Below are positions 1 through 64,000 of a DNA stretch of 64,000 nt, piece after piece. A program made the position numbers and the translations under genes. The notes beneath the pieces are model-generated. The model was not told the DNA's origin. It did not search any database and saw nothing but the letters and a program-made list of their open reading frames with translations. Source of the stretch: a bacterium SCSIO 12741 (GTDB lineage: Bacteria; Bacteroidota; Bacteroidia; Flavobacteriales_G; Salibacteraceae); the NCBI GenBank assembly GCA_024398055.1, contig CP073749.1, positions 2,666,594 to 2,730,593 of the forward strand, given 5' to 3'. Each line of letters opens with the position of its first letter. Positions within the stretch are counted from its first letter, which is position 1.

Positions 1-1824
1 GAAGGTAAAAGAACAACCCCTTCGATTGTCGCTTTTATTCAGGGCGGAGAGAGAAAAGTCGGAGATCCTGCCAAGAGACAAGCAATTACGAATCCGGAAA
101 AGACCATTTACTCGATCAAGAGATTTATGGGGCATACCTTCAATGAAGTTGCTAATGAAATTCAACGTGTTTCCTACAAAGTAGAAAACGCTGACAACCT
201 ACCTAAGGTAAAGATCGATGACCGTTTGTTCACTCCACAGGAGATTTCGGCCATGGTTCTTCAGAAAATGAAAAAAACAGCGGAAGACTACCTGGGACAA
301 GAAGTAACTGAAGCAGTAATTACTGTTCCTGCTTACTTTAATGACTCTCAGCGTCAAGCTACCAAAGAAGCTGGTGAAATCGCCGGACTTACTGTAAAGC
401 GTATTATCAATGAGCCTACCGCTGCCTCTCTGGCCTACGGAATGGACAAGAAAAACGAAGAAGTAAAAATCGTTGTTTTTGACTGTGGTGGTGGTACTCA
501 CGACGTTTCCGTTCTCGAATTGGGTGACGGTGTGTTTGAAGTGAAATCAACTGACGGTGATACTCACCTGGGTGGAGATGACTTCGATAAAGTGATCATT
601 GACTGGTTGGCAGAAGAATTTATTGCTGACGAAAACATCGATCTAAGAAAAGACCCAATGGCTCTTCAGCGTTTGAAAGAAGCTGCTGAGAAAGCCAAGA
701 TTGAGTTGTCAAGCACAACCAGTTCTGAAATTAACTTGCCTTACATCATGCCAGTTGATGGTGTACCTAAGCACTTGGTAAGAACATTGACTCGTGCCAA
801 ATTTGAACAATTGGCTGATAGCTTGATCAAAAGAACCATCGAGCCATGTGTATCTGCTTTGAAAAACGCAGACATGACTCCTTCAGATATTGACGAAGTA
901 ATTTTGGTTGGTGGATCTACACGTATCCCGGCCATTCAAGAAGCAGTAAAGAGCTACTTCGGCAAAGAGCCTGGTAAAGGCGTTAACCCAGATGAGGTTG
1001 TAGCCCTTGGTGCTGCCATCCAGGGTGGTGTATTGACCGGAGAAGTAAAAGACGTACTTCTTTTGGACGTAACTCCACTTTCCTTGGGTATTGAAACTTT
1101 GGGTGGTGTATTCACTCGTTTGATTGATGCGAATACTACTATCCCGACTAAAAAATCAGAAACTTTCTCTACCGCTGCTGACAATCAGCCGGAAGTAGAG
1201 ATTCACGTATTGCAAGGTGAGCGTCCAATGGCGAAGGACAACAGAACCGTTGGCCGATTCAAGTTGGATGGTATTCCACCAGCTCCACGTGGGGTTCCTC
1301 AAATTGAAGTAACCTTCGATATCGATGCAAACGGTATTTTGAATGTATCGGCTAAGGATAAAGCTTCTGGAAAAGAGCAGTCTATCCGTATCGAAGCTTC
1401 TACCGGACTTTCTGATAGCGAAATCGATAAAATGAAGAAAGAGGCTGAAGCGAATGCAGAAGAGGACAAAAAAGTTCGCGAAAATGCAGACAAGCTGAAT
1501 GCTGCTGATAACTTGGTTTTCCAAACAGAAAAGAATCTGAAAGAATTCGGAGATAAGATTTCTGCAGATAAGAAGCAGCCTATCGAAGATGCTTTGAAGG
1601 AGCTTAAAGAAGCTCACGGAGCAAAAGACTATGCACGTATTGACACGGCCATGGAAACGTTGAACACAGCTTTCCAAGCTGCATCTCAAGAGATGTATGC
1701 AGCTCAGCAAGAAGCTGGCGGTGCTCAGGAAGGCGCTCCACAAGGTGAACCTCAAGGTGCCGGAGCTAAGGCTTCTGGAGCCGATGACGAAGTGACCGAT
1801 GTGGACTTCGAAGAGGTGAAATAA
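1..1824 (+). CDS. dnaK: Molecular chaperone DnaK (Hsp70), 5' end cut by window edge
   Basis: Cytosolic ATP-dependent chaperone that works with DnaJ and GrpE. The reading frame is open from base 1, and its first residues ([12 protein letters not shown]) match DnaK at about residue 35, so roughly 30 N-terminal codons lie outside the window. The first in-frame ATG, at 127, is internal. The nucleotide-binding domain shows the phosphate motif [10 protein letters not shown], the [10 protein letters not shown] helix and the [10 protein letters not shown] adenosine motif. The substrate-binding domain begins after the linker [15 protein letters not shown]. The C-terminus is a Q/G/A-rich tail ending DVDFEEVK, typical of bacterial Hsp70. 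Codons are strongly biased to GGT, GCT and AAC, as expected for a highly expressed gene. A strong hairpin terminator follows at 1852. Family assignment is certain. Confidence 0.98.
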
Positions 1825-1851
1825 TTTCACCCATTACATATAGTTGAATGG

Positions 1852-1888
1852 CAACGCCGGAGAGCTTTCTTTCCGGCGTTGTTATTTT
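1852..1888 (+). terminator. Rho-independent terminator of dnaK
   Basis: A perfect 10-bp stem (1852-1861 with 1872-1881, CAACGCCGGA / TCCGGCGTTG) with a loop of about 10 nt is followed by TTATTTT. It lies 27 nt after the dnaK stop. Its position also argues against a start codon at 1844 for the next gene, because that start would place the hairpin inside the coding region. Confidence 0.85.
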
Positions 1889-1903
1889 AATAGACTATGG
1901 TAT

Positions 1904-1911
1904 TACTTTTG
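1904..1911 (+). promoter_or_regulatory. Bacteroidota -7 promoter element for the DUF4421 gene
   Basis: TACTTTTG matches the Bacteroidota -7 consensus TAnnTTTG exactly and is followed by C, as is common in this phylum. It lies between the dnaK terminator and the proposed TTG start at 1928, 16 nt away. A TTG at 1879-1881 could serve as the -33 element. This is a sequence match only. Confidence 0.55.
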
Positions 1912-1927
1912 CCGTTCTTCTAAAGGT

Positions 1928-2941
1928 TTGAAAAACTGGATATTCATATTGTTGCTGCTCGTAGCATTTAACCTTCACGGTAAGAAGAGGGACAGCACTT
2001 TGCAGAAAATGCAGTTTGATACCTCCTACATTACCGACCTTACCCAAAAACTTACACTTAAGACTTATCTGGTAGATAAATCGAACACGTTTACGGTCAG
2101 TCATAACGACAATGACGGTAACGGCTTTCAAACAGAATACAAGCCCAACGATGGCTCCAGTATTGGATTTGGCTTTAACTACAAATGGCTCGGATTTTCC
2201 ATGGCTTTTATTCCTTTAGGAAGAAGGGATTTTAGTACCCACGGTAGAACCCAACGTCTGGACCTCCAAGGAAATATCTATACCCGCAAATTTGGGTTTG
2301 ACTTACGTTTTCAATACTACAAGGGATTCTACATTGACAATCCCCAGAACTTAGATGAGAACTGGGTATCCGACTCTGGAGTGCCCACTCGATTCGATAT
2401 TCGGACAGCCAATTTGGGTGCGAACATGTTTTACGTGTTCAACCATCAAAAATTCTCCTTTCGGAATTCCTTCGTAAACAACGAATGGCAAACCAAAAGT
2501 TCGGGATCATTTTATGCTGGTACTGCCTTTTCTTTTTATTCCATTGCCGGAGATTCTGCTATTGCACCAACAGAGCTCGTCGATAGTCTGGTCCCAGAGG
2601 ATTTCTTTATGCGGGCCAACATTCTTACCCTCGGTGGTTTTGGGGGATATGCCTACAATTTCATTATTCAGCGGAAGTTTTTTGTGTCCCTGGCTATGGC
2701 TCCGGGATTGTCGACATTAAGACTGAGGGAAATTGATGCTGAAGGAGAAGAATTTGCGAATTCCACCAAGCTCGCATTTCGGTTTAATACCCGAATCGGG
2801 ATGGGTTATAATTCGGAGCGCTTTTTCTCTGGAATATCCTACTTCAACGACTTCCTATCCTTTAACTACAACCAAAACGAGAGTAGTTTTTCTTTCGCCT
2901 CCGGAGCATTCCGCTTGTATGTGGGGTACAGATTTCTTTAA
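1928..2941 (+). CDS. DUF4421-family outer-membrane-like protein
   Basis: A 337-residue protein beginning MKNWIFILLLLVAFNLHG, a Sec signal peptide, so it is probably exported and beta-barrel-like. The body has alternating aromatic strands (GFGFNYKWLGFSMAF, IYTRKFGFDLRFQYY, YKGFYIDNP) and ends in an aromatic strand LYVGYRFL, as in outer-membrane barrels. These features fit the DUF4421 family found in Bacteroidota; no function is known for that family. I chose TTG 1928 because it places the signal peptide at the N-terminus and follows a promoter element. The upstream TTG at 1844 would read through the dnaK terminator. It stands alone; the next gene is convergent and ends 4 bp away. Confidence 0.72.
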   Translation: MKNWIFILLLLVAFNLHGKKRDSTLQKMQFDTSYITDLTQKLTLKTYLVDKSNTFTVSHNDNDGNGFQTEYKPNDGSSIGFGFNYKWLGFSMAFIPLGRRDFSTHGRTQRLDLQGNIYTRKFGFDLRFQYYKGFYIDNPQNLDENWVSDSGVPTRFDIRTANLGANMFYVFNHQKFSFRNSFVNNEWQTKSSGSFYAGTAFSFYSIAGDSAIAPTELVDSLVPEDFFMRANILTLGGFGGYAYNFIIQRKFFVSLAMAPGLSTLRLREIDAEGEEFANSTKLAFRFNTRIGMGYNSERFFSGISYFNDFLSFNYNQNESSFSFASGAFRLYVGYRFL

Positions 2942-2945
2942 AATC

Positions 2946-4178
2946 TTATTCGTAGCGCAGCGATTCGATGGGGTCCAGACGTGAGGCTTTTCGTGCGGGG
3001 TAATATCCTGAGGCTACTCCTACCAGTAAACAGACTAAAACTCCCAGTGCCATCCAAAGCCAGGGGATGATAAAGGGCTCACCGGTAAACAAGGCTACAA
3101 TGTTTCCAATTAGAATGCCGAGAACGATGCCAAACAATCCACCCAATTGACTGATGATAGTGGCCTCCAGTAAAAACTGCATACGAATAATTCCAGAGGC
3201 GGCGCCCAGCGCTTTTCTGACTCCAATTTCCCGGGTTCTTTCCGTAACAGAAACCAACATAATGTTCATCAGGCCAATCGCCGCTCCGAGTAAAGTAATA
3301 AGGGCAATGAACCAGGAGACCACACTTACAAATTCGAGGTTGCTAATCAATTTGGTGGCGAGGTTGTCACTACGTCGCACCTCGAAATCATCTTCTTTAC
3401 CCAAGGGTAATTTACGGATGCGTCGAAAGGTTCCTCGGGCTTCCTCGATGGCCAGGTCGAGGTATTGCGGGCCAAAGACCAATACATTGACCGTAAATTG
3501 TTCTACCGTCATTCGAAATTGCTGACGCGCCACGTCCAGTGGTATGAGTATAGTACGGTCGCCACCAAAACCCGAGCTTGAGCCTTTTTCCTTGAGAACA
3601 GCAATCACTTTATAGCGAATGCCTTCCAAATTAATGTATTGATTCAAAGGGTCTTCCACATCAAAAAGCCGTTCAGCCACTTCCTTTCCAATCAGGGCGA
3701 CCCGGAGGTTATTTTGGATGTCGTTTTCGTTGAAATTTCGTCCCCGATCAATCCGGTAGCCTGAGGTAGATAAATAGTTTTCATCACAACCAAAAACAGC
3801 CACATTAGGATTGGTCTTTTTGCTGCGATACTTTACCGTAGAATTGATACTCGATCGGGTAGAAACCGATATTTGGGACGGGAAATGGAAATCTTCCTTG
3901 AAGGCCTGTACTTCATCATATTTGAGTGGACCGTATTTACGTTCCTTGTTGTGTTGCCTGACCCGGCTTCTCAACTGACCAATCATAAACGTATTGGCTC
4001 CCATGCTCGTAAATTCTGTACTGATGGAAGCCTTGATGGAATCGATGGCCGTTAGTATGCCAACCATTGCCGTAATTCCAATCGTGATGATTCCAGCCGT
4101 AATAATGGTCCTTACCCATTGGCTTCGGATGGCCACCCAGGCAATGCCAATATTTTCTCGAAGGATTTCTTTTTTCAC
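2946..4178 (-). CDS. MacB/FtsX-type ABC transporter permease
   Basis: A 410-residue inner-membrane permease. TM1 lies at about residues 18-42 (TIITAGIITIGITAMVGIL), followed by a MacB-type periplasmic core domain (about 45-260) and a C-terminal FtsX domain with three TM helices (about 285-405). The conserved signature TERTREIGVRKALGA follows TM2, and the protein ends YYPARKASRLDPIESLRYE, a hallmark of MacB/LolC-like permeases. Family members work with an ATPase to move lipoproteins, peptides or toxic compounds out of the membrane. No ATPase gene is adjacent, so the partner must be encoded elsewhere and the substrate is unknown. The ATG at 4178 gives the expected short cytoplasmic N-terminus. 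Confidence 0.93.
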   Translation of the reverse strand: MKKEILRENIGIAWVAIRSQWVRTIITAGIITIGITAMVGILTAIDSIKASISTEFTSMGANTFMIGQLRSRVRQHNKERKYGPLKYDEVQAFKEDFHFPSQISVSTRSSINSTVKYRSKKTNPNVAVFGCDENYLSTSGYRIDRGRNFNENDIQNNLRVALIGKEVAERLFDVEDPLNQYINLEGIRYKVIAVLKEKGSSSGFGGDRTILIPLDVARQQFRMTVEQFTVNVLVFGPQYLDLAIEEARGTFRRIRKLPLGKEDDFEVRRSDNLATKLISNLEFVSVVSWFIALITLLGAAIGLMNIMLVSVTERTREIGVRKALGAASGIIRMQFLLEATIISQLGGLFGIVLGILIGNIVALFTGEPFIIPWLWMALGVLVCLLVGVASGYYPARKASRLDPIESLRYE

Positions 4179-4294
4179 TTTAAGATTTGCTAATAATTGC
4201 CTGTTGCACTTGGGCTTTTGGATAAAAAGAGCGTTGAATTTATTAAATTCGCTACCCCCTTAATTGCAAATAGAACATTTAGATTTTCAAAAAT

Positions 4295-6562
4295 ATGGTA
4301 TTCGATCTTGAAATGATCCGAAAGCTGTATGAGCGGTACCCTGAGCGAATCGCGGCAGCACGTAATCAAGTTAACAAACCCCTGACTCTATCCGAAAAAA
4401 TTCTCTATACCCACCTCTGGGATGGTAATGCTACCTCCAGTTATGAACGGGGAAAGGATTATGTGGATTTTGCTCCCGATCGGGTGGCTATGCAGGATGC
4501 AACGGCACAAATGGCCTTGCTTCAGTTCATGCAGGCTGGAAAGAAAAAAGTCGCTGTGCCTTCAACGGTGCATGCCGACCACCTAATCCAGGCTCGTTTA
4601 GGAGCTTCTAAAGACTTGCAAGAGTCGATTAACAAGAACAACGAGGTTTTCAATTTTCTACAATCGGTGTCAAACAAGTATGGAATTGGATTCTGGAAGC
4701 CAGGTGCGGGTATTATTCACCAGGTGGTTTTAGAAAACTATGCTTTCCCAGGTGGAATGATGATCGGTACTGACTCCCATACCGTAAATGCCGGTGGATT
4801 GGGGATGGTAGCCATCGGAGTTGGTGGTGCTGACGCTGTTGACGTCATGGCCGATATGCCTTGGGAATTGAAATTCCCTAAATTAATTGGTGTAAAGTTG
4901 ACCGGTAAAATGAACGGATGGACTGCGCCAAAGGACGTAATCTTGAAGGTAGCCGGAATCCTTACTGTTAAAGGTGGAACCGGTTGTATCGTAGAATATT
5001 TTGGGGAGGGTGCTGAATCCATTTCCTGTACCGGTAAAGGAACCATTTGTAACATGGGAGCTGAAATCGGTGCAACCACTTCGACCTTTGGATATGATGA
5101 GAGCATGGAGCGTTATCTACGTGCTACTGGTCGTGCTGAAGTAGCTGATTTGGCTAACGGGGTCAAAGAACACTTAACTGCCGACCCAGAGGTTTATGCG
5201 GATCCCGAAAAATACTTTGATCAGGTTATTGAAATTAACCTGGACGAACTCTCTCCGCATTTGAATGGACCCTTTACTCCAGATTTGGCAACTCCTGTTG
5301 CTGAGATGAAAGACAAGGCAACTAACGAAGGTTGGCCTTTGAAAGTGGAGTGGGGCTTGATTGGTTCTTGTACCAACTCTTCGTATGAAGATTTGTCGAG
5401 AGCTGCTTCCATCGCTAAACAGGCGGTTGAAAAAGGATTGGCTACAAAAGCCGAATTCGGAATTAATCCGGGATCTGAGCAGGTACGCTTCACGGCTGAA
5501 AGAGATGGACTGCTAAAGACTTTTGAAGATCTTCAGGCCACGATTTTTACCAATGCTTGTGGACCATGTATCGGTCAGTGGGCTCGTACAGGAGCTGAGA
5601 AAGGTGAAAAAAATACCATTATCCATTCGTTTAACCGGAATTTCTCCAAACGTGCGGATGGTAACCCCAATACACATGCATTTGTAGCCTCGCCTGAAAT
5701 GGTAGCTGCGATTGCTATTGCCGGAGATTTGACCTTTAACCCAATTACCGATACCTTGGTGAATGACAAGGGTGAAGAAGTGAAATTGGATCCACCGGTA
5801 GGAGATGAACTTCCGCAAAAAGGATTTGATGTAGAAGATCCGGGATACCAAGCTCCGGCTGAAGACGGATCGAATGTAGAAGTGGTGGTAAAGCCAGATT
5901 CTCAAAGGTTGCAATTGTTGACTCCTTTCCAACCTTGGGACGGAGAGAATATTTCGGGTGCCAAACTTTTGATCAAAGCTTATGGAAAATGTACCACAGA
6001 CCACATCTCGATGGCAGGTCCATGGTTGCGTTTTCGTGGTCACCTTGATAATATTTCTGATAACTGTTTGATTGGTGCGGTAAACGCTTTTGGTGGAGCA
6101 ACTAACGAAGTCGTGAATCAATTGACCGGTGATAAAGGTGAGGTGCCTGCTGTAGCTCGGGCTTACAAAGCCGCAGGAGTTCCAACCGTGGTAGTGGGAG
6201 ACCATAACTACGGAGAAGGTTCTTCACGTGAGCACGCCGCGATGGAACCTCGTCACTTGGGAGTGAGAGCTGTAATCGTTAAGTCCTTTGCCCGTATTCA
6301 TGAAACGAACTTGAAGAAACAAGGGATGCTCGGATTGACCTTTGCCAATGAAGCGGATTACGATAAAGTATTGGAAGACGATACTTTCAACTTCTTGGAT
6401 TTGAATGAATTTGCTCCAGGAAAACCGTTGACTATTGAGGTGGCTCACAAAGATGGTAGTTCAGATACCATTACCGTGAATCATACTTACAACGCTCAGC
6501 AAATTGAGTGGTTCCGTGCTGGATCAGCATTGAACTTGATCAAGGCGCAGCAAGCGAGCTAA
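4295..6562 (+). CDS. acnA: Aconitate hydratase (mitochondrial-type aconitase)
   Basis: Converts citrate to isocitrate through cis-aconitate in the TCA cycle, using a [4Fe-4S] cluster. At 755 residues it has the length of mitochondrial-type aconitases rather than the ~890-residue AcnA or the AcnB type. The cluster cysteines are visible at residues 359 ([10 protein letters not shown]), 422 and 425 ([10 protein letters not shown]). Other family motifs are [26 protein letters not shown] and, in the swivelling C-terminal domain, [15 protein letters not shown]. It is divergent from the permease gene. A degenerate -7 box (TAAATTCG, 4244-4251) lies 43 nt upstream. The codon bias suggests high expression. 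The symbol follows common usage; acn would also be acceptable. Confidence 0.96.
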
Positions 6563-6569
6563 AGCAATA

Positions 6570-6714
6570 TTCAATTTTCAGGCAGAACTTTAAAATTGAC
6601 TCTATTGGATTTGCAATCCGAAAGTTATAGTCGCGGATTTCAAATCCGCAGCTCGCCCATCCGGATTGCAAATCCGAATGAGTTGTAAATTGAAAATTGA
6701 ACCTGAAAATTGAA
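6570..6714. repeat. Composite palindromic intergenic element (nested inverted repeats)
   Basis: The gap between the aconitase and SRAP genes is almost filled by inverted repeats. An outer 13-bp perfect pair (6570-6582 TTCAATTTTCAGG with 6702-6714) encloses three related short palindromes: 6607-6619 (GGATT-TGC-AATCC), 6633-6649 (GCGGATTT-C-AAATCCGC, an 8-bp stem) and 6662-6676 (CGGATT-GCA-AATCCG). All three share the core CGGATT(n)AATCCG. This looks like a REP-type or small non-autonomous element; no transposase lies nearby. It could also act as a transcript-end hairpin for aconitase. Confidence 0.7.
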
Positions 6715-6722
6715 AATTCAAA

Positions 6723-7451
6723 ATGTGTTTTCACTACGCATTAAGTAAGAAAGTAAAAGAAGTAGCTGAGCGCTACAAAGTGATATTGGAACAGGATCTC
6801 CCCGCTGGGGATGATCCTGTTTTTCATGTTGCTGGTTTCGATTTTCCAGTGATGCCGGTAGTGACCAATGAGCAACCCGACCGACTTCAGTTTTTTCAAT
6901 GGGGTTTAATACCCTCCTGGACAAAATCCGTTGATGATGCCAAACTGATTCGAACCCGAACCTTGAATGCGCGAAGCGAAACGGCTTGGGAAAAACCATC
7001 CTTTCGATCAGCGATCAAATCCAAGCGTTGTTTGGTGCCCGCTACCGGATTTTATGAGTGGATGGAGTTTCAAAAAAAGAAGTACCCCCATTACATTCAT
7101 TTAAAGGATCAAAGCATTTTTTCTTTTGCTGGAATTTGGGAAGAATGGGCCGATCAGGAGAGTGGCGAAATTCACTCGACCTACAGTATCCTTACTACCG
7201 AGGCAAATCCCTTTATGGCCCGGATTCATAACACCAAGAAACGCATGCCCGTCATGCTTTCTCCTGATCAGGAAAGACAATGGATAGGGGATTCACCACC
7301 CAGCCTATTGAAAGAACTTACCATCGGTTTGCCCGAGGATACTTTGGATGCCCATACCATCTCCAAAAGAATTACCAGCCGCACGGAGAACAGCAACGTT
7401 TCCGAAGTGCAACAGCCCTTCTCTTATCCCGAGTTGCAGTTGTTGTTTTGA
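6723..7451 (+). CDS. yedK: SRAP-family protein (YedK/HMCES), abasic-site DNA-protein crosslinker
   Basis: SOS-response-associated peptidase fold. Family members shield abasic sites in single-stranded DNA by linking the site to Cys2 through a thiazolidine. The protein has 242 residues and starts MCFHYAL, so Cys2 is present after methionine removal. Other active-site motifs are RTLNARSETAW (Asn), ATGFYEWMEF (Glu) and RIHNTKKRMPVML (His). WGLIPSW is the conserved core near residue 60. It sits alone after a palindromic repeat element, and its stop is 20 nt before the lipoprotein start, so the two may be cotranscribed. No LexA-type box was recognised upstream. Confidence 0.93.
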   Translation: MCFHYALSKKVKEVAERYKVILEQDLPAGDDPVFHVAGFDFPVMPVVTNEQPDRLQFFQWGLIPSWTKSVDDAKLIRTRTLNARSETAWEKPSFRSAIKSKRCLVPATGFYEWMEFQKKKYPHYIHLKDQSIFSFAGIWEEWADQESGEIHSTYSILTTEANPFMARIHNTKKRMPVMLSPDQERQWIGDSPPSLLKELTIGLPEDTLDAHTISKRITSRTENSNVSEVQQPFSYPELQLLF

Positions 7452-7470
7452 ATTGTATCTTTTTCAAACC

Positions 7471-8490
7471 ATGAAAACCACCATTTTAGTACCGATCATT
7501 TTTCTGATCCTCCTGGTTAGTTGTACTCCAGAACCCAATCCTGTGATAGGATATTGGGCTCCGATGGAACCTGAAGCCGATCGAACTCAGATGTCCTACA
7601 ACCGGCTCTTGGTCATTCGTTCCGATAGTTTTATTCATTGGGACTTTAGAGATTGGAATGACTCTACAGAAGAATGGGCTGTGAGATTTCCGGTGCACTG
7701 TTCCTTATCCGACACACAAGCAGTCCTTTTTGGACGGGAGGATACTTCCCTTACGTATAAAATTTCGTGGTTAGGCAAGGATACACTTCAATTGGTAACC
7801 AATACCGAATATCCCGATACTCAGAAACTTCTTCGCATCGAAAGACCGCTACACTCAATTGATACGTCTGATTTAATGGGCAAATGTTTCAGGGTCGAGG
7901 GAGTCAAAGGATTTGTTGATACCCTTGAATTTATTTCCAATAGATTGGCATTTCAACCTACTAAACAAAGAGGGATGGGTTCATTATTATGGTGGGAATT
8001 GGTGGATCGGGATGGACTACCAACTTTTAGAGCTGGAAATTATACAAACCCTTTTTTAGTCTCCTCTTGGACTGAGGATGGTAGGATAAAGCAGGAGTTA
8101 AGAGGATTCCATCATAAGGTTTACTTTTTGGAAGAATTAGATTTAGCAGCAATGCCCGAGTCACTTCATGGAAATTGGGAGGAAGTTGATTTTACCGGAG
8201 TTAGAATACCGCCACCTAATGAGGAGGATTCTACAGATATTCGGTCTGCTCTCGAAATTTCCAAGGACTCAATTCGAATTCGGAAGTTTGGTCATTTCCA
8301 TTCGCGTAAATGGATTTACAGCCAGACAGGACGATTCATTTATTTCCCAGATCGTATGGGTAAAAGCGACGAGGTTTGGGAAGTTGTGGCACAAGATCCA
8401 AACCAAATACTGATCATTAACAACCTTTATGGTACTGCTGGCCTGCTCAGACCAGATACCATTACCTATCGTCTATTAAAAGGAAGTTAA
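7471..8490 (+). CDS. Lipoprotein of unknown function with three lipocalin-like G-x-W modules
   Basis: A 339-residue protein starting MKTTILVPIIFLILLVSC, a type II signal peptide with lipobox LVSC, so it should be lipid-anchored, probably at the outer membrane. ATG 7471 was chosen because the upstream in-frame ATG at 7348 lies inside the preceding gene and buries the signal peptide. The mature part seems to contain three modules, beginning near VIGYWAP, LMGKCFRVEG and LHGNWEEVDF. Each is followed by beta-strand-rich sequence with DSxxxxxF-like strands, which resembles lipocalin-like domains common in Bacteroidota. That reading is an inference. I do not recognise a specific family or function. 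Confidence 0.8.
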   Translation: MKTTILVPIIFLILLVSCTPEPNPVIGYWAPMEPEADRTQMSYNRLLVIRSDSFIHWDFRDWNDSTEEWAVRFPVHCSLSDTQAVLFGREDTSLTYKISWLGKDTLQLVTNTEYPDTQKLLRIERPLHSIDTSDLMGKCFRVEGVKGFVDTLEFISNRLAFQPTKQRGMGSLLWWELVDRDGLPTFRAGNYTNPFLVSSWTEDGRIKQELRGFHHKVYFLEELDLAAMPESLHGNWEEVDFTGVRIPPPNEEDSTDIRSALEISKDSIRIRKFGHFHSRKWIYSQTGRFIYFPDRMGKSDEVWEVVAQDPNQILIINNLYGTAGLLRPDTITYRLLKGS

Positions 8491-8674
8491 GGGGTGAAGC
8501 TTCAACAAGTAGATCGAAACATCAGAATCGCATCTTGCTTCGAATCAAAATAGTCGATGTCCATTACAACATAGTTAAGGCTCAGAACTTTGTTTTTTTC
8601 TTCCTGCTGAAATCCGATAGGTTTAGTCTCAGATCTATAACTAATTCATTTTTCAACTCTTAAATTTTACTTCT

Positions 8675-9316
8675 ATGAGTGATATTAAATACCGTACGAA
8701 TTCGGATATGAGATTTACCTATGCCTCAACCGTGGTTGAATTCGATATTAATAGTCTTATTGATAATTCCAATTACGAGATTGATAGCCAGGGAAAGACC
8801 TTTGATTCGGCTGTGGACAAATTGGTCATTGATGATATTGACAAGACAGTAGATCAAATTGGATTTACGGTCAGGTCAACCTCTGATACGTCATCTCAGG
8901 GTGTGGTTAAATGGTTTAAGGAGGAAACCGGGTATAAAAAGGCCATCTCTCAAGGTGGCGGGGAATGGCCCAAGGAAATGCGATTTGCCCTCAAACCAAC
9001 CGTATACATAGTGGCCATGGACAAGGATACGAAGTATCGGTTTGAATGGGAAGGCCTTACCTTGGGTATGGTCCAAATAGATAAAAAAAGAAAATGGTGG
9101 CTGGCCAGTAAATATGCTTTAACCCTTGCTGATTTGAGAATCCGAGATATCGTAATTCTGGAAGATATGTACCAGGAAATTGTACTTAAAGGGACGGGTG
9201 ATATTATTGATAAACGGGCTCATTTATTTATCACACTCGAAGGGAAGAAGACCTTTCAGGTTAAGTGTGTGATCAATGATATACCGCTTTCTCAGGATTG
9301 GTATAGCAAAATTTAA
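8675..9316 (+). CDS. Hypothetical protein, no recognised family
   Basis: A 213-residue soluble protein without signal peptide or membrane segment. It begins MSDIKYRTNSDMRF and is rich in charged and beta-forming residues. Clusters such as KYRFEWEGLTLGMVQI and AHLFITLEGKKTFQVK suggest a beta-sandwich-like fold. The 184-nt upstream gap contains only a degenerate -7 box (TAGGTTTA near 8618), and no ribosome-binding site is visible. The downstream gene is convergent with a hairpin between. The protein has normal composition and a clean ATG start, so it is probably real, but no function can be proposed. Confidence 0.7.
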   Translation: MSDIKYRTNSDMRFTYASTVVEFDINSLIDNSNYEIDSQGKTFDSAVDKLVIDDIDKTVDQIGFTVRSTSDTSSQGVVKWFKEETGYKKAISQGGGEWPKEMRFALKPTVYIVAMDKDTKYRFEWEGLTLGMVQIDKKRKWWLASKYALTLADLRIRDIVILEDMYQEIVLKGTGDIIDKRAHLFITLEGKKTFQVKCVINDIPLSQDWYSKI

Positions 9317-9336
9317 GGTTGCCTTTTTCATTTCCA

Positions 9337-9368
9337 ACTGTTCCCTATCCATTTGAATAGGGAACGGT
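9337..9368. terminator. Hairpin between convergent genes, likely bidirectional terminator
   Basis: A 12-bp stem with one G-T pair (9337-9348 with 9357-9368; core GTTCCCTAT / ATAGGGAAC) and an 8-nt loop lies in the 68-nt gap between the convergent hypothetical gene and fahA. The plus-strand T run (ttttttac) comes about 12 nt after the stem, so the match to a classic terminator is imperfect. Confidence 0.55.
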
Positions 9369-9384
9369 CGGAAAATTATGTTTT

Positions 9385-10656
9385 TTACTTAGCTGGAAGC
9401 ACCAAAGTGCTCACCTCGCCGAAGCCAATGCGATTTCCTTCTCCATTGTCACACCAACCTCTCATGATCACGGTGTCCTTATCTTGGATGAACTTTCGCT
9501 CAGTACCATCGTGCATGGTAACTGGCTTAGTTCCTTTCCAGGTGATTTCCAACATCGATCCATAAGACTCAGGAGTAGGGCCAGAAATGGTTCCTGAACC
9601 CATCAAGTCTCCACACTTAACGTCGCATCCGTTAACGGTATGGTGGGCCAATTGCTGATTCATGTTCCAGTACATGTACTTGTAGTTCGATAGACCCACT
9701 CTTTTTTCTTCGCCGTTCTCAGGTTGAAGAAGTACTTCCAGGTTGATATCCACGCTTTTCTGTCCTTCATACTCCAGGTAGGGAAGAGGCTTAGGATCTT
9801 GCTCAGGGGTATCACAACGGAAAGGCTCCAAAGCATCCAGCGTAACAATCCATGGAGAAATAGAAGACGCAAAGTTTTTAGCCAGGAATGGTCCGAGTGG
9901 AACGTATTCCCACTTCTGAATATCACGAGCACTCCAGTCATTCAAAAGGCACATTCCAAAGATGTAGTCTTCCGCCTCTGTTGTTGAAATTGAGTCTCCA
10001 AGTGGCTTACCCTCATAAGTGAAGAAGGCCATTTCCAATTCGAAATCCAAAAGCTTACAAGGTCCGAAAACGGGAGGATCAGTGTCGTTTGGTTTTTGCT
10101 GTCCTTTAGGGCGGTGAATAGCTTGCCCGGAAGGAATAATGGAGGACGCTCTTCCGTGGTATCCTACAGGAATGTGAAGCCAGTTTGGCATCAAGGCATT
10201 CTTGGGATCGCGGAACATGGTTCCTACGTTGGTAGCATGCTCTCTTGAAGAGTAGAAGTCTGTGTAGTCACCTACGCGAATTGGAAGGTGCATTTCGGCA
10301 TCAGCCATGGCTACCAAAACCTTATCTACTGCTCCGGCATCTTGAATTTCGGTATTACCTTCCGTAAACAATTCAGAAAGGCGCTCACGTACTTGACGAG
10401 TTCCTCCCTTTCCGTGCTGCATGAAGGCATTCAAAAAGTCATTTTGGTAAGCATCCGGAGCCACTCCAGTGTTATCCAAAAGTCCGGTTTGAGCCAATTC
10501 CCACAAATCGATGATTTGGTTACCCAGGGCTACGCCAACACGCTTACTTCTGGTGTCGGTGCTGAAAATTCCGAAGGGTAAATTCTGAATAGGGAAATCG
10601 GAGCCGGGAGCTACTTCAACCCAGCTTTTTTTATGGGGATCGTTGGAAACGAGCAT
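9385..10656 (-). CDS. fahA: Fumarylacetoacetase
   Basis: Last step of tyrosine and homogentisate catabolism: splits 4-fumarylacetoacetate into fumarate and acetoacetate. The protein has 423 residues, as expected for FAH. The N-terminal SH3-like region (PIQNLPFGIFST) is followed by the FAH catalytic fold. The metal-binding and catalytic residues are visible: VGDYTDFYSSREHATNVG carries the family Asp and His (D133, H140), LDFELEMAFF the paired glutamates, and DWSARDIQKWEYVPLGPF the Asp and Gln, followed by AKNFASS with the lysine. GSGTISGPTPES carries the late Thr. Other genes of the pathway are not adjacent. A promoter-like box lies 73 nt upstream, so it is probably transcribed separately from glyA. 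Confidence 0.96.
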   Translation of the reverse strand: MLVSNDPHKKSWVEVAPGSDFPIQNLPFGIFSTDTRSKRVGVALGNQIIDLWELAQTGLLDNTGVAPDAYQNDFLNAFMQHGKGGTRQVRERLSELFTEGNTEIQDAGAVDKVLVAMADAEMHLPIRVGDYTDFYSSREHATNVGTMFRDPKNALMPNWLHIPVGYHGRASSIIPSGQAIHRPKGQQKPNDTDPPVFGPCKLLDFELEMAFFTYEGKPLGDSISTTEAEDYIFGMCLLNDWSARDIQKWEYVPLGPFLAKNFASSISPWIVTLDALEPFRCDTPEQDPKPLPYLEYEGQKSVDINLEVLLQPENGEEKRVGLSNYKYMYWNMNQQLAHHTVNGCDVKCGDLMGSGTISGPTPESYGSMLEITWKGTKPVTMHDGTERKFIQDKDTVIMRGWCDNGEGNRIGFGEVSTLVLPAK

Positions 10657-10729
10657 AGTATTATTTTAATATATGATGAACAGGATTTACCCTTAAAAAC
10701 GAGGGGCTAAATCCATAAAATTTAGTCGG

Positions 10730-10737
10730 CAAAATTA
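10730..10737 (-). promoter_or_regulatory. Bacteroidota -7 promoter element for fahA
   Basis: On the minus strand this reads TAATTTTG, an exact TAnnTTTG match, in the glyA-fahA gap, 73 nt before the fahA ATG. Sequence match only. Confidence 0.4.
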
Positions 10738-10751
10738 AATCGAAATGAAGT

Positions 10752-12044
10752 TTAAACTTCAGAAGTAACCGCAATTTTCTGGTACAAAGGGAAACCTTCC
10801 ATCCAGTCGTTGATATCGTTCCGAATCTCGGTGTGAATGGCGTCGCTTTCCGGGTTCATGATCACTCGGTCCATGTAGTCTACGATGCGCTCCATATCGA
10901 CTTCTACCAATCCACGAGTGGTGAGGGCAGGAGTTCCAACTCGAATTCCAGAAGTAACAAACGGTGAACGATCATCAAATGGAACCATGTTTTTGTTTAC
11001 CGTGATGTCTGCTTTGATCAGCGCTTCTTCAGCACCTTTACCTGAAATGTCTTTGTTTCTTAAGTCAATCAACATACAGTGGTTGTCCGTTCCGCCTGAA
11101 ATGATGTGATAACCTCTATCCGTAAAGGATTTGGCCATGGCTTTGGCGTTTTTAGAAACCTGAATAACGTAGTCCATGTAGTCATCGGTCAGGGCTTCTC
11201 CGAACGCAACTGCTTTGGCCGCGATAACGTGCTCCAACGGACCACCTTGCGTTCCAGGGAATACACCAGAGTCGAGTAAGGAGCTGAACTTACGGACGAT
11301 TCCTTTTGGGGTTTTGATGCCCCATGGATTTTCAAAGTCTTTTCCAACCATGATCACGCCACCACGTGGACCACGAAGGGTTTTGTGGGTTGTGGTAGTC
11401 ACCACATGACAGTGCTGAAGTGGATCGTTGAGAATTCCACGAGCAATGAGTCCAGCAGGGTGAGAAATATCGGCTAATAGAATAGCTCCAACTTCATCCG
11501 CAATTTCACGGAATCGTTTGAAATCCCAATCGCGCGAATAAGCGGAAGCACCAGCAATAATCATTTTGGGCTTAACCTCTCTGGCTTTTTCGGCCACCGA
11601 GTCCATGTCGATCATTCCGGTTTCACGATTTACACCATAGAAATGAGGTTTGTACAACTTACCCGAAAAGTTCACGGGAGAACCATGGGTGAGGTGACCT
11701 CCGTGTGACAGATCAAATCCGAGAATAGCATCGCCTGCTTTTAGGCATGCCAACATCACAGCGGCATTGGCTTGAGCACCCGAGTGAGGCTGAACATTGC
11801 ACCATTCGGCATTGAACAAACTCTTTAAGCGGTTCCGAGCTTCATCTTCAATCTGATCCACTACCTCACAGCCACCGTAGTAACGTTTGCCTGGTAGACC
11901 CTCAGCATATTTATTGGTACATACTGAACCCATAGCCTTCATTACCTGTTTGGAAACGAAGTTTTCTGAAGCGATCAATTCAAGGCCTCTTTTTTGCCTT
12001 TCTTTTTCTTCTTTGATCAGGGAAAATATCACGGAATCTTTCAT
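10752..12044 (-). CDS. glyA: Serine hydroxymethyltransferase
   Basis: PLP enzyme that interconverts serine and glycine while charging tetrahydrofolate with a one-carbon unit. The start is ATG 12044 ([13 protein letters not shown]), giving 430 residues, which is normal. The 29-codon upstream extension contains the promoter element and is not protein-like. The PLP lysine is K221 in [14 protein letters not shown]. Other motifs are [11 protein letters not shown] near the N-terminus, [15 protein letters not shown], and [19 protein letters not shown]. The stop codon lies inside a perfect 16-bp palindrome (10746-10761). A -7 element lies 24 nt upstream of the start. Confidence 0.97.
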
Positions 12045-12068
12045 GTTCGATGCTTTGCGTTGAGCCTC

Positions 12069-12076
12069 CAAATATA
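12069..12076 (-). promoter_or_regulatory. Bacteroidota -7 promoter element for glyA
   Basis: Minus-strand TATATTTG, an exact TAnnTTTG match, 24 nt before the glyA ATG at 12044. It would give a leader of only 15-20 nt. It also helps to exclude the longer ORF start at 12131. Confidence 0.55.
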
Positions 12077-12108
12077 TTGGATTCTTTCGGGTTAAAGAGC
12101 AGCTAAGG

Positions 12109-12948
12109 TTACAGATACCTGGCGAATTCAACCTGGCTTAACGCATCCTTAATTTCAGCGGCATTGGTCACCGCATCCGTCCAGTCTTTTTTTCCCACTT
12201 TTTGAAGCGAGGGAAGAGGTGTTTCAGAAAAGTCAATTCCTAAGAAATCGCCCATTCTTTGAGCCGTTTTTTGAGAGTCTCCAGTGAGTTCTTCATAACT
12301 CAATATCAAATGAGGTTGCCGGTGAATTAGCTGTAGATTTCGCTGGTGATTTTGCTGATGAGCGTGCAAGTCTTTGATCAGCTGGTTGGTATCCACGGTC
12401 ACCTTGGGAGCTTGAAACTTCTCGGTACTATGAGCCTGTCCTGATTGCTCCAACTGGTACCAGGAAATCAATTGCTTGAGTGGGTTTTCCCGATGAAGGT
12501 AAATGATGCTTAAATCGTCCTGCTGAAGCCAATCCCGAAGAACGGGGTAAAATTCCATTTGGACCCGCATCAGTTTAAAGCCAACCCACTTTTCCGTGAC
12601 GAAGCGAGGATTGGGGTAATAATGAGTTTTGTCCTCTCCCTCTTTATAAGGGTAAGAAAACGTGGGATCATTGAACATTTTATCTAGGTAGCCACGGATT
12701 AGATTCTTCTGTAGGCCAGGATTCATGTCCACCGTAAAACGATTTAGGAATACCCGATACAGAACTTTTCTAAGGGCATGATTCCGGCAATAAAATTCAA
12801 ACTTATCCTGACCCGGTTGGGCCCGAAGAAATACCTCGGCATGCGATCGAATTTCAGGGTGATTGTTCAACCACAACGACAAGAAAGAAGAACCCGTTCG
12901 GGGCTCTGAGTACAAAACAAACTTCTTTTTTGAAGTGGGTATTTGCAT
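12109..12948 (-). CDS. Sulfotransferase-family protein (Stf0/NodH-like)
   Basis: A 279-residue protein starting [23 protein letters not shown]. The motif [15 protein letters not shown] is the 5'-phosphosulfate loop that binds PAPS in Stf0/LPS-type sulfotransferases. [19 protein letters not shown] is the 3'-phosphate-binding segment (the R and S contacts). [11 protein letters not shown] is the usual late-domain motif. It would sulfate a glycan or lipid. It starts 34 bp from a divergent second sulfotransferase gene, at the edge of the surface-polysaccharide locus. The longer ORF start at 13020 would run into that gene and is rejected. The acceptor is unknown. Confidence 0.85.
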
Positions 12949-12959
12949 GCTTGTATGCC

Positions 12960-12967
12960 TATTTTTG
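12960..12967 (+). promoter_or_regulatory. Bacteroidota -7 element for the plus-strand sulfotransferase operon
   Basis: TATTTTTG, an exact TAnnTTTG match, in the 34-bp gap between the two divergent sulfotransferase starts, 15 nt before TTG 12983. If it is used, the transcript starts near 12973, so the upstream ATG 12947 and TTG 12965 could not be translation starts. Confidence 0.45.
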
Positions 12968-12982
12968 AAAAAAATTACCCGG

Positions 12983-13876
12983 TTGACTCTCCCCAATCTT
13001 TTTATCGTTGGTGCTCCCAAATGCGGAACAACCTCCTTGTGTAATTACCTTCGACAACATCCTCAGGTTTTTATCACGGAGCCCAAGGAACCCAATTTTT
13101 TTAATACCGATCTGCTCCGGAAAAACCGTATGTCTGAGCAAGAGTATTTTCAACTGTTTGAAAAGTCAGCGTCCTTTCCAGTTCGTGGAGAAGGAACTCC
13201 GCTTTACTTGATGTCAAAGGAAGCACCGGCCAATTTAGCTCGATTCAACCCGGATGCTAAAGTAGTTATTTCCACCCGTCAGCCATGGGCCTTGATTGTT
13301 TCCGCATTTTACCAGAATAGGAGCAATACCGTAGAGACCAGTGCTTCCTTGGTAGAGGCCTTGAATTTGGAATCAGAGCGGGCTTCTTGGGACTACCTTC
13401 CTCATGACCCGGAGCCGGTAGGCCGTCTTTTGTATAGAAGAATGGCATCGTTGGCCGAGCAGATTCAGGAATACCAAAGGCATTTTCCACCCGAGCAAAT
13501 TCACATCATCCAATTCGATCGATTTTTTGATGACGTTCCGGCCGGTTTAAAGGAACTCTTGGAATTTTTGGAAGTGGACGACCTTAGTCAGGAAATTCTA
13601 CCAGAGGTTCATAACCCAGCCAGTGACAATCGGTTTGCTGGTTTAGCCGGATTGTATCGGCATCCTCCAGCTTGGTTGTCGGCATCGGCGCGTCGATTGA
13701 TGAGTGATAAAACGCGTTCCAAAATTTATACTACTTTGCGTGGATGGAATGAAAAACCTGTGGACAAATCGGAGCAAGATGAAGCTCAGGAAATGCTGCG
13801 GGAATTCAATAACAAACAAGTGAGTCAATTGGAGGAATTATTGTCCTGGAATCTGACTCATTGGAAACTACCATGA
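12983..13876 (+). CDS. Sulfotransferase domain protein
   Basis: PAPS-dependent sulfotransferase of about 297 residues. The 5'-phosphosulfate loop is FIVGAPKCGTTSLCNYL, almost at the N-terminus. The 3'-phosphate motif is VVISTRQPWALIVSAFYQ. The later FEQIHIIQFD-like strand (PPEQIHIIQFDRFFDD) and the C-terminal helical region are typical. I favour TTG 12983 (MTLPNLFIVGAPK), which matches the usual family start and follows a -7 box. TTG 12965 and ATG 12947 are possible; the latter overlaps the start codon of the divergent gene. Its stop overlaps the next start (ATGA), so it opens the operon 13-16.6 kb. It probably sulfates the surface polysaccharide. Confidence 0.86.
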   Translation: MTLPNLFIVGAPKCGTTSLCNYLRQHPQVFITEPKEPNFFNTDLLRKNRMSEQEYFQLFEKSASFPVRGEGTPLYLMSKEAPANLARFNPDAKVVISTRQPWALIVSAFYQNRSNTVETSASLVEALNLESERASWDYLPHDPEPVGRLLYRRMASLAEQIQEYQRHFPPEQIHIIQFDRFFDDVPAGLKELLEFLEVDDLSQEILPEVHNPASDNRFAGLAGLYRHPPAWLSASARRLMSDKTRSKIYTTLRGWNEKPVDKSEQDEAQEMLREFNNKQVSQLEELLSWNLTHWKLP

Positions 13877-14433
13877 TCGGATTATTGCTTCGATTTTTGT
13901 CGCATCAGGCGGACCTGTTTCGGTCGGGTTGCATGAAAACCTACTACCGACTCAAGTATCCCGGACTCTCCATTGATGGCTCGAGTTATCTGGCCCCAGG
14001 AGTGGAACTGGTTTGCGTGAAGGGATCGCTGATGGTTATTCGTCAAAGTACCTTGGGAAAAGGCAGTCAAATTCGAACCAAAAGAGAAGGCAGGCTTGAA
14101 CTTACGGATTGTGAAGTTGGAGCGTACTGTACCATCGAAGCCATGCAATCCATCACCATTGAAAAAGATACCTTGATTGCCGAACGGGTAACTATTCGGG
14201 ATCAAAACCACCGTTTTGAAGAGGTTGGAAAAAACATTGCCGAACAAGGATTTGATGTGGCGCCGGTCCTCATAAAACCCAACGTGTGGATAGGAGCTGA
14301 AGTGGTTGTTTTGAAAGGAGTAGAAATTGCTTCTGGAACCGTCGTCGGAGCGGGCTCCGTGGTCAATCGATCCTTGCTTGAAAAAGCGGTGTACGCTGGC
14401 AATCCTGCTCAAAAGGTTAAGGAGCTTTCATGA
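13873..14433 (+). CDS. Left-handed beta-helix acyltransferase (hexapeptide family)
   Basis: A 186-residue protein with hexapeptide-type repeats through its middle and C-terminal part, for example the series around KPNVWIGAEVVVLKGVEI and GTVVGAGSVVNRS. These form the trimeric left-handed beta helix of WbbJ/maltose-O-acetyltransferase-like enzymes. The catalytic His is probably in VTIRDQNHRF. Such enzymes O-acetylate sugars from acetyl-CoA. ATG 13873 overlaps the previous stop by ATGA, and its own stop overlaps the next start in the same way, showing tight translational coupling. The likely role is decoration of the surface glycan; the exact acceptor is unknown. Confidence 0.9.
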   Translation: MIGLLLRFLSHQADLFRSGCMKTYYRLKYPGLSIDGSSYLAPGVELVCVKGSLMVIRQSTLGKGSQIRTKREGRLELTDCEVGAYCTIEAMQSITIEKDTLIAERVTIRDQNHRFEEVGKNIAEQGFDVAPVLIKPNVWIGAEVVVLKGVEIASGTVVGAGSVVNRSLLEKAVYAGNPAQKVKELS

Positions 14434-15464
14434 AACGAGTGCTCCATGTTATCGATACCTTGGAACGGGGAGGGGCAGAAACTCTTTTAGCCACCTTCCT
14501 AAGCCATCAGGATCCCAAGTTCAATCAGATTTTGATTTTGAGTGGTGAAAATGATTTTGAGGAAGAACTCTCTCATTTTGTTATTCATAATCTCCGTTGC
14601 GAAAACCGCACCGATCTGCTAAAAGCCCCTCGGAAAATTGGTCATGCAGCTCGAGCCATGGAGGCTGATATCATTCATGCCCATTTGTTTTTATCCGGGT
14701 TATTGTGCTCACAAGTTCGATTAGGTTCTATGAAACTCGTTTGCCATCTGCACAATCGGATTTCAAAAAGTGTTTTTCAGGAGAAACCCATGTATCGGCA
14801 TCTGGAGAAACTGCTGTATAGACGCCGTCATTCCCAGGTTTTTGTTTCGCAGAGCATTCGCGAAGATTATCAAGCCTTGGTTGGGAAGCCACGTCGAGCA
14901 GAGATCATTACCAATTGTGTTTCCGAGGAATATTTTCAGACCGATCGCACGGTTAAACCCATGGGGAAAAACTGGGTGACGGTTGGAAGTTTGAAAGCCC
15001 AGAAGAATACATTGGAATTGGTACGTCGGTTTAAGGACCTTGCTCCAGAGGGTTATCAGTTGACCGTAGTTGGGGGAGGACCTCAAGAATCTGAATTGAA
15101 AACGCTGATTCGGGAGGAGAAAATTGAAAACGTTGAACTTTTGGGAAGGCAACCCGTCACTCCAAGCTTTTGGAAACCCTACGATGTGTTTGTGTCTTTG
15201 TCACAATACGAAGGATTTGGAATTGCAGCTGCCGAGGCATTTTGTTCGGGATTAAACCTGTATTTAGCAGATATTCCCACCTACCGAGAAATTTTTGGGG
15301 AGGTGGCCACTTTTCTTTCTTTGGACAATCCATCAAGTTTGTCCGAAGGAATAAAACACCCCGTTCAAATGCCCGAACCGGAGAAAGCACAAGCTTTATA
15401 CGAACGATTGAGTCCGGGGTATTTTCGAAGTCAAATTAAAACCCTTTATGAAACCCTTGATTAA
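14430..15464 (+). CDS. Glycosyltransferase family 4
   Basis: A 344-residue GT-B glycosyltransferase. The N-terminal acceptor domain opens MKRVLHVIDTLERGGAETLL, the classic GT4 glycine-rich loop. The C-terminal nucleotide-sugar domain starts near NWVTVGSLKAQKNTLELVR. The E-x7-E-like region is SQYEGFGIAAAEAF, and the GGGPQESELKTLI strand-helix is typical. It transfers a sugar to a lipid-linked acceptor at the cytoplasmic face. Translationally coupled at both ends (ATGA at the start, 17-nt overlap at the end). The donor sugar cannot be told from sequence. Confidence 0.92.
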   Translation: MKRVLHVIDTLERGGAETLLATFLSHQDPKFNQILILSGENDFEEELSHFVIHNLRCENRTDLLKAPRKIGHAARAMEADIIHAHLFLSGLLCSQVRLGSMKLVCHLHNRISKSVFQEKPMYRHLEKLLYRRRHSQVFVSQSIREDYQALVGKPRRAEIITNCVSEEYFQTDRTVKPMGKNWVTVGSLKAQKNTLELVRRFKDLAPEGYQLTVVGGGPQESELKTLIREEKIENVELLGRQPVTPSFWKPYDVFVSLSQYEGFGIAAAEAFCSGLNLYLADIPTYREIFGEVATFLSLDNPSSLSEGIKHPVQMPEPEKAQALYERLSPGYFRSQIKTLYETLD

Positions 15465-16626
15465 CGTCCTCTACATCACCTACGACGGGTTGTTGGACCC
15501 ATTGGGGCAATCACAGGTTTTGCCCTATCTGAAAGGGTTGTATCGGGAAGGCTACAGGTTTCACATCATCTCCTTTGAAAAAAAGACTCCGACACCTGAA
15601 GATTTTCAAAGGCTTTTTGGAGATGCTAAGGATTGGAACTGGCATTGGATGGAGTACCACAAATCCATTCCCATTTGGTCGCAATACAGCATGTTGAACA
15701 AAATGCTTCGTAAGGCCAAGACTGTGGCTTCAGATAATGCCTTGGAAATCGTTCATTGTAGAAGTTATTTTCCAGCTTGGGTTGGGCATAAACTTCAGCG
15801 CGAATTGGGTTTGAAATTTGTTTTTGATATGCGTGGCTTTTGGGCCGATGAGCGCATTGAAGGTGGAATTTGGAACGCGAATAATCCGCTCTATTCTTGG
15901 GCCTACCGCTACTTTAAGAAAAAAGAGAGTCAATGGTTTGAGCAGTGTGATGCATTAATCTCATTGACCGAAACCGGCAAGAGTATTATTGCTAATCAAT
16001 GGAATGTACCGGCCACAAAAATTACCGTCATACCCTGTTGTGCTGACTTGAATCTTTTTTCAGCGGAAAGAGGAGACTCGAAAGAATACGATTTGGGGTA
16101 CGTAGGTAGTATCGGGACCTGGTACATGCTCGAGGAAATGGTGCAATTCTTTAGCCGCTATCGAAGCCAGAATCCGAACGCCAAAATGCTTTTTTTGACG
16201 CCCGAGAATCCCGAAGTTATTGAAGAACAATTGTCGCGAAATTCCATTCCATTGTCATCCGTCGATATTCGTAAGGTGCCACATCGTGAGGTACCTCATT
16301 GGCTGAATAAATGCCGATATGGAATCTATTTTATTCGCCCCACCTTTTCCAAAAAAGCGTCCTTCCCAACCAAATTAGCCGAATACCTCGGACTTCGTAT
16401 TCCGGTGGTGACCAATACGGGCATAGGAGATATGGACCAATGGGTGCAGGATTATAAAATTGGTATTCTGGTTGATGACTTTAGTAAATCTGCTATGGAT
16501 CAGGTCGTTGGCGGCTTGAAAGATTACCAATATCCCGAGGCCGGATGGGAGCAGGCTTGCCAAAAACTTGACTTGGAAACAGGAATATCCCAATATGCGG
16601 AAGTATACCGAAAGCTACTGGTATAA
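15448..16626 (+). CDS. Glycosyltransferase (GT4-like)
   Basis: A 392-residue GT-B protein. The N-terminus (NVLYITYDGLLDPLGQSQV) is typical of Bacteroidota GT4-like enzymes that begin ITYDGLxDPLGQSQ. Middle motifs are FVFDMRGFWADERIEGG and the donor-domain strand DLGYVGSIGTWYMLEEM; near the C-terminus is FPTKLAEYLGLRIPVVTN. It overlaps the previous gene by 17 nt. After it, a 47-nt gap with a weak promoter box precedes pseB, so this may be the last gene of the first transcription unit. Confidence 0.9.
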   Translation: MKPLINVLYITYDGLLDPLGQSQVLPYLKGLYREGYRFHIISFEKKTPTPEDFQRLFGDAKDWNWHWMEYHKSIPIWSQYSMLNKMLRKAKTVASDNALEIVHCRSYFPAWVGHKLQRELGLKFVFDMRGFWADERIEGGIWNANNPLYSWAYRYFKKKESQWFEQCDALISLTETGKSIIANQWNVPATKITVIPCCADLNLFSAERGDSKEYDLGYVGSIGTWYMLEEMVQFFSRYRSQNPNAKMLFLTPENPEVIEEQLSRNSIPLSSVDIRKVPHREVPHWLNKCRYGIYFIRPTFSKKASFPTKLAEYLGLRIPVVTNTGIGDMDQWVQDYKIGILVDDFSKSAMDQVVGGLKDYQYPEAGWEQACQKLDLETGISQYAEVYRKLLV

Positions 16627-16641
16627 GTGGACCGGTTCGCT

Positions 16642-16649
16642 TAATATTG
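16642..16649 (+). promoter_or_regulatory. Possible -7 promoter element upstream of pseB
   Basis: TAATATTG matches TAnnTTTG at 7 of 8 positions and lies 24 nt before the pseB ATG, in the largest gap of this part of the locus. Weak evidence. Confidence 0.3.
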
Positions 16650-16673
16650 TACCTCTTGAATTCGAATTAATTT

Positions 16674-17699
16674 ATGGATCTGAAAGACAAATCGATATTG
16701 ATTACCGGTGGTACCGGTTCCCTGGGTAAGTGTTTGGTTGATATGTTGCTGGAAAGGTATCCAGACTTAGGGCGTTTGATCATTTTTTCGAGAGATGAGC
16801 TGAAGCAATTTGAAATGGCGCAGCGTTACCCGATGGATAAGTATCCGCAAATGCGCTACTTCTTAGGAGATATTCGCGATCGTGATCGATTGATTCGAGC
16901 CTTTCAGGGAGTAGATTATGTGATTCATGCGGCCGCATTGAAACAAGTTCCAGCAGCGGAATACAATCCGATGGAGTTTGTAAAAACCAATGTACTGGGA
17001 GCAGAAAATATTATTGAGGCAGCCTTGAGCACCAATGTGAAGCGCATTGTAGCCTTGTCTACCGATAAAGCGGCAGCCCCGATCAATTTGTACGGAGCTA
17101 CCAAGCTGGCTTCTGACAAGTTGTTTGTGGCGGCCAATAACATTCGAGGTTGGAGAGATTTACGTTTTTCTGTGGTTCGCTACGGAAATGTAATGGGTTC
17201 CAGAGGTTCGGTGATTCCATTCTTTTTGAAGAAAAGAGCGGAAGGTGTTTTGCCGATTACAGATCCTGAAATGACCCGATTCAATATCACTTTGCAAGAG
17301 GGTGCCGAATTGGTTCTATATGCGCTCGAAGAAGCCTGGGGTGGAGAAATATTTGTTCCCAAAATTCCATCCTTCCGCATTACCGATTTGGCCCAAGCCA
17401 TCGGACCTGAGTGCGAACATCCGGTAGTCGGAATTCGCCCGGGTGAAAAAATTCATGAAGAAATGATCACGCCTTCTGATTCCTACACCACGGTGGACTT
17501 AGGTAAGTATTATGCGATTTTACCTACGTTGACCAATTGGGATATCAAGGAATATCAGGAAGCTACTCAATACAAGGAAGTCGAAAAAGGATTTACCTAC
17601 AACTCCGGAACCAATGATGAATGGTTGACCGTGGAGCAATTGCGTGAAATGATTGACACCTACGTGGCTCCTGGAGAACTGACCAAGAGTAACGCTTAG
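16674..17699 (+). CDS. pseB: UDP-GlcNAc 4,6-dehydratase (inverting), PseB-type
   Basis: First step of pseudaminic acid synthesis: converts UDP-GlcNAc to the 4-keto-6-deoxy-L-arabino sugar. A 341-residue extended SDR. It has the NAD-binding loop ITGGTGSLGK, the catalytic ALSTDKAAAPINLYGATK (Asp-Lys in DK and Tyr of YxxxK), and the family C-terminus VVGIRPGEKIHEEMI. Its length and the PseI, PseG and PseH neighbours support PseB rather than the longer, membrane-bound CapD/WbpM type or a retaining dehydratase. The usual partner PseC, a PLP aminotransferase, is not next to it; a methyltransferase is there instead. Confidence 0.92.
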   Translation: MDLKDKSILITGGTGSLGKCLVDMLLERYPDLGRLIIFSRDELKQFEMAQRYPMDKYPQMRYFLGDIRDRDRLIRAFQGVDYVIHAAALKQVPAAEYNPMEFVKTNVLGAENIIEAALSTNVKRIVALSTDKAAAPINLYGATKLASDKLFVAANNIRGWRDLRFSVVRYGNVMGSRGSVIPFFLKKRAEGVLPITDPEMTRFNITLQEGAELVLYALEEAWGGEIFVPKIPSFRITDLAQAIGPECEHPVVGIRPGEKIHEEMITPSDSYTTVDLGKYYAILPTLTNWDIKEYQEATQYKEVEKGFTYNSGTNDEWLTVEQLREMIDTYVAPGELTKSNA

Positions 17700-17774
17700 C
17701 CTACCCTCAAAGCACTTTCCATCTGGTGATAGAGGAAGACGGTTTCGGATTGGGGTCAAACAAATAGTTGGGTT

Positions 17775-18386
17775 ATGAATATTCACTTATTCAGGATTAA
17801 GCAACTTGTCAAAAAGATGATTGGTCGCCAAGCAACAAGCCCAAAGGATTTTCTTTTGGAGGCCTTGCCCAAAGGATCTGTTGGAGCCGAGATTGGTACC
17901 TGGAAAGGAGCTTTTGCCGATCGAATGCTGACCATTGTTGAGCCCTCTAAATTGTTTTTAATCGATCCATACCAATACATAGAGAGCTATGAAAACGCCT
18001 GGTATGGCAAGCCCATTGGATCTCAATCCAACATGGATGAGATTTACGATTTTGTAGCAGCTCGATTTGCCGGGCCCATTACCAAAGGGCAGGTGGAAAT
18101 GCTTCGAATGACCTCGGACAAAGCGCTGGAAAAGTTTGAAAATGAATCCCTGGACTGGGTTTACATCGACGGTGATCATTCCTATGAATTTGTTAAACGA
18201 GATTTAGATCATTTCTACGCTAAGGTTAAAGTGGGTGGTTGGATCACCGGGGATGATTACCAGGATGGAAACTGGTGGTCGGATGGAGTTCGAAGGGCCG
18301 TGAACGAATTTGTAGAAGAGAAGGGAGAGCTTCTTGAGCTTCAGGAAATAAAAGAGAATCAATTCAGAATCAAAAAAATTGGATAG
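17775..18386 (+). CDS. Class I SAM-dependent methyltransferase
   Basis: A 203-residue protein with a SAM-binding core: motif I GSVGAEIGTWKGAFADRM, the acidic ribose contact FLIDPYQY, and WVYIDGDHSYEFVKRDLD, followed by GGWITGDDY. This pattern matches the Methyltransf_24/TylF-like group, which O-methylates sugars or small molecules. It lies between pseB and the NeuB-cytidylyltransferase fusion, so methylation of a sugar of the surface glycan is likely but unproven. The upstream 75-nt gap shows no clear promoter. Confidence 0.87.
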   Translation: MNIHLFRIKQLVKKMIGRQATSPKDFLLEALPKGSVGAEIGTWKGAFADRMLTIVEPSKLFLIDPYQYIESYENAWYGKPIGSQSNMDEIYDFVAARFAGPITKGQVEMLRMTSDKALEKFENESLDWVYIDGDHSYEFVKRDLDHFYAKVKVGGWITGDDYQDGNWWSDGVRRAVNEFVEEKGELLELQEIKENQFRIKKIG

Positions 18387-18390
18387 TCTG

Positions 18391-20175
18391 ATGAAAAATC
18401 CGGCTTACACGCTGCTGGAAGTAGCCAATACGCACGGGGGAGATCCCGAAAAAGTAATCCAGCTCATTCAGGAATTCGAAGATGTTCAGGAAAACGTGGG
18501 CATCAAGTTTCAGGTACTTAAGGACGATCGTATCGCCCTACCTGATTATTCCTGGTTTGACGTCTACACCAAGTTGTGTTTCTCCGAAGAAGATTGGGGA
18601 AGGCTGATAACCGAAGCCCAGAAAACCAAAGAAGTTTGGTTAGATCTGTTCGACAGCTATGGTACCGAAATTCTGGGAAAGTACCTGGATCAAATTACCG
18701 GCATTAAATTGCAGGCATCCGTGCTTCAAAATCTGGAAATTAGAAAAGGATTGCAACAGTTGGATGTTTCTTCCCTGAAGCTGATTCTCAATGTGGCTGC
18801 CATGGAAGAAGACGAGGTAGAGTCCATTTTACAGGCCTTTGAAGGTCAATTTGGGTTTAAGGAAATCATCCTACAAGTTGGTTTTCAGGCCTATCCTACA
18901 GAATTGGCTGACTCAGGCTTGGGAAAGATTCCTAAACTTCAAGATTTGACAGGTAAAACTATTGCCTTCGCCGACCATGTAGATGCGCAGTCAGAAGACG
19001 CCGTTTGGTTGCCCGTAATGGCTGCTATGCAAGGTGCAGGAATCGTAGAAAAACACATTAGAAGTTCCCATTACGAACCCGAGTACGATGGATTCTCATC
19101 CGTAGGAAAAACTCAGATTCTGAAAATCAGAGAGCAACTTGGACGTTATGGACACTTACTTCAGGAGCCCTTTATTAATGAGCGGGAGCAGAATTACCTG
19201 AAGACCACCCTTCAGATTCCTGTATTGGAAAACAGCAAAGATTCAGGAGATTTAGTTGACTTGGATCGCGATTTGAAATACCGCCGAACCGGCCAAGAAG
19301 GAATTTCCAGAAAAGACATTCAAGAGCACCAGGCCAAGGGAGAAATACTGGCTAAAGATTTGGACGCCGACAGTACCCTAAGCAACGACGTGTGGAGAAA
19401 AGCTAAAGTGGGGGTGATTGTAGCTTGTCGATTGAAATCATCTCGCTTGAAAAGAAAGGCAGTTGAGAAGATTGGTCAGTGGCCATCCGTAGAATACTGC
19501 CTAAAAAATGCCTTGCGATTCAAGGGCGTAGATGAAGTTGTGTTGGCAACCTCCACCGCTGATGAAGATGCCGAGCTCGAGAATCATACCTACTCTGATG
19601 AAGTTCATTTTTTTAAGGGCCATCCTGACGATGTGATTCAACGATTTTTGGATGCTGCCGAGCAACATAGCATTGACGTAATCATCCGGGTTACCGCCGA
19701 TATGCCGTATATCTCTGATGAGATTTTGCAACCCTTGCTCAAAAAGCATTTTGAAACCGGCGCTGATTATACCGTAGGGAAAGATGCGGCAGTAGGAACC
19801 AATTTAGAGATTATCAATACCAGTGCATTGAAGAGGGTGAGAAAACACTTCCCATTTGCCGAGTATTCCGAATACATGACCTGGTATTTTCAGAATAACC
19901 CCGAACACTTTAATCTTCAATTCGTAGAGTTACCTGCCGATTTGGTAAGGCATTACCGACTCACTCTGGATTATCCGGAAGATTTGGACATGTTTAACGC
20001 CATTGAAGAGCGTTTTGCTGAGCATCCTGAGTTTTCCTTGCGGGAATTAATTGACTTCTTGGATCGAACACCAGAAGTTGCTCAAATCAATGCTCACTGC
20101 GCTTTGGTTTATAAAACCGATCAGAGTTTGATCGATACCCTCAATCAAAAAACGCGTATTTCGGTTCATGAATAA
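18391..20175 (+). CDS. NeuB-like / SAF-like / cytidylyltransferase fusion (probable CMP-pseudaminic acid synthetase)
   Basis: A 594-residue fusion. Residues 1-255 resemble the NeuB/PseI TIM barrel: EVANTHGGDPEK, GIKFQVL (PEP-site Lys), FADHVDAQ and VEKHIR. The sequence is divergent: the strand KLQASVLQN takes the place of KIASFEITD, so the conserved catalytic Glu seems to be missing, and AYPTE replaces the CTSSYPAP motif. Residues about 285-330 (EGISRKDIQEHQAKGEILAKDL) look like the SAF/antifreeze-like domain. Residues 338-594 are an SpsF/NeuA-type cytidylyltransferase (GVIVACRLKSSRLKRKAV, VVLATSTADEDAEL, VIIRVTADMPYIS), which would activate the nonulosonic acid with CTP (PseF role). ATG 18391 is preferred over TTG 18379. 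Its end overlaps the pseG-pseH fusion. Confidence 0.82.
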   Translation: MKNPAYTLLEVANTHGGDPEKVIQLIQEFEDVQENVGIKFQVLKDDRIALPDYSWFDVYTKLCFSEEDWGRLITEAQKTKEVWLDLFDSYGTEILGKYLDQITGIKLQASVLQNLEIRKGLQQLDVSSLKLILNVAAMEEDEVESILQAFEGQFGFKEIILQVGFQAYPTELADSGLGKIPKLQDLTGKTIAFADHVDAQSEDAVWLPVMAAMQGAGIVEKHIRSSHYEPEYDGFSSVGKTQILKIREQLGRYGHLLQEPFINEREQNYLKTTLQIPVLENSKDSGDLVDLDRDLKYRRTGQEGISRKDIQEHQAKGEILAKDLDADSTLSNDVWRKAKVGVIVACRLKSSRLKRKAVEKIGQWPSVEYCLKNALRFKGVDEVVLATSTADEDAELENHTYSDEVHFFKGHPDDVIQRFLDAAEQHSIDVIIRVTADMPYISDEILQPLLKKHFETGADYTVGKDAAVGTNLEIINTSALKRVRKHFPFAEYSEYMTWYFQNNPEHFNLQFVELPADLVRHYRLTLDYPEDLDMFNAIEERFAEHPEFSLRELIDFLDRTPEVAQINAHCALVYKTDQSLIDTLNQKTRISVHE

Positions 20176-21613
20176 GCCAAGAATTCTTTTTCAAGTAGAG
20201 GGCGGTGCTCAAACCGGATACGGCCATATTAGCCGTTGTACGGCTCTTGCCGGTTACCTGAAAGAGGATTTCGATTGTCATTTTTTGCTTCCCGTTGAAA
20301 CCCGGGAACGCTTATCGCTTTTCGGAACGGATCAATATCACATTCATTGGACCGAGAATAGTGCTTACTCCTTGGAAGAACTAAAGCTTCTCGCCGTTGA
20401 AGGAGACCTACTGGTGGTAGATGGTTATTCCTACGACCGGGCGTATTTTGAATCACTACGACCCCTCGGTGTAACCTCGGTAAGGATCGATGATTACTAC
20501 CAAGACTATTCGGCCGATGCGATCATTAACCCATCTCCAGCTGCCACACGGGGTAAATATCCGGCTATGCCTTATCGGGCTTATGCCGTGGGAGCCGCTT
20601 ACGCTATGCTGCGTCCCGCCTTTTTTGAGGCTAAACCAGTAGAGGTGGATGCTCGAACTTTACTCGTTTGTTTAGGGGGGAGCGATGCTCGTTTTTCGGC
20701 TCATTTGATTGAAATGCTGCAATCCGTTGGGGGATTTGATCGCATTACCTGGTTGGGATATTTGAGTGAGGATAGTAGAGCGAAACTCGACGAACTGAAC
20801 GAATGGAAGCATGTTGCGCAAGCCAATGCCCATGAAATGGTGAACCTGATGACCCGTCATGAGTACGGTTTATTCTCGGCGGGAACACTTGCCTTAGAAG
20901 CCTGTACGGTAGGGATTCCCATGTTGCTTTTGCAATACGTAGAGAATCAAAAAGAAAACTACCGCAAAATAGTAGAGGAGAAGGCGGCCGTTGGAATTGG
21001 AACTCCTGAAACCCTGGACAGAGAAGTACTTCAAAAATCCTTTGATGAACTCAAGGGGCAGAAACAACAGGTCGAGTTTCAAAAAAAGCTGATGGACGCC
21101 CACCCACCCACCCGATTCAGAAAGCTCTTTAACTACCTCCACCTCACAAAATCAATTACCCTCCGTCAAGCCAGCGAAAAGGACGTAGACCTATTCTACC
21201 AATGGGCAAACGACCCGGATACCCGGCAAAATTCAACCCAATCAGAGCCTATACCTTACCCAACTCATGTATCTTGGTTCGCTTCCAAAATTAGGGATGT
21301 GAATACTCGTATTTACGTCTTTGAGCACCCTGGCGGACCCGTTGGTTACCTGCGTTTGGAACAGCGAGAAGGTCATTGGTTGATTAGTTATGCCATGGAT
21401 CCGGAGTTCAGAGGAAAGGGGCTTGGAAAGTTTTTGATCGGTAGAGGAATGACTGAATTTATAGAGGAGAAACAGGATGCCAGCCTGGTCTTTCATGCCT
21501 GGGTAAAAAAATCGAATTTGGCCTCTGCGGTGACTTTTAAAAACTGCAATTTTGACAATCTAAAAGAGGTGAATCTCGAAGGCGTGACCTACGACATTTT
21601 TATATGGAAGTAA
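20168..21613 (+). CDS. PseG-PseH fusion: UDP-sugar hydrolase plus N-acetyltransferase
   Basis: A 481-residue two-domain enzyme. Residues 1-325 are PseG, a GT-B-like hydrolase that removes UDP from the 2,4-diacetamido-trideoxy-altrose. Its catalytic His is H20 in GAQTGYGHISRC, and the C-terminal half has FSAGTLALEACTVGIPMLLL. Residues about 328-481 are a GNAT domain (SITLRQASEKDVDLFYQW, YAMDPEFRGKGLGKFLIG with the acetyl-CoA loop), matching PseH, which acetylates the 4-amino group just before PseG acts. The fusion thus joins consecutive steps. It overlaps both neighbours by 8-10 nt. Confidence 0.9.
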   Translation: MNKPRILFQVEGGAQTGYGHISRCTALAGYLKEDFDCHFLLPVETRERLSLFGTDQYHIHWTENSAYSLEELKLLAVEGDLLVVDGYSYDRAYFESLRPLGVTSVRIDDYYQDYSADAIINPSPAATRGKYPAMPYRAYAVGAAYAMLRPAFFEAKPVEVDARTLLVCLGGSDARFSAHLIEMLQSVGGFDRITWLGYLSEDSRAKLDELNEWKHVAQANAHEMVNLMTRHEYGLFSAGTLALEACTVGIPMLLLQYVENQKENYRKIVEEKAAVGIGTPETLDREVLQKSFDELKGQKQQVEFQKKLMDAHPPTRFRKLFNYLHLTKSITLRQASEKDVDLFYQWANDPDTRQNSTQSEPIPYPTHVSWFASKIRDVNTRIYVFEHPGGPVGYLRLEQREGHWLISYAMDPEFRGKGLGKFLIGRGMTEFIEEKQDASLVFHAWVKKSNLASAVTFKNCNFDNLKEVNLEGVTYDIFIWK

Positions 21614-22680
21614 CCCACTCAGATATTCGCATTGGACCCGATCGAATTCATGACGATGCTCCCGTTTGGATCATTGCTGAATTATCGGCCAATCATGCTG
21701 GCAGGCTGGATGTAGCACTTGAAACCGTGCGTGCGGCTAAGCGTGCCGGTGCCAATGCCATTAAGCTACAGACCTACCGAGCCGATACCATTACGCTGAA
21801 CGTTAAGAATGAACACTTCAAAATCGATCAAGGTACCGTGTGGGATGGTAGATACCTCTACGATTTGTATGAGGAAGCCCACACACCTTGGGAATGGCAC
21901 AAGGCTTTGTTTGATGAAGCTCAGAAGGAGGGCTTAGTTTGTCTATCCTCGCCCTTCGATCCCACAGCTGTGGATTTGCTCGAAGAGTTGAATTGTCCAG
22001 CCTACAAAATTGCGTCCTTCGAGATTACCGATATTCCGTTGATTGAATACGTGGCCTCGAAGGGAAAGCCCGTCATCATTTCCACCGGCATTGCCGATGA
22101 TCAGGATATTCAACGAGCCTTGGAGGCGTGTAAAAAGCAGGGTAATCATCAGATCGTTTTGTTGAAATGCACCTCCTCCTATCCCGCTCCCATCGAAAAG
22201 GCCAACTTGGCTATGATCCCCGATATGAGAAATCGTTTTGGGGTGCTAACCGGTCTCTCCGATCATACCTTGGGTACAGCGGTTCCTGTGGTTGCCACTT
22301 CACTGGGTGCACGGGTAATTGAAAAGCATTTTATCCTCGACAAAAATCTGGGTGGACCCGATGCCGGATTTTCGCTCGATGAGCAGGAATTTTCCGAAAT
22401 GGTCAAAGCCGTAAGGCTGGCCGAAAGTGCATTGGGCAAGGTAGATTACTCCCTGGATGAGGGAAAAATAAATAGCCGGGCATTTAGCCGATCGCTCTTT
22501 GTAACCCGCCGGGTAGAAGCAGGCGAAACCATTGGTCCGGAAAATATCAAATCCGTTCGTCCCGGGTACGGGATGCATCCCAGGTATTGGGATGTTTTGA
22601 TCGGAAAGAAATTTAATACAGCCGTGGAGGCAGGAACTCCGCTTAAGGCTGAAATGGTAGAAGGATTTAGAGAAGAATGA
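21604..22680 (+). CDS. pseI: Pseudaminic acid synthase
   Basis: Condenses 6-deoxy-AltdiNAc with phosphoenolpyruvate to form pseudaminic acid. The protein has 358 residues. The NeuB barrel has ELSANHAGRLDVAL, AIKLQTYRADTITL, LYEEAHTPWEWHK, KIASFEITDIPLIE (catalytic Glu), CTSSYPAP, GLSDHTLGTAVP and VIEKHF. The C-terminal SAF domain has RSLFVTRRVEAGETI and GMHPRYWD. The HTPWEWHK stretch and TITLNVKNEHFKI are typical of PseI rather than NeuB or LegI. It overlaps the preceding fusion by 10 nt and the hisH-like gene by ATGA. Confidence 0.95.
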   Translation: MEVTHSDIRIGPDRIHDDAPVWIIAELSANHAGRLDVALETVRAAKRAGANAIKLQTYRADTITLNVKNEHFKIDQGTVWDGRYLYDLYEEAHTPWEWHKALFDEAQKEGLVCLSSPFDPTAVDLLEELNCPAYKIASFEITDIPLIEYVASKGKPVIISTGIADDQDIQRALEACKKQGNHQIVLLKCTSSYPAPIEKANLAMIPDMRNRFGVLTGLSDHTLGTAVPVVATSLGARVIEKHFILDKNLGGPDAGFSLDEQEFSEMVKAVRLAESALGKVDYSLDEGKINSRAFSRSLFVTRRVEAGETIGPENIKSVRPGYGMHPRYWDVLIGKKFNTAVEAGTPLKAEMVEGFREE

Positions 22681-23288
22681 TCGGAATTATCAATTATGGA
22701 ATGGGCAATTTGGCCTCCGTCCTCAATGGCTTAAAAGCTTTGGAATTGGATGCCGAGATTGTGGACAACCCAAATGATCTTGATCGATACGAGCGGTTGA
22801 TCCTTCCTGGTGTTGGGGCTTTTAAGCAGGCCATGGATAATTTACGAGAATCCGGATTCAAAACAGCCCTAGATGCTATTGTGGAGAAAGGCGATAAACC
22901 TTTGTTGGGAATTTGCCTGGGCATGCAATTGCTTTTTGAGAAAAGCTTCGAACATGGCGAAAACACCGGATTAGGCTACATTCCGGGTGAGGTACTTCCC
23001 TTCGGAGATCAGGTGAAAAATCACCGGATTCCTCATGTGGGGTGGAACACCGTTTACCCCCAATCCGGTTCTCGATTACTTCCTGAACAAGCCGAAGACT
23101 TTTACTTCGTTCATTCCTTTTACTGCCACCCGACCGGGGATGAAGAGCAAAAAGGAATGACCGAATACGAAATAAAATTTTGCTCAGTAGTGGAGCATGG
23201 TCAGGTATTTGGGGCCCAATTTCACCCCGAAAAAAGCCAGAAACACGGACTTCAATTGCTAAAAAAATTCGCCGAACTTCCATGCTGA
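22677..23288 (+). CDS. hisH: HisH-like glutamine amidotransferase subunit
   Basis: A class I glutaminase of 203 residues that releases ammonia from glutamine. The nucleophile elbow is GICLGMQLLFE, and the triad is completed by FHPEKSQKHG. The N-terminus IGIINYGMGNLASV is standard for HisH. No histidine-biosynthesis genes lie nearby. Its position between pseI and the HisF-like and sugar amidotransferase genes indicates that it supplies ammonia for an acetamidino group on a nonulosonic acid, as HisH2 does with HisF2 and WbpG in P. aeruginosa B-band LPS. Coupled to pseI by ATGA. Confidence 0.92.
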   Translation: MIGIINYGMGNLASVLNGLKALELDAEIVDNPNDLDRYERLILPGVGAFKQAMDNLRESGFKTALDAIVEKGDKPLLGICLGMQLLFEKSFEHGENTGLGYIPGEVLPFGDQVKNHRIPHVGWNTVYPQSGSRLLPEQAEDFYFVHSFYCHPTGDEEQKGMTEYEIKFCSVVEHGQVFGAQFHPEKSQKHGLQLLKKFAELPC

Positions 23289-24070
23289 AAAAACGACTGA
23301 TACCGGCTCTTTTTATCAAAAATGGACTTATTGTTAGAAGTGAGAATTTCGACTATCACCAGTTCATTGGAAGCGTGGTGCATGAGGCGAAACGCTACAG
23401 TGATTGGGACGTAGACGAGCTGGTTTACATCGACATCAGCCGGGAAAAGGAGTACGATCTCCGTCGTGATGATTACAACCTGGATGCTTACTATAGCATG
23501 GAAGAAATCATTCGGAAAATTGCTGAGGTTTGTTTTATGCCCTTAGCCTTTGGTGGTGGAATCCGAAACCTATCCGATGTGGATTTGAGAATTCGCAACG
23601 GAGCTGATAAAATTATTCTGAATACCGGTGCCTACGAAACTCCCGAACTGATTGGGCAAACAGCCTCCAAATACGGATCGCAATGTGTGATCGTTTCGGT
23701 CGATTACCGCATGGTAGATGGAAAGGATCAGGTTTTTACCTCCTTCGGAACTCATGCCACCGGATTGACCGTAAACGAATGGATCAGTCGCTGTGAGCAG
23801 GAAGGGGCGGGTGAAATCTTTTTGAATGCCATTGATCGAGATGGAAAGGGCAATGGATATGATATTGAAACCATCGAATCTGCGGTGGAAAGCACCAAAT
23901 TGCCCGTGATAGCATGTGGCGGTGCAGCCGACGAATTTGATTTTCAGGAGTTGGCCGAAGAAGTAGAAAACCTTTCAGGAATTGCAGCAGGAAATCTCTT
24001 TCATTTTACTGAAAGAAGTTATCCGAGAGCCAAGAAATACCTGAAGGAAAATGGAATTAACGTACGATAA
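23282..24070 (+). CDS. hisF: HisF-like ammonia-channelling subunit for sugar amidation
   Basis: A 262-residue TIM barrel of the HisF family. ATG 23282 (MLKKRLIPALFIKNG) overlaps the hisH stop by 7 nt; the longer ORF start at 23180 lies inside hisH. In true HisF the first strand reads IPCLD, with a catalytic Asp; here it is IPALFIKNG, so that Asp is lost. The second half keeps VIVSVDYRM and LNAIDRDGKGNGYD and the phosphate-site loop VIACGGAA. This pattern fits HisF2-type proteins, which serve as ammonia conduits for an N-acetyl sugar amidotransferase and do not make imidazole glycerol phosphate. Confidence 0.9.
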   Translation: MLKKRLIPALFIKNGLIVRSENFDYHQFIGSVVHEAKRYSDWDVDELVYIDISREKEYDLRRDDYNLDAYYSMEEIIRKIAEVCFMPLAFGGGIRNLSDVDLRIRNGADKIILNTGAYETPELIGQTASKYGSQCVIVSVDYRMVDGKDQVFTSFGTHATGLTVNEWISRCEQEGAGEIFLNAIDRDGKGNGYDIETIESAVESTKLPVIACGGAADEFDFQELAEEVENLSGIAAGNLFHFTERSYPRAKKYLKENGINVR

Positions 24071-24082
24071 ACGAAGAAATAG

Positions 24083-25297
24083 ATGATTGCAACAATCCCT
24101 CAAATCAATTACTGCAAAAAATGTCTTTTGCCTTCCAGCTCCGCCATTCCTGTGGCTTTTGATGATCATGGAGTATGTTCGGCCTGTAGAACCTCCAAGG
24201 AGAAGGAAGCCATTGATTGGGACAGACGATTGAAAAAATTTCAACGCATTCTGGAGCAATACCGAAGCAAGGATGGAAGCAATTACGATTGCATTATTCC
24301 CGTGAGTGGAGGGAAAGACAGCTTCTTCCAGGTTCATCAGGTAAAAAATGAGATGGGATTCAATCCTTTGCTGGTGACCTACAACAGCAACAACTACACT
24401 CCTACTGGACTTAAAAACCTTCAGCGGATGAGGGACGTTTTCGGTTGTGATCATGTCTTTTTCACTACCAGTGTGCATACCCTTCAAAAGCTCAATCGGA
24501 TTTCGGTTCAAATCATGGGTGATACACAATGGCATTACCAAAGTGGGATTTTTACCTATCCCTTTCAGGTAGCTGTACAGATGAATATTCCACTGCTGAT
24601 TTGGGGAGAGCACGGCCACATGGATATTGGAGGAATGCACTCTTACAATGATTTCGTTGAGTTTACTTATCGCTATCGTCACGAACACATTTTACGTGGC
24701 TTTGAGTGGACCGATTTTATGGCAAAGGCTGCCGAGTACGGCGAGACCCTTGAACGCCGTGAAATGATTCCATTTGTATACCCAAGCGATGAAGAAATTG
24801 ATCGGGTAGGGGTTAGAGGTATCTACATGGCCAACTTCGTTAAGTGGGAGGCCAACGAACACGGCCCTCTGATGATGGAAAAATATGGCTGGTTAGAAAA
24901 CGAAGAGCCTTTTGAAAGAACCTACCGTCGTATGTCGAACCTCGACGATTTCTACGAAAACGGAATTCACGACTACCTCAAGTTTATCAAGTTTGGTTAC
25001 GGTCGGGCAACCGATCACGCCTGTAAGGATATCCGGGCTGGAAAAATGACCCGTGAAGAGGGCATCAAGATCATTCAGCAGATGGACCATGTGAAAAGCA
25101 AGGACGTTTATCAATGGCTTGACTTTGTTGGCTGGACCGAAGAACAATTCGATCATTTGGCCGATACTTACCGCGATCCAAGAGTATGGTGGATACGAGA
25201 TGGGCAATGGCACAAGATGGATATTACCGGAGAACCAACGGCCTATGGTAAAGTTCATTTGACTCCCGAAGAGCAACAGAAATACGTTAGAGCTTAA
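24083..25297 (+). CDS. N-acetyl sugar amidotransferase (WbpG/PseA family)
   Basis: A 404-residue PP-loop ATPase that converts an N-acetyl group on a sugar into an acetamidino group, using ammonia from the HisH/HisF pair. The N-terminal zinc-ribbon-like cysteines are CKKCLLPSS and GVCSACR. The pyrophosphate loop is IIPVSGGKDSFFQVHQ. Other conserved stretches are LLIWGEHGHMDIGGM and KFGYGRATDHACKDIR. In this setting the substrate is probably pseudaminic acid or its precursor (PseA role, giving a Pse5Ac7Am-type sugar). A legionaminic or mannuronic substrate is less likely because PseI and PseB are present. Ends with TAATG coupling to the next gene. Confidence 0.9.
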   Translation: MIATIPQINYCKKCLLPSSSAIPVAFDDHGVCSACRTSKEKEAIDWDRRLKKFQRILEQYRSKDGSNYDCIIPVSGGKDSFFQVHQVKNEMGFNPLLVTYNSNNYTPTGLKNLQRMRDVFGCDHVFFTTSVHTLQKLNRISVQIMGDTQWHYQSGIFTYPFQVAVQMNIPLLIWGEHGHMDIGGMHSYNDFVEFTYRYRHEHILRGFEWTDFMAKAAEYGETLERREMIPFVYPSDEEIDRVGVRGIYMANFVKWEANEHGPLMMEKYGWLENEEPFERTYRRMSNLDDFYENGIHDYLKFIKFGYGRATDHACKDIRAGKMTREEGIKIIQQMDHVKSKDVYQWLDFVGWTEEQFDHLADTYRDPRVWWIRDGQWHKMDITGEPTAYGKVHLTPEEQQKYVRA

Positions 25298-26496
25298 TGG
25301 TAGCAAAACCCAAAATCTTATTGGTTTGGGGATATCATCGATCTGGGTGGAATAAGCCCTTCTTCGATTTAAGGGATGAATTTGAATTTCATTACCTCTT
25401 CAAAAAGTTTCCTGATAAGGAAGATGAGAGGTTTGATTTCAACATTCGGTATTGGTCTGAGTTTTCTTCTGCTTCGGAGGTTATTGAGGAGATAAAGCCC
25501 GATAAGGTGCTTTTTATGTCCATTCATTCACCGTACAGCATTTCGCTAAATCAGGCCTGTAAGAGACGGGGCATTACGACTTTTTTCTTTCAACATGGTA
25601 TTGAATCCAACATGGATTTTTACCTCAAACTGGAGCGAAATACCTCCAAAAAGAAAGATGCGCAAATCAGCTCATCCCACAGTTCAAGCGAGCAGAGTGA
25701 TCCCAAGCATGCCCTTCGATTTTTGTGGAATTCCGTTGGTATTGTAACCTTTATCAAGTCCATTCGCCTGGAGCTTTTGACCCGTAAAATGAACGGGCAT
25801 CTGGCACTTCATCGAATGCTTTTCTCTGCCAGAGTAGCCGATTATTACCTGGTTTATACCCGCTTTAATGGCCAGCTTCATGTTGACCGTGACGGCGTTC
25901 AGGAAGATCGAATGTTATCCACAGGTATTCCGGAAATTGATCCCTATTTTGAACAGAATTTTCAGGCGTCCGAGAACTACTACCTGCTCATTGATCAACC
26001 CCTTTCCGATAACGATACCTATGGAATTAGTGGTTTTGGAATTAGCGAACAAGACCATGCCCGGATGTACTCCAAGCTCAATGATTTTTGCCTGAGCCGA
26101 GGGGCACGATTGAAAATTAAATTGCACCCGGATAATTACCGAAGCAAACGCATATTTGAGCACGAAAACACCGACTATTTAACCCATTCGGATCCCATGC
26201 CGCTGATTCTAAAAAGTAAGGCCTGCTTTGGCACGCTTAGCACTTTGATGATTCCGGCAGCCTACTTTAAAAAGGTTTACGTGCTCACCTTTTATGACTT
26301 GCCCTTGCAAAAAGACCTACTGCGCAGTGGTCTCATGAAGGGGCTGGATTTCTTTACGTTTGAACCAGAAGATATCCAGTTCGACACATTTTCGCGCACC
26401 GAAGAAATCCTAAGTCAATTTGTTGACCAATATTTGTATCAAGCCGATGGTAAATCGCATCGGCGATTAGCAGAATATCTAAAAAATGTCACTTAA
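25297..26496 (+). CDS. Polysialyltransferase-like glycosyltransferase, candidate Pse transferase
   Basis: A 399-residue protein without signal peptide. It begins with a beta strand ILLVWGYHRSGWNKPFF. Its C-terminal half contains RLKIKLHPDNYRSK, the K-x-HP motif typical of GT-B sialyl- and polysialyltransferases and CDP-glycerol-type transferases. This is followed by KACFGTLSTLMIPAAYF, resembling the conserved S-S/T-x-x loop that contacts CMP. A serine-rich low-complexity insert lies near residue 128 (SSSHSSSEQS). It directly follows the pseudaminic-acid genes (start overlaps the previous stop), so transfer of the CMP-activated sugar is a reasonable inference. Family assignment is only moderately secure. 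Confidence 0.6.
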   Translation: MVAKPKILLVWGYHRSGWNKPFFDLRDEFEFHYLFKKFPDKEDERFDFNIRYWSEFSSASEVIEEIKPDKVLFMSIHSPYSISLNQACKRRGITTFFFQHGIESNMDFYLKLERNTSKKKDAQISSSHSSSEQSDPKHALRFLWNSVGIVTFIKSIRLELLTRKMNGHLALHRMLFSARVADYYLVYTRFNGQLHVDRDGVQEDRMLSTGIPEIDPYFEQNFQASENYYLLIDQPLSDNDTYGISGFGISEQDHARMYSKLNDFCLSRGARLKIKLHPDNYRSKRIFEHENTDYLTHSDPMPLILKSKACFGTLSTLMIPAAYFKKVYVLTFYDLPLQKDLLRSGLMKGLDFFTFEPEDIQFDTFSRTEEILSQFVDQYLYQADGKSHRRLAEYLKNVT

Positions 26497-27286
26497 GAAC
26501 CACATCAGTAATTGGATTCAGGCCTCACCCTGGATTCGTGGATCGCGACTCTATTACAAGCTTCAGCGTTACCGATTGTACAAGGATTGTCAGATTGATT
26601 ATTCCTTGACCAAGGATCACGAATTACTGAAAACCTTAGAAAAAGATGGGCTCGCTTTCATTCCCAATTTCCTACCCGACGATCAAATAGATCAATTGGC
26701 TAAGGAATCCATGGAAATGCTTGAGCTGGCCGAAAAGGATCAGTATCCAGGCTATTTCCAAAATGGGGCCCTGCAGTCTGTTCGCATAGGTCGGGTAGAT
26801 CAGAATAGTGAGCTGGCCAAGCGAGTATTTTACGATGATGCTAGAATTCAGGACCTGGCCAAGGCTTATGTTTCTAAAAAGGTAAAATCATCGAGACGTG
26901 AGGTAGATTTTAAGCTGACTCCCGGAGCAGTGGCCGATGCTGATATGGCTCACTTTGACGACTGGCGGCAACGGTTTAAAGCCTTTTTATTCCTCACCGA
27001 TGTAGGTCCCGAAAATGGCCCTATGAATTATTGGAAAGGGAGCCACATTCCCAAACCTTGGATGCTGCGCTATTTCCGTGAATACGACAGAGATGGTGGC
27101 TACGGACGATTTGGTCATTTCTTTGAACAGGAGATGCTAAAAATATGTGAGGAAAACGGCTATGAAAAACATAGCTGTACCGGAAAAAAAGGCACCTTGC
27201 TTCTGGCGGACTTTAGAGGCTTACACAGCAGTACTCCTTTGATTTCAGGTCGTCGATTGATCATGGGCCAAGTCTTTGAAATGTAA
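26486..27286 (+). CDS. Phytanoyl-CoA dioxygenase (PhyH)-family protein
   Basis: A 266-residue Fe(II)/2-oxoglutarate oxygenase. The double-stranded beta-helix carries the metal motif HxD at residues 156-158 (ADMAHFDDWRQRFKAFLFL). The second His and the Arg that binds 2-oxoglutarate are in RGLHSSTPLISGRR. The sequence DVGPENGPMNYWKGSH is the usual PhyH strand. Family members hydroxylate lipids, small molecules and occasionally sugars. Its place inside the glycan operon (11-nt overlap upstream, 18 nt before the flippase) suggests that it modifies a glycan or lipid precursor. The substrate is unknown. Confidence 0.88.
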   Translation: MSLKNHISNWIQASPWIRGSRLYYKLQRYRLYKDCQIDYSLTKDHELLKTLEKDGLAFIPNFLPDDQIDQLAKESMEMLELAEKDQYPGYFQNGALQSVRIGRVDQNSELAKRVFYDDARIQDLAKAYVSKKVKSSRREVDFKLTPGAVADADMAHFDDWRQRFKAFLFLTDVGPENGPMNYWKGSHIPKPWMLRYFREYDRDGGYGRFGHFFEQEMLKICEENGYEKHSCTGKKGTLLLADFRGLHSSTPLISGRRLIMGQVFEM

Positions 27287-27304
27287 AGTTTCCGATTCGC
27301 TGTA

Positions 27305-28783
27305 TTGAACGATAAAGCATCCATACTAAAGGCTTCCAGCATTTATATTATCCTGGGTTTTTTACCCATGGGAATTAATTTTTTGTTGGCTCCCTTATAC
27401 TCCATATACCTCGCTCCCGATGAATATGGAATCATAGGGCTGGCGGACATTTTTAATGGCTTTGTGGCCGTCTTGTTGTCTCTGGGAATTAAGCAGGCCT
27501 ATGCCCGTTTTTTCTTTGACTATTACAAGAAGCCTAAGGACTTGAATGCCCTTTTTACAACCTCTCTGTTTTGGATGTTGTCCATGTTTGGCATCGTAGC
27601 AGTGGTCCTCTATTTTGTGGGAGATTGGTTGTTTGGGATAAGCTTTAATAGCCCTGGGTTTTCCTACTCCAAATTTGGCTGGCTCATTCTCCTTTCCACC
27701 AACTTTACCTTGATCAATGAACTGTTTTTGAGCCACTATCGAAACCAAGAGAATGTGAAGGCCTATGGTATGCTTTCTTTGGGCTTTTTTCTCACCAATT
27801 TAGTGTGCATTTTGGGCGGTGTGGTTTGGTTGGAATATGGTGCCATGGGAAACATTGCAGGACGTGCCATTGGTTCAACTGCATTTATGGTTTTGGCCAT
27901 TTTGGTTTACCTGTTTCGAAATGGAATTCATATCCACTTCAAGTTTATCAAGCCCATGCTTGAATATGGCCTGCCGCTCATTCCCTATTCCCTGCTCCTG
28001 GTGGCCTACAACAAGATTGATCGGATCATGATCGATCAGTTTTTTGACCTCGATGCATTAGGGAGATACAACTTTGCTTTTTTGATGGGGACGGCCATAT
28101 CTGTGGTTCAATATTCGGTGTACAATGCCATCAACCCCCGGTTGTTTAAGTTGCTATCCGAAAAGGGGGAGGGCTATCAAAAAGAGGTGAGTCAGATTCA
28201 CCAGGTTTTTCAGCTTTTTATGATGGCTATTATTGTGATGGCCATAGCCGTTGCAATTCCCATACTTCAATTGCTTATTGATCCTAAGTACTTCCCAATC
28301 GGGGAGTATATCGGCTTACTTTTTCTGTTCTACTTTGCGCAGAATTTTTACATCATTTACACCCTTCCATTGTTTTATTACAAGCGAACCAAGGTCATGC
28401 CTTTTATTAGTTTAATTGCATTGGTTGGAGGCGTTATTTTTAACCTCGTTCTCATTCCTCCTTTTGGAATTTTGGGAGTTTGTTTTGCCGTGATATTTAC
28501 CAAGTATACCCAATTGGGCGGAGCCTTATTCTTCAATCGGGTTTATGACTACCACAAGCTTCCTTTGTTTGGCTTGACCAAAAATGTTTACGCGGTAGCC
28601 TTCATTACGCTGAGTTACATCGGAGTTTATTTGTTCCTTCAGTTTACCGAGGCGGAATTGTCGTACATGTGGTTGAATTTTTTACCCCTTGTTTTGTTTG
28701 GTTTAATGGCGGTATCGGTATTCAATCGGCAAATCTCCAAGGTGTTGGTTCTAATTCGGGAAACCCTAAAAGGGATGGCCTAA
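27305..28783 (+). CDS. Wzx-like oligosaccharide flippase (MOP superfamily)
   Basis: A 492-residue integral membrane protein with about 12-14 hydrophobic helices, as in Wzx/RfbX polysaccharide transporters. Helix 1 contains IYIILGFLPMGINFLLAPL, followed by the conserved LAPDEYGIIGLADIF region (family pattern L..xEYGxxxL). It moves the lipid-linked repeat unit from the cytoplasmic to the periplasmic face. TTG 27305 is the only start near the preceding stop; no better ATG gives a complete first helix. Its presence indicates a Wzx/Wzy-type pathway for this locus rather than an ABC-exported polymer. Confidence 0.92.
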   Translation: MNDKASILKASSIYIILGFLPMGINFLLAPLYSIYLAPDEYGIIGLADIFNGFVAVLLSLGIKQAYARFFFDYYKKPKDLNALFTTSLFWMLSMFGIVAVVLYFVGDWLFGISFNSPGFSYSKFGWLILLSTNFTLINELFLSHYRNQENVKAYGMLSLGFFLTNLVCILGGVVWLEYGAMGNIAGRAIGSTAFMVLAILVYLFRNGIHIHFKFIKPMLEYGLPLIPYSLLLVAYNKIDRIMIDQFFDLDALGRYNFAFLMGTAISVVQYSVYNAINPRLFKLLSEKGEGYQKEVSQIHQVFQLFMMAIIVMAIAVAIPILQLLIDPKYFPIGEYIGLLFLFYFAQNFYIIYTLPLFYYKRTKVMPFISLIALVGGVIFNLVLIPPFGILGVCFAVIFTKYTQLGGALFFNRVYDYHKLPLFGLTKNVYAVAFITLSYIGVYLFLQFTEAELSYMWLNFLPLVLFGLMAVSVFNRQISKVLVLIRETLKGMA

Positions 28784-28796
28784 ATTTGCCCAGAAT

Positions 28797-29730
28797 ATGA
28801 AACAAAAACTGCTTGGAATCTATCTTGCTGTTCACCGCCTTTTTAGAACAGCTATTCCTTACAAATCGAATCAGGCCTTTTTTCTATTCGGTTTTCCCCG
28901 GGGTGGAACCACCTGGATTTCGGAAGTACTTTCCAATGATTCCAAAACAGTGGTCGTTTATGAGCCTTTAGGAGCTTATTTAAAGCCGATCGTTGAAATG
29001 GGATACCGTCGGTTCGAAAAGCCGAAAACGGCCCCGCAAATGCGCCTGGTGACCTATTTTAATTCGTTGGTCAAGGGACGGGCATTCATGCCGGAGTGCT
29101 GTTGAAGAAAGATTCTCGTAAAGTTTTTCAATCTACCCGGGTGTTGATCAAGTTTATCAAAGGCATGCAACTCGTAGATTGGTTTTGCTCGCATTTCTCT
29201 CCGGAAAGCACCTTGATTATTCTCCGACATCCTGGGGCAGTGGTGTCTTCTCAACTGCTTTACATGAAAGGGAAAGAGGCTCAGTTTTTTCACCATTCCA
29301 TTCATGCCCGCAACCATCGGAGGCCGGTTACGCTAATCCACAAGGGGAAGAATTGGTACTTTCTACGGCTGTCGAGAAGTTGGCCTACACCTACGCTATT
29401 GGAGCAGAAGAAGCCTTAAAGGCCATCCGCAATTACCCGAATGTAAACTGGTTGGTGTACGAAGAAATGGTGTTGAATCCAGAAAAAACCATGACCGATT
29501 TACAGGGTAAGCTCGAATTGCCATTTTCCTTTGATTCGTCTACGCTCAAGCGTCCAAGTTCCACGGTTACGGCCAATTCTGCGGTTCAATCCGGGAATAG
29601 TCAATTGGAAAAATGGAAACAACATCTCAACGAGGAAGACTGGAAATCCATTCAAAGAGTATTGGCTGCTTTTGATTTGGATCAGTTATACCTCAATCCA
29701 CAAACCTTTAATCACAAAATGGTACGGTGA
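28797..29730 (+). pseudogene. Sulfotransferase, disrupted by two apparent one-base losses
   Basis: Three overlapping frames together make one sulfotransferase of about 311 residues. Frame A (28797 to about 29090) has the PAPS loop FFLFGFPRGGTTWISEVL and ends in an early stop at 29103. Frame B (about 29090-29300) continues with VFQSTRVLIKFIKG and the 3'-phosphate motif TLIILRHPGAVVSSQLL. Frame C (about 29300-29730) gives TAVEKLAYTYAIGAEEAL and VNWLVYEEMVLNPEKTM. Each switch is a -1 step, so each needs one added base. The first lies between 29075 and 29095 (two GGG runs), the second between 29268 and 29327; neither could be placed exactly. It may be a real pseudogene or a consensus error. GTGA overlap with the next gene. 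Confidence 0.85.
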
Positions 29731-30644
29731 ATTCTTCCGAAAATCCCTTCTTTTCGGTCATTATTCCGACCTACAATCGAGCGCATATTTTGCCTGAAAC
29801 CATCGGTTATGTGCTGAATCAAACCTTTGAAGATTGGGAAGTCGTGGTGGTTGATGATGGGAGCACCGATGAAACCGAACGTTTATCATCCACCTGGAAA
29901 GATGCTCGTATTCGGTATTTCAAAACGGCCAATAAGGAAAGGGGCCATGCACGCAATTATGGGGTAAAACAAGCCCGGGGGCAGTACGTGTTTTTTTTGG
30001 ACTCAGACGACCGCCTTACCCCAAATCACTTGCAGGTCGCTGCAGATTTTTTGAAGGGTAATTCCTTTCCTGAAATACTTCATAATCGGATGCAAATGCT
30101 CTCGGAAGGTGGAGCCGTGTTACGAAATTTTCCAACCGTTGGCGATCGAGCTGAATCAATGTTACTGAAGATCAACTTTATGGGCATAGCGGTTTTTCTG
30201 AGGCGGGATGTGGCCATTGAATTTCCTTTCTTAGAAGATCGGTCGGTTGTATTTGGCGAAGAGTGGCTAATCTGGCTGAGACTTCTGGCGCGCTATCCCA
30301 TTCACGTGAATGACGAGATTACCTATCAATTTGTGCAGCACGACGCCAGGTCGGTCAATAGCATGGATCCTGACAAGATTGTTCACTCCGCTCAGAAGGT
30401 AGAATCTGTGTTGCGATCCGATCAGGAATTTATGGCCAAATACAAGGATAAACTACCCCACATCTTGGCGACCTATTACCTGACTGCTGCCAACAATTAT
30501 TTGATTGCAAATCAATATATATCAGGCCTCGGATCGTTAAATAAAGCGTTAAGCCTCAATCCAAAATTGATCGCATCAAAATCTTTCGTAGCCGCCCTAA
30601 AAAACACTCTTGTTCCCATAAATCGGAGTTCTAAGAATACCTAA
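29727..30644 (+). CDS. Glycosyltransferase family 2
   Basis: A 305-residue GT-A enzyme. It starts at GTG 29727, overlapping the previous stop. The N-terminus FFSVIIPTYNRAHILPETI and the motifs VVVVDDGSTDETE and FFLDSDDRLTP are the classic GT2 nucleotide-binding and DxD regions. The GHARNYGVKQARGQYV stretch is also diagnostic. It ends with a helical tail without membrane segments, so it acts in the cytoplasm or at the inner face of the membrane. It adds one sugar to the repeat unit; donor and linkage cannot be deduced. Confidence 0.93.
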   Translation: MNSSENPFFSVIIPTYNRAHILPETIGYVLNQTFEDWEVVVVDDGSTDETERLSSTWKDARIRYFKTANKERGHARNYGVKQARGQYVFFLDSDDRLTPNHLQVAADFLKGNSFPEILHNRMQMLSEGGAVLRNFPTVGDRAESMLLKINFMGIAVFLRRDVAIEFPFLEDRSVVFGEEWLIWLRLLARYPIHVNDEITYQFVQHDARSVNSMDPDKIVHSAQKVESVLRSDQEFMAKYKDKLPHILATYYLTAANNYLIANQYISGLGSLNKALSLNPKLIASKSFVAALKNTLVPINRSSKNT

Positions 30645-30665
30645 TTTCGTTGGGCCCTAAGATCC

Positions 30666-31765
30666 ATGCATCGGCTTGAAAAAAACATACGAATAACGCA
30701 GGTTTTGTATTCCGGCCTCGGGGGCATAAGGCCATTGCACACCCTTTGGCTAAGGCATTTCGGGAGCAAGGAAAAAAGTCGTCTTTGGTTTATTATGGTG
30801 TAGAACCATTAGAGAAGAGTTTCCAAAAGTTTTGTGAAGATGAATCCCTTGAATTCAGCTACGTACATCACCAGGGAAGGGGAAGTATGGCGAGTTGGAA
30901 GGATTACCTCAAAAGCTTGAAGGAGCAATCGCCGGATGTCATCTTGCTCCATTCCCTAAACCTTACGATTCCTACAATCTACTATTCCCTCCTGAATAGG
31001 TGCCCTTTTATCAGTGTGGAGCACACGGGCGGTTTAAAAAGTTGGCCGGATAAGTTATCGAGTATCCTCGCATTGATCTTTTCAGCCATTACCGTAATCC
31101 TGGAACCGAATTATCGCCAGAGCACCTGGCCTGCGACCCAGGGATTATTCAGGAAAAAAGATCGGGTGATCCAAAATGGCGTGGATCTAATGATTTATAA
31201 ACCAGCTTCCAAGCAGCGGCCAGTGCTTATTTCTATGGCCGGCCGATTGAATTACCCCAAAGATTATGTCACCCCATTGAATATGGCTTTGGATATTCTT
31301 GACGAGAATTCGGATATACAAGCCGAGATACAAATTGCCGGTACAGGTGAACATTTGAAGCAACTGGACAACATCATTAAAGAAAGAGGAGAGGGTAGAG
31401 CAAAATTGCTCGGCTATTTAAACGAAGAGGATTTGGCCGATTTACTGGCTCGTTCTCAGGTTTTCGTCATGAAGTCGGATGCTGAAAATATGCCCACCGT
31501 GTTGTTACAGGCCATGGCTTCGGAGTGTGCTGTTGTAGCCTCAGATATTCCCAATATTCGCCGACTCATGCCTTCCGATTACCCAGGGTTATTTGATAAT
31601 CGCGACCCGGAAGACTTGAAGCGACGCCTTGAACATGCCTTGAGAAGTTCTTCTGAAAACGAATCTCGGGTGGAATTGCGTCACCACGTTGATAAATTGT
31701 ATAATATCGCCCAAATGATAGAGGAGTACACTCGGCTTATTGAGCTACAAATTTCCAGCAATTGA
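30666..31765 (+). pseudogene. Glycosyltransferase family 4, frameshifted at a G run near its start
   Basis: From ATG 30666 the frame reads MHRLEKNIRITQVLYSGLGG, a typical GT4 opening, then loses the frame at the G5 run 30720-30724. Adding one G gives SGLGGHKAIAHPLAKAFRE and joins the main ORF without loss, for 366 residues in total. The main ORF on its own can start only at TTG 30746 and lacks the glycine-rich acceptor loop. Downstream motifs are normal: RLNYPKDYVTPLNMAL, IAGTGEHLKQLDNII, and SDAENMPTVLLQAMASE in the E-x7-E position. It is coupled to the next gene by TTGA. Probable consensus error or recent mutation. Confidence 0.85.
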
Positions 31766-33969
31766 AAATTCTCCATGTCCATAATATAACCGGAATCGCA
31801 GGTTCTGAGAACTACTTACTTCAGATTCTGCCTTTGCTTAAAAATGAGGGTATTGAGGTTCACTTTCTGTGCATATACCCAGGCAAGAAAACCGAGATCA
31901 TTGATGTATTTATTGGCAAGCTTGAGAAGCATGGAATTAAGGTTCATAGCATTCCCTTTGGCTTGATCCTATATCCTCTGTTCTTTTACCGAATCAAAGC
32001 ATTGATCTCCAAAGAAGGCTACGATATTGTTCATAGCCACCTTATTCATGCCGATTTATTCCTGTCCTTTTACAAGCGATTTTTTGACCGAAAGTTGCGC
32101 ATCGTATCCACCAAACATGGCTACGATGAATGGTACAACAACAAGCACGGATTTGATCCAGAACCGGGTGCCAGTAACCTATATTTTAAATTAGCAAGAT
32201 GGGCTGAAACCCGTATGACCCGTTCCTTTGCGATTTCTCGTGGACTTCAAAACTTGTATGTTGGATTGGGTATCTGTGAACCGGAAAAGACCGATTTGAT
32301 CTACTATGGATTTGAATTTCCAACGTCCCATAATCCGGATCCGGAAAAACGCTTTTCTCCGAACCAATTGGTCATTGTTGGACGACTTACGGGGTTTAAG
32401 GGACACCGTTTCGCTTTCCAGGCCATTAAGAAAGTCGCAGAAGTGATCCCAGATGTGGAACTCATTGTAGTGGGCTCAGGTGCTCTCGAAGAGGAGTTAA
32501 AACAGCAAGTTGTGGATTTGGGTGTAGAGAAATACGTTCGATTCCTGGGGTATCAGCCAGATGGACGCAGTTTTATGGAGTCTTCCGATGTGGTGTTGAT
32601 TCCATCCGTTTCCGAAGGATTTGGAGTAGTGGTGTTGGAAGCCTTTTCAACTTCCCGGCCGATTGTCTCTTTCGACGTGCCTTCCTTGAACGAACACTTA
32701 AAACACGAGGAGAGTGGAATCATTGTTCCTCCTTACGATACCAACGCCTACGCGGATGCCATTATTGACCTGCTTCAGAACCCTGAGAAAAGGGATCGAA
32801 TTGGAAAAAATGGCTTGAAAATTCTCCAAACCAAGTATACACCAAAGAGAATGGTTAGGGAAACCATTGAGTTCTACGAAAAGGTGATTAGTTGGAAGCG
32901 TAAAGTGCTCTTTTTGGCCACTTATCCCAAACGAATTTCGCCTTCCCAGCGATTCCGTTTTGAGCAATACCTGGATACCCTCTATGAGCACGAGATTGAG
33001 GTGGATTACTTCACCTTTTTTAACCGTCAAAACTTTGAGTTTGGCATTGAAAAGAGGCTTAATTTTTCCTTAATCAAAGCCGTTGTTCTTGGCACTTGGA
33101 AGCGTTTTGTTCTGCTATTCAGATTGAAGGGATATGACAGTGTATTCATTCACCGCGAATCCGCACCCGTTGGACCTGCTTGGTGGGAGTGGATGGCCCG
33201 TAAAATAAGGGGCAAAAAACTGAGGATTATTTACGACTTCGATGATGCTCTTTTTATGCGCATTGAGGGTAAGCGATTTTCCCGTTTGCTGGTGAGGCCC
33301 AAAACTTATTTTAGCCAAGTCGTTAAGCTTAGTGACCGCATTGTAGCAGGAAATGAGTACTTGGCCAAGTCTACTGGGCATCAGGATAAAACCTGGATTA
33401 TTCCTACCTCCATTGATACCAAGAATTTGCATAACCGGCCGAAGGTTCACGAAGACAAAGAGGAGATCACGATAGGATGGACCGGAAGTCACACCACCTT
33501 GAGGTACCTAAAAGCGGTAGTGCCCTCTTTGGAACAATTGGAAAAAGAAGGAGTTAAGTTTCGCTTCTTGCTGATTTGCAACGCTGCACCAGATTTTGAA
33601 ATTCCCAATCTCGAGTACCGAAATTGGAACCTGAAATCGGAGATCGACGACTTGATCGAAATGGATATTGGTTTAATGCCCTTGGAAAACTCTTCATGGA
33701 GCCAAGGGAAATGTGGCCTTAAGATCTTGCAATACCTTTCCTTGGGAATCCCATGTGTGGCTTCTGACGTTGGCGTAAACAGTGCCATGATAACGCCGGG
33801 AAGAGATGGATTCTTGGTGCCCGAAAATGGGGACTGGAAAGAACCGATAAAAACCTTGTATCAAAGTTCTGCAAAACGTCAGGAAATGGGGGGGTACGGA
33901 AGAAAGAGAATCGAGAACTACTTCTCCACCACAGCATTGGAAGAGAAGTACCTGGATCTTCTTCGGTAA
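31762..33969 (+). CDS. Tandem glycosyltransferase fusion (GT4-GT4)
   Basis: A 735-residue protein made of two GT-B enzymes. Domain 1 (residues 1 to about 380) opens MKILHVHNITGIAGSENYLL and has VGRLTGFKGHRFAFQAI and PSVSEGFGVVVLEAF. Domain 2 (about 390-735) opens KVLFLATYPKRISPSQRFRFEQ, has IYDFDDALF, IGWTGSHTTLRYLKAV and CGLKILQYLSLGIPCVASD. The IYDFDDAxF and SPSQRFR patterns are typical of a Bacteroidota GT4-like group. The joined enzymes may add two successive sugars. It starts with TTG overlapping the previous stop and ends 52 nt inside the convergent membrane-protein gene. Confidence 0.92.
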   Translation: MKILHVHNITGIAGSENYLLQILPLLKNEGIEVHFLCIYPGKKTEIIDVFIGKLEKHGIKVHSIPFGLILYPLFFYRIKALISKEGYDIVHSHLIHADLFLSFYKRFFDRKLRIVSTKHGYDEWYNNKHGFDPEPGASNLYFKLARWAETRMTRSFAISRGLQNLYVGLGICEPEKTDLIYYGFEFPTSHNPDPEKRFSPNQLVIVGRLTGFKGHRFAFQAIKKVAEVIPDVELIVVGSGALEEELKQQVVDLGVEKYVRFLGYQPDGRSFMESSDVVLIPSVSEGFGVVVLEAFSTSRPIVSFDVPSLNEHLKHEESGIIVPPYDTNAYADAIIDLLQNPEKRDRIGKNGLKILQTKYTPKRMVRETIEFYEKVISWKRKVLFLATYPKRISPSQRFRFEQYLDTLYEHEIEVDYFTFFNRQNFEFGIEKRLNFSLIKAVVLGTWKRFVLLFRLKGYDSVFIHRESAPVGPAWWEWMARKIRGKKLRIIYDFDDALFMRIEGKRFSRLLVRPKTYFSQVVKLSDRIVAGNEYLAKSTGHQDKTWIIPTSIDTKNLHNRPKVHEDKEEITIGWTGSHTTLRYLKAVVPSLEQLEKEGVKFRFLLICNAAPDFEIPNLEYRNWNLKSEIDDLIEMDIGLMPLENSSWSQGKCGLKILQYLSLGIPCVASDVGVNSAMITPGRDGFLVPENGDWKEPIKTLYQSSAKRQEMGGYGRKRIENYFSTTALEEKYLDLLR

Positions 33970-35369
33970 ACTTCTTCCTGAATCACCTTTTTACTGGCAA
34001 CACGACTTAGGTAGAGCACCGTGGCCAGGAAGAATGGCAGACACGGTATTTTGTACCTCACAAGGGCTCCAAAGTTGTAGGAACTAAATCCAACCGCAAA
34101 GGCAAAAACGAGGGAAAACGTTAACGAAAGAGTTAGGAAATTGTTCGAGACCAATTCCCTTAGGAGCCGCTTATAGGATGTTATGTAGAACATCCTCAGA
34201 AGCAGGAAGAAAAAAATTCCCGATTCTATCGCCGCCGGCAGCATCGCCACACTGTTTACCTCCCAAAGATAGGGGCGAAACAAGGTCACATTAATGGATG
34301 CAGGCATCATTAAAACCACACCTGTAAAGCTTTTGTCGTATTGCCCCAGATCATAACTCGATCGTCGACCATCCTTCACTTCATAGCTTGCCGAATGGTA
34401 GTTCTGGTAGACCTGTGCGGTACTCAAGATATTGTCAATGTCATAACGGCTGGAATACTGACTTACTCCTGTAATAGCCGCTACAGAGGCTCCAAAACCA
34501 AATAGGATGAAGGTAGGCCCAAGAAATACCCGAATAATGGGGTGCTTGATAGACTTACGGGCATTTAAGAAGAACCAAAGCAGCATAGCCGGAGCCAGAC
34601 ATATAATTACATAGGGCTTGATCAGGAAAATGAGAAAGGCAAAAAACAGGGCCAAAACCAGGTGAAGGAACGACGATAGCGGAGCCTTAAGAATATGAGC
34701 CATGTGGTAGACGAAATGCCCGAGCATACCCAGAATGAGTGAATCTTTCATGATTCCAGAACCCCAAAAGAGTACCGAAGGAATAAACAAGGCAGATATG
34801 GCTAAAATCCTGGAATTCTTAATGTTCTCAAACTGATCGACAAAAACCAGGTAAAGTTTCCAGGTTCCTAAAAACGAAAACAAGGAGAACCAAAGAGTTA
34901 GTAGGAAGAAGTTGTTGAATGAGAGGATGTTAAATATTGTCCCGATTTTGATCACCGTAAAGGTATCCGTAAACCTCAGTCGGTCGAATCGAAGCATGTA
35001 GACGAAGGTCTCCGGGTCGAAGGAGTTGGTGAAGTTGATCATAATCCTCCACCAGGCACCCGTATTTTCCTGAAAGATTTGACTCAGGATAATAATCCCT
35101 TCATAATAGCCAAAAGTGTCTCCGTATTTGTAATAGAACTTGTAGGTGAGGGCAAAGGCCAATCCACCCAACAATTTCAGCATCATGGCCGGAATATAAA
35201 AGCGGTAATGGGGATTTTTAGCATTTTTGAAGCGTACATAAAATGCAAAGACCAGCATGAATACGAAAAAGGCCAATATGAATACCAGATCTATCAATAC
35301 GGACGACTTAAAATGGTGAGATTTTCCATATTCGCAACCGGTCATATTGCTCAGCGACATGCCAGGCAT
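33918..35369 (-). CDS. Polytopic membrane protein, possible O-antigen polymerase (Wzy-like)
   Basis: About 483 residues with roughly 10-12 hydrophobic helices and one large hydrophilic loop (about residues 320-370, containing SYDLGQYDKSF), a layout seen in Wzy polymerases. The segment FWGSGIMKDSLILGMLG recurs in polysaccharide-associated membrane proteins. No sequence signature fixes the function, so Wzy is an inference from topology and locus. Start choice is uncertain: ATG 35369 follows a perfect -7 box by 19 nt; GTG 35381, ATG 35345 and TTG 35297 are alternatives. With any start other than TTG 35297 it overlaps the divergent oxidoreductase start. The 3' end overlaps the convergent glycosyltransferase by 52 nt. 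Confidence 0.75.
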   Translation of the reverse strand: MPGMSLSNMTGCEYGKSHHFKSSVLIDLVFILAFFVFMLVFAFYVRFKNAKNPHYRFYIPAMMLKLLGGLAFALTYKFYYKYGDTFGYYEGIIILSQIFQENTGAWWRIMINFTNSFDPETFVYMLRFDRLRFTDTFTVIKIGTIFNILSFNNFFLLTLWFSLFSFLGTWKLYLVFVDQFENIKNSRILAISALFIPSVLFWGSGIMKDSLILGMLGHFVYHMAHILKAPLSSFLHLVLALFFAFLIFLIKPYVIICLAPAMLLWFFLNARKSIKHPIIRVFLGPTFILFGFGASVAAITGVSQYSSRYDIDNILSTAQVYQNYHSASYEVKDGRRSSYDLGQYDKSFTGVVLMMPASINVTLFRPYLWEVNSVAMLPAAIESGIFFFLLLRMFYITSYKRLLRELVSNNFLTLSLTFSLVFAFAVGFSSYNFGALVRYKIPCLPFFLATVLYLSRVASKKVIQEEVYRRRSRYFSSNAVVEK

Positions 35370-36323
35370 ATAATAGACCACCCTAACGCAAATTTAACCG
35401 GAGTTTTCGATATTGATTCGGACAAGGCCGCGAATTTCGCTGATCGCTTTCAAACCTCGTGGTTTCGCTCCCCGGAAGAGCTGTTTAATTCCCCTACCGA
35501 TATTGTGGTGATCTGCAGTCCAAGTGGTCTGCATGCCGAACATGCGATCCAGGCTTTGAACCATGGAAAGCATGTGCTCGTTGAAAAGCCCATGGCGCTT
35601 GCCGTGAAGGAGGCAGAGGATATGATTGAAGCGTCTCAACAAAATGGAAAGGGGCTTTTTGTGGTCAAGCAAAACCGCTACAACCCACCCGTGAAAAAAG
35701 TGAAAGAGCTGATAGATACGGGGGCCTTGGGACAGGTTTATCAAGTATCCGTTAATGCCTATTGGAATCGCCCCAAGGAGTATTACCTAAATTCAGACTG
35801 GAAAGGAACCCGGAAACTGGATGGTGGAACCCTGTTCAATCAGTTCAGCCATTTTGTCGATATCCTTTACTACTTGTTTGGCTCGATTAAAGAAGCCAAT
35901 GGTTTTGTGCGAAATGCGGCTCACCAACCTTATGTTGAGTTTGAAGATACAGGAAGTATATCCTTCGAAATGGAAAATGGAGTTCCTGGAACGTTCTCCT
36001 TTACCACCGCGGCGCTTCACCAAAATATGGAAGGGTCGGTAACCGTTTTTGCGGAAAATGCTACCCTGAAAATTGGAGGGAAGTACCTGAATTCTTTAGA
36101 ATACAAAGAGACGGAAGGCTTTTCCATTGACAACCTCCCGATTTCAGCTCCGGCCAACAATTATGGTTTTTACGAAGGATCTATGTCCAATCACGATAAA
36201 GTGATTGACAACGTGGTGAACACTTTAATGGGAACCGAAAAAATAATGACGCCAGCCACCGACGGATTAAGGGTAGTGGAGATGATTACCCAAATGTATG
36301 ATGGTGCGAAATTTATAAGATGA
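35313..36323 (+). CDS. Gfo/Idh/MocA-family NAD(P)-dependent oxidoreductase
   Basis: A 336-residue sugar oxidoreductase. The N-terminal Rossmann fold MVRFSIFATGHIAQRHARH (GxGxxA-like loop) decides the start at ATG 35313; the longer ORF from 35079 is antisense to the membrane protein. Conserved motifs are VVICSPSGLHAEHAIQAL, GKHVLVEKPMALAVKEAE (the EKP motif with the cofactor/catalytic lysine) and the C-terminal substrate domain with GGTLFNQFSHFVDIL. In glycan loci these enzymes oxidise or reduce UDP-sugars, for example at C3 as in WbpB/WlbA. ATGA overlap links it to the TPR gene. Confidence 0.93.
   Translation: MVRFSIFATGHIAQRHARHIIDHPNANLTGVFDIDSDKAANFADRFQTSWFRSPEELFNSPTDIVVICSPSGLHAEHAIQALNHGKHVLVEKPMALAVKEAEDMIEASQQNGKGLFVVKQNRYNPPVKKVKELIDTGALGQVYQVSVNAYWNRPKEYYLNSDWKGTRKLDGGTLFNQFSHFVDILYYLFGSIKEANGFVRNAAHQPYVEFEDTGSISFEMENGVPGTFSFTTAALHQNMEGSVTVFAENATLKIGGKYLNSLEYKETEGFSIDNLPISAPANNYGFYEGSMSNHDKVIDNVVNTLMGTEKIMTPATDGLRVVEMITQMYDGAKFIR
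35389..35396 (-). promoter_or_regulatory. -7 element for the polytopic membrane-protein gene, inside the divergent CDS
   Basis: Minus-strand TAAATTTG, an exact TAnnTTTG match followed by C. It lies within the first codons of the plus-strand oxidoreductase gene and 19 nt before ATG 35369. Confidence 0.4.
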
Positions 36324-36898
36324 GCGGAAAGGAACATTACGAAAAAGGGATGACCCTCTACCGAGAGGGAAAGTTACAAGAAGCATTAGAGGCATTGAGC
36401 CAGGCCTTGAACGAAGAGCCTGAAAACGCCTATTGGTTATCTGACCGTGGCGTGTGCTTTTTTCATCAGAAGAAATTTAAAGAGGCCTTGGAGGATATGA
36501 ATAGGGCCCAAAAGCTTCAGCCCAACAATCCCTACCGCTATTCCAGCCGGGCCTATATCCGCGATGTGATGGGCGATACCCAAGGAGCGGTAGAAGATTA
36601 CCAAAAGGCCGTTCATCTCGACCCCGAAGATGCCATTGCTCATAACAACCTGGGAATGCTTCTCGAAAAACTGGGTCGAAAACAAGAGGCTGAAAAGAGT
36701 ATAAAGCGGGCCGATAAGCTTGCTGGCGCGCAGGAGTACCGGGAAAAAATGATGTCCAAGCTCAAGGAACAAGGCGCTCCTGAACCTGAGGCCCCAGCCG
36801 GAAGTTTGATGGGGGAGATGGCCAAAGTATTCCTCACCCGTAAAGGGATGAAAGAGTTCCTTCAATTTATTCGCAACGGATTTAAACTGCGTGAATGA
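36320..36898 (+). CDS. Tetratricopeptide-repeat protein
   Basis: A 192-residue cytoplasmic protein made mostly of TPR motifs. About three to four repeats are visible between residues 3 and 125, for example ALSQALNEEPENAYWLSDRG, ALEDMNRAQKLQPNNPY, and AVEDYQKAVHLDPEDAIAHN. The C-terminal 60 residues are charged and end in a helical stretch. TPR proteins act as binding scaffolds; the partner is unknown. It is coupled by ATGA to the oxidoreductase gene and by the same overlap to the AddB-like gene, so it shares a transcript with both, but this does not prove a shared function. Confidence 0.9.
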   Translation: MSGKEHYEKGMTLYREGKLQEALEALSQALNEEPENAYWLSDRGVCFFHQKKFKEALEDMNRAQKLQPNNPYRYSSRAYIRDVMGDTQGAVEDYQKAVHLDPEDAIAHNNLGMLLEKLGRKQEAEKSIKRADKLAGAQEYREKMMSKLKEQGAPEPEAPAGSLMGEMAKVFLTRKGMKEFLQFIRNGFKLRE

Positions 36899-39632
36899 GC
36901 GCTTTTATACCGGAACTGATTCAATTTGCCAAGGAGCGGGTTAACCTAACAGATACCTCTCAGCTGTTGGTAATCTTACCTACCAAGCGGGCTGTTACCC
37001 TTTTTCATAAGCAATGGTCGCTCCAATCGGAGCAAACGGAATGGCTCCCCTTGGTAATCACCCTTCAGGATTTTAAGGAACGGGTTTCTGGGGTGCGAGC
37101 ATCTGGAAGTAATGAGTGGTTCGTCGAGTTGTATTCAGCTTATCGAAAGTTTTACCCGGAGGGGGATTCCCCTGAAGGCTTTTATGCTACTGCCAAAACA
37201 CTTTACTCCGATTTTGAAGAGGTTAGGCAACATGGAATTGATCCGACAAGTATTTTTCAGAAGGTTCGAATTCTCCAGGATTTAGAGCAATGGGATCCCA
37301 ATCCGAATACCGATTCCCCAGTTCTTGGGAATTACTTGAATTTCTGGGAAAACCTGGCCACCATTTACCAGGAATTTTACCACCGCCTCGAGGAGAAGAA
37401 CATGAACACCTCCTCCATGGTCATGGAAAAGCTGAACGCCCGATTGGAAGGCGGTTCTGCTACTGATTTAACCGCATGGATGGGACGCGAAATTGCTCAG
37501 GTTGTCATGGCTGGTTTTACTGCCCTTACTCCGCTCGAGCAAAAGATGACCGAGCAATTGGAGTCACGGGTCGAATTTCATTTTGTGATGGATGGTATTC
37601 CGGCCATTCCAGCTTCATTGGGATTTGAGGCCAATCATTTTATCGACCGCAACCAGCAACAGGTTAAAGGATTTCATTTAATCCAGGGTCAGGAAAAACA
37701 CCGTGATCCATGGAGTGGAGTACAAACATTGCATTCAACCGATCAGGCTAAGGTGGTGGGTAATTATTTGTCCAAACTCTCTCCGGATCAACTCGATCAA
37801 ACGGTTTTGGTGCTTTTGGACTCATCTGAACTACCATTGCTGCTCAATGCCCTACCTCCAAATGTGGGTGAGGTAAATATTGGAATCGGAAGAAGCCTGG
37901 CTCAAACCCTTCCGGGAAGATTTATTCTGACTTGGTTGCAAGCTTTACAGGCTGACCGGCCTCAGCGAGAATTGTACATCCAATGTTTGGAGGAGCCTCT
38001 TTTTCGTCTTTGGAAGGGAACAAAGGCACAGAAAGATGGAATTCGCTGGTTACAGAACCCGGACAACCCTTTGGATTCATGGAGAGATTATGTGGAGGCT
38101 CAATGGGGACCATGGAATTGGCTTTTTGCGTCCCACAAGTCTCTATTAAGCAGTTTGAGGGAGTTGATTGCCGAATGGTTGAGCCATACCAAGCTAAAGA
38201 GCTATGAAGTAGTTTTTCAGGAGATCGAAACCGTGTTGGATCAAACTCAAGAAACCCTAGAGAATATTCCGAAACATTGGATGAGCTCCCTGAGTGTAGA
38301 AAAATTCTTCCTAAGGGAAATGAAAAGCCGGCAAATCACCTTTAAAGGTGAGCGAACCAAAGGCCTTCAGATCATGAGTCTGCTTGAAACCCGAGCATTG
38401 GATTTTAGGCGAATGTATGTTCTCTCCTTCAATGAATCTGCTTTTCCGGCCATCGAGCATCAGTCTTTCATTCCCCTCGAGGTGAGGAAGTTTTATCAGC
38501 TTCCTTCAAAAACTGATCGGGAAGCGGCGCTCTCCTACCATTTTTTTCGCCTCTTAACCCGAGCGGAAGAGGTGAACCTATTTCATACGGCCGATGTGCA
38601 GGCCTTAGGTGGGGAGAAACCTCCCGATACATGCTGCAGATTAAAAATGAGTGGGCTCCTTTAGACCCTTTTCTTAATCTCGAACGGAAGGTTCATGTTG
38701 CCGATTTGAATCAACCGGCTGTAAGTGAATTAAAAATCGAGAAAACGCCTGAAGTACTGGCGGGGTTAAGAGCCTACCTTACTGAAAAGGGACTAAGTCC
38801 CTCCGCCTTAATTACCTATCTAAAAAATCCTCATGACTTTTACCTGGCCTACGTATTGGGCTTAAGGGAAGAAGATCGGCTAAGTTCGGATATTGACCAT
38901 GCCATCCTGGGGCAGTTGGTGCACAACCTACTGGAAGATATTTACAAGCCATACCTCAATCGCACTCCTGATTTTGAAGAGCTGTTTAAGTCCTGGCAAT
39001 CTTCTGGTGAGAAAAGGGTAGGGGAGGAAATGGAAAAACACTTCAGCGCCGATATGATGGCCAACGGAAGAATTCAACTTCTTCGACCCATCGTGAAGAA
39101 ATGGGTGGCAGACTTTTTGGAAAATGAGAAAAAAAGGGCCAAAAAATCCAAATTTCAGGTGGCGGCTGTGGAATTACCGTTAGATACCATTCTTGAACCC
39201 CATGAAACAGGCCTTTCTACTCCCATTCGCTTAAAAGGAATTGTGGACCGGGTAGATCAGCTCGATTCAGGCGAATACCTGATTACTGACTACAAAACGG
39301 GCATGGTAAAAGACCGGGACTTGAAGTTGGAATCTGGCGATTGGCTTCCCTTTGAAGAAAAAATGAGCAAGGCTCTTCAGTTGTTGTATTATGCTGTGTT
39401 GTATAGTCGCAATAATCAACACTTGTTTTCTGGGCCCGTTCAAGCCTCCATTTATTCCTTTCGAAATGCCAAAGCTGGACTTTTATACCTCTATTATAAT
39501 AGGGACCTTCAAATCTCCCCAGAAGTTCAACAGGAATTTATTCGATTTGTTTCGGCTGTTGTTCAGGAAATGCTCAATCCGGAAATTCCTTTTGTTCGAA
39601 ACGAGGATGCCTACCAGAAATTCTTTGCTTAG
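36895..39632 (+). pseudogene. AddB-like PD-(D/E)XK nuclease/helicase subunit, frameshifted at a G4 run
   Basis: Two ORFs (36895-38664 and 38631-39632) form one AddB-like protein of about 912 residues. The N-terminal inactive-helicase part shows LLVILPTKRAVTLFHKQW and MSLLETRALDFRRMYVLSFNE. Adding one G to the GGGG run at 38611-38614 turns ALGGEKPPDT into ALGGGETSRYMLQIKNEW, the expected family sequence. The C-terminal nuclease domain has SPSALITYLKNPHDFYL, GIVDRVDQLDSGEYLITDYKTG (catalytic D and K of the nuclease). No cysteine occurs in the C-terminal 333 residues, so the iron-sulfur cluster of classic AddB is absent. The likely partner is the AddA-like gene at 60084-63188; together they would process double-strand breaks for RecA. 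Confidence 0.87.
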
Positions 39633-40321
39633 CGATTGAAGCGATAACCCACACCGCGAACAGAGAGGAAGTGCTGTGGCTGTTTGGGGTTGGCTTCAAA
39701 CCATTTTCTAAAAGACAGAATGTGGTTGTCAATGGTGCGACCCGTAACGTTGGTGCTTTTCCAGACCTTGTCCAGTATCTCTTCCCGAGAAACCACTTTC
39801 CCTTCTTTTTGAATCAGCATTTGCAGAAGGGCGATTTCCTTTTGACCAACCGAAAGTTCCTCTCCCGAACGGGTAACGATGGTAAACGCTTCAAAGTTGA
39901 TACTGCCACCGGGGAATGAAAATTGTTCCGGAGCGCGGTTCACTTTGTGGGCATGTCTATTTAATAGGATGTTTATACGAAGGAGAAGTTCTTCCAGGTT
40001 AAAAGGTTTACCCAGGTAATCATCAGCTCCAGTGCGAAGTCCTCTTACTTTGTCTTCTGCCGTATTACGTGCCGACAGAAACAAGACCGGAGTTTGAACC
40101 CCAGCTTCGCGGATAACTTGACAAACTTCAAGGCCATCCATTTCCGGTAGCATCACATCCAAAACAATGAGGTCGAAGAATTCGGGCTCATCCAAAATAC
40201 GCGATGCCGCCTGCTGCCCATTGCTGATATGAAAGGAATCGTAGCCCTCAATGTCTAAATTGAGTAGGATTGCTTCAGCCAACTTGGGCTCGTCTTCAAC
40301 TAAAAGGATTTTGGGATTCAT
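39629..40321 (-). CDS. OmpR/PhoB-family response regulator (orphan)
   Basis: A 230-residue two-component regulator. The receiver domain (1-115) has the acidic pair VEDE, the phospho-acceptor D55 in LIVLDVMLPEMDG, and K105 in DDYLGKPF. The C-terminal winged helix (about 130-230) ends SVRGVGYRF, the hallmark of the OmpR family. No histidine kinase gene is next to it. ATG 40321 is chosen because the in-frame TTG at 40330 is part of the -7 promoter box. It is divergent from the giant T9SS protein gene, which it could regulate; that is only an inference from position. Overlaps the 3' end of the AddB-like gene by 4 nt. Confidence 0.94.
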   Translation of the reverse strand: MNPKILLVEDEPKLAEAILLNLDIEGYDSFHISNGQQAASRILDEPEFFDLIVLDVMLPEMDGLEVCQVIREAGVQTPVLFLSARNTAEDKVRGLRTGADDYLGKPFNLEELLLRINILLNRHAHKVNRAPEQFSFPGGSINFEAFTIVTRSGEELSVGQKEIALLQMLIQKEGKVVSREEILDKVWKSTNVTGRTIDNHILSFRKWFEANPKQPQHFLSVRGVGYRFNR

Positions 40322-40327
40322 GATTGC

Positions 40328-40335
40328 CAAATGTA
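40328..40335 (-). promoter_or_regulatory. -7 element directly upstream of the response-regulator start
   Basis: Minus-strand TACATTTG, an exact TAnnTTTG match, only 6 nt before ATG 40321. With the usual spacing, transcription would begin at or next to the start codon, giving a nearly leaderless mRNA. Confidence 0.5.
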
Positions 40336-40689
40336 AAAGAATACCCGTTTTTCTGAAAAAGGACCGGAAGAGAAAAAAATAAAAAAAAATTGATTTTTAT
40401 TAATCCTTAATTAATCTCCGTAACGCCCAACCAGAAAGGTTTTAATGAAATTGACGTCTTGGTAATTTTTCGTTAACCTAAAAATTTATTTACTTTACCC
40501 AGCCTTTTTAACAAAGTTTGCGTCATTAATCAAAGAAGGCTTAAAATGACTTCATGGCTTGAAGTGCGGGTTTCCTAAAACGGACATAGGGAAATCTGAA
40601 CTGATAGCGGGGTTTTTTCATTCAAGGACAGGGTGTGCCCAACATGTGTAATCATTTGAACGCAAGTTTTATTAACTAATTATTTTTAG
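40336..40689. other. Intergenic region between the response regulator and the giant T9SS protein gene
   Basis: About 350 bases without a gene. It has an A-rich tract (about 40373-40390), an AT-rich stretch with repeated TTAATC, and a near-consensus -7 box TACTTTAC at 40491-40498, which would give a leader of about 185 nt for the plus-strand gene. The part from 40550 to 40689 is of mixed composition. No ORF, clear riboswitch or strong hairpin was recognised. It probably holds the promoter and a long leader of the large secreted protein. Confidence 0.4.
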
Positions 40690-43600
40690 ATGAAAAAGTG
40701 TTACAAGTTTTTGATGGTCCTGGCAGCAGGAGTCTTCGTAACTTTTTCGGCTAATGCTCAGTATTGTAATCCAAATACAAGCTCGAGCTGGGGTTCGAAT
40801 CAGGAGGTGAAGACGACTGGAGGGGTTGTCAATATTAGTAAGAACACAGGAACCTCCAATAACAGTGTGAATGACTTCACTGCTACGGATTCTTGTAGCT
40901 ATGGTCTTGGTACCACAGCATCAGTCGAATTGAAGCACAGCTATAGCGCTGGTTTGTGGATCGACTGGAACAATGACCAGGATTTTAACGATCCAGGTGA
41001 AGCTATTTTTGTACCCAGCTCTTATAATGGTGGTTCTACCATTACTGAGACGCACACCTTTACAGTGCCTAACACTGCAGCAACCGGTTCTTTGAGAATG
41101 CGGGTTTTGCAAGGGTACTACTGGCAAATGCAGCCTTGTGGGTATTCATCCTACACAGGTGACGTAGAGGATTATACATTTCACGTAATTCCTCCTGTTC
41201 CCAATGATGCGGCAGCCACTGAGTTGTCACCTTCTACTTTGTGTACAGGTCTTCAGCCACTTAATGTGAGAGTAGTAAACATGGGTTCTGATACCTTGAA
41301 ACAAGTTCGTGTTCACGGTGTTGTTGGTACTACCACTTTTACTCCTATTACATTAACTGGTCTTCTTTTGCCACGTTTGGCGGATACGCTTGTTACTATT
41401 GGATCTTACAACTTTACTCCTTCTACAGTAGTAAACATGGATTTCTGGACAAGCTTGCCTAACAATGTGACAGACCAAAACACAGTGAATGACTCTATTG
41501 GGTTTTTGAACTTTAAGGCTTCTCTTTCTGGAACCTATACTGTTGGTACTGCAGGAGACTTCGGTACGATCAAAGCTGCAATTGATGCTTTGGAAGCCAA
41601 TGGTGTTTGTGGACCAGTAATTCTTAACTTGAAAGAAGAAACTTTTGATGAGCAAGTTCAGATTGACGCCATTCCTGGTGTTAGTATGGTAAATGACGTT
41701 ACCATTCAGTCTGATCCTACCAATACAAACAATTCTGTTTGGGAATACAACAGCTCAAGTGCTAATAACTACGTATGTAGCTTTAACAATTCTGCTCACG
41801 TATCGATCAAGAATATTACCATGATCTCAAAGAACGGTTCTTACGGACGCGTTGTAGACATGAGAGGTTATAACCACCACATTACTCTGGATAATGACTC
41901 GCTTGAAACTAGAACTACTACCAGTACTTCTACTAACATGGCGATGGTTTATGACTGGACAGGTGGTGCAAACAAAGCAGAAGACATTACCATCACAAAC
42001 TGTGACTTTACAAATGGTTCTTATGGTATCTATGCTTACGGTGTAAGCTCTTCTAACCACCAGTTCCGTTGGACTATTGAGAATAACACGTTTATGGATT
42101 TCGTTTACCGTGGAGTATATGCTTACTACGGTGAAGAATACGAGATCAACTACAACGTGATGAAAGGTAAGGGAACTTACTGCTGTGGTCCTTCTGGAGT
42201 ATACTGCTACTACAACTACAAAACCAATGTAATTGGTAACGATATTGAAGTAGCTGGTACAAGCTATTCTTACCCACTATACTACTACCGTTGTTACGGT
42301 ACTTCAAGCGATCGTTACTTGGTTGCTAATAACATGGTTAAAGCTACTCGTGCCACTGCTACAGGTAGTGTTTACGGTATCTATTCTTACTATGCAAACT
42401 ATGTAGACGTTTCTCACAACAGTGTTTATGTTGCTGGTGGTAACGGTTCTTCTACTCGTGGTATCTACTCTTACTACGGAACAAGCACAACTCTACAAAA
42501 CAACGCCGTACGTAATGACGGTAATGGACACGCCTTCTATATCTTGGGTTCTAAAACTCGCACAAACAACGCTGGTTTCGCTCCTAATGGAACAGGTCAC
42601 TGGAACACTTCTTTGGGTACTAACTCTGTAGTTGCTGACCCAGACTTTGTTTCTACAACTGATTTGCATGCTAAGTCTCCAGCTCTTCACAACGCTGGTG
42701 CTAACCTTACTGCTTTGATTGATGACGATTTCGACGGAGATATTCGTTGTCCATTGGCTGGATGTACTGGTAGCGGATTGGCTCCAGATATAGGTGCTGA
42801 TGAATTCTGGTTGCCAGACTATGATGCTGGTGTATCCGAGTTGGCTTCAGCTGCTCCATGTCCAGGTAACCAAACCGTAATGGTTAAAGTGAAAAACTAT
42901 GGTGCCAAAACACTTACCTCTTTTAAAGTAGATTGGACCATTAACGGAGTAGGACAAACTCAATTGGTAGTACCATCATCTGCCATTGCTCCTGGAAACG
43001 ACACCACTGTTACTTTAGGTTCTCACATGTTTACCTTGGGTGTTGCTGACAACTTTATGTTCTACACTTCTGATCCTTCTGGACAGACAGATCAAAAGAA
43101 TTCTAACGATAGCTTGCCTGAAATGATTCAGCCTGCAATGAGCGGTATCTTCACTATTGGTTCTAATGGTGACTATACTTCTGTTGACAGTGCAGTTATG
43201 GATCTGAAGAACTTGGGTGTTTGTGGTCCGTTGACATTCCATTTGGATGACTCTGTATGGGTTGGGGATGTTGACTACGGAAGCATCAATGGTGTTAGCG
43301 CTGTTAACACAGTTCGTTTTACTTCTGATCCTAACAACACTCAAATGGGTGAGATCGAAGGTAAAATCTCGTTTGAAAATGCTGAATACGTACGTTTCGA
43401 CCACTTGATCGTAACGAACACTGGTTATGGTTTCCACTTGAAAGGAAATTGTAACAACATTATGATTGATAGCAACGATATCAATATTCCTAAGTCTACA
43501 AGTAATGCAACCGCTGGTATCTATGATGACAACGGTAGCAACTGTAAAGACATCGATATCATTGGTAACGACATCTCTGGTTCTTACTGGGCGATTCGTT

Positions 43601-46600
43601 TCTACGGAGGTGGATCAGGACGTAATGCTCGTGATGAAGGAGTTAACATCTCTGGTAACACCATGACTGATTACTCTCAGTACGGTCTTTACGCATACTA
43701 CCAGTTGGATATGCATGTTGATGACAACATTATGAGAAATGATCCAGGAGTATACTACTCTCCTTATGGAATCAACATTCGTTACAGTAACAATCATACG
43801 CTGAGACGTAACCACATTACTATCAATTCTGGTGGTGGTGGATATGGTATCTACGATTACTACGGTAACTACTACAACCGTCAGAGTGCTGACTCTAACT
43901 TGACTTATGCTAACTCTGTAGCAAACGTTAACGATCAGAATGCTGGTACTCAGTATGGTATTTACATGTACCGTGGATACAACTACAAGTTTATTCATAA
44001 CACGATTCGTAACTCGTCTTCTTCGAACTTCAGTCGTGCTTTGTATACTTACTACATGTATAACAGTGCGTTCTACAACAACTTCATCTCTAACGAGCGT
44101 GGAGCTTACACTTGGTACCATAACCGTACTTGGTCTAACTGTACGAACGATTACAATGCTTTCTGGACTGGAAACATTGCTAACAACGGAACCTTCGGTA
44201 TTACTGTAGGTACTAACTCTGTGAATGCTACTCCTCGCTTTAAGGATGAGGCAAATGGTGACTTGAGACCTAACTCTCTTGAGTTGGATAGTGCAGGTAT
44301 GGCTGGTACTGGTGTGTCTATGGACAACCGTAGCGGAATGTACGATGCTACTCACCCAGATATCGGTGCTCACTCTTTCGTACCTTGTTTCTTCGATGGT
44401 GCTATGAGAGATCTTTCTCACGGATATGCTGGTATTCCTGCAGGACAGAGTGTTCGCTTGAACGCCACTGTTGCTTCTGCTGGTCTTGATACCATTACTG
44501 GTGTAACTGTAAACTTCGATGTTAATGGTAACACCTCAAGCACTCCAATCGGAATGATGTTGATCGATTCTGATACTACAATCAATACTGTAGCTGCTTT
44601 GGGTACCACTGTTGGTGTTTACCAGGCAAGAGCTTCTGTAGCGATTAACGAATCTGATTGTGATGCTGAAAATGACACAATCTACACTTCTATCAATATT
44701 ACTGATACAGTTTACCAACGTGAGGATGATACCGCTTCTACTAACGGAATCGGTAACCCAACTCCACTTGAGTTTGGTCAAACTTTTGAAGTATTTACTG
44801 CAGATACTCTAACCTCTGTTGATTTCTGGTTGACTACTCCAACCGTCGGTGCAACTGTTCGTGTATTGATTTACAATACTGACTCAGCTGGTGCTCCTGA
44901 TCAATTGATGGACTCTACACGTGCCGAAATGGTTCAAGTGAACACTGGTATGTGGTATACTCAGAAAGTTGGATGTGAAGGAATCATCCTTCAGCCAGGT
45001 GTTTACTTTGTAAGTGTACACCAGGTGAATCCTGTAAACATGAGCTTGGGTTACAACACAAGCCGTAACGGAAGCGCTCGTTACATTTACGTTGACTTGT
45101 ACGACGGAAATGGATGGAGACGTTCTGACGATGCTGGTCTGAACCCAATCGTTGATAACATGACTTTCCTATTGCGTGCCAACTTCGGTCGCTGGGGAGC
45201 TCCAGATGTTCTTGAGCCTACAACTACAATCTGTAACGGTGGAACTGCCGAGATTGTACCAAACCAGAAGTACCAGTCTCAGATCTGGAGCAATGGTTTG
45301 TTCTTCCCAACTCTTACTGTAGCTACTGCTGGTACTTACGGTGTGACTGTATGGGATGATATCGGGTGTAAGTACTCTGATTCTACAATAGCTTCTGTAA
45401 CTCAGCCTATTGTTCTTACTGCGAACCCAACTGCTGCTTCTTGTGGTATGTCTGATGGTTCTGCTACTGCAGCCGCTTCTGGTACTTCTGCTCCTTACAC
45501 TTACGAGTGGAGCAACGGTATGACAGGTGATGCTGTTAGCGGATTGGCTGGTGATGACTACCAGGTTACTGTAACTGACTCTGTTGGTTGTACTGAAGTA
45601 TTGGATGTTCAGGTATTGGGTGCGTACCCAACTATCTCTAACTCCTGGACTCACCCGACATGTAACGGTGATGCAAATGGTACTGCTACTTCTACTGTAG
45701 ATGCAGGTGTTATGCCTTACACTTACAGCTGGAATGCTGGTGGAACTCCAAATGCTTCTACTAACGTTGGTTTGATTGCTGGTACTTACTATGTATCTGT
45801 AACTGATGCAAGTGGTTGTACTTCCATCGACACTGTTGATGTAATGCAAACTCCAGTTATCAATGTAGGTATGGGTGCTGCAAGTCCATCAGCTTGTAAA
45901 ATGGCTGACGGTAGCGCTACTGCTTCTATCACTGGTGGTATGGCTCCTTATCAGTACTTCTGGAGTGATCCTAACAGCCAGTCTACTTCTAAAGCAGTAG
46001 GTCTTGGTGAAGGAACTTACGACGTAACCATTACTGATGCCTTGGGATGTGTTAAAACTGGAAAAGTTACTGTTGTAGATCCTAACTCTCCTGTAATCTC
46101 TACTGCTGATCAGAACTTGAACTGTAGCTACGATACAACATCAATTGTTACGATGTTCACTGGTGGTACAGCTCCATTTACTTACAGCTGGGATTACATG
46201 AATGCTCAGACTGCTGACCTTAACGGTGTTGGTCCTGGTAAGTACAAGTTGCACATGGTTGATGCTGCTGGATGTGATGATGACGCTGTTATCACCATTT
46301 CTGCTCCAGACCCAGTAACTATTACTTTCACTAACATTGTGGATAACGGACAGAACAAAGTTGAAGCTACTGCATCTGCTGTAGGTGGAACTACTCCTTA
46401 CCAGTCTTATACTTGGAGCAACGGTGATACTACCGCAACTTCAACTCGATTGGCTAACGGTGTTAACACTGTAACTGTAGTAGACGACAACGGATGTACC
46501 TTCTCTGCTCAGATTGATATCTTCAGTGAGTACACTGGAATCAACAATCTGTTGGCGACTGGAGCATTCCAAATCTATCCTAACCCAACTACCGGGTTGG

Positions 46601-46809
46601 TGAATATCGAACTGAACCTAAACGGTGCTGAGAACGTAAGCGTTCGTGTACTGACTTCTTTGGGTGAAGTAGTTGAAGTAGTAGAGCGCGGTGAAGTTGC
46701 TCAGGACAATATCTCTATTGATCTGACAAACTTGGCTGTTGGAATGTACTACGTTGAAACTACCATCGGTAGTGAACAAGTGATTAGCAAAATTCAATTG
46801 TCACGATAA
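40690..46809 (+). CDS. Giant secreted beta-helix/SprB-repeat protein with T9SS sorting domain
   Basis: A 2,039-residue protein, probably a surface adhesin. Signal peptide 1-23 (cut after SANA). GEVED-like domain 78-168 (LWIDWNNDQDFNDPGEA, GDVEDYTFHV). Two tandem units follow, each a CARDB-like Ig domain (about 170-277 and 712-810) plus a right-handed parallel beta-helix (about 290-610 and 823-1170). The helices are rich in Tyr, with rungs such as GIYSYYGT and GVYAYYGE. A third Ig-like domain (1237-1340) and a beta-sandwich module (1342-1500) follow, then about five SprB-like repeats (1570-1947; YTYEWSNG, YTYSWNAGG, VTDSVGC). The type A T9SS domain (1953-2039; FQIYPNPTTG, GMYYVE) ends the chain. 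Codon bias resembles dnaK, suggesting high expression. A strong terminator follows. Confidence 0.93.
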   Translation: MKKCYKFLMVLAAGVFVTFSANAQYCNPNTSSSWGSNQEVKTTGGVVNISKNTGTSNNSVNDFTATDSCSYGLGTTASVELKHSYSAGLWIDWNNDQDFNDPGEAIFVPSSYNGGSTITETHTFTVPNTAATGSLRMRVLQGYYWQMQPCGYSSYTGDVEDYTFHVIPPVPNDAAATELSPSTLCTGLQPLNVRVVNMGSDTLKQVRVHGVVGTTTFTPITLTGLLLPRLADTLVTIGSYNFTPSTVVNMDFWTSLPNNVTDQNTVNDSIGFLNFKASLSGTYTVGTAGDFGTIKAAIDALEANGVCGPVILNLKEETFDEQVQIDAIPGVSMVNDVTIQSDPTNTNNSVWEYNSSSANNYVCSFNNSAHVSIKNITMISKNGSYGRVVDMRGYNHHITLDNDSLETRTTTSTSTNMAMVYDWTGGANKAEDITITNCDFTNGSYGIYAYGVSSSNHQFRWTIENNTFMDFVYRGVYAYYGEEYEINYNVMKGKGTYCCGPSGVYCYYNYKTNVIGNDIEVAGTSYSYPLYYYRCYGTSSDRYLVANNMVKATRATATGSVYGIYSYYANYVDVSHNSVYVAGGNGSSTRGIYSYYGTSTTLQNNAVRNDGNGHAFYILGSKTRTNNAGFAPNGTGHWNTSLGTNSVVADPDFVSTTDLHAKSPALHNAGANLTALIDDDFDGDIRCPLAGCTGSGLAPDIGADEFWLPDYDAGVSELASAAPCPGNQTVMVKVKNYGAKTLTSFKVDWTINGVGQTQLVVPSSAIAPGNDTTVTLGSHMFTLGVADNFMFYTSDPSGQTDQKNSNDSLPEMIQPAMSGIFTIGSNGDYTSVDSAVMDLKNLGVCGPLTFHLDDSVWVGDVDYGSINGVSAVNTVRFTSDPNNTQMGEIEGKISFENAEYVRFDHLIVTNTGYGFHLKGNCNNIMIDSNDINIPKSTSNATAGIYDDNGSNCKDIDIIGNDISGSYWAIRFYGGGSGRNARDEGVNISGNTMTDYSQYGLYAYYQLDMHVDDNIMRNDPGVYYSPYGINIRYSNNHTLRRNHITINSGGGGYGIYDYYGNYYNRQSADSNLTYANSVANVNDQNAGTQYGIYMYRGYNYKFIHNTIRNSSSSNFSRALYTYYMYNSAFYNNFISNERGAYTWYHNRTWSNCTNDYNAFWTGNIANNGTFGITVGTNSVNATPRFKDEANGDLRPNSLELDSAGMAGTGVSMDNRSGMYDATHPDIGAHSFVPCFFDGAMRDLSHGYAGIPAGQSVRLNATVASAGLDTITGVTVNFDVNGNTSSTPIGMMLIDSDTTINTVAALGTTVGVYQARASVAINESDCDAENDTIYTSINITDTVYQREDDTASTNGIGNPTPLEFGQTFEVFTADTLTSVDFWLTTPTVGATVRVLIYNTDSAGAPDQLMDSTRAEMVQVNTGMWYTQKVGCEGIILQPGVYFVSVHQVNPVNMSLGYNTSRNGSARYIYVDLYDGNGWRRSDDAGLNPIVDNMTFLLRANFGRWGAPDVLEPTTTICNGGTAEIVPNQKYQSQIWSNGLFFPTLTVATAGTYGVTVWDDIGCKYSDSTIASVTQPIVLTANPTAASCGMSDGSATAAASGTSAPYTYEWSNGMTGDAVSGLAGDDYQVTVTDSVGCTEVLDVQVLGAYPTISNSWTHPTCNGDANGTATSTVDAGVMPYTYSWNAGGTPNASTNVGLIAGTYYVSVTDASGCTSIDTVDVMQTPVINVGMGAASPSACKMADGSATASITGGMAPYQYFWSDPNSQSTSKAVGLGEGTYDVTITDALGCVKTGKVTVVDPNSPVISTADQNLNCSYDTTSIVTMFTGGTAPFTYSWDYMNAQTADLNGVGPGKYKLHMVDAAGCDDDAVITISAPDPVTITFTNIVDNGQNKVEATASAVGGTTPYQSYTWSNGDTTATSTRLANGVNTVTVVDDNGCTFSAQIDIFSEYTGINNLLATGAFQIYPNPTTGLVNIELNLNGAENVSVRVLTSLGEVVEVVERGEVAQDNISIDLTNLAVGMYYVETTIGSEQVISKIQLSR

Positions 46810-46830
46810 GAACAGGTACTAACCTGTAAG

Positions 46831-46862
46831 AAAAACCCCGACTTTTGTCGGGGTTTTTTTTT
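46831..46862 (+). terminator. Strong Rho-independent terminator of the giant T9SS protein gene
   Basis: A 7-bp GC-rich stem (46836-46842 CCCCGAC with 46847-46853 GTCGGGG) with a TTTT loop, flanked by AAAAA and nine T residues. The A/T flanks extend the stem and make it bidirectional in form. It lies 22 nt after the stop codon. Confidence 0.95.
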
Positions 46863-46903
46863 GCTCTAAACTGAAGTAAGGTTACGATCGTATAGAATAA
46901 GCA

Positions 46904-47889
46904 ATGGCTAAAGTTTGGTATAGAATTCCTGGGGAATCGGGATGTTGTGTGGAAGGTACTTGGGATGATTTGTCCTCGGATTGGAATGCATGGAATGATA
47001 AGGAAGGATTCATTATGCATTCTTTTGATGGAAGCAAAACCTATTTGATTCGGGGAGAAGTATCCAACCTGGATTCCAATACCTATAAAGTAGCCGAGAG
47101 GGGCACTAATTCATCGAATCTATCCGATCCTTCTAAATCCTATGACCAGGCCTTTACAAGCGCCTTGAAAGCTTTGCAAAAGGGGAGTTAAAAAAGGTCG
47201 TGTTGAGCCGGTATTTGGAAGTCCCTTTTCAAGATGATCCCTTCCGATTGTTTCAGGCATTGGATCAGTTATACCCAAAGGCCTTCGTTTATGTAGCAGA
47301 ATTGGAAGGTGAAATTTGGGCCGCCGCTACTCCGGAGTTGTTTCTAAATAGAGATAAACAAGAGGTACAGACCTATGCTTTGGCCGGAACCTTACCGGTA
47401 GATTCGATCGAACCATGGAATGAAAAAACTAAACACGAGCAACAAATTGTCACCGACTACATAAGTAAACTATGGGCAGAAGAAGGTATTTCACCTATTC
47501 AATGTGATGGCCCCAATACGCATGAAGCTGGTGCAGTGAAACACTTATTGACCATGTTAAGGGGACAAAGCCCAATCAATTGGTCTGCTTCTCGACTCGT
47601 ACAACGAATGCATCCCACACCGGCTGTATGCGGGGAGCCCTTGCTTGAAAGCCAAAAATGGATTGAACAACATGAAGGCTACGATCGTTCCTTTTATACG
47701 GGTGTTGTTGGTTCCATAAGCCCTGAAAATTGGAAATTATTTGTGAACCTTCGGTGCCTTCGGATTAAGAATAATATAGCCAGAATTTATGTTGGCGGCG
47801 GACTCACAGCAGAATCTGAGTTGCAATCAGAATGGAGGGAAACTGAGCACAAATCAAGGACCCTTTTGTCTGTGATGGAAAATTTGTAG
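46904..47889 (+). pseudogene. menF: Isochorismate synthase MenF, frameshifted at a G4 run
   Basis: Converts chorismate to isochorismate, the first menaquinone step. The gene is split into 46904-47191 and 47200-47889. Adding one G to GGGG at 47182-47185 turns ALKALQKGS-stop into ALKALQKGELKKVVLSRYLE, the conserved family region, and restores a 328-residue protein. C-terminal motifs of the chorismate-binding fold are intact: AATPELFLNR, TYALAGTLP, VQRMHPTPAVCGEPLL, SFYTGVVGSI and IYVGGGLTAES. It opens the men operon 11 nt before menD. Because the other five men genes are intact, a consensus error is more likely than real loss. A -1 ribosomal slip on the same G run would also restore the product. 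Confidence 0.9.
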
Positions 47890-47900
47890 AATTTAGCGGG

Positions 47901-49589
47901 ATGAATACGGATAAAGAGGGATTGGTAGTTCTTGCAGAACTTTTTTTCCAAAAAGGTGGCAAGACAGTAATCGTTTCTCCGGGATCTCGAAATGCTCCCA
48001 TTTTCAAGGCTTTTCAGTGCCATTCTGAGATCGAATGTGTTTCGATAGTAGATGAACGCGCAGCTGCGTTTTTTGCCCTTGGAATCGCTCAATCAACGGG
48101 TCGACCTGTGGGCTTGATCTGTACCAGTGGAACGGCTTTACTCAATTATGCTCCGGCCATGGCTGAAGCATTCTACCAAAACTTGCCTTTGGTAGCTATT
48201 ACTGCAGATAGACCCTCAGCTTGGATCGATCAGGCGGAGGGGCAATCCATTCAACAGGAAGGTGCTTTTCGTAATTTCTCCCGGTATTCAATTCAAATGG
48301 AATCTGAATTTCGCTCGGAAGATGAACGCTGGTTCGCTGAACGGAAAATTAACGAAGCCTTGAATAGAGCTTTGTTGGGAGACCGTGGGCCAGTTCATAT
48401 AAACGTTCCATTATCCGAACCGCTCTACCAGGAAAAAGAATGGGAGCAAATTCGGGTAAAGAATATTCAATCGGCAGCTACTTGGCAGCAACTTACACCT
48501 GAAGAAGAAGCGGAAACCAGAACCCTTTGGAATGCTTCAAAGCGAAAAATGATTTTGTGTGGAAGCCTTCCACCCAATGATTCGCTCAATGTTGTGCTGT
48601 CTCAATTGGCAGAACGAAGCGATACGGTGGTGTTGTGTGAAACGGTTTCCAATCTCTCAGGAGAAAATCTGATATCAACCGTGGACAGGGCCCTGGAATG
48701 CCTGAATACAACGGATGATACCAAACCAGATTTACTGATTTCTATTGGTGCACAAGTAGTATCCAAACGTATCAAAGCCTTTTTAAGGGGAGCCGGAATC
48801 AAACATCACTGGAATTTTTCCAAGGAGTTTCAGGTAGTAGATACCTTCCAAAGTTTAAATCGCATTTATCCCATTGAACCCGTTGAGTTACTTTCCTTTT
48901 TAAGTGACACCTCGGAAGTAGAGGACACAGGATTTAAATCATCCTGGCTTCAGGCCCACCAACAAGGTAGAAAAGGACACGATGCATTTTTGAATCAAGC
49001 TCCTTTTTCTGACCTAAAAGCATTTGGCCCGTTGCTTCAACATATTCCGGCAAACTATCATCTGCAATTAGGAAATAGTAGCGTAGTGCGATATGCCCAG
49101 CTATTTGAGTCTCCTCATATTCGCTCCCAAAGGGCCAACAGAGGAACCAGTGGCATTGATGGAAGTGCTTCTACAGCTGCAGGCTTTGGTTATGGAAGTA
49201 AGGAACCCGTAGTGCATATTAGTGGTGATATCAGCTTTCTATACGATTCCAATTCATTGTGGAATGAGTCCCTCCCAAAAGACTTCCGAATCATTGTAAT
49301 TAACAACCAGGGCGGAGGCATTTTTCGCTACATCGCCGGTCCTCGATCAGTGGACGGTTTTGAGCAGTATTTAGAAACGCACCATGGCTTGAATCTCCAG
49401 GGAATAGCCACTACCTTTGGCCTGGAATACAGAGCCTCAAATAACGAAGCGGAACTTGAGGAGCAATTAAAGGTTTTTTTCTCGGAAAGTAATACGGCAA
49501 GGTTGCTTGAAGTATTTACACCGAGGTTGGATAACGCAGAGGTTCTTAAACACTATTTTACTCATTTAAAGGACTATAACCATGGATAA
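47901..49589 (+). CDS. menD: SEPHCHC synthase MenD
   Basis: ThDP-dependent enzyme that joins isochorismate with the succinic semialdehyde unit from 2-oxoglutarate. The protein has 562 residues, normal for MenD. The N-terminal domain has TVIVSPGSRNAPI and the catalytic Glu region VDERAAAFFALG, then GLICTSGTALLNYAPA. The C-terminal ThDP/Mg motif is HISGDISFLYDSNSLW followed by IVINNQGGGIFRYI. RANRGTSGIDGS is the conserved Arg loop. Second gene of the menFDBACE operon; its end overlaps menB by 8 nt. There is no MenH domain fused to it. Confidence 0.96.
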   Translation: MNTDKEGLVVLAELFFQKGGKTVIVSPGSRNAPIFKAFQCHSEIECVSIVDERAAAFFALGIAQSTGRPVGLICTSGTALLNYAPAMAEAFYQNLPLVAITADRPSAWIDQAEGQSIQQEGAFRNFSRYSIQMESEFRSEDERWFAERKINEALNRALLGDRGPVHINVPLSEPLYQEKEWEQIRVKNIQSAATWQQLTPEEEAETRTLWNASKRKMILCGSLPPNDSLNVVLSQLAERSDTVVLCETVSNLSGENLISTVDRALECLNTTDDTKPDLLISIGAQVVSKRIKAFLRGAGIKHHWNFSKEFQVVDTFQSLNRIYPIEPVELLSFLSDTSEVEDTGFKSSWLQAHQQGRKGHDAFLNQAPFSDLKAFGPLLQHIPANYHLQLGNSSVVRYAQLFESPHIRSQRANRGTSGIDGSASTAAGFGYGSKEPVVHISGDISFLYDSNSLWNESLPKDFRIIVINNQGGGIFRYIAGPRSVDGFEQYLETHHGLNLQGIATTFGLEYRASNNEAELEEQLKVFFSESNTARLLEVFTPRLDNAEVLKHYFTHLKDYNHG

Positions 49590-50424
49590 ACCCAATTGGC
49601 AAACAGTCGGCCAGTTCGAAGATATTACCTACAAAAAATGCAACGGGGTAGCCCGAATTGCCTTTAATCGACCTGAAGTACGAAATGCATTTCGCCCCAA
49701 AACAGTGGGAGAATTGTACAAAGCTTTCCTTGATGCCCGGGAAGATACTTCCATTGGAGTGGTATTGTTTTCTGGTGAAGGGCCATCACCCAAAGATGGT
49801 GGCTGGGCTTATTGCAGTGGTGGAGACCAAAGCGTAAGAGGCCGTCAGGGATATGTCGGAGAAGATGGAATGCACCGGTTAAATATCCTGGAAGTGCAGC
49901 GTTTGATTCGTTTTATGCCGAAAGTCGTGATTGCCGTCGTACCAGGTTGGGCAGTTGGCGGTGGTCACAGTTTGCACGTCGTGTGCGACTTGACATTGGC
50001 CAGTAAAGAACATGCGATCTTTAAACAAACCGATGCTGATGTAACCAGTTTTGATGGAGGCTACGGGTCCGCCTATTTGGCAAAAATGGTAGGGCAAAAA
50101 AGAGCACGTGAGATCTTCTTTTTAGGAAGAAATTATTCCGCTCAGGAAGCTTTTGAAATGGGCATGGTCAATGCGGTTATTCCACACGAAGAATTGGAAG
50201 ATACGGCCTATCAATGGGCCCGGGAGATTTTGCAAAAATCACCCACCTCTATCAAAATGCTCAAGTTTGCCTTCAACGCTACCGACGATGGTATGGTGGG
50301 GCAACAAATTTTTGCTGGAGAAGCTACCCGTTTAACGTATATGACGGATGAGGCCAAAGAAGGCCGGAATGCCTTCCTGGAAAAAAGAAAACCTGATTTT
50401 TCAGATATCAAGTGGATTCCTTGA
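49582..50424 (+). CDS. menB: 1,4-dihydroxy-2-naphthoyl-CoA synthase MenB
   Basis: Crotonase-fold enzyme that closes the naphthoquinone ring from o-succinylbenzoyl-CoA. The protein has 280 residues. Key motifs are ARIAFNRPEVRNAFRPKTV, AYCSGGDQSVRGRQGY (oxyanion-hole and CoA site), VIAVVPGWAVGGGHSLHVVCD, and DADVTSFDGGYGSAYLA with the catalytic Asp and Ser. The C-terminal KRKPDFSDIKWIP is the usual end. Fully intact, and coupled to menD. Confidence 0.97.
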   Translation: MDKPNWQTVGQFEDITYKKCNGVARIAFNRPEVRNAFRPKTVGELYKAFLDAREDTSIGVVLFSGEGPSPKDGGWAYCSGGDQSVRGRQGYVGEDGMHRLNILEVQRLIRFMPKVVIAVVPGWAVGGGHSLHVVCDLTLASKEHAIFKQTDADVTSFDGGYGSAYLAKMVGQKRAREIFFLGRNYSAQEAFEMGMVNAVIPHEELEDTAYQWAREILQKSPTSIKMLKFAFNATDDGMVGQQIFAGEATRLTYMTDEAKEGRNAFLEKRKPDFSDIKWIP

Positions 50425-50437
50425 TCAATCATTAATT

Positions 50438-51349
50438 ATGGCTGAAATTAAGGCTTGGTTAGGCGCTTTTCGATTGAGAACATTACCTCTCGCCTTATCC
50501 TGTATTATTACCGGATCGATGGCTGCCTGGGGAAGTGAGAGCTTTTCCCCTTCCATATTTGCCTGGGCCATTTTAACTACGGTGCTGTTGCAGGTGTTGT
50601 CCAATCTGGCCAATGATTTGGGTGATGCCGAAAAAGGTACTGACAATGAAAACCGGTTAGGCCCTGCACGAGCGGTTCAAAGTGGTGTGATCAGTAAAGA
50701 GGCCATGAAAAAGGCGGTTATCATTTGTGGTATTCTGGCTTTGTTTTCTGGGGTTTACCTGCTTTTCTTGGCTTTTGATTCCTGGAATCTGACCTGGCTC
50801 TTGTTTTTTATTTTGGGGCTGGCTTCAATCCTGGCAGCGATCAAATACACGATGGGCAAGGGAGCTTATGGGTACCGAGGTTTGGGAGACTTGTTTGTCT
50901 TTCTATTTTTTGGTCTGGTCGGTGTTTTGGGAGCCTACTTTCTTCAAACTGGACAAATTCAGTGGCACACCTGGCTCCCAGCCGTTACTATTGGTTGTTT
51001 TTCGGTGGGAGTGCTCAATTTGAACAACATGCGTGATATTGACAATGACCGCGATTCGGGGAAGCGAACTTTGGTGGTTTCAATGGGGCTTCCAGCGGCG
51101 CGTTGGTATCATCTGTCTTTACTCTTAGTAGGTTGGTTGGCGATGTTGTTGTTCACCTTTGAGAATTGGAAGTCACCTTGGCAATTATTGTTTTTGGTCA
51201 CCTTACCTCTTTTTATAGCCAATGGCAAAAAAGCATACACCCACAAAACCCCTCAAGAACTTATTCCCTCGCTCAAACAATTGGCTTTAGGAACCTTCTT
51301 TTTTAGCCTCACGTTTGCCACCGGAATCATTTTAGCTCAGTGGTTATGA
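50438..51349 (+). CDS. menA: 1,4-dihydroxy-2-naphthoate polyprenyltransferase MenA
   Basis: Integral-membrane UbiA-family prenyltransferase that attaches the isoprenoid tail and decarboxylates the ring. ATG 50438 (MAEIKAWLGAFRLRTLPLA) gives 303 residues and a natural start; the ORF start at 50348 lies inside menB. About 8-9 membrane helices. The first Asp-rich motif is NLANDLGDAEKGTDNENR and the second LNNMRDIDNDRDSGKRTL, which bind Mg and the prenyl diphosphate. Its stop overlaps the menC start by ATGA. Confidence 0.95.
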   Translation: MAEIKAWLGAFRLRTLPLALSCIITGSMAAWGSESFSPSIFAWAILTTVLLQVLSNLANDLGDAEKGTDNENRLGPARAVQSGVISKEAMKKAVIICGILALFSGVYLLFLAFDSWNLTWLLFFILGLASILAAIKYTMGKGAYGYRGLGDLFVFLFFGLVGVLGAYFLQTGQIQWHTWLPAVTIGCFSVGVLNLNNMRDIDNDRDSGKRTLVVSMGLPAARWYHLSLLLVGWLAMLLFTFENWKSPWQLLFLVTLPLFIANGKKAYTHKTPQELIPSLKQLALGTFFFSLTFATGIILAQWL

Positions 51350-52413
51350 TTCGGGCTACTTGCATTCCTTATCAGCTTCATTTTAAAAGACCTGGTGGAA
51401 CCTCGCGTGGAGTTCTTCGTCAAAAGGAGACTTGGTTTATCCGATTGGAGGACACAGATACCGGTAAAGTTGGAATCGGTGAAACGGGACTATTCCGTGG
51501 CTTGAGTTACGACGATCGACCGGAATATGCTCAAAAAATCCAGCAGGTGTGTGGGGCTATCCAAGATTGGGATTCATTAAATGTTTCTTTATCTCAATTG
51601 ACCGATTGGCCATCCATTCGATTTGGGTTGGAATCTGCGTATTTGGCCCTTCAGGCGGATAAGGAGTGGGAGTTGTTTCCTTCCGCCTTTACCCGATCCG
51701 AAGCCGGAATTCCCATTAATGGATTGATTTGGATGGGGGATCCTGCTTTTATGAAGGAGCAGATTCAAGAAAAGATTCAGGCTGGATTTCGTTGCCTGAA
51801 ATTGAAAATCGGGGCTTTGGATTTTGATAAGGAAATCGAGATACTTTCCGAAATTCGAAAGACTTTTGATCCAAGCGAATTAGAAATTCGGGTGGATGCC
51901 AATGGAGCCTTTTCACCAGCAGAGACCTTGGACAAATTAAAGCGATTAAATCGGTTTCATTTGCATTCGATTGAGCAGCCGATCCGGGCGGGGCAATTGG
52001 ATGAAATGAAGGATTTGGTGAGCAAAACCCCTTTTCCCATTGCTTTGGACGAGGAACTAATTGGTGTGACGCGACCTGAGGACCAAGATCGTTTGTTAAC
52101 TGAAATTCAACCCCAATATATTATTCTCAAGCCAGCACTGGTAGGGGGCTTGGAAGCTTCAAGAACCTGGATTCGGAAAGCAGAAGAACGTGGAATGGGT
52201 TGGTGGATAACGTCGGCCCTGGAATCCAACATTGGCTTAAATGCTATTGCTCAATTTACCTATTCGCTCCAAACGGACCGTTATCAAGGACTGGGAACAG
52301 GTCAACTCTTTACCAATAACATTTCATCTCCCTTGGAAATTCGGGATGCGCATCTCTATTATGGAACAGGAGAGTGGGAGGTTCAATCCTTAAATTGGAA
52401 TGATCCATCCTAA
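51346..52413 (+). CDS. menC: o-Succinylbenzoate synthase MenC
   Basis: Enolase-superfamily dehydratase of the menaquinone pathway, 355 residues. The ATG at 51346 overlaps the menA stop; the GTG at 51340 is a less likely start. Catalytic features are the K-x-K pair in FRCLKLKIGALDFD, metal ligands in EIRVDANGAFSP, SIEQPI and IALDEEL, and the second lysine in YIILKPALVGGLE. The capping domain at the N-terminus has the specificity-loop region IRLEDTDTGKVGIGETGLF. It overlaps menE by 14 nt. Confidence 0.94.
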   Translation: MIRATCIPYQLHFKRPGGTSRGVLRQKETWFIRLEDTDTGKVGIGETGLFRGLSYDDRPEYAQKIQQVCGAIQDWDSLNVSLSQLTDWPSIRFGLESAYLALQADKEWELFPSAFTRSEAGIPINGLIWMGDPAFMKEQIQEKIQAGFRCLKLKIGALDFDKEIEILSEIRKTFDPSELEIRVDANGAFSPAETLDKLKRLNRFHLHSIEQPIRAGQLDEMKDLVSKTPFPIALDEELIGVTRPEDQDRLLTEIQPQYIILKPALVGGLEASRTWIRKAEERGMGWWITSALESNIGLNAIAQFTYSLQTDRYQGLGTGQLFTNNISSPLEIRDAHLYYGTGEWEVQSLNWNDPS

Positions 52414-53440
52414 GTTCTCCATAAATGGAAAGGCGTTTGATTCAAACGCTCTTGAGAATGGGGAGCTATTCCCTCAAGAATTAGCTTCCATTCTTCAAAA
52501 CTGGATGAGTGATGAAAAGCTCATGAAACTCCAATCATCTGGAACGACCACGGGTGAGCCCAAGCCTATTTATCTTGAAAAGTCGAAAATGATGGCCTCT
52601 GCTCAAATGACCGTGCAGTTTTTGGGATTGAGAGCAGGAGATACAGCCTGGTTGACCTTGTCGCCTAAATATATTGGGGGGCTAATGATGGTGGTTAGGG
52701 CGATGATTACAGGAATGAATCTGCATGTGGATGGTCCGGATATGGACTCCTTGGTGGCTTCAAAACGGCCGGAACAAATCGATTTGGGCGCCATGGTTCC
52801 CCATCAGGTGATGACTTTATTGGAACGTGCTCCTGAGAAGTTGAGAAATATCCAGAATCTGTTAATCGGTGGTGGACCCGTTTCAGGAACGCTGGCATCC
52901 GATTTAAAGGAGGTTGGGGGTAGAGTATACTCGACGTTTGGAATGAGCGAAACCATCAGCCATATTGCCCTAAAACAAATAAATGGTGCCGATTCTCAGG
53001 CTTATTATCAAACCTTACCGGGTATAAGCATTCAAAGTATTGGCGGGTGCCTGTCGATCAAAGCTCCAGGGCTGTTAGAAGAAGAACTGTTGACCCGAGA
53101 TCGGGTGGAGATCCATTCTCCACGAGAATTTGTCTGGTTAGGCCGAAGCGATTTTATGATCAACAGTGGTGGCGTAAAAATCCATCCAGAAAAACTGGAG
53201 GAACGATTGGATAATCAGCTGAGCTGTTCCTTCGCTTTTATTGGAATTCCTCATTCAACGCTTGGGCAACAGCTCGTTTTGGTCGTGGAGGGTGATGTCC
53301 CGACCCATCTGGATTGGTCGGATTTTCAGCGCTATGAAATTCCCAAGAAGGTACTTAGCTTAAGCCATTTTCCCAGAACAGATACCGGTAAAATCAAGCG
53401 AGGGGTACTCCAGGAAATTATTCTGGATCAACTCAAATAA
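52400..53440 (+). CDS. menE: o-Succinylbenzoate-CoA ligase MenE (short form)
   Basis: Acyl-adenylate-forming ligase that attaches CoA to o-succinylbenzoate. The protein has 346 residues, shorter than the 450-490 of E. coli or Bacillus enzymes because the N-terminal region is reduced, as is usual in Bacteroidota. The P-loop is LQSSGTTTGEPKPIYLEKSK. Other motifs are STFGMSETISHIALK (the A5-like region), FVWLGRSDFMINSGGVKIHPE and the C-terminal catalytic lysine in PRTDTGKIKRG. Last gene of the men operon; the next gene is convergent and 4 bp away. No menH gene is present in the cluster. Confidence 0.93.
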   Translation: MIHPKFSINGKAFDSNALENGELFPQELASILQNWMSDEKLMKLQSSGTTTGEPKPIYLEKSKMMASAQMTVQFLGLRAGDTAWLTLSPKYIGGLMMVVRAMITGMNLHVDGPDMDSLVASKRPEQIDLGAMVPHQVMTLLERAPEKLRNIQNLLIGGGPVSGTLASDLKEVGGRVYSTFGMSETISHIALKQINGADSQAYYQTLPGISIQSIGGCLSIKAPGLLEEELLTRDRVEIHSPREFVWLGRSDFMINSGGVKIHPEKLEERLDNQLSCSFAFIGIPHSTLGQQLVLVVEGDVPTHLDWSDFQRYEIPKKVLSLSHFPRTDTGKIKRGVLQEIILDQLK

Positions 53441-53444
53441 TGGG

Positions 53445-54482
53445 TTATTCGATGGCTCGGTGTTTCGCGTAGTTTTCCCAGTTACCCAGCACATCTTTCA
53501 AATCTTCGGGCCACTCTGAATTGAAGTGCATAAACTCTCCCTTGGTGGGGTGGGTAAAGCCAAGGGTTTTAGCGTGTAAGGCTTGTCTCGGAAGAATCCG
53601 AAGGTTGTTTTCAACGAACTGCTTGTATTTGTTGTAAATCGTTCCCTTTAGGATACGATCGCCGCCGTATTCCGGATCTCCGAACAGAGGATGGCCGATG
53701 TACTTAAAATGCGCCCTGATTTGATGAGTTCTACCGGTTTGTAATTTACACTCGACCAGTGAAACATAGCCAAAAGACTGGAGCATTTTAAAATGCGTAA
53801 TGGCCGCTTTGCCGTAGTCGCCATCGGGAAATACGGTCATTAATTTTCGGTTCTTAGGACTACGCCCTAAATGGCCTTCAATGGTTCCTTCAGCTTCGGG
53901 TTCGCCCCATACCAAAGCATGGTATCTTCGATCCGTTGTTCGATCAAAAAATTGTTTGGCGAGGTGAGCCATGGAAAATTCGGTTTTGGCAATCACCATC
54001 AATCCGGACGTGTTCTTATCCAGTCGATGTACCAATCCCGGACGATCATCCTGCCCACGTGCCGGAAGATTTTCAAAGTGGTAGGCCAGCGCATTTACCA
54101 AGGTACCTGTATAGTTTCCATGCCCCGGGTGAACGACCAATCCAGCAGGCTTATTGATCACCAGCAGCTCTTCATCTTCGTAGACTATATCCAGGGGAAT
54201 ATTTTCAGGAAGTAGTTCAAATTCTTCACGTTGGTAGGGAAGAAACAACACGATTTCATCGTTGGGTTTCACCTTGTAATTAGGCTTTACGGCCTTCCCA
54301 TTTACTTCAAGACAATTAGCTTTTGCTGCTTGTTGTAACTTACTTCTGGAAACGTGAGGGAGCCGGGTAGACAAGAACTTATCAATTCGAAGGAGCTGCT
54401 GCCCTGGATCTACCTGAATACGTTCAACCTCGTAAAGCTCCTCATTTTCGGAGCTACTTTTTTCGGAATCTTCCTTTACCAT
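53445..54482 (-). CDS. RluD-family 23S rRNA pseudouridine synthase
   Basis: A 345-residue RNA-modifying enzyme. The N-terminal S4 RNA-binding domain (about 30-95) has LRIDKFLSTRLPHVSRSKLQ. The catalytic domain has the active-site Asp in LVHRLDKNTSGLMVIAK, the strand LLVINKPAGLVVHPG, and the C-terminal TGRTHQIRAHFKYIGHPLFG. These match the RluD subgroup, which modifies helix 69 of 23S rRNA, although RluC-type specificity cannot be excluded. It is the last gene of a unit with the PASTA and T9SS genes; this neighbourhood with ddl is familiar from other Bacteroidota. Confidence 0.95.
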   Translation of the reverse strand: MVKEDSEKSSSENEELYEVERIQVDPGQQLLRIDKFLSTRLPHVSRSKLQQAAKANCLEVNGKAVKPNYKVKPNDEIVLFLPYQREEFELLPENIPLDIVYEDEELLVINKPAGLVVHPGHGNYTGTLVNALAYHFENLPARGQDDRPGLVHRLDKNTSGLMVIAKTEFSMAHLAKQFFDRTTDRRYHALVWGEPEAEGTIEGHLGRSPKNRKLMTVFPDGDYGKAAITHFKMLQSFGYVSLVECKLQTGRTHQIRAHFKYIGHPLFGDPEYGGDRILKGTIYNKYKQFVENNLRILPRQALHAKTLGFTHPTKGEFMHFNSEWPEDLKDVLGNWENYAKHRAIE

Positions 54483-54483
54483 G

Positions 54484-56703
54484 CTATTTGGAAATCACCA
54501 GCTTCCCAGTGAAATCAGGGTGTCCATCTCTTTGTACCCGGACCACATAAAATCCATTGGGTAAGTTCGGTAGACTTACTGGTTCACCATCTGTTCGCTG
54601 GTAATGTACTTCTTTGCCTTGGAGGTTGTAAAGTTGAACCTGGGCTGATTCTCCCGACTCTAAACCATCCAGTTGAAGCCAGTCACGGGCAGGGTTAGGG
54701 TAGATGGAGAGGCCCGAATACTCAGGCATAATGGTTTGATTACTTAATGGGGTTTCATCGCCATTTCCAAAATCGGCGCGGATCATAATGGTTCCTTTGT
54801 AGGACGTATTTTTCCACTCGCCATCAAATTCAGAAATAAAGGTTCTCTTTTCGTTATTGTAGCTGTTGTCGTAGCCTACGTAGGTTTTGTAATTGCTTAT
54901 TTGCTCCCAGCCAATGTAGAATTTACCATCAACCACCACTCCTTGAGGAATGGTATAACGGTGAAAAGTTCCGGCAGGAGTATTGATGACATCAATGGAA
55001 CCGCTTTCATACACGGGACCCGAATTGAGGTCTCTGAACACTTTTAGGTTCACCCGGTGATTTAGGGTAGGACTAAATGTTTCTACGAAGTTGATGTAAA
55101 TGGCTTTTAAGGTGTCTTCAATAGGTGTTTCAAATTCCACAGCCACCTGGGTTCCAACCAGATTCAGGTGATAGGTTTGCTCAGCCGACCAATCGTCATA
55201 CGCGTAGTAGCGATCAAAAATTTGAGAAAGCTCTAAATGGTTGTTTTCCTTTCTAAACACATCCGAGGATGCATTCGCTTGACAATAGACCCGGAACCAT
55301 TGTCTTTCTTCTTGATCCACGGGAAATGTGAAATACTCGTCAAAAGCATTGAAAGGCATGTCCATCGGATAAAACGAATTTGCCGGAACAAAGGTGTTTT
55401 GATAAGTCTTAGAAGTATAATGCGGATTTACATTACCCGCTTTGTAGACTCGGAACAAGGCCCGGCATTCATCCGTTGTTTGGCTCAGGTTGTTCATGAC
55501 CAGGTTAATGGAGTCTCCGCAAAATTCGCTTGGATTTGTTTTGTAGTGCAACCAAGGCATTGCCGTATATTCCTTAAGGGTGGTTCTCAAGGGCATGGCA
55601 ATGGCGAAATCAATTATCGTGTCATTAACAGATTTGCCAGATCCCATTTCAATGTAATCCAGGTGCCAGTGGTCAAAGTTTCCGGATAAAGTGGCAAAAT
55701 TCTGAAAGCGGAATCGAAATCCCTTTTGCAAATACTTCGCTTCGTCAATGTGAATCAACACTTTTTGAAAAGCCTGATTAGTATCACCTTCGCGACTCCA
55801 AACCGTAGACCACCGATTGGTTACCGGGCTGTAGAATTGAAGGACAAGTGAATCTTCTTTTTCCGGTTGATCTGCCAAGCCCTCGGGCTGAACAAAAAAG
55901 CTAAGACCGATACTATCTCCGGGCAAATAGGGTACAAGAGTAGATCCTACGAGATGATCAAAAAGATTGATTGGTTTAGAGGTAAAGCGGTCCGCAATTC
56001 CGTAGGTATAATCTTCGGAGTTGTCATAAGGCCAGTTTAAACTATCCAATCCATCAAACGAGACCACTCCTAATGAGGGGCTTCTGTCACAAAGCGTTTG
56101 ATTCCATCTGACACTACCAGCAATCCAATAGGAGCTACCATCGTCTTTGGAAAAATAATGCCTCAACTTAAAGTTGTACATGGTGGAATCCGGAGTCAAC
56201 GGTAATTTCCGGGTTATCCCATTTTGAGTGTGAAGGGAATAGGAGGGAAAAACGTAGAATTCTTTTTTGACTTTGAAAGGTTCGAGACTATCGTAAACCT
56301 GAACCAGAAATGAATCTACCCGGATGGTATCAAATCCTCCGTTTATCGGATCTTCTACGTAATTGAAAACGGCCGATGTGCGGAATTCAAGGGTATCTGG
56401 AAATTGTCCGTCAGCGCTGAAATGGTAGCTTGCTGAATCAAAAACTGATGGATCGTTGGTATCGTGGGTGAAGATCTTGATTTTGTAATCTACAAAGTCG
56501 TCAAATAGCGGAAGGCTTAAGGTGTCAAGGAGATGGTGGATAACCACATCGTCTGCCCGACTGCCATCCCCTCTTTCGGCTTTCTGTTGCGTAGGGTGTT
56601 CAAAGGCTGCAGCTGGTAGCGTGTGAACCTCTTCGATTTGCCCAAAGGCAACCGAGGAACACAACATGATTAGCAATCCGATATAGAGATTACGGAACTT
56701 CAT
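54484..56703 (-). CDS. Secreted protein with T9SS type A sorting domain
   Basis: A 739-residue protein. Signal peptide MKFRNLYIGLLIMLCSSVAFG, cut before QIEEV. An acidic N-terminal segment has LSLPLFDDFVDY, a motif often seen in long Bacteroidota secreted proteins. The middle is beta-rich and includes a jelly-roll-like region (HWHLDYIEM). A later module ends TIMIRADFGNGD and resembles the module before the SprB repeats of the giant T9SS protein. The C-terminal sorting domain has LSIYPNPARDWLQLDG and GFYVVRVQ, so it is exported by the type IX system and probably anchored on the surface. Function unknown. Overlaps the PASTA gene by 14 nt. Confidence 0.9.
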   Translation of the reverse strand: MKFRNLYIGLLIMLCSSVAFGQIEEVHTLPAAAFEHPTQQKAERGDGSRADDVVIHHLLDTLSLPLFDDFVDYKIKIFTHDTNDPSVFDSASYHFSADGQFPDTLEFRTSAVFNYVEDPINGGFDTIRVDSFLVQVYDSLEPFKVKKEFYVFPSYSLHTQNGITRKLPLTPDSTMYNFKLRHYFSKDDGSSYWIAGSVRWNQTLCDRSPSLGVVSFDGLDSLNWPYDNSEDYTYGIADRFTSKPINLFDHLVGSTLVPYLPGDSIGLSFFVQPEGLADQPEKEDSLVLQFYSPVTNRWSTVWSREGDTNQAFQKVLIHIDEAKYLQKGFRFRFQNFATLSGNFDHWHLDYIEMGSGKSVNDTIIDFAIAMPLRTTLKEYTAMPWLHYKTNPSEFCGDSINLVMNNLSQTTDECRALFRVYKAGNVNPHYTSKTYQNTFVPANSFYPMDMPFNAFDEYFTFPVDQEERQWFRVYCQANASSDVFRKENNHLELSQIFDRYYAYDDWSAEQTYHLNLVGTQVAVEFETPIEDTLKAIYINFVETFSPTLNHRVNLKVFRDLNSGPVYESGSIDVINTPAGTFHRYTIPQGVVVDGKFYIGWEQISNYKTYVGYDNSYNNEKRTFISEFDGEWKNTSYKGTIMIRADFGNGDETPLSNQTIMPEYSGLSIYPNPARDWLQLDGLESGESAQVQLYNLQGKEVHYQRTDGEPVSLPNLPNGFYVVRVQRDGHPDFTGKLVISK

Positions 56704-57526
56704 TGGTGTCTAGCGGTGTTAGTACGCTATCTATCGAAGATACAGCAATTTTATTGCGGTCGTTGGTAATAAATACTTTAACGGTAGTGCCCAGATATAC
56801 AACTGCTTCCGGTCCTGTTTCGGGAAGTTGACGGTAAATAAACCAATCAAGTGAATCGGCTGGGTCGTATTCTCCATCCGGAACGGCGGCACTTAGTCTC
56901 AACCCTTGCTCAGCCAAATACTCTTCAGCAGCGAAGGCGTGCATTCCAATCAAGTTGGGTACAGGAATGAAATCATCCCCTTGACCTCCACCTAATACCA
57001 AATCGAGTTTTGTACCGGAGGGAAGCATTTCACCGGGCTTTACCCGAACGCTATCCAGCTCCAGCCATTCCACGCAATCTACACAAACAGCTGGGATGTA
57101 GCGAATTTCTCCAATCTTGAATCCCAAGGTTTGTAGCTGAAAAATGGCACTGCGTTTAACCACATTTACCAACGTGGGAACCGGAATTTTCCGAGAGGCA
57201 TAGGTGCTGACGTACACGTAAATTTTACGGTCTTGTTTTACGTGAAATCCTGAATCAGGAATCTGTTCCATGATCATTCCGCCAGGCGTGTCTTCCAATG
57301 CAATCGAATCTACTACCATGTAATCGAGCTGTCTCTCCTTCAATATAGACTCCACTTCAGACAAATGGTAGCCACGAAGGTTGGGAACTTCAATTTCCTC
57401 TCCATGAAGGGTATAGGACTTTAAAAGGGCCATAGTAGCCCAAATACTGAGGACAACCACAACAGCGAAAATGGCCAGGTTGATCCAGAACTGGCGAGTA
57501 AATACGAAACGGATAAAACGCAACAT
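56690..57526 (-). CDS. Membrane-anchored PASTA-domain protein
   Basis: A 278-residue protein. ATG 57526 (MLRFIRFVFTRQFWINLAIF) gives a short cytoplasmic tail and one TM helix (about residues 14-35). Three extracytoplasmic PASTA-like domains follow, starting near EVPNLRGYHLSEVESIL, KIPVPTLVNVVKRSAIF and IPVPNLIGMHAFAAEEYL. PASTA domains bind peptidoglycan or muropeptides; here there is no kinase or penicillin-binding domain. It is divergent from ddl, another cell-wall gene, which supports a role in envelope assembly. A -7 box lies just 6 nt upstream of the start, overlapping the alternative TTG 57535. Confidence 0.92.
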   Translation of the reverse strand: MLRFIRFVFTRQFWINLAIFAVVVVLSIWATMALLKSYTLHGEEIEVPNLRGYHLSEVESILKERQLDYMVVDSIALEDTPGGMIMEQIPDSGFHVKQDRKIYVYVSTYASRKIPVPTLVNVVKRSAIFQLQTLGFKIGEIRYIPAVCVDCVEWLELDSVRVKPGEMLPSGTKLDLVLGGGQGDDFIPVPNLIGMHAFAAEEYLAEQGLRLSAAVPDGEYDPADSLDWFIYRQLPETGPEAVVYLGTTVKVFITNDRNKIAVSSIDSVLTPLDTNEVP

Positions 57527-57532
57527 AAGCGG

Positions 57533-57540
57533 CAAAGATA
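57533..57540 (-). promoter_or_regulatory. -7 element directly upstream of the PASTA gene
   Basis: Minus-strand TATCTTTG, an exact TAnnTTTG match followed by C, 6 nt before ATG 57526. This suggests a leaderless or nearly leaderless transcript. Confidence 0.5.
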
Positions 57541-57609
57541 ATCGGTCTTTCAGGATAACACGTCTTTGCCTGGGAATTGGTACACAACCATTCGTGAATT
57601 AGAGTTAAA

Positions 57610-57681
57610 AGAGATTGGAGATGTGAGTCAGGAGATGCGAGAAACGAGAAAGGAGATGCGAGATTCAAGATTGGAGATTGA
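57610..57681. repeat. Purine-rich short imperfect direct repeats
   Basis: In the PASTA-ddl gap a stretch made almost only of A, G and T holds two copies of GGAGATGCGAGA (57631-57642 and 57652-57663, 21-nt period) and flanking variants AGATTGGAGAT (57611-57621 and 57669-57679). It is too short and too irregular for a CRISPR array, and no ORF covers it. Confidence 0.6.
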
Positions 57682-57754
57682 ACTTTAACAGTTACCCTTA
57701 AGATTTCCTAAACCTGTTAGTAATTCCCTTGAAAACTACGGGGTAATGCTGATC

Positions 57755-57782
57755 TTTGCCGCAGAACAGGCGATTATTTTTG
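57755..57782 (+). promoter_or_regulatory. Bacteroidota promoter of ddl (-33 and -7 elements)
   Basis: TTTG at 57755-57758 and TATTTTTG at 57775-57782 (exact TAnnTTTG), with a 16-nt spacer, 15 nt before the ddl ATG at 57798. One of the best two-part promoter matches in the window. Confidence 0.55.
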
Positions 57783-57797
57783 TTTTAAATCGCGTCT

Positions 57798-58799
57798 ATG
57801 TCAAAATTGAATATCGCCGTCATTTGTGGTGGCTACAGTGGGGAATACGACATTTCCATGAAGAGCGCGGCCACGATCATGGAGAATTTGGATCCGGCCA
57901 AGTACGAAATTTTTCAGGTTATCTTAGAAACTTCCGGTTGGAAGGTTTCCGACTCTTTGGGGCAGGAATGCTCGATCGTTAGAGCTGATTTCAGTTGTGA
58001 TCGTCAGGGAGAGAACCTGAAATTTGATGCCGTGATCAATGCGGTTCATGGTACGCCTGGTGAAGACGGATTGATTCAAGGGTATTTTGACATGCTCGGT
58101 ATTCCTTACAACAGCTGTGATGTCTTGATCAGTTCTCTTACTTTCAACAAAGGATTTTGTAATCAGTATTTGAAGCAAACCGGAATTCGCGTTGCTGATT
58201 CGGTTCTATTGCTTGATCCTGAAGAACGATCTGTAGACGAGATTTTGGAAGTAACGGGCTTGCCCTGCTTTGTGAAACCCAACGATGGTGGCTCGAGTAT
58301 TGGTGTTTCCAAGGTGAAGCACAAAGAAGAAATGCTACCGGCCATCCACAAGGCTTTTGAGGCTGGAAATCGGGTATTGATTGAGCGCTTTGTTCAGGGT
58401 ACAGAAGTTACTTGCGGTGTTATTCGCAAGGATGGAAAGGTCACCCCTTTGGCAGTAACGGAGATTGTGTTTGCCAGTGAGTTTTTTGATTATGAAGCCA
58501 AATACAATTCAGCAGATACCCAGGAAATTACCCCAGCTCGCATATCCGATGATCTTTATGCCAAATGCATGAAGATTTCTGCCGAGATTTTTGAACGACT
58601 CAATTGCAAAGGATTTTTCAGAGCCGACTTCATCATTCAGGATGGTGAGTTTTTCCTCATTGAGGTAAACACAGTTCCAGGTATGTCCAAAATGAGTTTA
58701 ATGCCTCAGATGATCGAACATGCCGGGTTATCCTTGGGTACTATTCTGGATGAGCAAATCTCGGAAATGGTTTCGGGCAAAAAGATGGCCGTGAACTAA
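57798..58799 (+). CDS. ddl: D-alanine--D-alanine ligase
   Basis: ATP-grasp enzyme that makes the D-Ala-D-Ala end of the peptidoglycan stem peptide. The protein has 333 residues. The N-terminus [19 protein letters not shown] is the Ddl start signature. ATP-grasp motifs are [55 protein letters not shown] (Mg-binding Asp, Glu and Asn) and [14 protein letters not shown]. It is divergent from the PASTA gene and ends in a 4-bp overlap with the convergent rdgB gene. Confidence 0.96.
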
Positions 58800-59374
58800 T
58801 CCAACTGCTGTAAAAAATCAACCAATTTCTGCGTCGCTCTTGCCCGGTGAGAAATCTGGTTTTTTTCCTCCAAACTCATTTCTGAGAAGGTGCGGTCAAA
58901 CCCTTTGGGGATAAATAGAGGATCGTAACCGAAACCTTCGTCACCTCTTTTTTCTTCAATGATCTGGCCTTCTACTATGCCTTCGAAGTAGTATTCGTTG
59001 CCATTGAGCAATAGAGAAATTACGGTTCTGAATCGGGCAGTACGGTTTTCTTTGCCGTCCATTTCACGAAGCAGTTTGTTGCAATTGTCTTCATAAGAGC
59101 AATTCTCTCCAGCATACCGGGCTGAATAAACCCCGGGTTCACCGTTGAGGGCATCCACCTCTAGTCCCGTATCATCGGCAAAACAGTTGACTTCATAGCG
59201 GTCTTTGATGTAATGTGACTTCTGAGAGGCATTGCCTTCCAGGGTATTTTGGGTTTCTGGAATGTCACCGCTAAAGCCAATTTCCTGCAAGGACTGAATG
59301 GTGAATCGGGATCCAACCAGATTTTGGACCTCCTTTAGTTTATTCGCATTGTTTGTAGTAAAAACCAGATTCAT
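58796..59374 (-). CDS. rdgB: dITP/XTP pyrophosphatase RdgB (HAM1 family)
   Basis: Removes deaminated purine nucleotides (ITP, dITP, XTP) from the pool by releasing pyrophosphate. ATG 59374 ([17 protein letters not shown]) gives 192 residues, the family length; the upstream TTG/ATG extension to 59395 overlaps the promoter box. Motifs are [47 protein letters not shown] and [10 protein letters not shown]. Convergent with ddl. Confidence 0.95.
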
Positions 59375-59392
59375 ACACGATCTTTGTGGCTT

Positions 59393-59400
59393 CAAAAGTA
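59393..59400 (-). promoter_or_regulatory. -7 element for rdgB
   Basis: Minus-strand TACTTTTG, an exact TAnnTTTG match, 18 nt before ATG 59374. It sits between the starts of two divergent genes; a weaker plus-strand box (GATCTTTG, 59379-59386) for the other gene is interleaved with it. Confidence 0.5.
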
Positions 59401-59409
59401 ATTCAATCC

Positions 59410-59649
59410 ATGTTTGATTTTCCCGCTTACCGCAAGTACCCCAATGAGCGAAATTTCTTCAAAATAAATTCGGAAACGGAGTTTGAAGAGGTCCAAAAGA
59501 TTGGGGAACAATATTTCCACTACCGGATTGAAATTCAAACCTATGCTGAGCGTTTGAGAATTCAGGATATGCTCCAGAAAGAGGGAGGATATTGGTTGGA
59601 TTCTTCCGAAGCCGAGTACAATTTTTTCCTGGGCGAAGTAGAGCAGTAG
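59410..59649 (+). CDS. Small hypothetical protein
   Basis: A 79-residue soluble protein, [19 protein letters not shown] at its start. Acidic and aromatic, mixed helix, with a central stretch [22 protein letters not shown] 59410 is preferred over TTG 59386, which overlaps a promoter region. It is divergent from rdgB and ends at the convergent acetyltransferase gene with no gap. I do not recognise the family. Codon use is normal, and small proteins of this style are common in Bacteroidota, so it is probably real. Confidence 0.68.
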
Positions 59650-60099
59650 TCAGAATTCCAGCCTCATGGCGCGATGGGGAATTCCATCTTCCAGGTATTC
59701 TTCTCCATAACCAACAAAGCCCAGGTCTTCATAGAATCGCTTAAGGTATACCTGTGCAGAAATGCGAATTCCTTGGTTTGGATAATGATCCCGACACCAT
59801 TCAATTCCTGATTTCATTAAGTCTATTCCATAGCCGTTCATTCGTTCCGAACGTTTAACCACAACCCTCCCAATGGCGGGATCTTGTCCAGGTTTTGGGA
59901 GCACCACTCTCAGGTAGGCAACCAATCCGTTTTTCTCAAGCATTAGGTGAACCGAGTCCTGGTCTCGGCCATCGCATTCTTGATAAGGACAATCCTGCTC
60001 AACGACAAATACTTCCGTTCTTAATTGAAGGATGGCATACAATTCATCCCGAGTTAGTTCTTCCCAGGTCTTAAAGGTCTGTTTTATACTTCCGTCCAT
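59650..60099 (-). CDS. ElaA-type GNAT acetyltransferase
   Basis: A 149-residue N-acetyltransferase of the ElaA group. The N-terminal stretch LYAILQLRTEVFVVEQDCPY is the ElaA signature, followed by LVAYLRVVLPKPG, the acetyl-CoA region IGRVVVKRSERMNGYGIDLM, and the C-terminal RFYEDLGFVGYGEEYLEDGIPH. The substrate is unknown in this family. Its start overlaps the AddA-like stop by 16 nt, so it is cotranscribed with the recombination gene. Confidence 0.92.
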   Translation of the reverse strand: MDGSIKQTFKTWEELTRDELYAILQLRTEVFVVEQDCPYQECDGRDQDSVHLMLEKNGLVAYLRVVLPKPGQDPAIGRVVVKRSERMNGYGIDLMKSGIEWCRDHYPNQGIRISAQVYLKRFYEDLGFVGYGEEYLEDGIPHRAMRLEF

Positions 60100-63000
60100 G
60101 TTTCCAGATCTGTATGAAATATCCAGGACCTCACAGGTTTATCGGTCATTCGGCTTACGAGATGTTTGCCCAATACCATTTCCTGTTTGTCCTTTTCTTT
60201 CACCTTGCCCATTCGATAATGAATGACTTGCCACTCCTGCTGTTGCATAACCACGCGGTCGGGGCGAACTTGATCGCCTGAAGGGGCTTGCAGTTCAGGT
60301 TGATTGAGGATGCGATCTCCCCAAAATTGGGCTGAATTGTTTAATTCTTGATGTAGATTTTCAATCCGTTGGATCGTTTGTTCTTCCTCTTTCTCGAGGG
60401 CTTGAATCTCAGACTCCCAAACTATATCCCAGTCATTTGGAGTAATAACCTGAGCCAATTTTTTCTGAAGCTTAAGGTGCCATTCCAAGGCTGGATCTGG
60501 AGTTGTTGCCGGGCTATTCAAGGCTTCAATAAATCGATCATCTTCTGGGAAGGATCCCAATTGTTCAAGGTGAAACTCTCCCGAATGATCTGCCTTGGAT
60601 TCACGAATTACAGGCTCTTTACTTCCCCGTACAAAAGTGATATCCTGCCAACCATCCATTCTGCGTAAGGCGGGAACAAACAATTCGGCAAAATACAGGT
60701 TTCGTCCTTCGTCTTCGGTAAAGACGTACAAACGTTCGGCGGCTCGGGTCACGGCAACATAGAGCAGATTGAGCTCGTCCAGCTTGGTTTTATTGAGTTC
60801 TTCTTCATACCGACTTTTATGAGGGGTGAATTCCAGGTCCTTTGAGGTTCTTACAATTCCAGCCGGTAAGCCAAATTGCTCTTCATTCAATGGAAGCCAG
60901 GTAAATTCAGTAAGTCGGTATTTCCAATTGGCGTACGCAAACAAGACCACAGGAAATTCGAGTCCTTTGGATTGGTGAATGGTCATCAAGCTCACCGCTT
61001 CAGCTCCTTCAGGTAAGCTTAAACTCAGCTTTTCTCTGCGTTCATCCAGGTAAGTAATCAGGCCGTTGAGGCGCATTTCCCGACTCTGAAAGTAGTTATG
61101 AACCTCATTCAAATAGGCACTCAAGTAGGCATTGTCACTTTGATCCAGGTGCAGGGCACAAATGATGGTTTCCACCAGCTGATAGCCGTTGGCATGGAGG
61201 AGTAGCTTTAAGTTTAGGGAAATACCTAAATCTTCTAATGCGTTACTAAAGGTGTGCAATCCTGGATGTCGAATCAGTTGCTGAAAGACTTCATGCGAAG
61301 TGGCTCGATCTGGATTCAGTTGATTCCATAATGTCAAAGCTTCCACCTGTCTGTGAACCTGATGTGGATGGGCAATAACTTTCAAAAAGGCATGAACCAG
61401 CTTGACTTCGATAGATCCAAACAGGAGTAGAGCCTCGGATGAAATGACGGGAATATCGTGTTTCAAGAGCAAAGAGGCCAGATAGGAAAGGTCTTTATTT
61501 TTCCGGCAGAGAATACAAACATCCTTCCAAGCGTAGCCGTCAGCTTTTAGCTCCTGCAACAAATTAGGCAGGCGCTCTGAATGCCACTCATTCATGTCCA
61601 CCTCTTCGGGTTTGAACTGTATTTCTACATAACCCTTCGGTTTTTCCCGAACCGGATTTTGCTGGTGATTCAGAAATATGTCTTTGACCAATTGAGGCTG
61701 CTCATCTACAATGCGCTCAAATAATTCATTGTTGAAATTCACAACTTCCGGGCTAGACCGATAGTTGTTTTCCAGGTTAAATTCCTGAATGTGATGACTT
61801 AGCGAAATCAATTGTTCATGGAGAATCGGATCTTCATTGGGATTAGGCAATTGAGGCATGTACACAAACTGGTCTACATCTCCTCCCCGCCATCGGTATA
61901 TAGCTTGTTTCCCATCTCCTACGATCAAATCTTTTCCCCCCTGAGCTAAACTATTTTCGAGTAGGGGAACCAGGTTTTTCCACTGCAAATTAGAAGTATC
62001 CTGAAACTCATCGATCAAAAAATGTTGGTAGTGCTGGGCGGTTCGTTCATAGATAAATGGAGCCGATTCCTGAGCAACAAATTGAGAAATGATTCGGTTA
62101 AAATCCGAGATGAGAACTACGTTGCGTTCCTTTTTCAGTTTTTCAATTTCCTCACTTATCGCCTGAGAAAGTCCCATCGAGTAAAGGTTTCTACTCAAAA
62201 GCTTGAGCATCTTATACCGACCCAAGTGATTTTCCAGGCTTTCTTCGGTATTGGCCATCAAGACCAGAAGTTCGGGCTTAATTCCAGCAATTTTCTGCTT
62301 TTCTTCTGCAGTGGCCTTTCCCGAAACCCATTTATCTGAGGACCGAGCTTTCTCTACATTACTATTAAAGAGATTGGAAATGTCTTTTCGAATCAGCTTT
62401 TTAAACAGTCCCGGCACTCCCCGTGAACCATAAAAGAAAGCCGACTCGCTGAGTCCTTGTTCCAGAATAAGCCCTTGTCCGGCTTCACCCCATTCCACCC
62501 ACTGGTTTTCGAGCTCAGCCACTTCCTTTTCCCAGGCTTTACCAGCCTTTAGAAAATCTTCTTCGCTCACCGTGAGCAATTGCTTTACATAGGGCTGGGC
62601 TTGTTCGCTGAGTAGTATACGGGCAAAATTCAATAGTTCAGCTTCTACCCGCCAGTTCTTGTCGTCGCTCACCCGGTCCAATACGAATTCGGTTAAAAAA
62701 CGCATCAAATCCGGATCATCGGAGGCACGATCCATGAGTCGGGTGATGGCTTCCTGAAGAAATCGGGTTTCGTCCAATTCTACTTCAAAGCTGTTGCTCA
62801 AATCCAGTTCCGAGGCAAAGGTTCGAATGATGCGGTGGATAAAGCGATCGATGGTTTGAACCGAGAAGGCGGAGTAGTTGTGCAGCAGCTGAGCCAGGCA
62901 GTTTTTGGAGCGGATAGCTATTTCCGTAGCATCCAGTTTTAGGCTGGGGTCTTCCAGTAAAAGTGAGAAGTGTGGACTGTTGTGACGTTCCTTTGAATCG

Positions 63001-63188
63001 GCTAATTGCAGGAGGGCTGCAATAATTCGCTCCTTCATTTCGTTGGATGCCTTGTTGGTAAAGGTCAATGCAAGAATGGAGGAGATTCCTGATTCATAGG
63101 CATCCGTCAATGCAATTTTCAGGTATTCCTGAACCAGTGTAAATGTTTTGCCCGATCCGGCAGAAGAACGAAAAACAGATAAGCTCAA
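60084..63188 (-). CDS. AddA-like UvrD-family helicase with degenerate nuclease motif
   Basis: A 1,034-residue superfamily 1 helicase, partner of the AddB-like protein in double-strand-break resection. It starts at TTG 63188, so the Walker A motif FRSSAGSGKTFTLV lies at residues 6-19. Other motifs are FLIDEFQDTSNLQWKNL (Walker B), DGKQAIYRWRGGDVDQF, ENNYRSSPEVVNF, VSLMTIHQSKGLEFPVVLF and NLLYVAVTRAAERLYVF. The C-terminal region keeps RPDRVV but has VIHYRMGKVK where nuclease-active AddA proteins have a D-Y-K-T-G motif, and the chain ends soon after. The nuclease activity of this subunit is therefore probably lost, although the helicase is intact. A -7 box lies 19 nt upstream. Confidence 0.92.
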   Translation of the reverse strand: MSLSVFRSSAGSGKTFTLVQEYLKIALTDAYESGISSILALTFTNKASNEMKERIIAALLQLADSKERHNSPHFSLLLEDPSLKLDATEIAIRSKNCLAQLLHNYSAFSVQTIDRFIHRIIRTFASELDLSNSFEVELDETRFLQEAITRLMDRASDDPDLMRFLTEFVLDRVSDDKNWRVEAELLNFARILLSEQAQPYVKQLLTVSEEDFLKAGKAWEKEVAELENQWVEWGEAGQGLILEQGLSESAFFYGSRGVPGLFKKLIRKDISNLFNSNVEKARSSDKWVSGKATAEEKQKIAGIKPELLVLMANTEESLENHLGRYKMLKLLSRNLYSMGLSQAISEEIEKLKKERNVVLISDFNRIISQFVAQESAPFIYERTAQHYQHFLIDEFQDTSNLQWKNLVPLLENSLAQGGKDLIVGDGKQAIYRWRGGDVDQFVYMPQLPNPNEDPILHEQLISLSHHIQEFNLENNYRSSPEVVNFNNELFERIVDEQPQLVKDIFLNHQQNPVREKPKGYVEIQFKPEEVDMNEWHSERLPNLLQELKADGYAWKDVCILCRKNKDLSYLASLLLKHDIPVISSEALLLFGSIEVKLVHAFLKVIAHPHQVHRQVEALTLWNQLNPDRATSHEVFQQLIRHPGLHTFSNALEDLGISLNLKLLLHANGYQLVETIICALHLDQSDNAYLSAYLNEVHNYFQSREMRLNGLITYLDERREKLSLSLPEGAEAVSLMTIHQSKGLEFPVVLFAYANWKYRLTEFTWLPLNEEQFGLPAGIVRTSKDLEFTPHKSRYEEELNKTKLDELNLLYVAVTRAAERLYVFTEDEGRNLYFAELFVPALRRMDGWQDITFVRGSKEPVIRESKADHSGEFHLEQLGSFPEDDRFIEALNSPATTPDPALEWHLKLQKKLAQVITPNDWDIVWESEIQALEKEEEQTIQRIENLHQELNNSAQFWGDRILNQPELQAPSGDQVRPDRVVMQQQEWQVIHYRMGKVKEKDKQEMVLGKHLVSRMTDKPVRSWIFHTDLETWTEV

Positions 63189-63207
63189 GCCGTGTCCCTT
63201 TTGTCCT

Positions 63208-63215
63208 CAAAAATA
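63208..63215 (-). promoter_or_regulatory. -7 element for the AddA-like gene
   Basis: Minus-strand TATTTTTG, an exact TAnnTTTG match, 19 nt before TTG 63188. It supports the TTG start. Confidence 0.45.
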
Positions 63216-63256
63216 GGTCGCTTACGAATACCCTGCGGGCTTGTAAGTGCTTTTTA

Positions 63257-63264
63257 TAACTTTG
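63257..63264 (+). promoter_or_regulatory. -7 element for the outer-membrane beta-barrel gene
   Basis: TAACTTTG, an exact TAnnTTTG match, 11 nt before ATG 63276. CTTG at 63240-63243 may form the upstream element. Confidence 0.5.
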
Positions 63265-63275
63265 TTCTCAGTCCT

Positions 63276-64000
63276 ATGACCAGAGCATTCCCAATTATGT
63301 TGGCCCTTCTGCTGGGCTTTTTTTCGAGCCATTCTCAAGAGAGAAGAGGCACTTACTTTGGTGTTCAGTTCAAACCCATGATATCCGGGAGCTTAATCAA
63401 TGAAGGCGTCCCTTCTGGAACAGAAAATGGAATCAACTTTGAAGTAACCAAGCAGTTCGGGTTTTCTGCCGGAATGGTGATCCGTCATGACTTTACTAAA
63501 ATGTTCAGTGTAGAATCCGGAATTTCGTTTGTGCAACGTAATCAGAATTACCATGTTTACGATCCGGTTAGAGACTACACCTTTGATCAGGAGTTTGGAA
63601 CCGTGGGTTATGAAATACCGCTACTTGGATTGGTTTATATCCAATTGAGCGATCAGGTATTTATGAATACATCTTTCGGAGTTTCTTTCGATATGTACCC
63701 CAGTGATATTAAGGTTGAGTCTGATGACGATCGGGTGAACATGATTGGCCAGCGTGCAGGATGGATTCTTCCAGCTTTATCGGCGAACATCGGATGGGAG
63801 TGGAGAACCAAAGAAAATGGTTCATTCTACATTGGAGGAACCTACCACAGAAGCTTTGGCGATACGTATGAGTTTATTGCTGAATACGATTACAATCGTT
63901 TGGATACAGCTTCAGTTGTCACTCCCATGTACTTAACCACCAATGGGAACTACCTCACTTTAGATTTCCGTTACTTCTTTCATGAAGACCCGGAGAAAAA
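63276..64000 (+). CDS. Outer-membrane beta-barrel protein, 3' end cut by window edge
   Basis: An open frame of at least 241 codons that runs off the window. Signal peptide MTRAFPIMLALLLGFFSSHS, cut before QERRG. The mature part alternates short strands and loops typical of an outer-membrane barrel: GTYFGVQFKPMISG, FGFSAGMVIRHDF, FSVESGISFVQRN, YEIPLLGLVYIQL, LTLDFRYFF. It resembles the porin-like outer membrane beta-barrel families of Bacteroidota (OMP_b-brl type). Function unknown. It has its own promoter-like box and is divergent from the AddA-like gene. ATG 63276 is chosen because it gives a complete signal peptide. Confidence 0.87.
   Translation, partial: MTRAFPIMLALLLGFFSSHSQERRGTYFGVQFKPMISGSLINEGVPSGTENGINFEVTKQFGFSAGMVIRHDFTKMFSVESGISFVQRNQNYHVYDPVRDYTFDQEFGTVGYEIPLLGLVYIQLSDQVFMNTSFGVSFDMYPSDIKVESDDDRVNMIGQRAGWILPALSANIGWEWRTKENGSFYIGGTYHRSFGDTYEFIAEYDYNRLDTASVVTPMYLTTNGNYLTLDFRYFFHEDPEK

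What the first reader, a model, noticed from the sequence alone, without database searches (positions are those of the whole stretch)
18391..20175. NeuB-like / SAF-like / cytidylyltransferase triple fusion with a decayed synthase active site
The N-terminal barrel keeps the PEP-site Lys and the DH and EKH motifs but has KLQASVLQN where active synthases have KIASFE, so the conserved Glu seems lost, and it lacks the CTSSYP motif. A full PseI is encoded two genes later. The first barrel could be a product-binding or channelling module for the fused CMP transferase, or a synthase with changed chemistry.
Basis: partly seen in the sequence, partly recalled or inferred. Interest (0 to 1): 0.65.

Follow-up and report, generated by a model that had tools for sequence, protein, structure and literature searches.

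The report
Non-synthase NeuB fused to CMP-transferase
This gene joins the enzyme that activates a bacterial sialic-acid-like sugar to a look-alike of the enzyme that builds that sugar; the look-alike half has exchanged its phosphoenolpyruvate-binding residues for a different, strictly conserved set, so it is not a dead copy and probably handles or reshapes the finished sugar.

Summary
ORF 18391-20175 encodes a NeuB-type barrel, a SAF-like domain and an SpsF-type cytidylyltransferase, and the canonical Glu is gone (KLQASVLQN). "Decayed" is wrong. Over 30 relatives (41-52% identical; Bacteroidota, Firmicutes, Proteobacteria, a cyanobacterium, Brocadia) share the invariant replacement K-x-Q-x-S-x-L-x-N. 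They also share T110->D, N/S184->Q and S213->A (NmNeuB numbering), yet keep both metal His, E25, K53, Q55, K129, Y186, D247 and SAF Arg314. Canonical synthases in the same clusters keep the PEP-site residues. The gene takes PseF's place: 27 of 29 carrier genomes have a true PseI, none has PseF over cut-off. Unfused sister proteins lie beside an SpsF-type gene in all 10 cases found, and a tree splits fusion plus sisters from true synthases (100/94). Best reading: the C-half is the CMP-pseudaminate synthetase; the N-half is an old NeuB paralogue that no longer condenses PEP but binds, and perhaps tailors, the nonulosonate. A C4 epimerase is an untested possibility: Fusobacterium nucleatum ssp. 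nucleatum has a published NeuB-CTP fusion and makes a C4-epimeric (L-gluco) nonulosonate. The architecture was noted before; I found no paper on the altered, conserved active site.

The parts
18391..20175 (+). Fusion ORF, 594 aa: NeuB-like barrel + SAF-like domain + SpsF-type cytidylyltransferase
18391..19170 (+). NeuB-like barrel, residues 1-260 (PF03102, 36 bits)
19180..19395 (+). SAF-like domain, residues about 264-335, with Arg299 in the place of NmNeuB Arg314
   Evidence: by fold and alignment; no Pfam SAF match
19402..20121 (+). SpsF-type cytidylyltransferase, residues about 338-577 (PF02348, 84 bits; 6oew Z 28.7)
18643..18645 (+). Asp85, invariant in the family, at the Thr110 position of NmNeuB
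18706..18732 (+). KLQASVLQN (residues 106-114): K, Q, S, L, N invariant; Val111 at the Glu134 position
18880..18900 (+). GFQAYPT (residues 164-170), counterpart of CTSSYPA; Gln166 at the Asn184 position, Tyr168 = Tyr186
18973..18978 (+). Asp195-His196; His196 = first metal ligand (NmNeuB His215)
19048..19056 (+). EKH (residues 220-222); His222 = second metal ligand (NmNeuB His236)
16674..17699 (+). PseB (TIGR03589, 519 bits, over cut-off)
17775..18386 (+). Methyltransferase (PF13578) between PseB and the fusion, where relatives often have PseC
20168..21613 (+). PseG-PseH fusion (TIGR03590 126 bits, slightly under cut-off, plus a GNAT domain)
21604..22680 (+). PseI, canonical pseudaminic acid synthase with intact KIASFE, CTSSYP, SDH and EKH

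Best explanation
This is a two-part enzyme of a pseudaminic-acid-type pathway. The C-terminal half is an SpsF-type cytidylyltransferase that does the job of PseF, making the CMP-activated nonulosonate. The N-terminal half is an ancient NeuB paralogue that no longer condenses PEP with a sugar; the separate PseI does that. It keeps the metal site and the sugar-side residues but has replaced PEP-side residues with a new invariant set. Most likely it binds the finished nonulosonate, which carries no phosphate, and presents it to, or chemically tailors it for, the fused transferase. Shown here: architecture, conservation, co-occurrence with PseI, absence of PseF, and linkage of this barrel type to SpsF-type genes. 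Inferred: CMP-transfer activity, loss of PEP binding, the identity of the ligand, and any tailoring reaction.
For: Of 29 carrier genomes, 27 have a true PseI over cut-off (the other two are fragmentary assemblies) and none has PseF over cut-off. Synteny is PseB-PseC-fusion-PseG/H-PseI. In Bacteroidota many PseI genomes lack PseF and carry an SpsF-type gene on the same contig. The barrel has lost Thr110, Glu134, Asn184 and Ser213 in favour of invariant Asp, Val/Ile, Gln and Ala, and keeps E25, K53, Q55, K129, Y186, H215, H236, D247 and R314. Pocket conservation is strongly enriched. Unfused sisters are adjacent to an SpsF-type gene in 10 of 10 cases. Fusion plus sisters form one side of a branch against canonical synthases, support 100/94. 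SpsF-type domains are known to partner a tailoring domain: EpaA (PMC12053666). B. subtilis spsF is required for legionaminic acid transfer (PMC7439481).
Against: No biochemistry. Many Pse clusters use SpsF without the barrel (L102, L103; Priestia plasmid), so the barrel is not needed for CMP transfer as such. Three changed positions lie next to kept Lys53 and Lys129, so some PEP binding cannot be excluded. A new acid, Asp85, sits on the neighbouring strand and might replace Glu134; distances could not be measured because coordinates are not exposed.
Confidence: 0.65

Rival explanations
1. The barrel is a C4 epimerase of nonulosonates (a special case of the best explanation). It opens the C3-C4 bond of the PseI product by a metal-assisted retro-aldol step, keeps the pyruvate enolate bound, re-adds it to the other face of the aldehyde, and hands the 4-epimer to the fused CMP-transferase.
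For: F. nucleatum ssp. nucleatum has a NeuB (FN1684) plus a NeuB/CTP_transf_3 fusion (FN1686) (PMC4045943); strains ATCC 25586 and ATCC 23726 have L-gluco nonulosonates, which differ from the L-manno of Pse only at C4, the centre set by the synthase step. Ssp. polymorphum, listed without such a fusion, has Neu5Ac. Metal ligands and both Lys are invariant. SpsF-type enzymes partner another epimerising set, EpaA/EpaB. Precedent from general knowledge: L-ribulose-5-phosphate 4-epimerase uses a retro-aldol step.
Against: No carrier found here has a known nonulosonate structure. The correlation rests on one subspecies; the configuration in ATCC 25586 is called tentative in PMC13014188.
Confidence: 0.18
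2. The barrel is a catalytically silent docking or product-binding module. By the NeuB-type domain-swapped SAF contact it pairs with PseI or with itself and channels Pse to the cytidylyltransferase (a special case of the best explanation).
For: The complete NeuB fold with SAF and Arg314 is kept, the Glu and PEP-side residues are changed, PseI is nearly always encoded nearby, and L067 carries the halves as two ORFs.
Against: Invariance of metal His, both Lys, Asp233 and new polar residues over phyla is more than a scaffold needs; SpsF works without the barrel in related clusters.
Confidence: 0.32
3. The barrel is still a PEP-using synthase with changed stereochemistry or substrate, so the protein is a bifunctional synthase/CMP-transferase, as FN1686 has been read.
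For: Metal site, Lys53, Lys129, Glu25 and Arg314 are kept. Canonical NeuB-SpsF fusions may exist elsewhere: L107. FN1686 is listed as NeuB/NeuA (PMC4045943).
Against: PseI is always co-encoded where the assembly allows a check. Thr110, Asn184, Ser213 and Glu134 are all replaced, with a negative Asp in the PEP pocket. TIGR03586 and TIGR03569 score 27 and 35 bits against cut-offs of 340 and 400.
Confidence: 0.12
4. The barrel is a decaying relic of a synthase.
For: The conserved Glu is lost.
Against: Conserved replacement motif and pocket in 26 barrels from several phyla; open frame in the full-length fused relatives.
Confidence: 0.03

Closest known systems
PseI / NeuB / LegI synthases (PF03102; NmNeuB 1xuu, C. 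jejuni PseI 8h2c)
   Same: Whole barrel plus SAF fold, two metal His, E25, K53, Q55, K129, Y186, D247, R314
   Different: Thr110, Glu134, Asn/Ser184 and Ser213 replaced by invariant Asp, Val/Ile, Gln, Ala; far below the equivalog cut-offs; always beside a true PseI
3g8r, SpsE-like protein of Chromobacterium violaceum
   Same: NeuB fold (best Z, 29.1) and no Glu at position 134 (Ser)
   Different: Keeps KIAS, Thr110 and Ser213; no fused transferase; on the synthase side of the tree
SpsF of B. subtilis and SpsF-type enzymes of Pse clusters
   Same: C-half family and pathway position
   Different: No NeuB-like extension
EpaA of Acinetobacter baumannii prophages (CTP_transf_3 + aldo-keto reductase, 8-epi-Pse)
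   Same: A PF02348 cytidylyltransferase domain fused to a second domain in Pse metabolism
   Different: The partner is an AKR at the C-terminus, not a NeuB-like barrel at the N-terminus
FN1686 of Fusobacterium nucleatum ssp. nucleatum (NeuB + CTP transferase 3)
   Same: NeuB plus CTP_transf_3 in one protein, beside a separate NeuB
   Different: Sequence not available here, so the state of its active site is unknown; it was read as an ordinary NeuB/NeuA

Membership tests
PseI/NeuB nonulosonate synthase | NeuB fold with C-terminal SAF | tested here: met
   Residues 1-336 against 1xuu, 2wqp, 8h2c: Z 26-29 over 316-320 residues; PF03102 36.2 bits over the cut-off of 22.1
PseI/NeuB nonulosonate synthase | Equivalog scores for PseI (TIGR03586) or NeuB (TIGR03569) | tested here: not met
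   27.4 and 34.5 bits against 340 and 400
PseI/NeuB nonulosonate synthase | Two metal-binding His (H215, H236) and Arg314 | tested here: met
   Invariant in 26 fusion barrels
PseI/NeuB nonulosonate synthase | Conserved acid at position 134 (KIxSxE/D) | tested here: not met
   Val or Ile in all 26 fusion barrels
PseI/NeuB nonulosonate synthase | PEP-side residues Thr/Ser110 and Ser213 | tested here: not met
   Asp in 26 of 26; Ala in 25 of 26, Thr in one
PseI/NeuB nonulosonate synthase | PEP-dependent condensation activity | not testable with these tools
   Needs an enzyme assay
SpsF-type CTP_transf_3 cytidylyltransferase | PF02348 over cut-off and matching fold | tested here: met
   83.6 bits against 22.6; 6oew Z 28.7
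SpsF-type CTP_transf_3 cytidylyltransferase | Nucleotide-site residues intact | tested here: met
   R347, K349, R352, K356, D437, D527, D531 invariant in the alignment; that these are the CTP/Mg site is recalled from KdsB/NeuA
PseF (TIGR03584) | Equivalog score | tested here: not met
   No match over cut-off in any of 29 carrier genomes, the window genome included; its only hit, 40 bits, lies elsewhere
EpaA (CTP_transf_3 + AKR) | C-terminal Aldo_ket_red domain | tested here: not met
   No AKR in the window protein; present only in the Schinkia relative

The most novel reading that the evidence does not exclude
The barrel is a NeuB-fold C4 epimerase: it converts the PseI product to its 4-epimer by retro-aldol and re-addition, then passes it to the fused CMP-transferase. 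That would explain how fusaminic-type, and perhaps 4-epilegionaminic, acids are made.
Probability: 0.18. Interest if true: 0.8.

Novelty: new variant of a known kind. Interest (0 to 1): 0.5.

Why it matters
NeuB-family proteins are routinely annotated as nonulosonate synthases. Here is a conserved clade that very probably is not one, tied to the activating enzyme in several phyla and in a viral contig. Pathway predictions that count such a protein as 'the synthase', or as a plain NeuB/NeuA bifunctional enzyme, would be wrong. It also offers a concrete candidate for the enzyme behind C4-epimeric nonulosonic acids, for which I found no assigned gene in the papers searched.

Tried and rejected
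Relic of a synthase: rejected on conservation. 'CTSSYP missing': corrected to a GFQAYPT counterpart. The idea that the barrel makes up for missing PseG or PseC: some flavobacterial carriers lack both, but many other carriers have both with the same barrel, so this fails as a general role. One literature query and one in-paper query failed for a forbidden slash; the in-paper query was repeated in another form, the literature query was not. Structure coordinates are not exposed, so no pocket distances were measured. The phage collection gave one C-half-only hit and the plasmid collection no hit covering 80% of the protein.

Full report
What is there. The reported ORF is intact (18391-20175, 594 aa). 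Pfam finds a weak NeuB domain and a clear CTP_transf_3 domain. AlphaFold2 on an alignment of 27 relatives gives a confident model (pLDDT 92.3). Its residues 1-336 match whole NeuB chains, SAF domain included (Z about 29 to 3g8r, 1xuu, 2wqp), and residues 337-577 match the Leptospira cytidylyltransferase 6oew (Z 28.7). The cluster is PseB, methyltransferase, fusion, PseG-PseH fusion, PseI, HisH, HisF/WbuZ, WbuX, a polysialyltransferase-like glycosyltransferase and PhyH.

Is the active site decayed? No. One scan of genome contigs gave 31 loci with relatives, mostly full length and 41-52% identical, from Flavobacteriales, other Bacteroidota, Firmicutes, beta- and alphaproteobacteria, a cyanobacterium and a Brocadia MAG. 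Two more came from a Bacteroidota sample. Aligned with NmNeuB, C. jejuni PseI, B. subtilis SpsE and canonical synthases from the same kind of locus, all 26 fusion barrels have Asp at the Thr110 position, Val or Ile at Glu134, Gln at Asn184 and (25 of 26) Ala at Ser213. They keep E25, K53, Q55, K129, Y186, H215, E234, H236, D247 and R314. The PseI and Leg/Neu-type synthases in that alignment all keep Thr/Ser110, Ser132, Glu or Asp134 and Ser213. Of 18 mapped pocket positions 14 are invariant, against 56 of 335 in the whole domain (hypergeometric p about 5e-9). New invariant residues D85, Q108, S110, N114 and Q166 lie in or beside the same pocket positions. This is a rebuilt pocket, not a ruin. 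That the replaced residues contact PEP rests partly on a published list of NmNeuB site residues (PMC6795526) and partly on general knowledge of the family.

Where it sits in the pathway. Of 29 carrier genomes, 27 hold a PseI over its curated cut-off; the other two assemblies are fragmentary. None has a PseF over cut-off. The usual order is PseB-PseC-fusion-PseG/PseH-PseI. In a sample of 395 Bacteroidota genomes, 56 have PseI and 22 have PseF; by my count from the two lists 17 have both, and most of the rest have an SpsF-type hit on the same contig as PseI. SpsF-type enzymes thus stand in for PseF in many Pse clusters, as PMC7371886 proposed for one Vibrio. B. subtilis spsF is needed for legionaminic acid transfer (PMC7439481). 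The C-half is therefore very probably the CMP-nonulosonate synthetase. The fusion itself is rare: 3 of 395 Bacteroidota genomes, the window's own included, and only the seed genome among 398 of Geosporobacter's phylum.

A wider family. Standalone NeuB-like proteins related to this barrel (most with G-F-Q-x-[YF]-P) lie immediately beside an SpsF-type gene in legionaminate-type loci with PtmE, in one Pse-type locus and in one viral contig: ten of ten cases found (L095, L096, L099, L100, L101, L125, L127-L130). L127, L129 and L130 look closely related, so these are not ten independent cases. L096 is an intermediate that keeps Lys129, an Asp at 134 and Ser213. L098 is a second, more distant fusion. 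In the loci L095, L096 and L098-L101 a canonical synthase is also present. In a maximum-likelihood tree the fusion barrels form one clade (100/100), and fusion plus sisters are split from all canonical synthases and 3g8r (100/94); several branches are long, so the finer order is unsure. L067 carries the two halves as two ORFs.

How it most likely works. PseI makes the nonulosonate. The barrel, with its metal and sugar side kept but its PEP side changed, binds that product, and the SpsF half activates it. Whether the barrel also changes the sugar is open. Two points favour chemistry over pure binding: the strict conservation of metal and charged residues, and the habit of SpsF-type domains of carrying tailoring partners. 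EpaA is CTP_transf_3 plus aldo-keto reductase and, with the dehydrogenase EpaB, converts Pse to 8-epi-Pse (PMC12053666). Adhaeribacter has an AKR and an SDR next to the fusion, Schinkia has NeuB-like, SpsF and AKR in one chain, and a Priestia plasmid has SpsF-AKR-SDR in a Pse cluster without the barrel.

The most novel reading. F. nucleatum ssp. nucleatum has a NeuB (FN1684) and a NeuB/CTP_transf_3 fusion (FN1686), listed in 2014 under CMP-Neu5Ac synthesis (PMC4045943). Strains ATCC 25586 and ATCC 23726 have L-gluco nonulosonic acids, the first called fusaminic acid. L-gluco differs from the L-manno of Pse only at C4, the centre formed in the synthase step. That is my derivation from the configurational prefixes; the same rule gives 4-epilegionaminic acid as D-talo, as published. 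A NeuB-fold retro-aldol C4 epimerase would fit. I could not obtain the FN1686 sequence, so this remains a hypothesis (about 0.18).

Verdict. A real, conserved protein that automatic annotation would misname. The architecture was noted before. The altered, conserved active site, the link of this NeuB clade to SpsF and the PseF replacement by this fusion were not found in the papers searched. New variant of a known kind; interest about 0.5.

Noticed in passing
16674-25297: The cluster lacks PseC: no DegT-family aminotransferase lies in the window, and the best genome-wide PseC match is 290 bits (cut-off 423) about 2.6 Mb away, although PseG-PseH, PseI and the WbuX/HisH/HisF acetamidino genes are present.
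   Followed up: partly
L042, L043, L045-L047, L050-L052, L054-L056: A group of flavobacterial MAG carriers has no recognisable PseG and no PseC over cut-off in the genome; the cluster is PseB, fusion, sometimes a GDSL hydrolase, a double-GNAT protein and PseI.
   Followed up: partly
L059 9791-12460: Schinkia azotoformans has NeuB-like, SpsF and aldo-keto reductase in one 890-aa ORF, which looks like an EpaA with the barrel added.
   Followed up: partly
L106 10723-12768 (also L012, L016, L019): SpsF-type cytidylyltransferase fused to a class III-type aminotransferase in a 682-aa ORF next to an AKR gene in a Pse cluster; possibly another tailoring pair.
   Followed up: no
L107 7812-9611: A 600-aa ORF that seems to fuse a canonical-looking NeuB/PseI domain to an SpsF domain, with another SpsF-type gene nearby.
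   Followed up: no
L125 8992-10780: A viral contig (IMG/VR) carries an unfused NeuB-like/SpsF pair plus further NeuB-type genes and an asparagine-synthase-like gene.
   Followed up: partly
28797-29730: A sulfotransferase-like gene appears split over short overlapping ORFs in different frames (102, 107 and 183 aa), possibly a frameshift.
   Followed up: no

Follow-up and report, generated by a model that had tools for sequence, protein, structure and literature searches.

A candidate CMP-nonulosonate transferase with a His-Gly loop beside pseudaminic acid genes in a Bacteroidota bacterium

The gene at 25297-26496 on the forward strand of the window encodes a candidate CMP-nonulosonate transferase of 399 residues; the window is the whole stretch of 64,000 nucleotides analysed here, from contig CP073749.1 of the bacterium SCSIO 12741. 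Our analysis establishes the open reading frame, its motifs, its Pfam match, the predicted GT-B fold and the gene neighbourhoods of the family. The assignment as a CMP-nonulosonate transferase is well supported, with good support from gene context and moderate support from sequence. We consider it probable that the protein is a cytoplasmic, inverting GT-B enzyme, which would use a pseudaminic acid (Pse) derivative as donor and H100 as base and would act before Wzx-type export. Few transferases for pseudaminic, legionaminic (Leg) and bacterial Kdn sugars are known, and this scarcity limits glycan engineering and the interpretation of surface-sugar gene clusters.

Results

Gene cluster of the window

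The sequence-only reading had described this reading frame as directly following the nonulosonic acid genes and overlapping the amidotransferase stop codon, and both statements hold: the ATG (25297-25299) shares one base with the amidotransferase TAA (25295-25297). Immediately upstream lies a WbuX/PseA-type N-acetyl sugar amidotransferase (24083-25297; TIGR03573, 339.5 vs 203.2 bits), preceded by a HisF/WbuZ-type subunit (23282-24070; TIGR03572, 233.8 bits, below the cut-off of 299.7), the HisH-type glutaminase of the amidination set (22677-23288; TIGR01855, 221.3 vs 105.4 bits) and PseI, the pseudaminic acid synthase (21604-22680; TIGR03586, 502.5 vs 340.25 bits). Further up are a fusion of a PseG-like hydrolase with a PseH-like acetyltransferase (20168-21613), which has GNAT domains and scores under both cut-offs (TIGR03590, 126 vs 153.55 bits; TIGR03585, 27 vs 93.1 bits), a second fusion, of a divergent NeuB-like domain and a cytidylyltransferase (18379-20175; PF03102, 36.2 bits; PF02348, 83.6 bits), a methyltransferase and, beyond it, a PseB homologue (16674-17699; TIGR03589, 519.4 vs 407.75 bits). 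On the other side, a PhyH-type dioxygenase gene (26486-27286; PF05721, 43.8 vs 22 bits) starts inside the 3' end of the transferase gene and overlaps its stop codon, and a Wzx-type flippase gene follows (27305-28783; PF13440, 59.5 vs 23 bits). All of these genes with coordinates are on the forward strand. With start codons assigned mechanically, seven of the eight junctions across 17775-27286 overlap and the remaining one is a 12-base gap, which suggests that these genes form one operon. The genome (5.1 Mb, one contig) carries a single copy of the transferase gene. Other putative glycosyltransferases of the cluster lie at 14430 and 15448, and either of them could be the actual Pse transferase.

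We found no PseC in the window cluster. Elsewhere in the genome, the three strongest single DegT-type aminotransferase matches score 243, 207 and 186 bits, where the PseC model requires 423.5. A further putative candidate is split into two pieces, at genome positions 85751-86908.

The gene content also bears on the donor. No CMP-sugar synthetase other than the fusion at 18379-20175 was recognised in the cluster, and the NeuB-like domain of this fusion might make a different acid, so that the protein would be a CMP-nonulosonate transferase with a non-Pse donor. This would fit the missing PseC, and also locus L023, where a NeuB-like gene and a cytidylyltransferase gene stand as two genes directly 5' of the transferase. 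However, PseB and PseI score over their cut-offs within the same gene run, while the NeuB-like domain of the fusion is a weak match of 36 bits; we regard a non-Pse donor as improbable.

Family assignment by sequence

The protein passes the gathering cut-off of the Pfam polysialyltransferase family PF07388 (40.9 vs 23.3 bits) and stays below that of the CDP-glycerol transferase family PF04464 (16.4 vs 22.1 bits). These two are the only Pfam matches listed at E <=10, where filters drop weak matches; models for GT29, GT42, GT52, GT80 and pfam05855 are not among the matches listed under the same filtering. PF07388 is matched at E <=1 by 13 of the 15 aligned members, the window protein included. 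The suggestion that the protein represents a new family was not borne out, because Pfam already assigns it to PF07388.

In HMM-HMM comparison, eight polysialyltransferase-like proteins, taken together as a mixed set, come first (probability 50.1%, E 1.6e-4), over 68 columns that surround the HP motif, ahead of E. coli KpsS by hhalign (20.2%, E 0.0011, 244 columns), NeuS (7.2%), KpsC by hhalign (3.8%), two TagF-like proteins (2.2% and 0.5%), NeuC (1.5%) and three putative GT4 proteins from the window (0.0%). These probabilities are low in absolute terms, and thus only their ranking is used. A PDB sequence search with the single sequence or the 15-row profile gave nothing meaningful and no direct match to the solved GT38 structures.

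The longer alignment with KpsS raises the question of whether the protein is a retaining transferase of the KpsC/KpsS/KpsS1 type (GT99/107/118), acting on CMP-Pse via an enzyme-bound intermediate. Indeed, KpsS1, a relative of KpsC and KpsS, is a known retaining Pse transferase (PMC12887879). However, the polysialyltransferase-like set reaches a higher HMM-HMM probability over its 68 columns than KpsS does over 244, and the KpsS EEG loop aligns with QHG in our protein; we consider a retaining enzyme of this type very unlikely.

The BFO_1060 family (NF046086), whose name hinted at a Pse transferase of T. forsythia, was tried and set aside. The window protein scores 20 bits against a cut-off of 200, with its best stretch at residues 364-398, and the model is uninformative, matching 62 of 198 phylum genomes and exceeding its cut-off in only 8.

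Conserved motifs

The K-x-HP motif that was recognised from the sequence is present as I-K-L-H-P at residues 274-278 (26116-26130, +), and it is invariant in all 15 aligned members. K-x-HP is also found in the truncated relative at L021 and the distant relative at L064, and by these alignments the motif is conserved beyond chance. The same motif occurs in the M. haemolytica polysialyltransferase (MhPST), whose sequence contains LVEEGTGTY, IKLHPKER and IASTSL. In the report on its structure, E153 of the MhPST EEG loop is assigned as the base, H291, the HP histidine, stabilises the CMP leaving group, K289 contacts cytosine, S339/T340 contact phosphate, and the catalytic loop sits between strand 5 and helix 5a (PMC5517516). 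By this likeness, I-K-L-H-P would provide the cytosine and phosphate contacts of the window protein, and S-T at residues 315-316 (26239-26244, +), the counterpart of S339/T340, would be a phosphate-contacting pair; a Ser-Ser/Thr motif is found in the aligned members, in register or shifted by one column.

GT38, GT52 and GT80 share two motifs, D/E-D/E-G and HP, and GT42 is reported to be without both (PMC2169525). In the window protein, Q-H-G at residues 99-101 (25591-25599, +) occupies the aligned position of the D/E-D/E-G catalytic loop. We identify it as this element because it lies between strand 94-98 and helix 106-119 and because, in the hhalign alignment with E. coli KpsS, the EEG of KpsS stands opposite it. 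All 15 aligned members carry an x-H-G loop, as do the decayed copy at L021 and the distant one at L064. Since x-H-G replaces D/E-D/E-G in every member examined, these proteins fall outside the motif definition of GT38; with the HP-motif architecture kept, we treat the protein as a variant rather than a GT38 member. The change to x-H-G is not unique to this clade, as one other PF07388 protein, from L025, carries E-H-G.

Other invariant positions of the 15-row alignment, which represents 14 loci, include R15, P68 and G210, beside H100-G101 and I274-P278; D233 is nearly invariant. A serine-rich insert had been described as separating the two halves of the protein. The model places this stretch, a probably disordered loop at about residues 119-133 (25651-25695, +; pLDDT <50), within the N-terminal domain, where it is flanked by helices 106-119 and 136-146, and it falls in gap-rich, poorly conserved alignment columns.

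Predicted structure

From the 15-row alignment, AlphaFold2 predicts with good confidence a GT-B fold (pLDDT 84.8, pTM 0.85), the fold class that had been proposed. In Foldseek, the whole model matches TagF (3l7j) at E 7.2e-10 and the polysialyltransferase 5wcn at E 7.6e-10 (TM 0.43/0.44), a level at which unrelated GT-B proteins score equally; polysialyltransferase takes ranks 7 and 50 among the best 50 matches listed. By VIA-align, the top scores are effectively tied among enzymes of the UDP-GlcNAc 2-epimerase type (Z 19.1, 4.1 A, 309 aligned), TagF 3l7k (Z 18.8, 4.0 A, 313 residues), TarL (Z 18.3, 4.1 A, 310 aligned) and a capsule multienzyme (Z 18.2, 4.4 A, 322 aligned). The C-terminal half alone (pLDDT 86.7) gives the same generic GT-B matches as the whole model, with TarL as the top Foldseek match; polysialyltransferase is not among the matches listed for this half or by VIA-align, which excludes nothing. 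For the whole model and the C-terminal half, the lists are generic and led by UDP-GlcNAc 2-epimerases, TagF/TarL and antibiotic glycosyltransferases, and structure was set aside as a discriminator. Because UDP-GlcNAc 2-epimerases and TagF/TarL rank at least as high as polysialyltransferase, the fold indicates GT-B and nothing finer.

A clear structural match to a CDP-glycerol enzyme had been named in advance as counting against the assignment. The match to TagF (Z 18.8) is tied with that to the UDP-GlcNAc 2-epimerases (Z 19) and does not decide the matter either way. A TagF/TarL-like polyol-phosphate transferase with CDP-glycerol or CDP-ribitol as donor would also account for the x-H-G loop and a cytidine-binding half. 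TagF has a catalytic histidine, for which the H444N label on a PDB entry is the one indication in this analysis, and the TagF-like proteins at L052, L053 and L055 carry F/W-H-G. Our protein and TagF/TarL (PF04464) have a GT-B fold, an H-G loop and a similar predicted structure in common, the CDP-activated donor being that of TagF/TarL. However, sequence and context argue against this reading. The PF04464 score is below the cut-off, and the TagF-like proteins rank low in HMM-HMM comparison. The three PF04464 proteins read, those of L052, L053 and L055, have K/R-L-H without the following P and thus lack K-x-HP. PF04464 has no match in the organism's own genome at E 0.001. In a weak test with a single pattern, 15 loci showed no signature of a CDP-glycerol cytidylyltransferase, and by this test no CDP-polyol genes were seen near the family. 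Moreover, the neighbouring genes make CMP-nonulosonates. It is hardly likely that the protein is a polyol-phosphate transferase.

Distribution of relatives

Relatives of the candidate transferase are rare among Bacteroidota class genomes: 6 of 395 have one by single-sequence search (E 1e-5) and 7 of 390 by profile (E 1e-10), the organism's own genome included in both counts. A phylum-wide sample gave 2 of 395 genomes. Plasmid, phage and viral collections contained no relatives at the limits used. A genome contig collection gave none with the single sequence and 12 loci with alignment A1; the 12 titled relative records from this contig search bear Bacteroidota lineage names, some of which we presume to belong within the phylum. 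Three loci, L012, L014 and L019, are repeats of L007, L008 and L009, and each pair is counted once. Both copies at L022 are in alignment A2 and count as one locus; A2 omits L021, whose N-terminus has decayed, and L064, which was found after A2 was built.

Association with NeuB-family synthases

In 12 of 16 distinct loci, the transferase gene has a NeuB-family nonulosonate synthase gene no more than 10 kb away, and in 8 of these 12 at most two genes stand between them. L021 is counted as a locus with NeuB on the strength of a 141-aa piece. The control set was the PF00534 glycosyltransferase domains of six of those genomes, counted by hand; 11 of these 104 are equally near NeuB (Fisher p 1.6e-7, where the count of 12/16 takes in ten loci from genomes outside these six). 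Within the six control genomes, the comparison is 3 of 6 loci against 11/104 (p 0.027). The related sequences are not independent, and thus the p values are merely indicative.

Four loci were scored without NeuB. The upstream side of L015 is cut off by a contig end. L010 is cut downstream, and on its visible upstream side the HisF, HisH and amidotransferase genes are followed by unrelated ones. In L011, NeuB stands 11.4 kb from the transferase, and L007 has none within the 20 kb read. The L007 and L010 genomes have their sole NeuB on a different contig. At the genome level, NeuB is present in all six genomes found by the single sequence, with a chance of about 0.026; considering that NeuB occurs in 89 of 164 class genomes, this co-occurrence is weak alone.

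The member at L064, which was found by a profile blind to neighbours and which the window protein does not match at E 1e-6, lies directly 3' of neuB and neuA homologues. Cytidylyltransferases and NeuB-family synthases adjoin the transferase gene in unrelated loci, and a Wzx-like ORF is present in 8 of 16 loci, the window and seven others.

Which donor sugar

The neighbouring pathways point to pseudaminic acid in the window, legionaminic acid in three loci and Kdn in four. LegB and LegC homologues are found in L009, L020 and L023 by similarity and reading, with LegB in L020 confirmed over its cut-off (504.9 vs 475 bits). All four KDN-9-phosphatase genes tested, at L008, L013, L016 and L017, exceed theirs (256-263 vs 180 bits). 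In searches that used the PseI of the window and the synthase of L009, none of the other 15 loci has a synthase that best matches PseI; co-occurrence with PseI, proposed as a check in other genomes, was not seen at these loci. Of the earlier proposal of a CMP-pseudaminic acid transferase, the CMP-nonulosonate part is well supported, and the Pse part comes from the window locus. The data do not support its extension to a Pse-specific family, since relatives occur in legionaminic and Kdn loci. The best reading is that the donor used by each member follows the local nonulosonate pathway.

An amidination set of HisF, HisH and amidotransferase stands beside the transferase in 4 of 16 loci (the window, L009, L010 and L011), which suggests an acetamidino form of the donor at these four. 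Such a form, Pse5Am7Ac, is reported in C. jejuni (PMC3068675). The window donor is thus probably CMP-activated acetamidino-pseudaminic acid.

In a tree of 15 rows, the four Kdn-type members group with one contig-end member (87/86) at an open fork, and L020 pairs with L023 (100/100). L004 (locus L009) pairs with L010 (100/100), and both adjoin HisF/HisH/amidotransferase sets; L006 (locus L011), also beside an amidination set, groups elsewhere, next to a member from L022 (one copy of its two), which means that amidination is not confined to a single clade. This grouping looks like the pattern expected from donor switching within one family, although 15 rows are too few to prove it.

Discussion

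We infer the donor, the acceptor, the place in the export pathway, the base and the stereochemistry of the candidate transferase as follows. The enzyme would take a CMP-activated nonulosonic acid, in the window most likely a pseudaminic acid derivative with an acetamidino group, and transfer the sugar to a lipid-linked glycan, which a Wzx-type flippase would then export. The C-terminal domain would grip CMP via K275 and H277 of K-x-HP and via S315/T316, like K289, H291 and S339/T340 in MhPST. The N-terminal domain would supply the base: as the loop is Q-H-G, H100 would take the role of MhPST E153, and the reaction would be a direct displacement with inversion. Histidine bases occur in GT29 and GT42.

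Among known systems, GT38 (M. haemolytica SiaD, 5wc6/5wcn, and E. coli NeuS) has in common with our protein the GT-B fold, IKLHP, the Ser-Thr phosphate motif, a PF07388 match over the cut-off and a neighbouring neuB-type synthase. It differs in the catalytic loop, E-E-G there and Q-H-G here, and the neighbouring pathways of our family indicate Pse, Leg and Kdn. GtfS and TFUB4_00887 of T. forsythia are likewise from Bacteroidota, with an HP motif and a CMP-Pse or CMP-Leg derivative as donor, for which the evidence is knock-outs; however, they are reported to have D/E-D/E-G besides HP (PMC6388019). KpsS1 (GT118) of Acinetobacter baumannii also uses a cytidine-activated sugar acid, with Pse as donor, as we infer for our protein. 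It differs as a retaining relative of KpsC/KpsS, with the Glu of a YE motif as proposed base (PMC12887879). Our literature search, for which subscription papers were mostly out of reach, found no description of a Bacteroidota family with x-H-G and K-x-HP.

More broadly, it is possible, somewhat short of an even call, that Bacteroidota have inverting CMP-nonulosonate transferases in which an invariant His-Gly loop stands in for the acidic base and in which subclades switch between Pse, Leg and Kdn donors together with their neighbouring synthases. In this tentative reading, the Pse donor form would be acetamidino-pseudaminic acid, and the family would stand outside the D/E-D/E-G families.

The family, found beside Pse, Leg and Kdn pathways, provides a comparative set with shared motifs and differing predicted donors. 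Its x-H-G loop makes it testable whether, in sialyltransferases of the HP-motif architecture, histidine can replace the acidic base.

Genes around the transferase in the window

The cytidylyltransferase of the window is joined in one gene to a divergent NeuB-like domain (18379-20175; 36 bits for the NeuB-like domain), and the full-length PseI is a separate gene beside this fusion. At another locus with a transferase relative, L023, the NeuB-like and cytidylyltransferase pair is unfused, forming two genes immediately upstream of the transferase (8155-9955). PseC, which would carry out the transamination of the pathway, was not found in the pseudaminic acid cluster of the window (16674-22680), and the top three aminotransferase matches in the organism's own genome score 44-57% of the cut-off set for PseC. 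Downstream, a PhyH-type dioxygenase gene (26486-27286) overlaps the transferase stop codon; modification of the sugar, or of the acyl group attached to it, is a possible role for its product. Further on (28797-29730), three short ORFs that overlap one another in different frames read like fragments of a single sulfotransferase-like gene; a Pfam scan of two of the three pieces gave no match.

Related proteins and cassettes at other loci

Outside the transferase clade, the L025 protein of the Pfam polysialyltransferase family PF07388 (1375-2547, minus strand) carries E-H-G where D/E-D/E-G, the catalytic-base motif of GT38/52/80, is expected; the histidine swap may be present in other parts of the family. 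The gene adjoins a sugar dehydratase-like gene and an ORF that, on reading, resembles a NeuA-type cytidylyltransferase. At L030 (31-1263 and 1441-2481), another PF07388 protein immediately follows an ORF that, on reading, resembles the amidotransferase type of the window; thus, the pairing of amidotransferase and PF07388 protein may extend beyond the transferase clade.

Among loci with transferase relatives, one cluster (L022) contains two divergent copies (3185-4420 and 7814-9019), possibly one for each of two different donors or positions. Four others (L008, L013, L016 and L017) repeat a cassette in the order cytidylyltransferase, NeuB-family synthase, KDN-9-phosphatase and transferase, and this gene content predicts Kdn on surface glycans.
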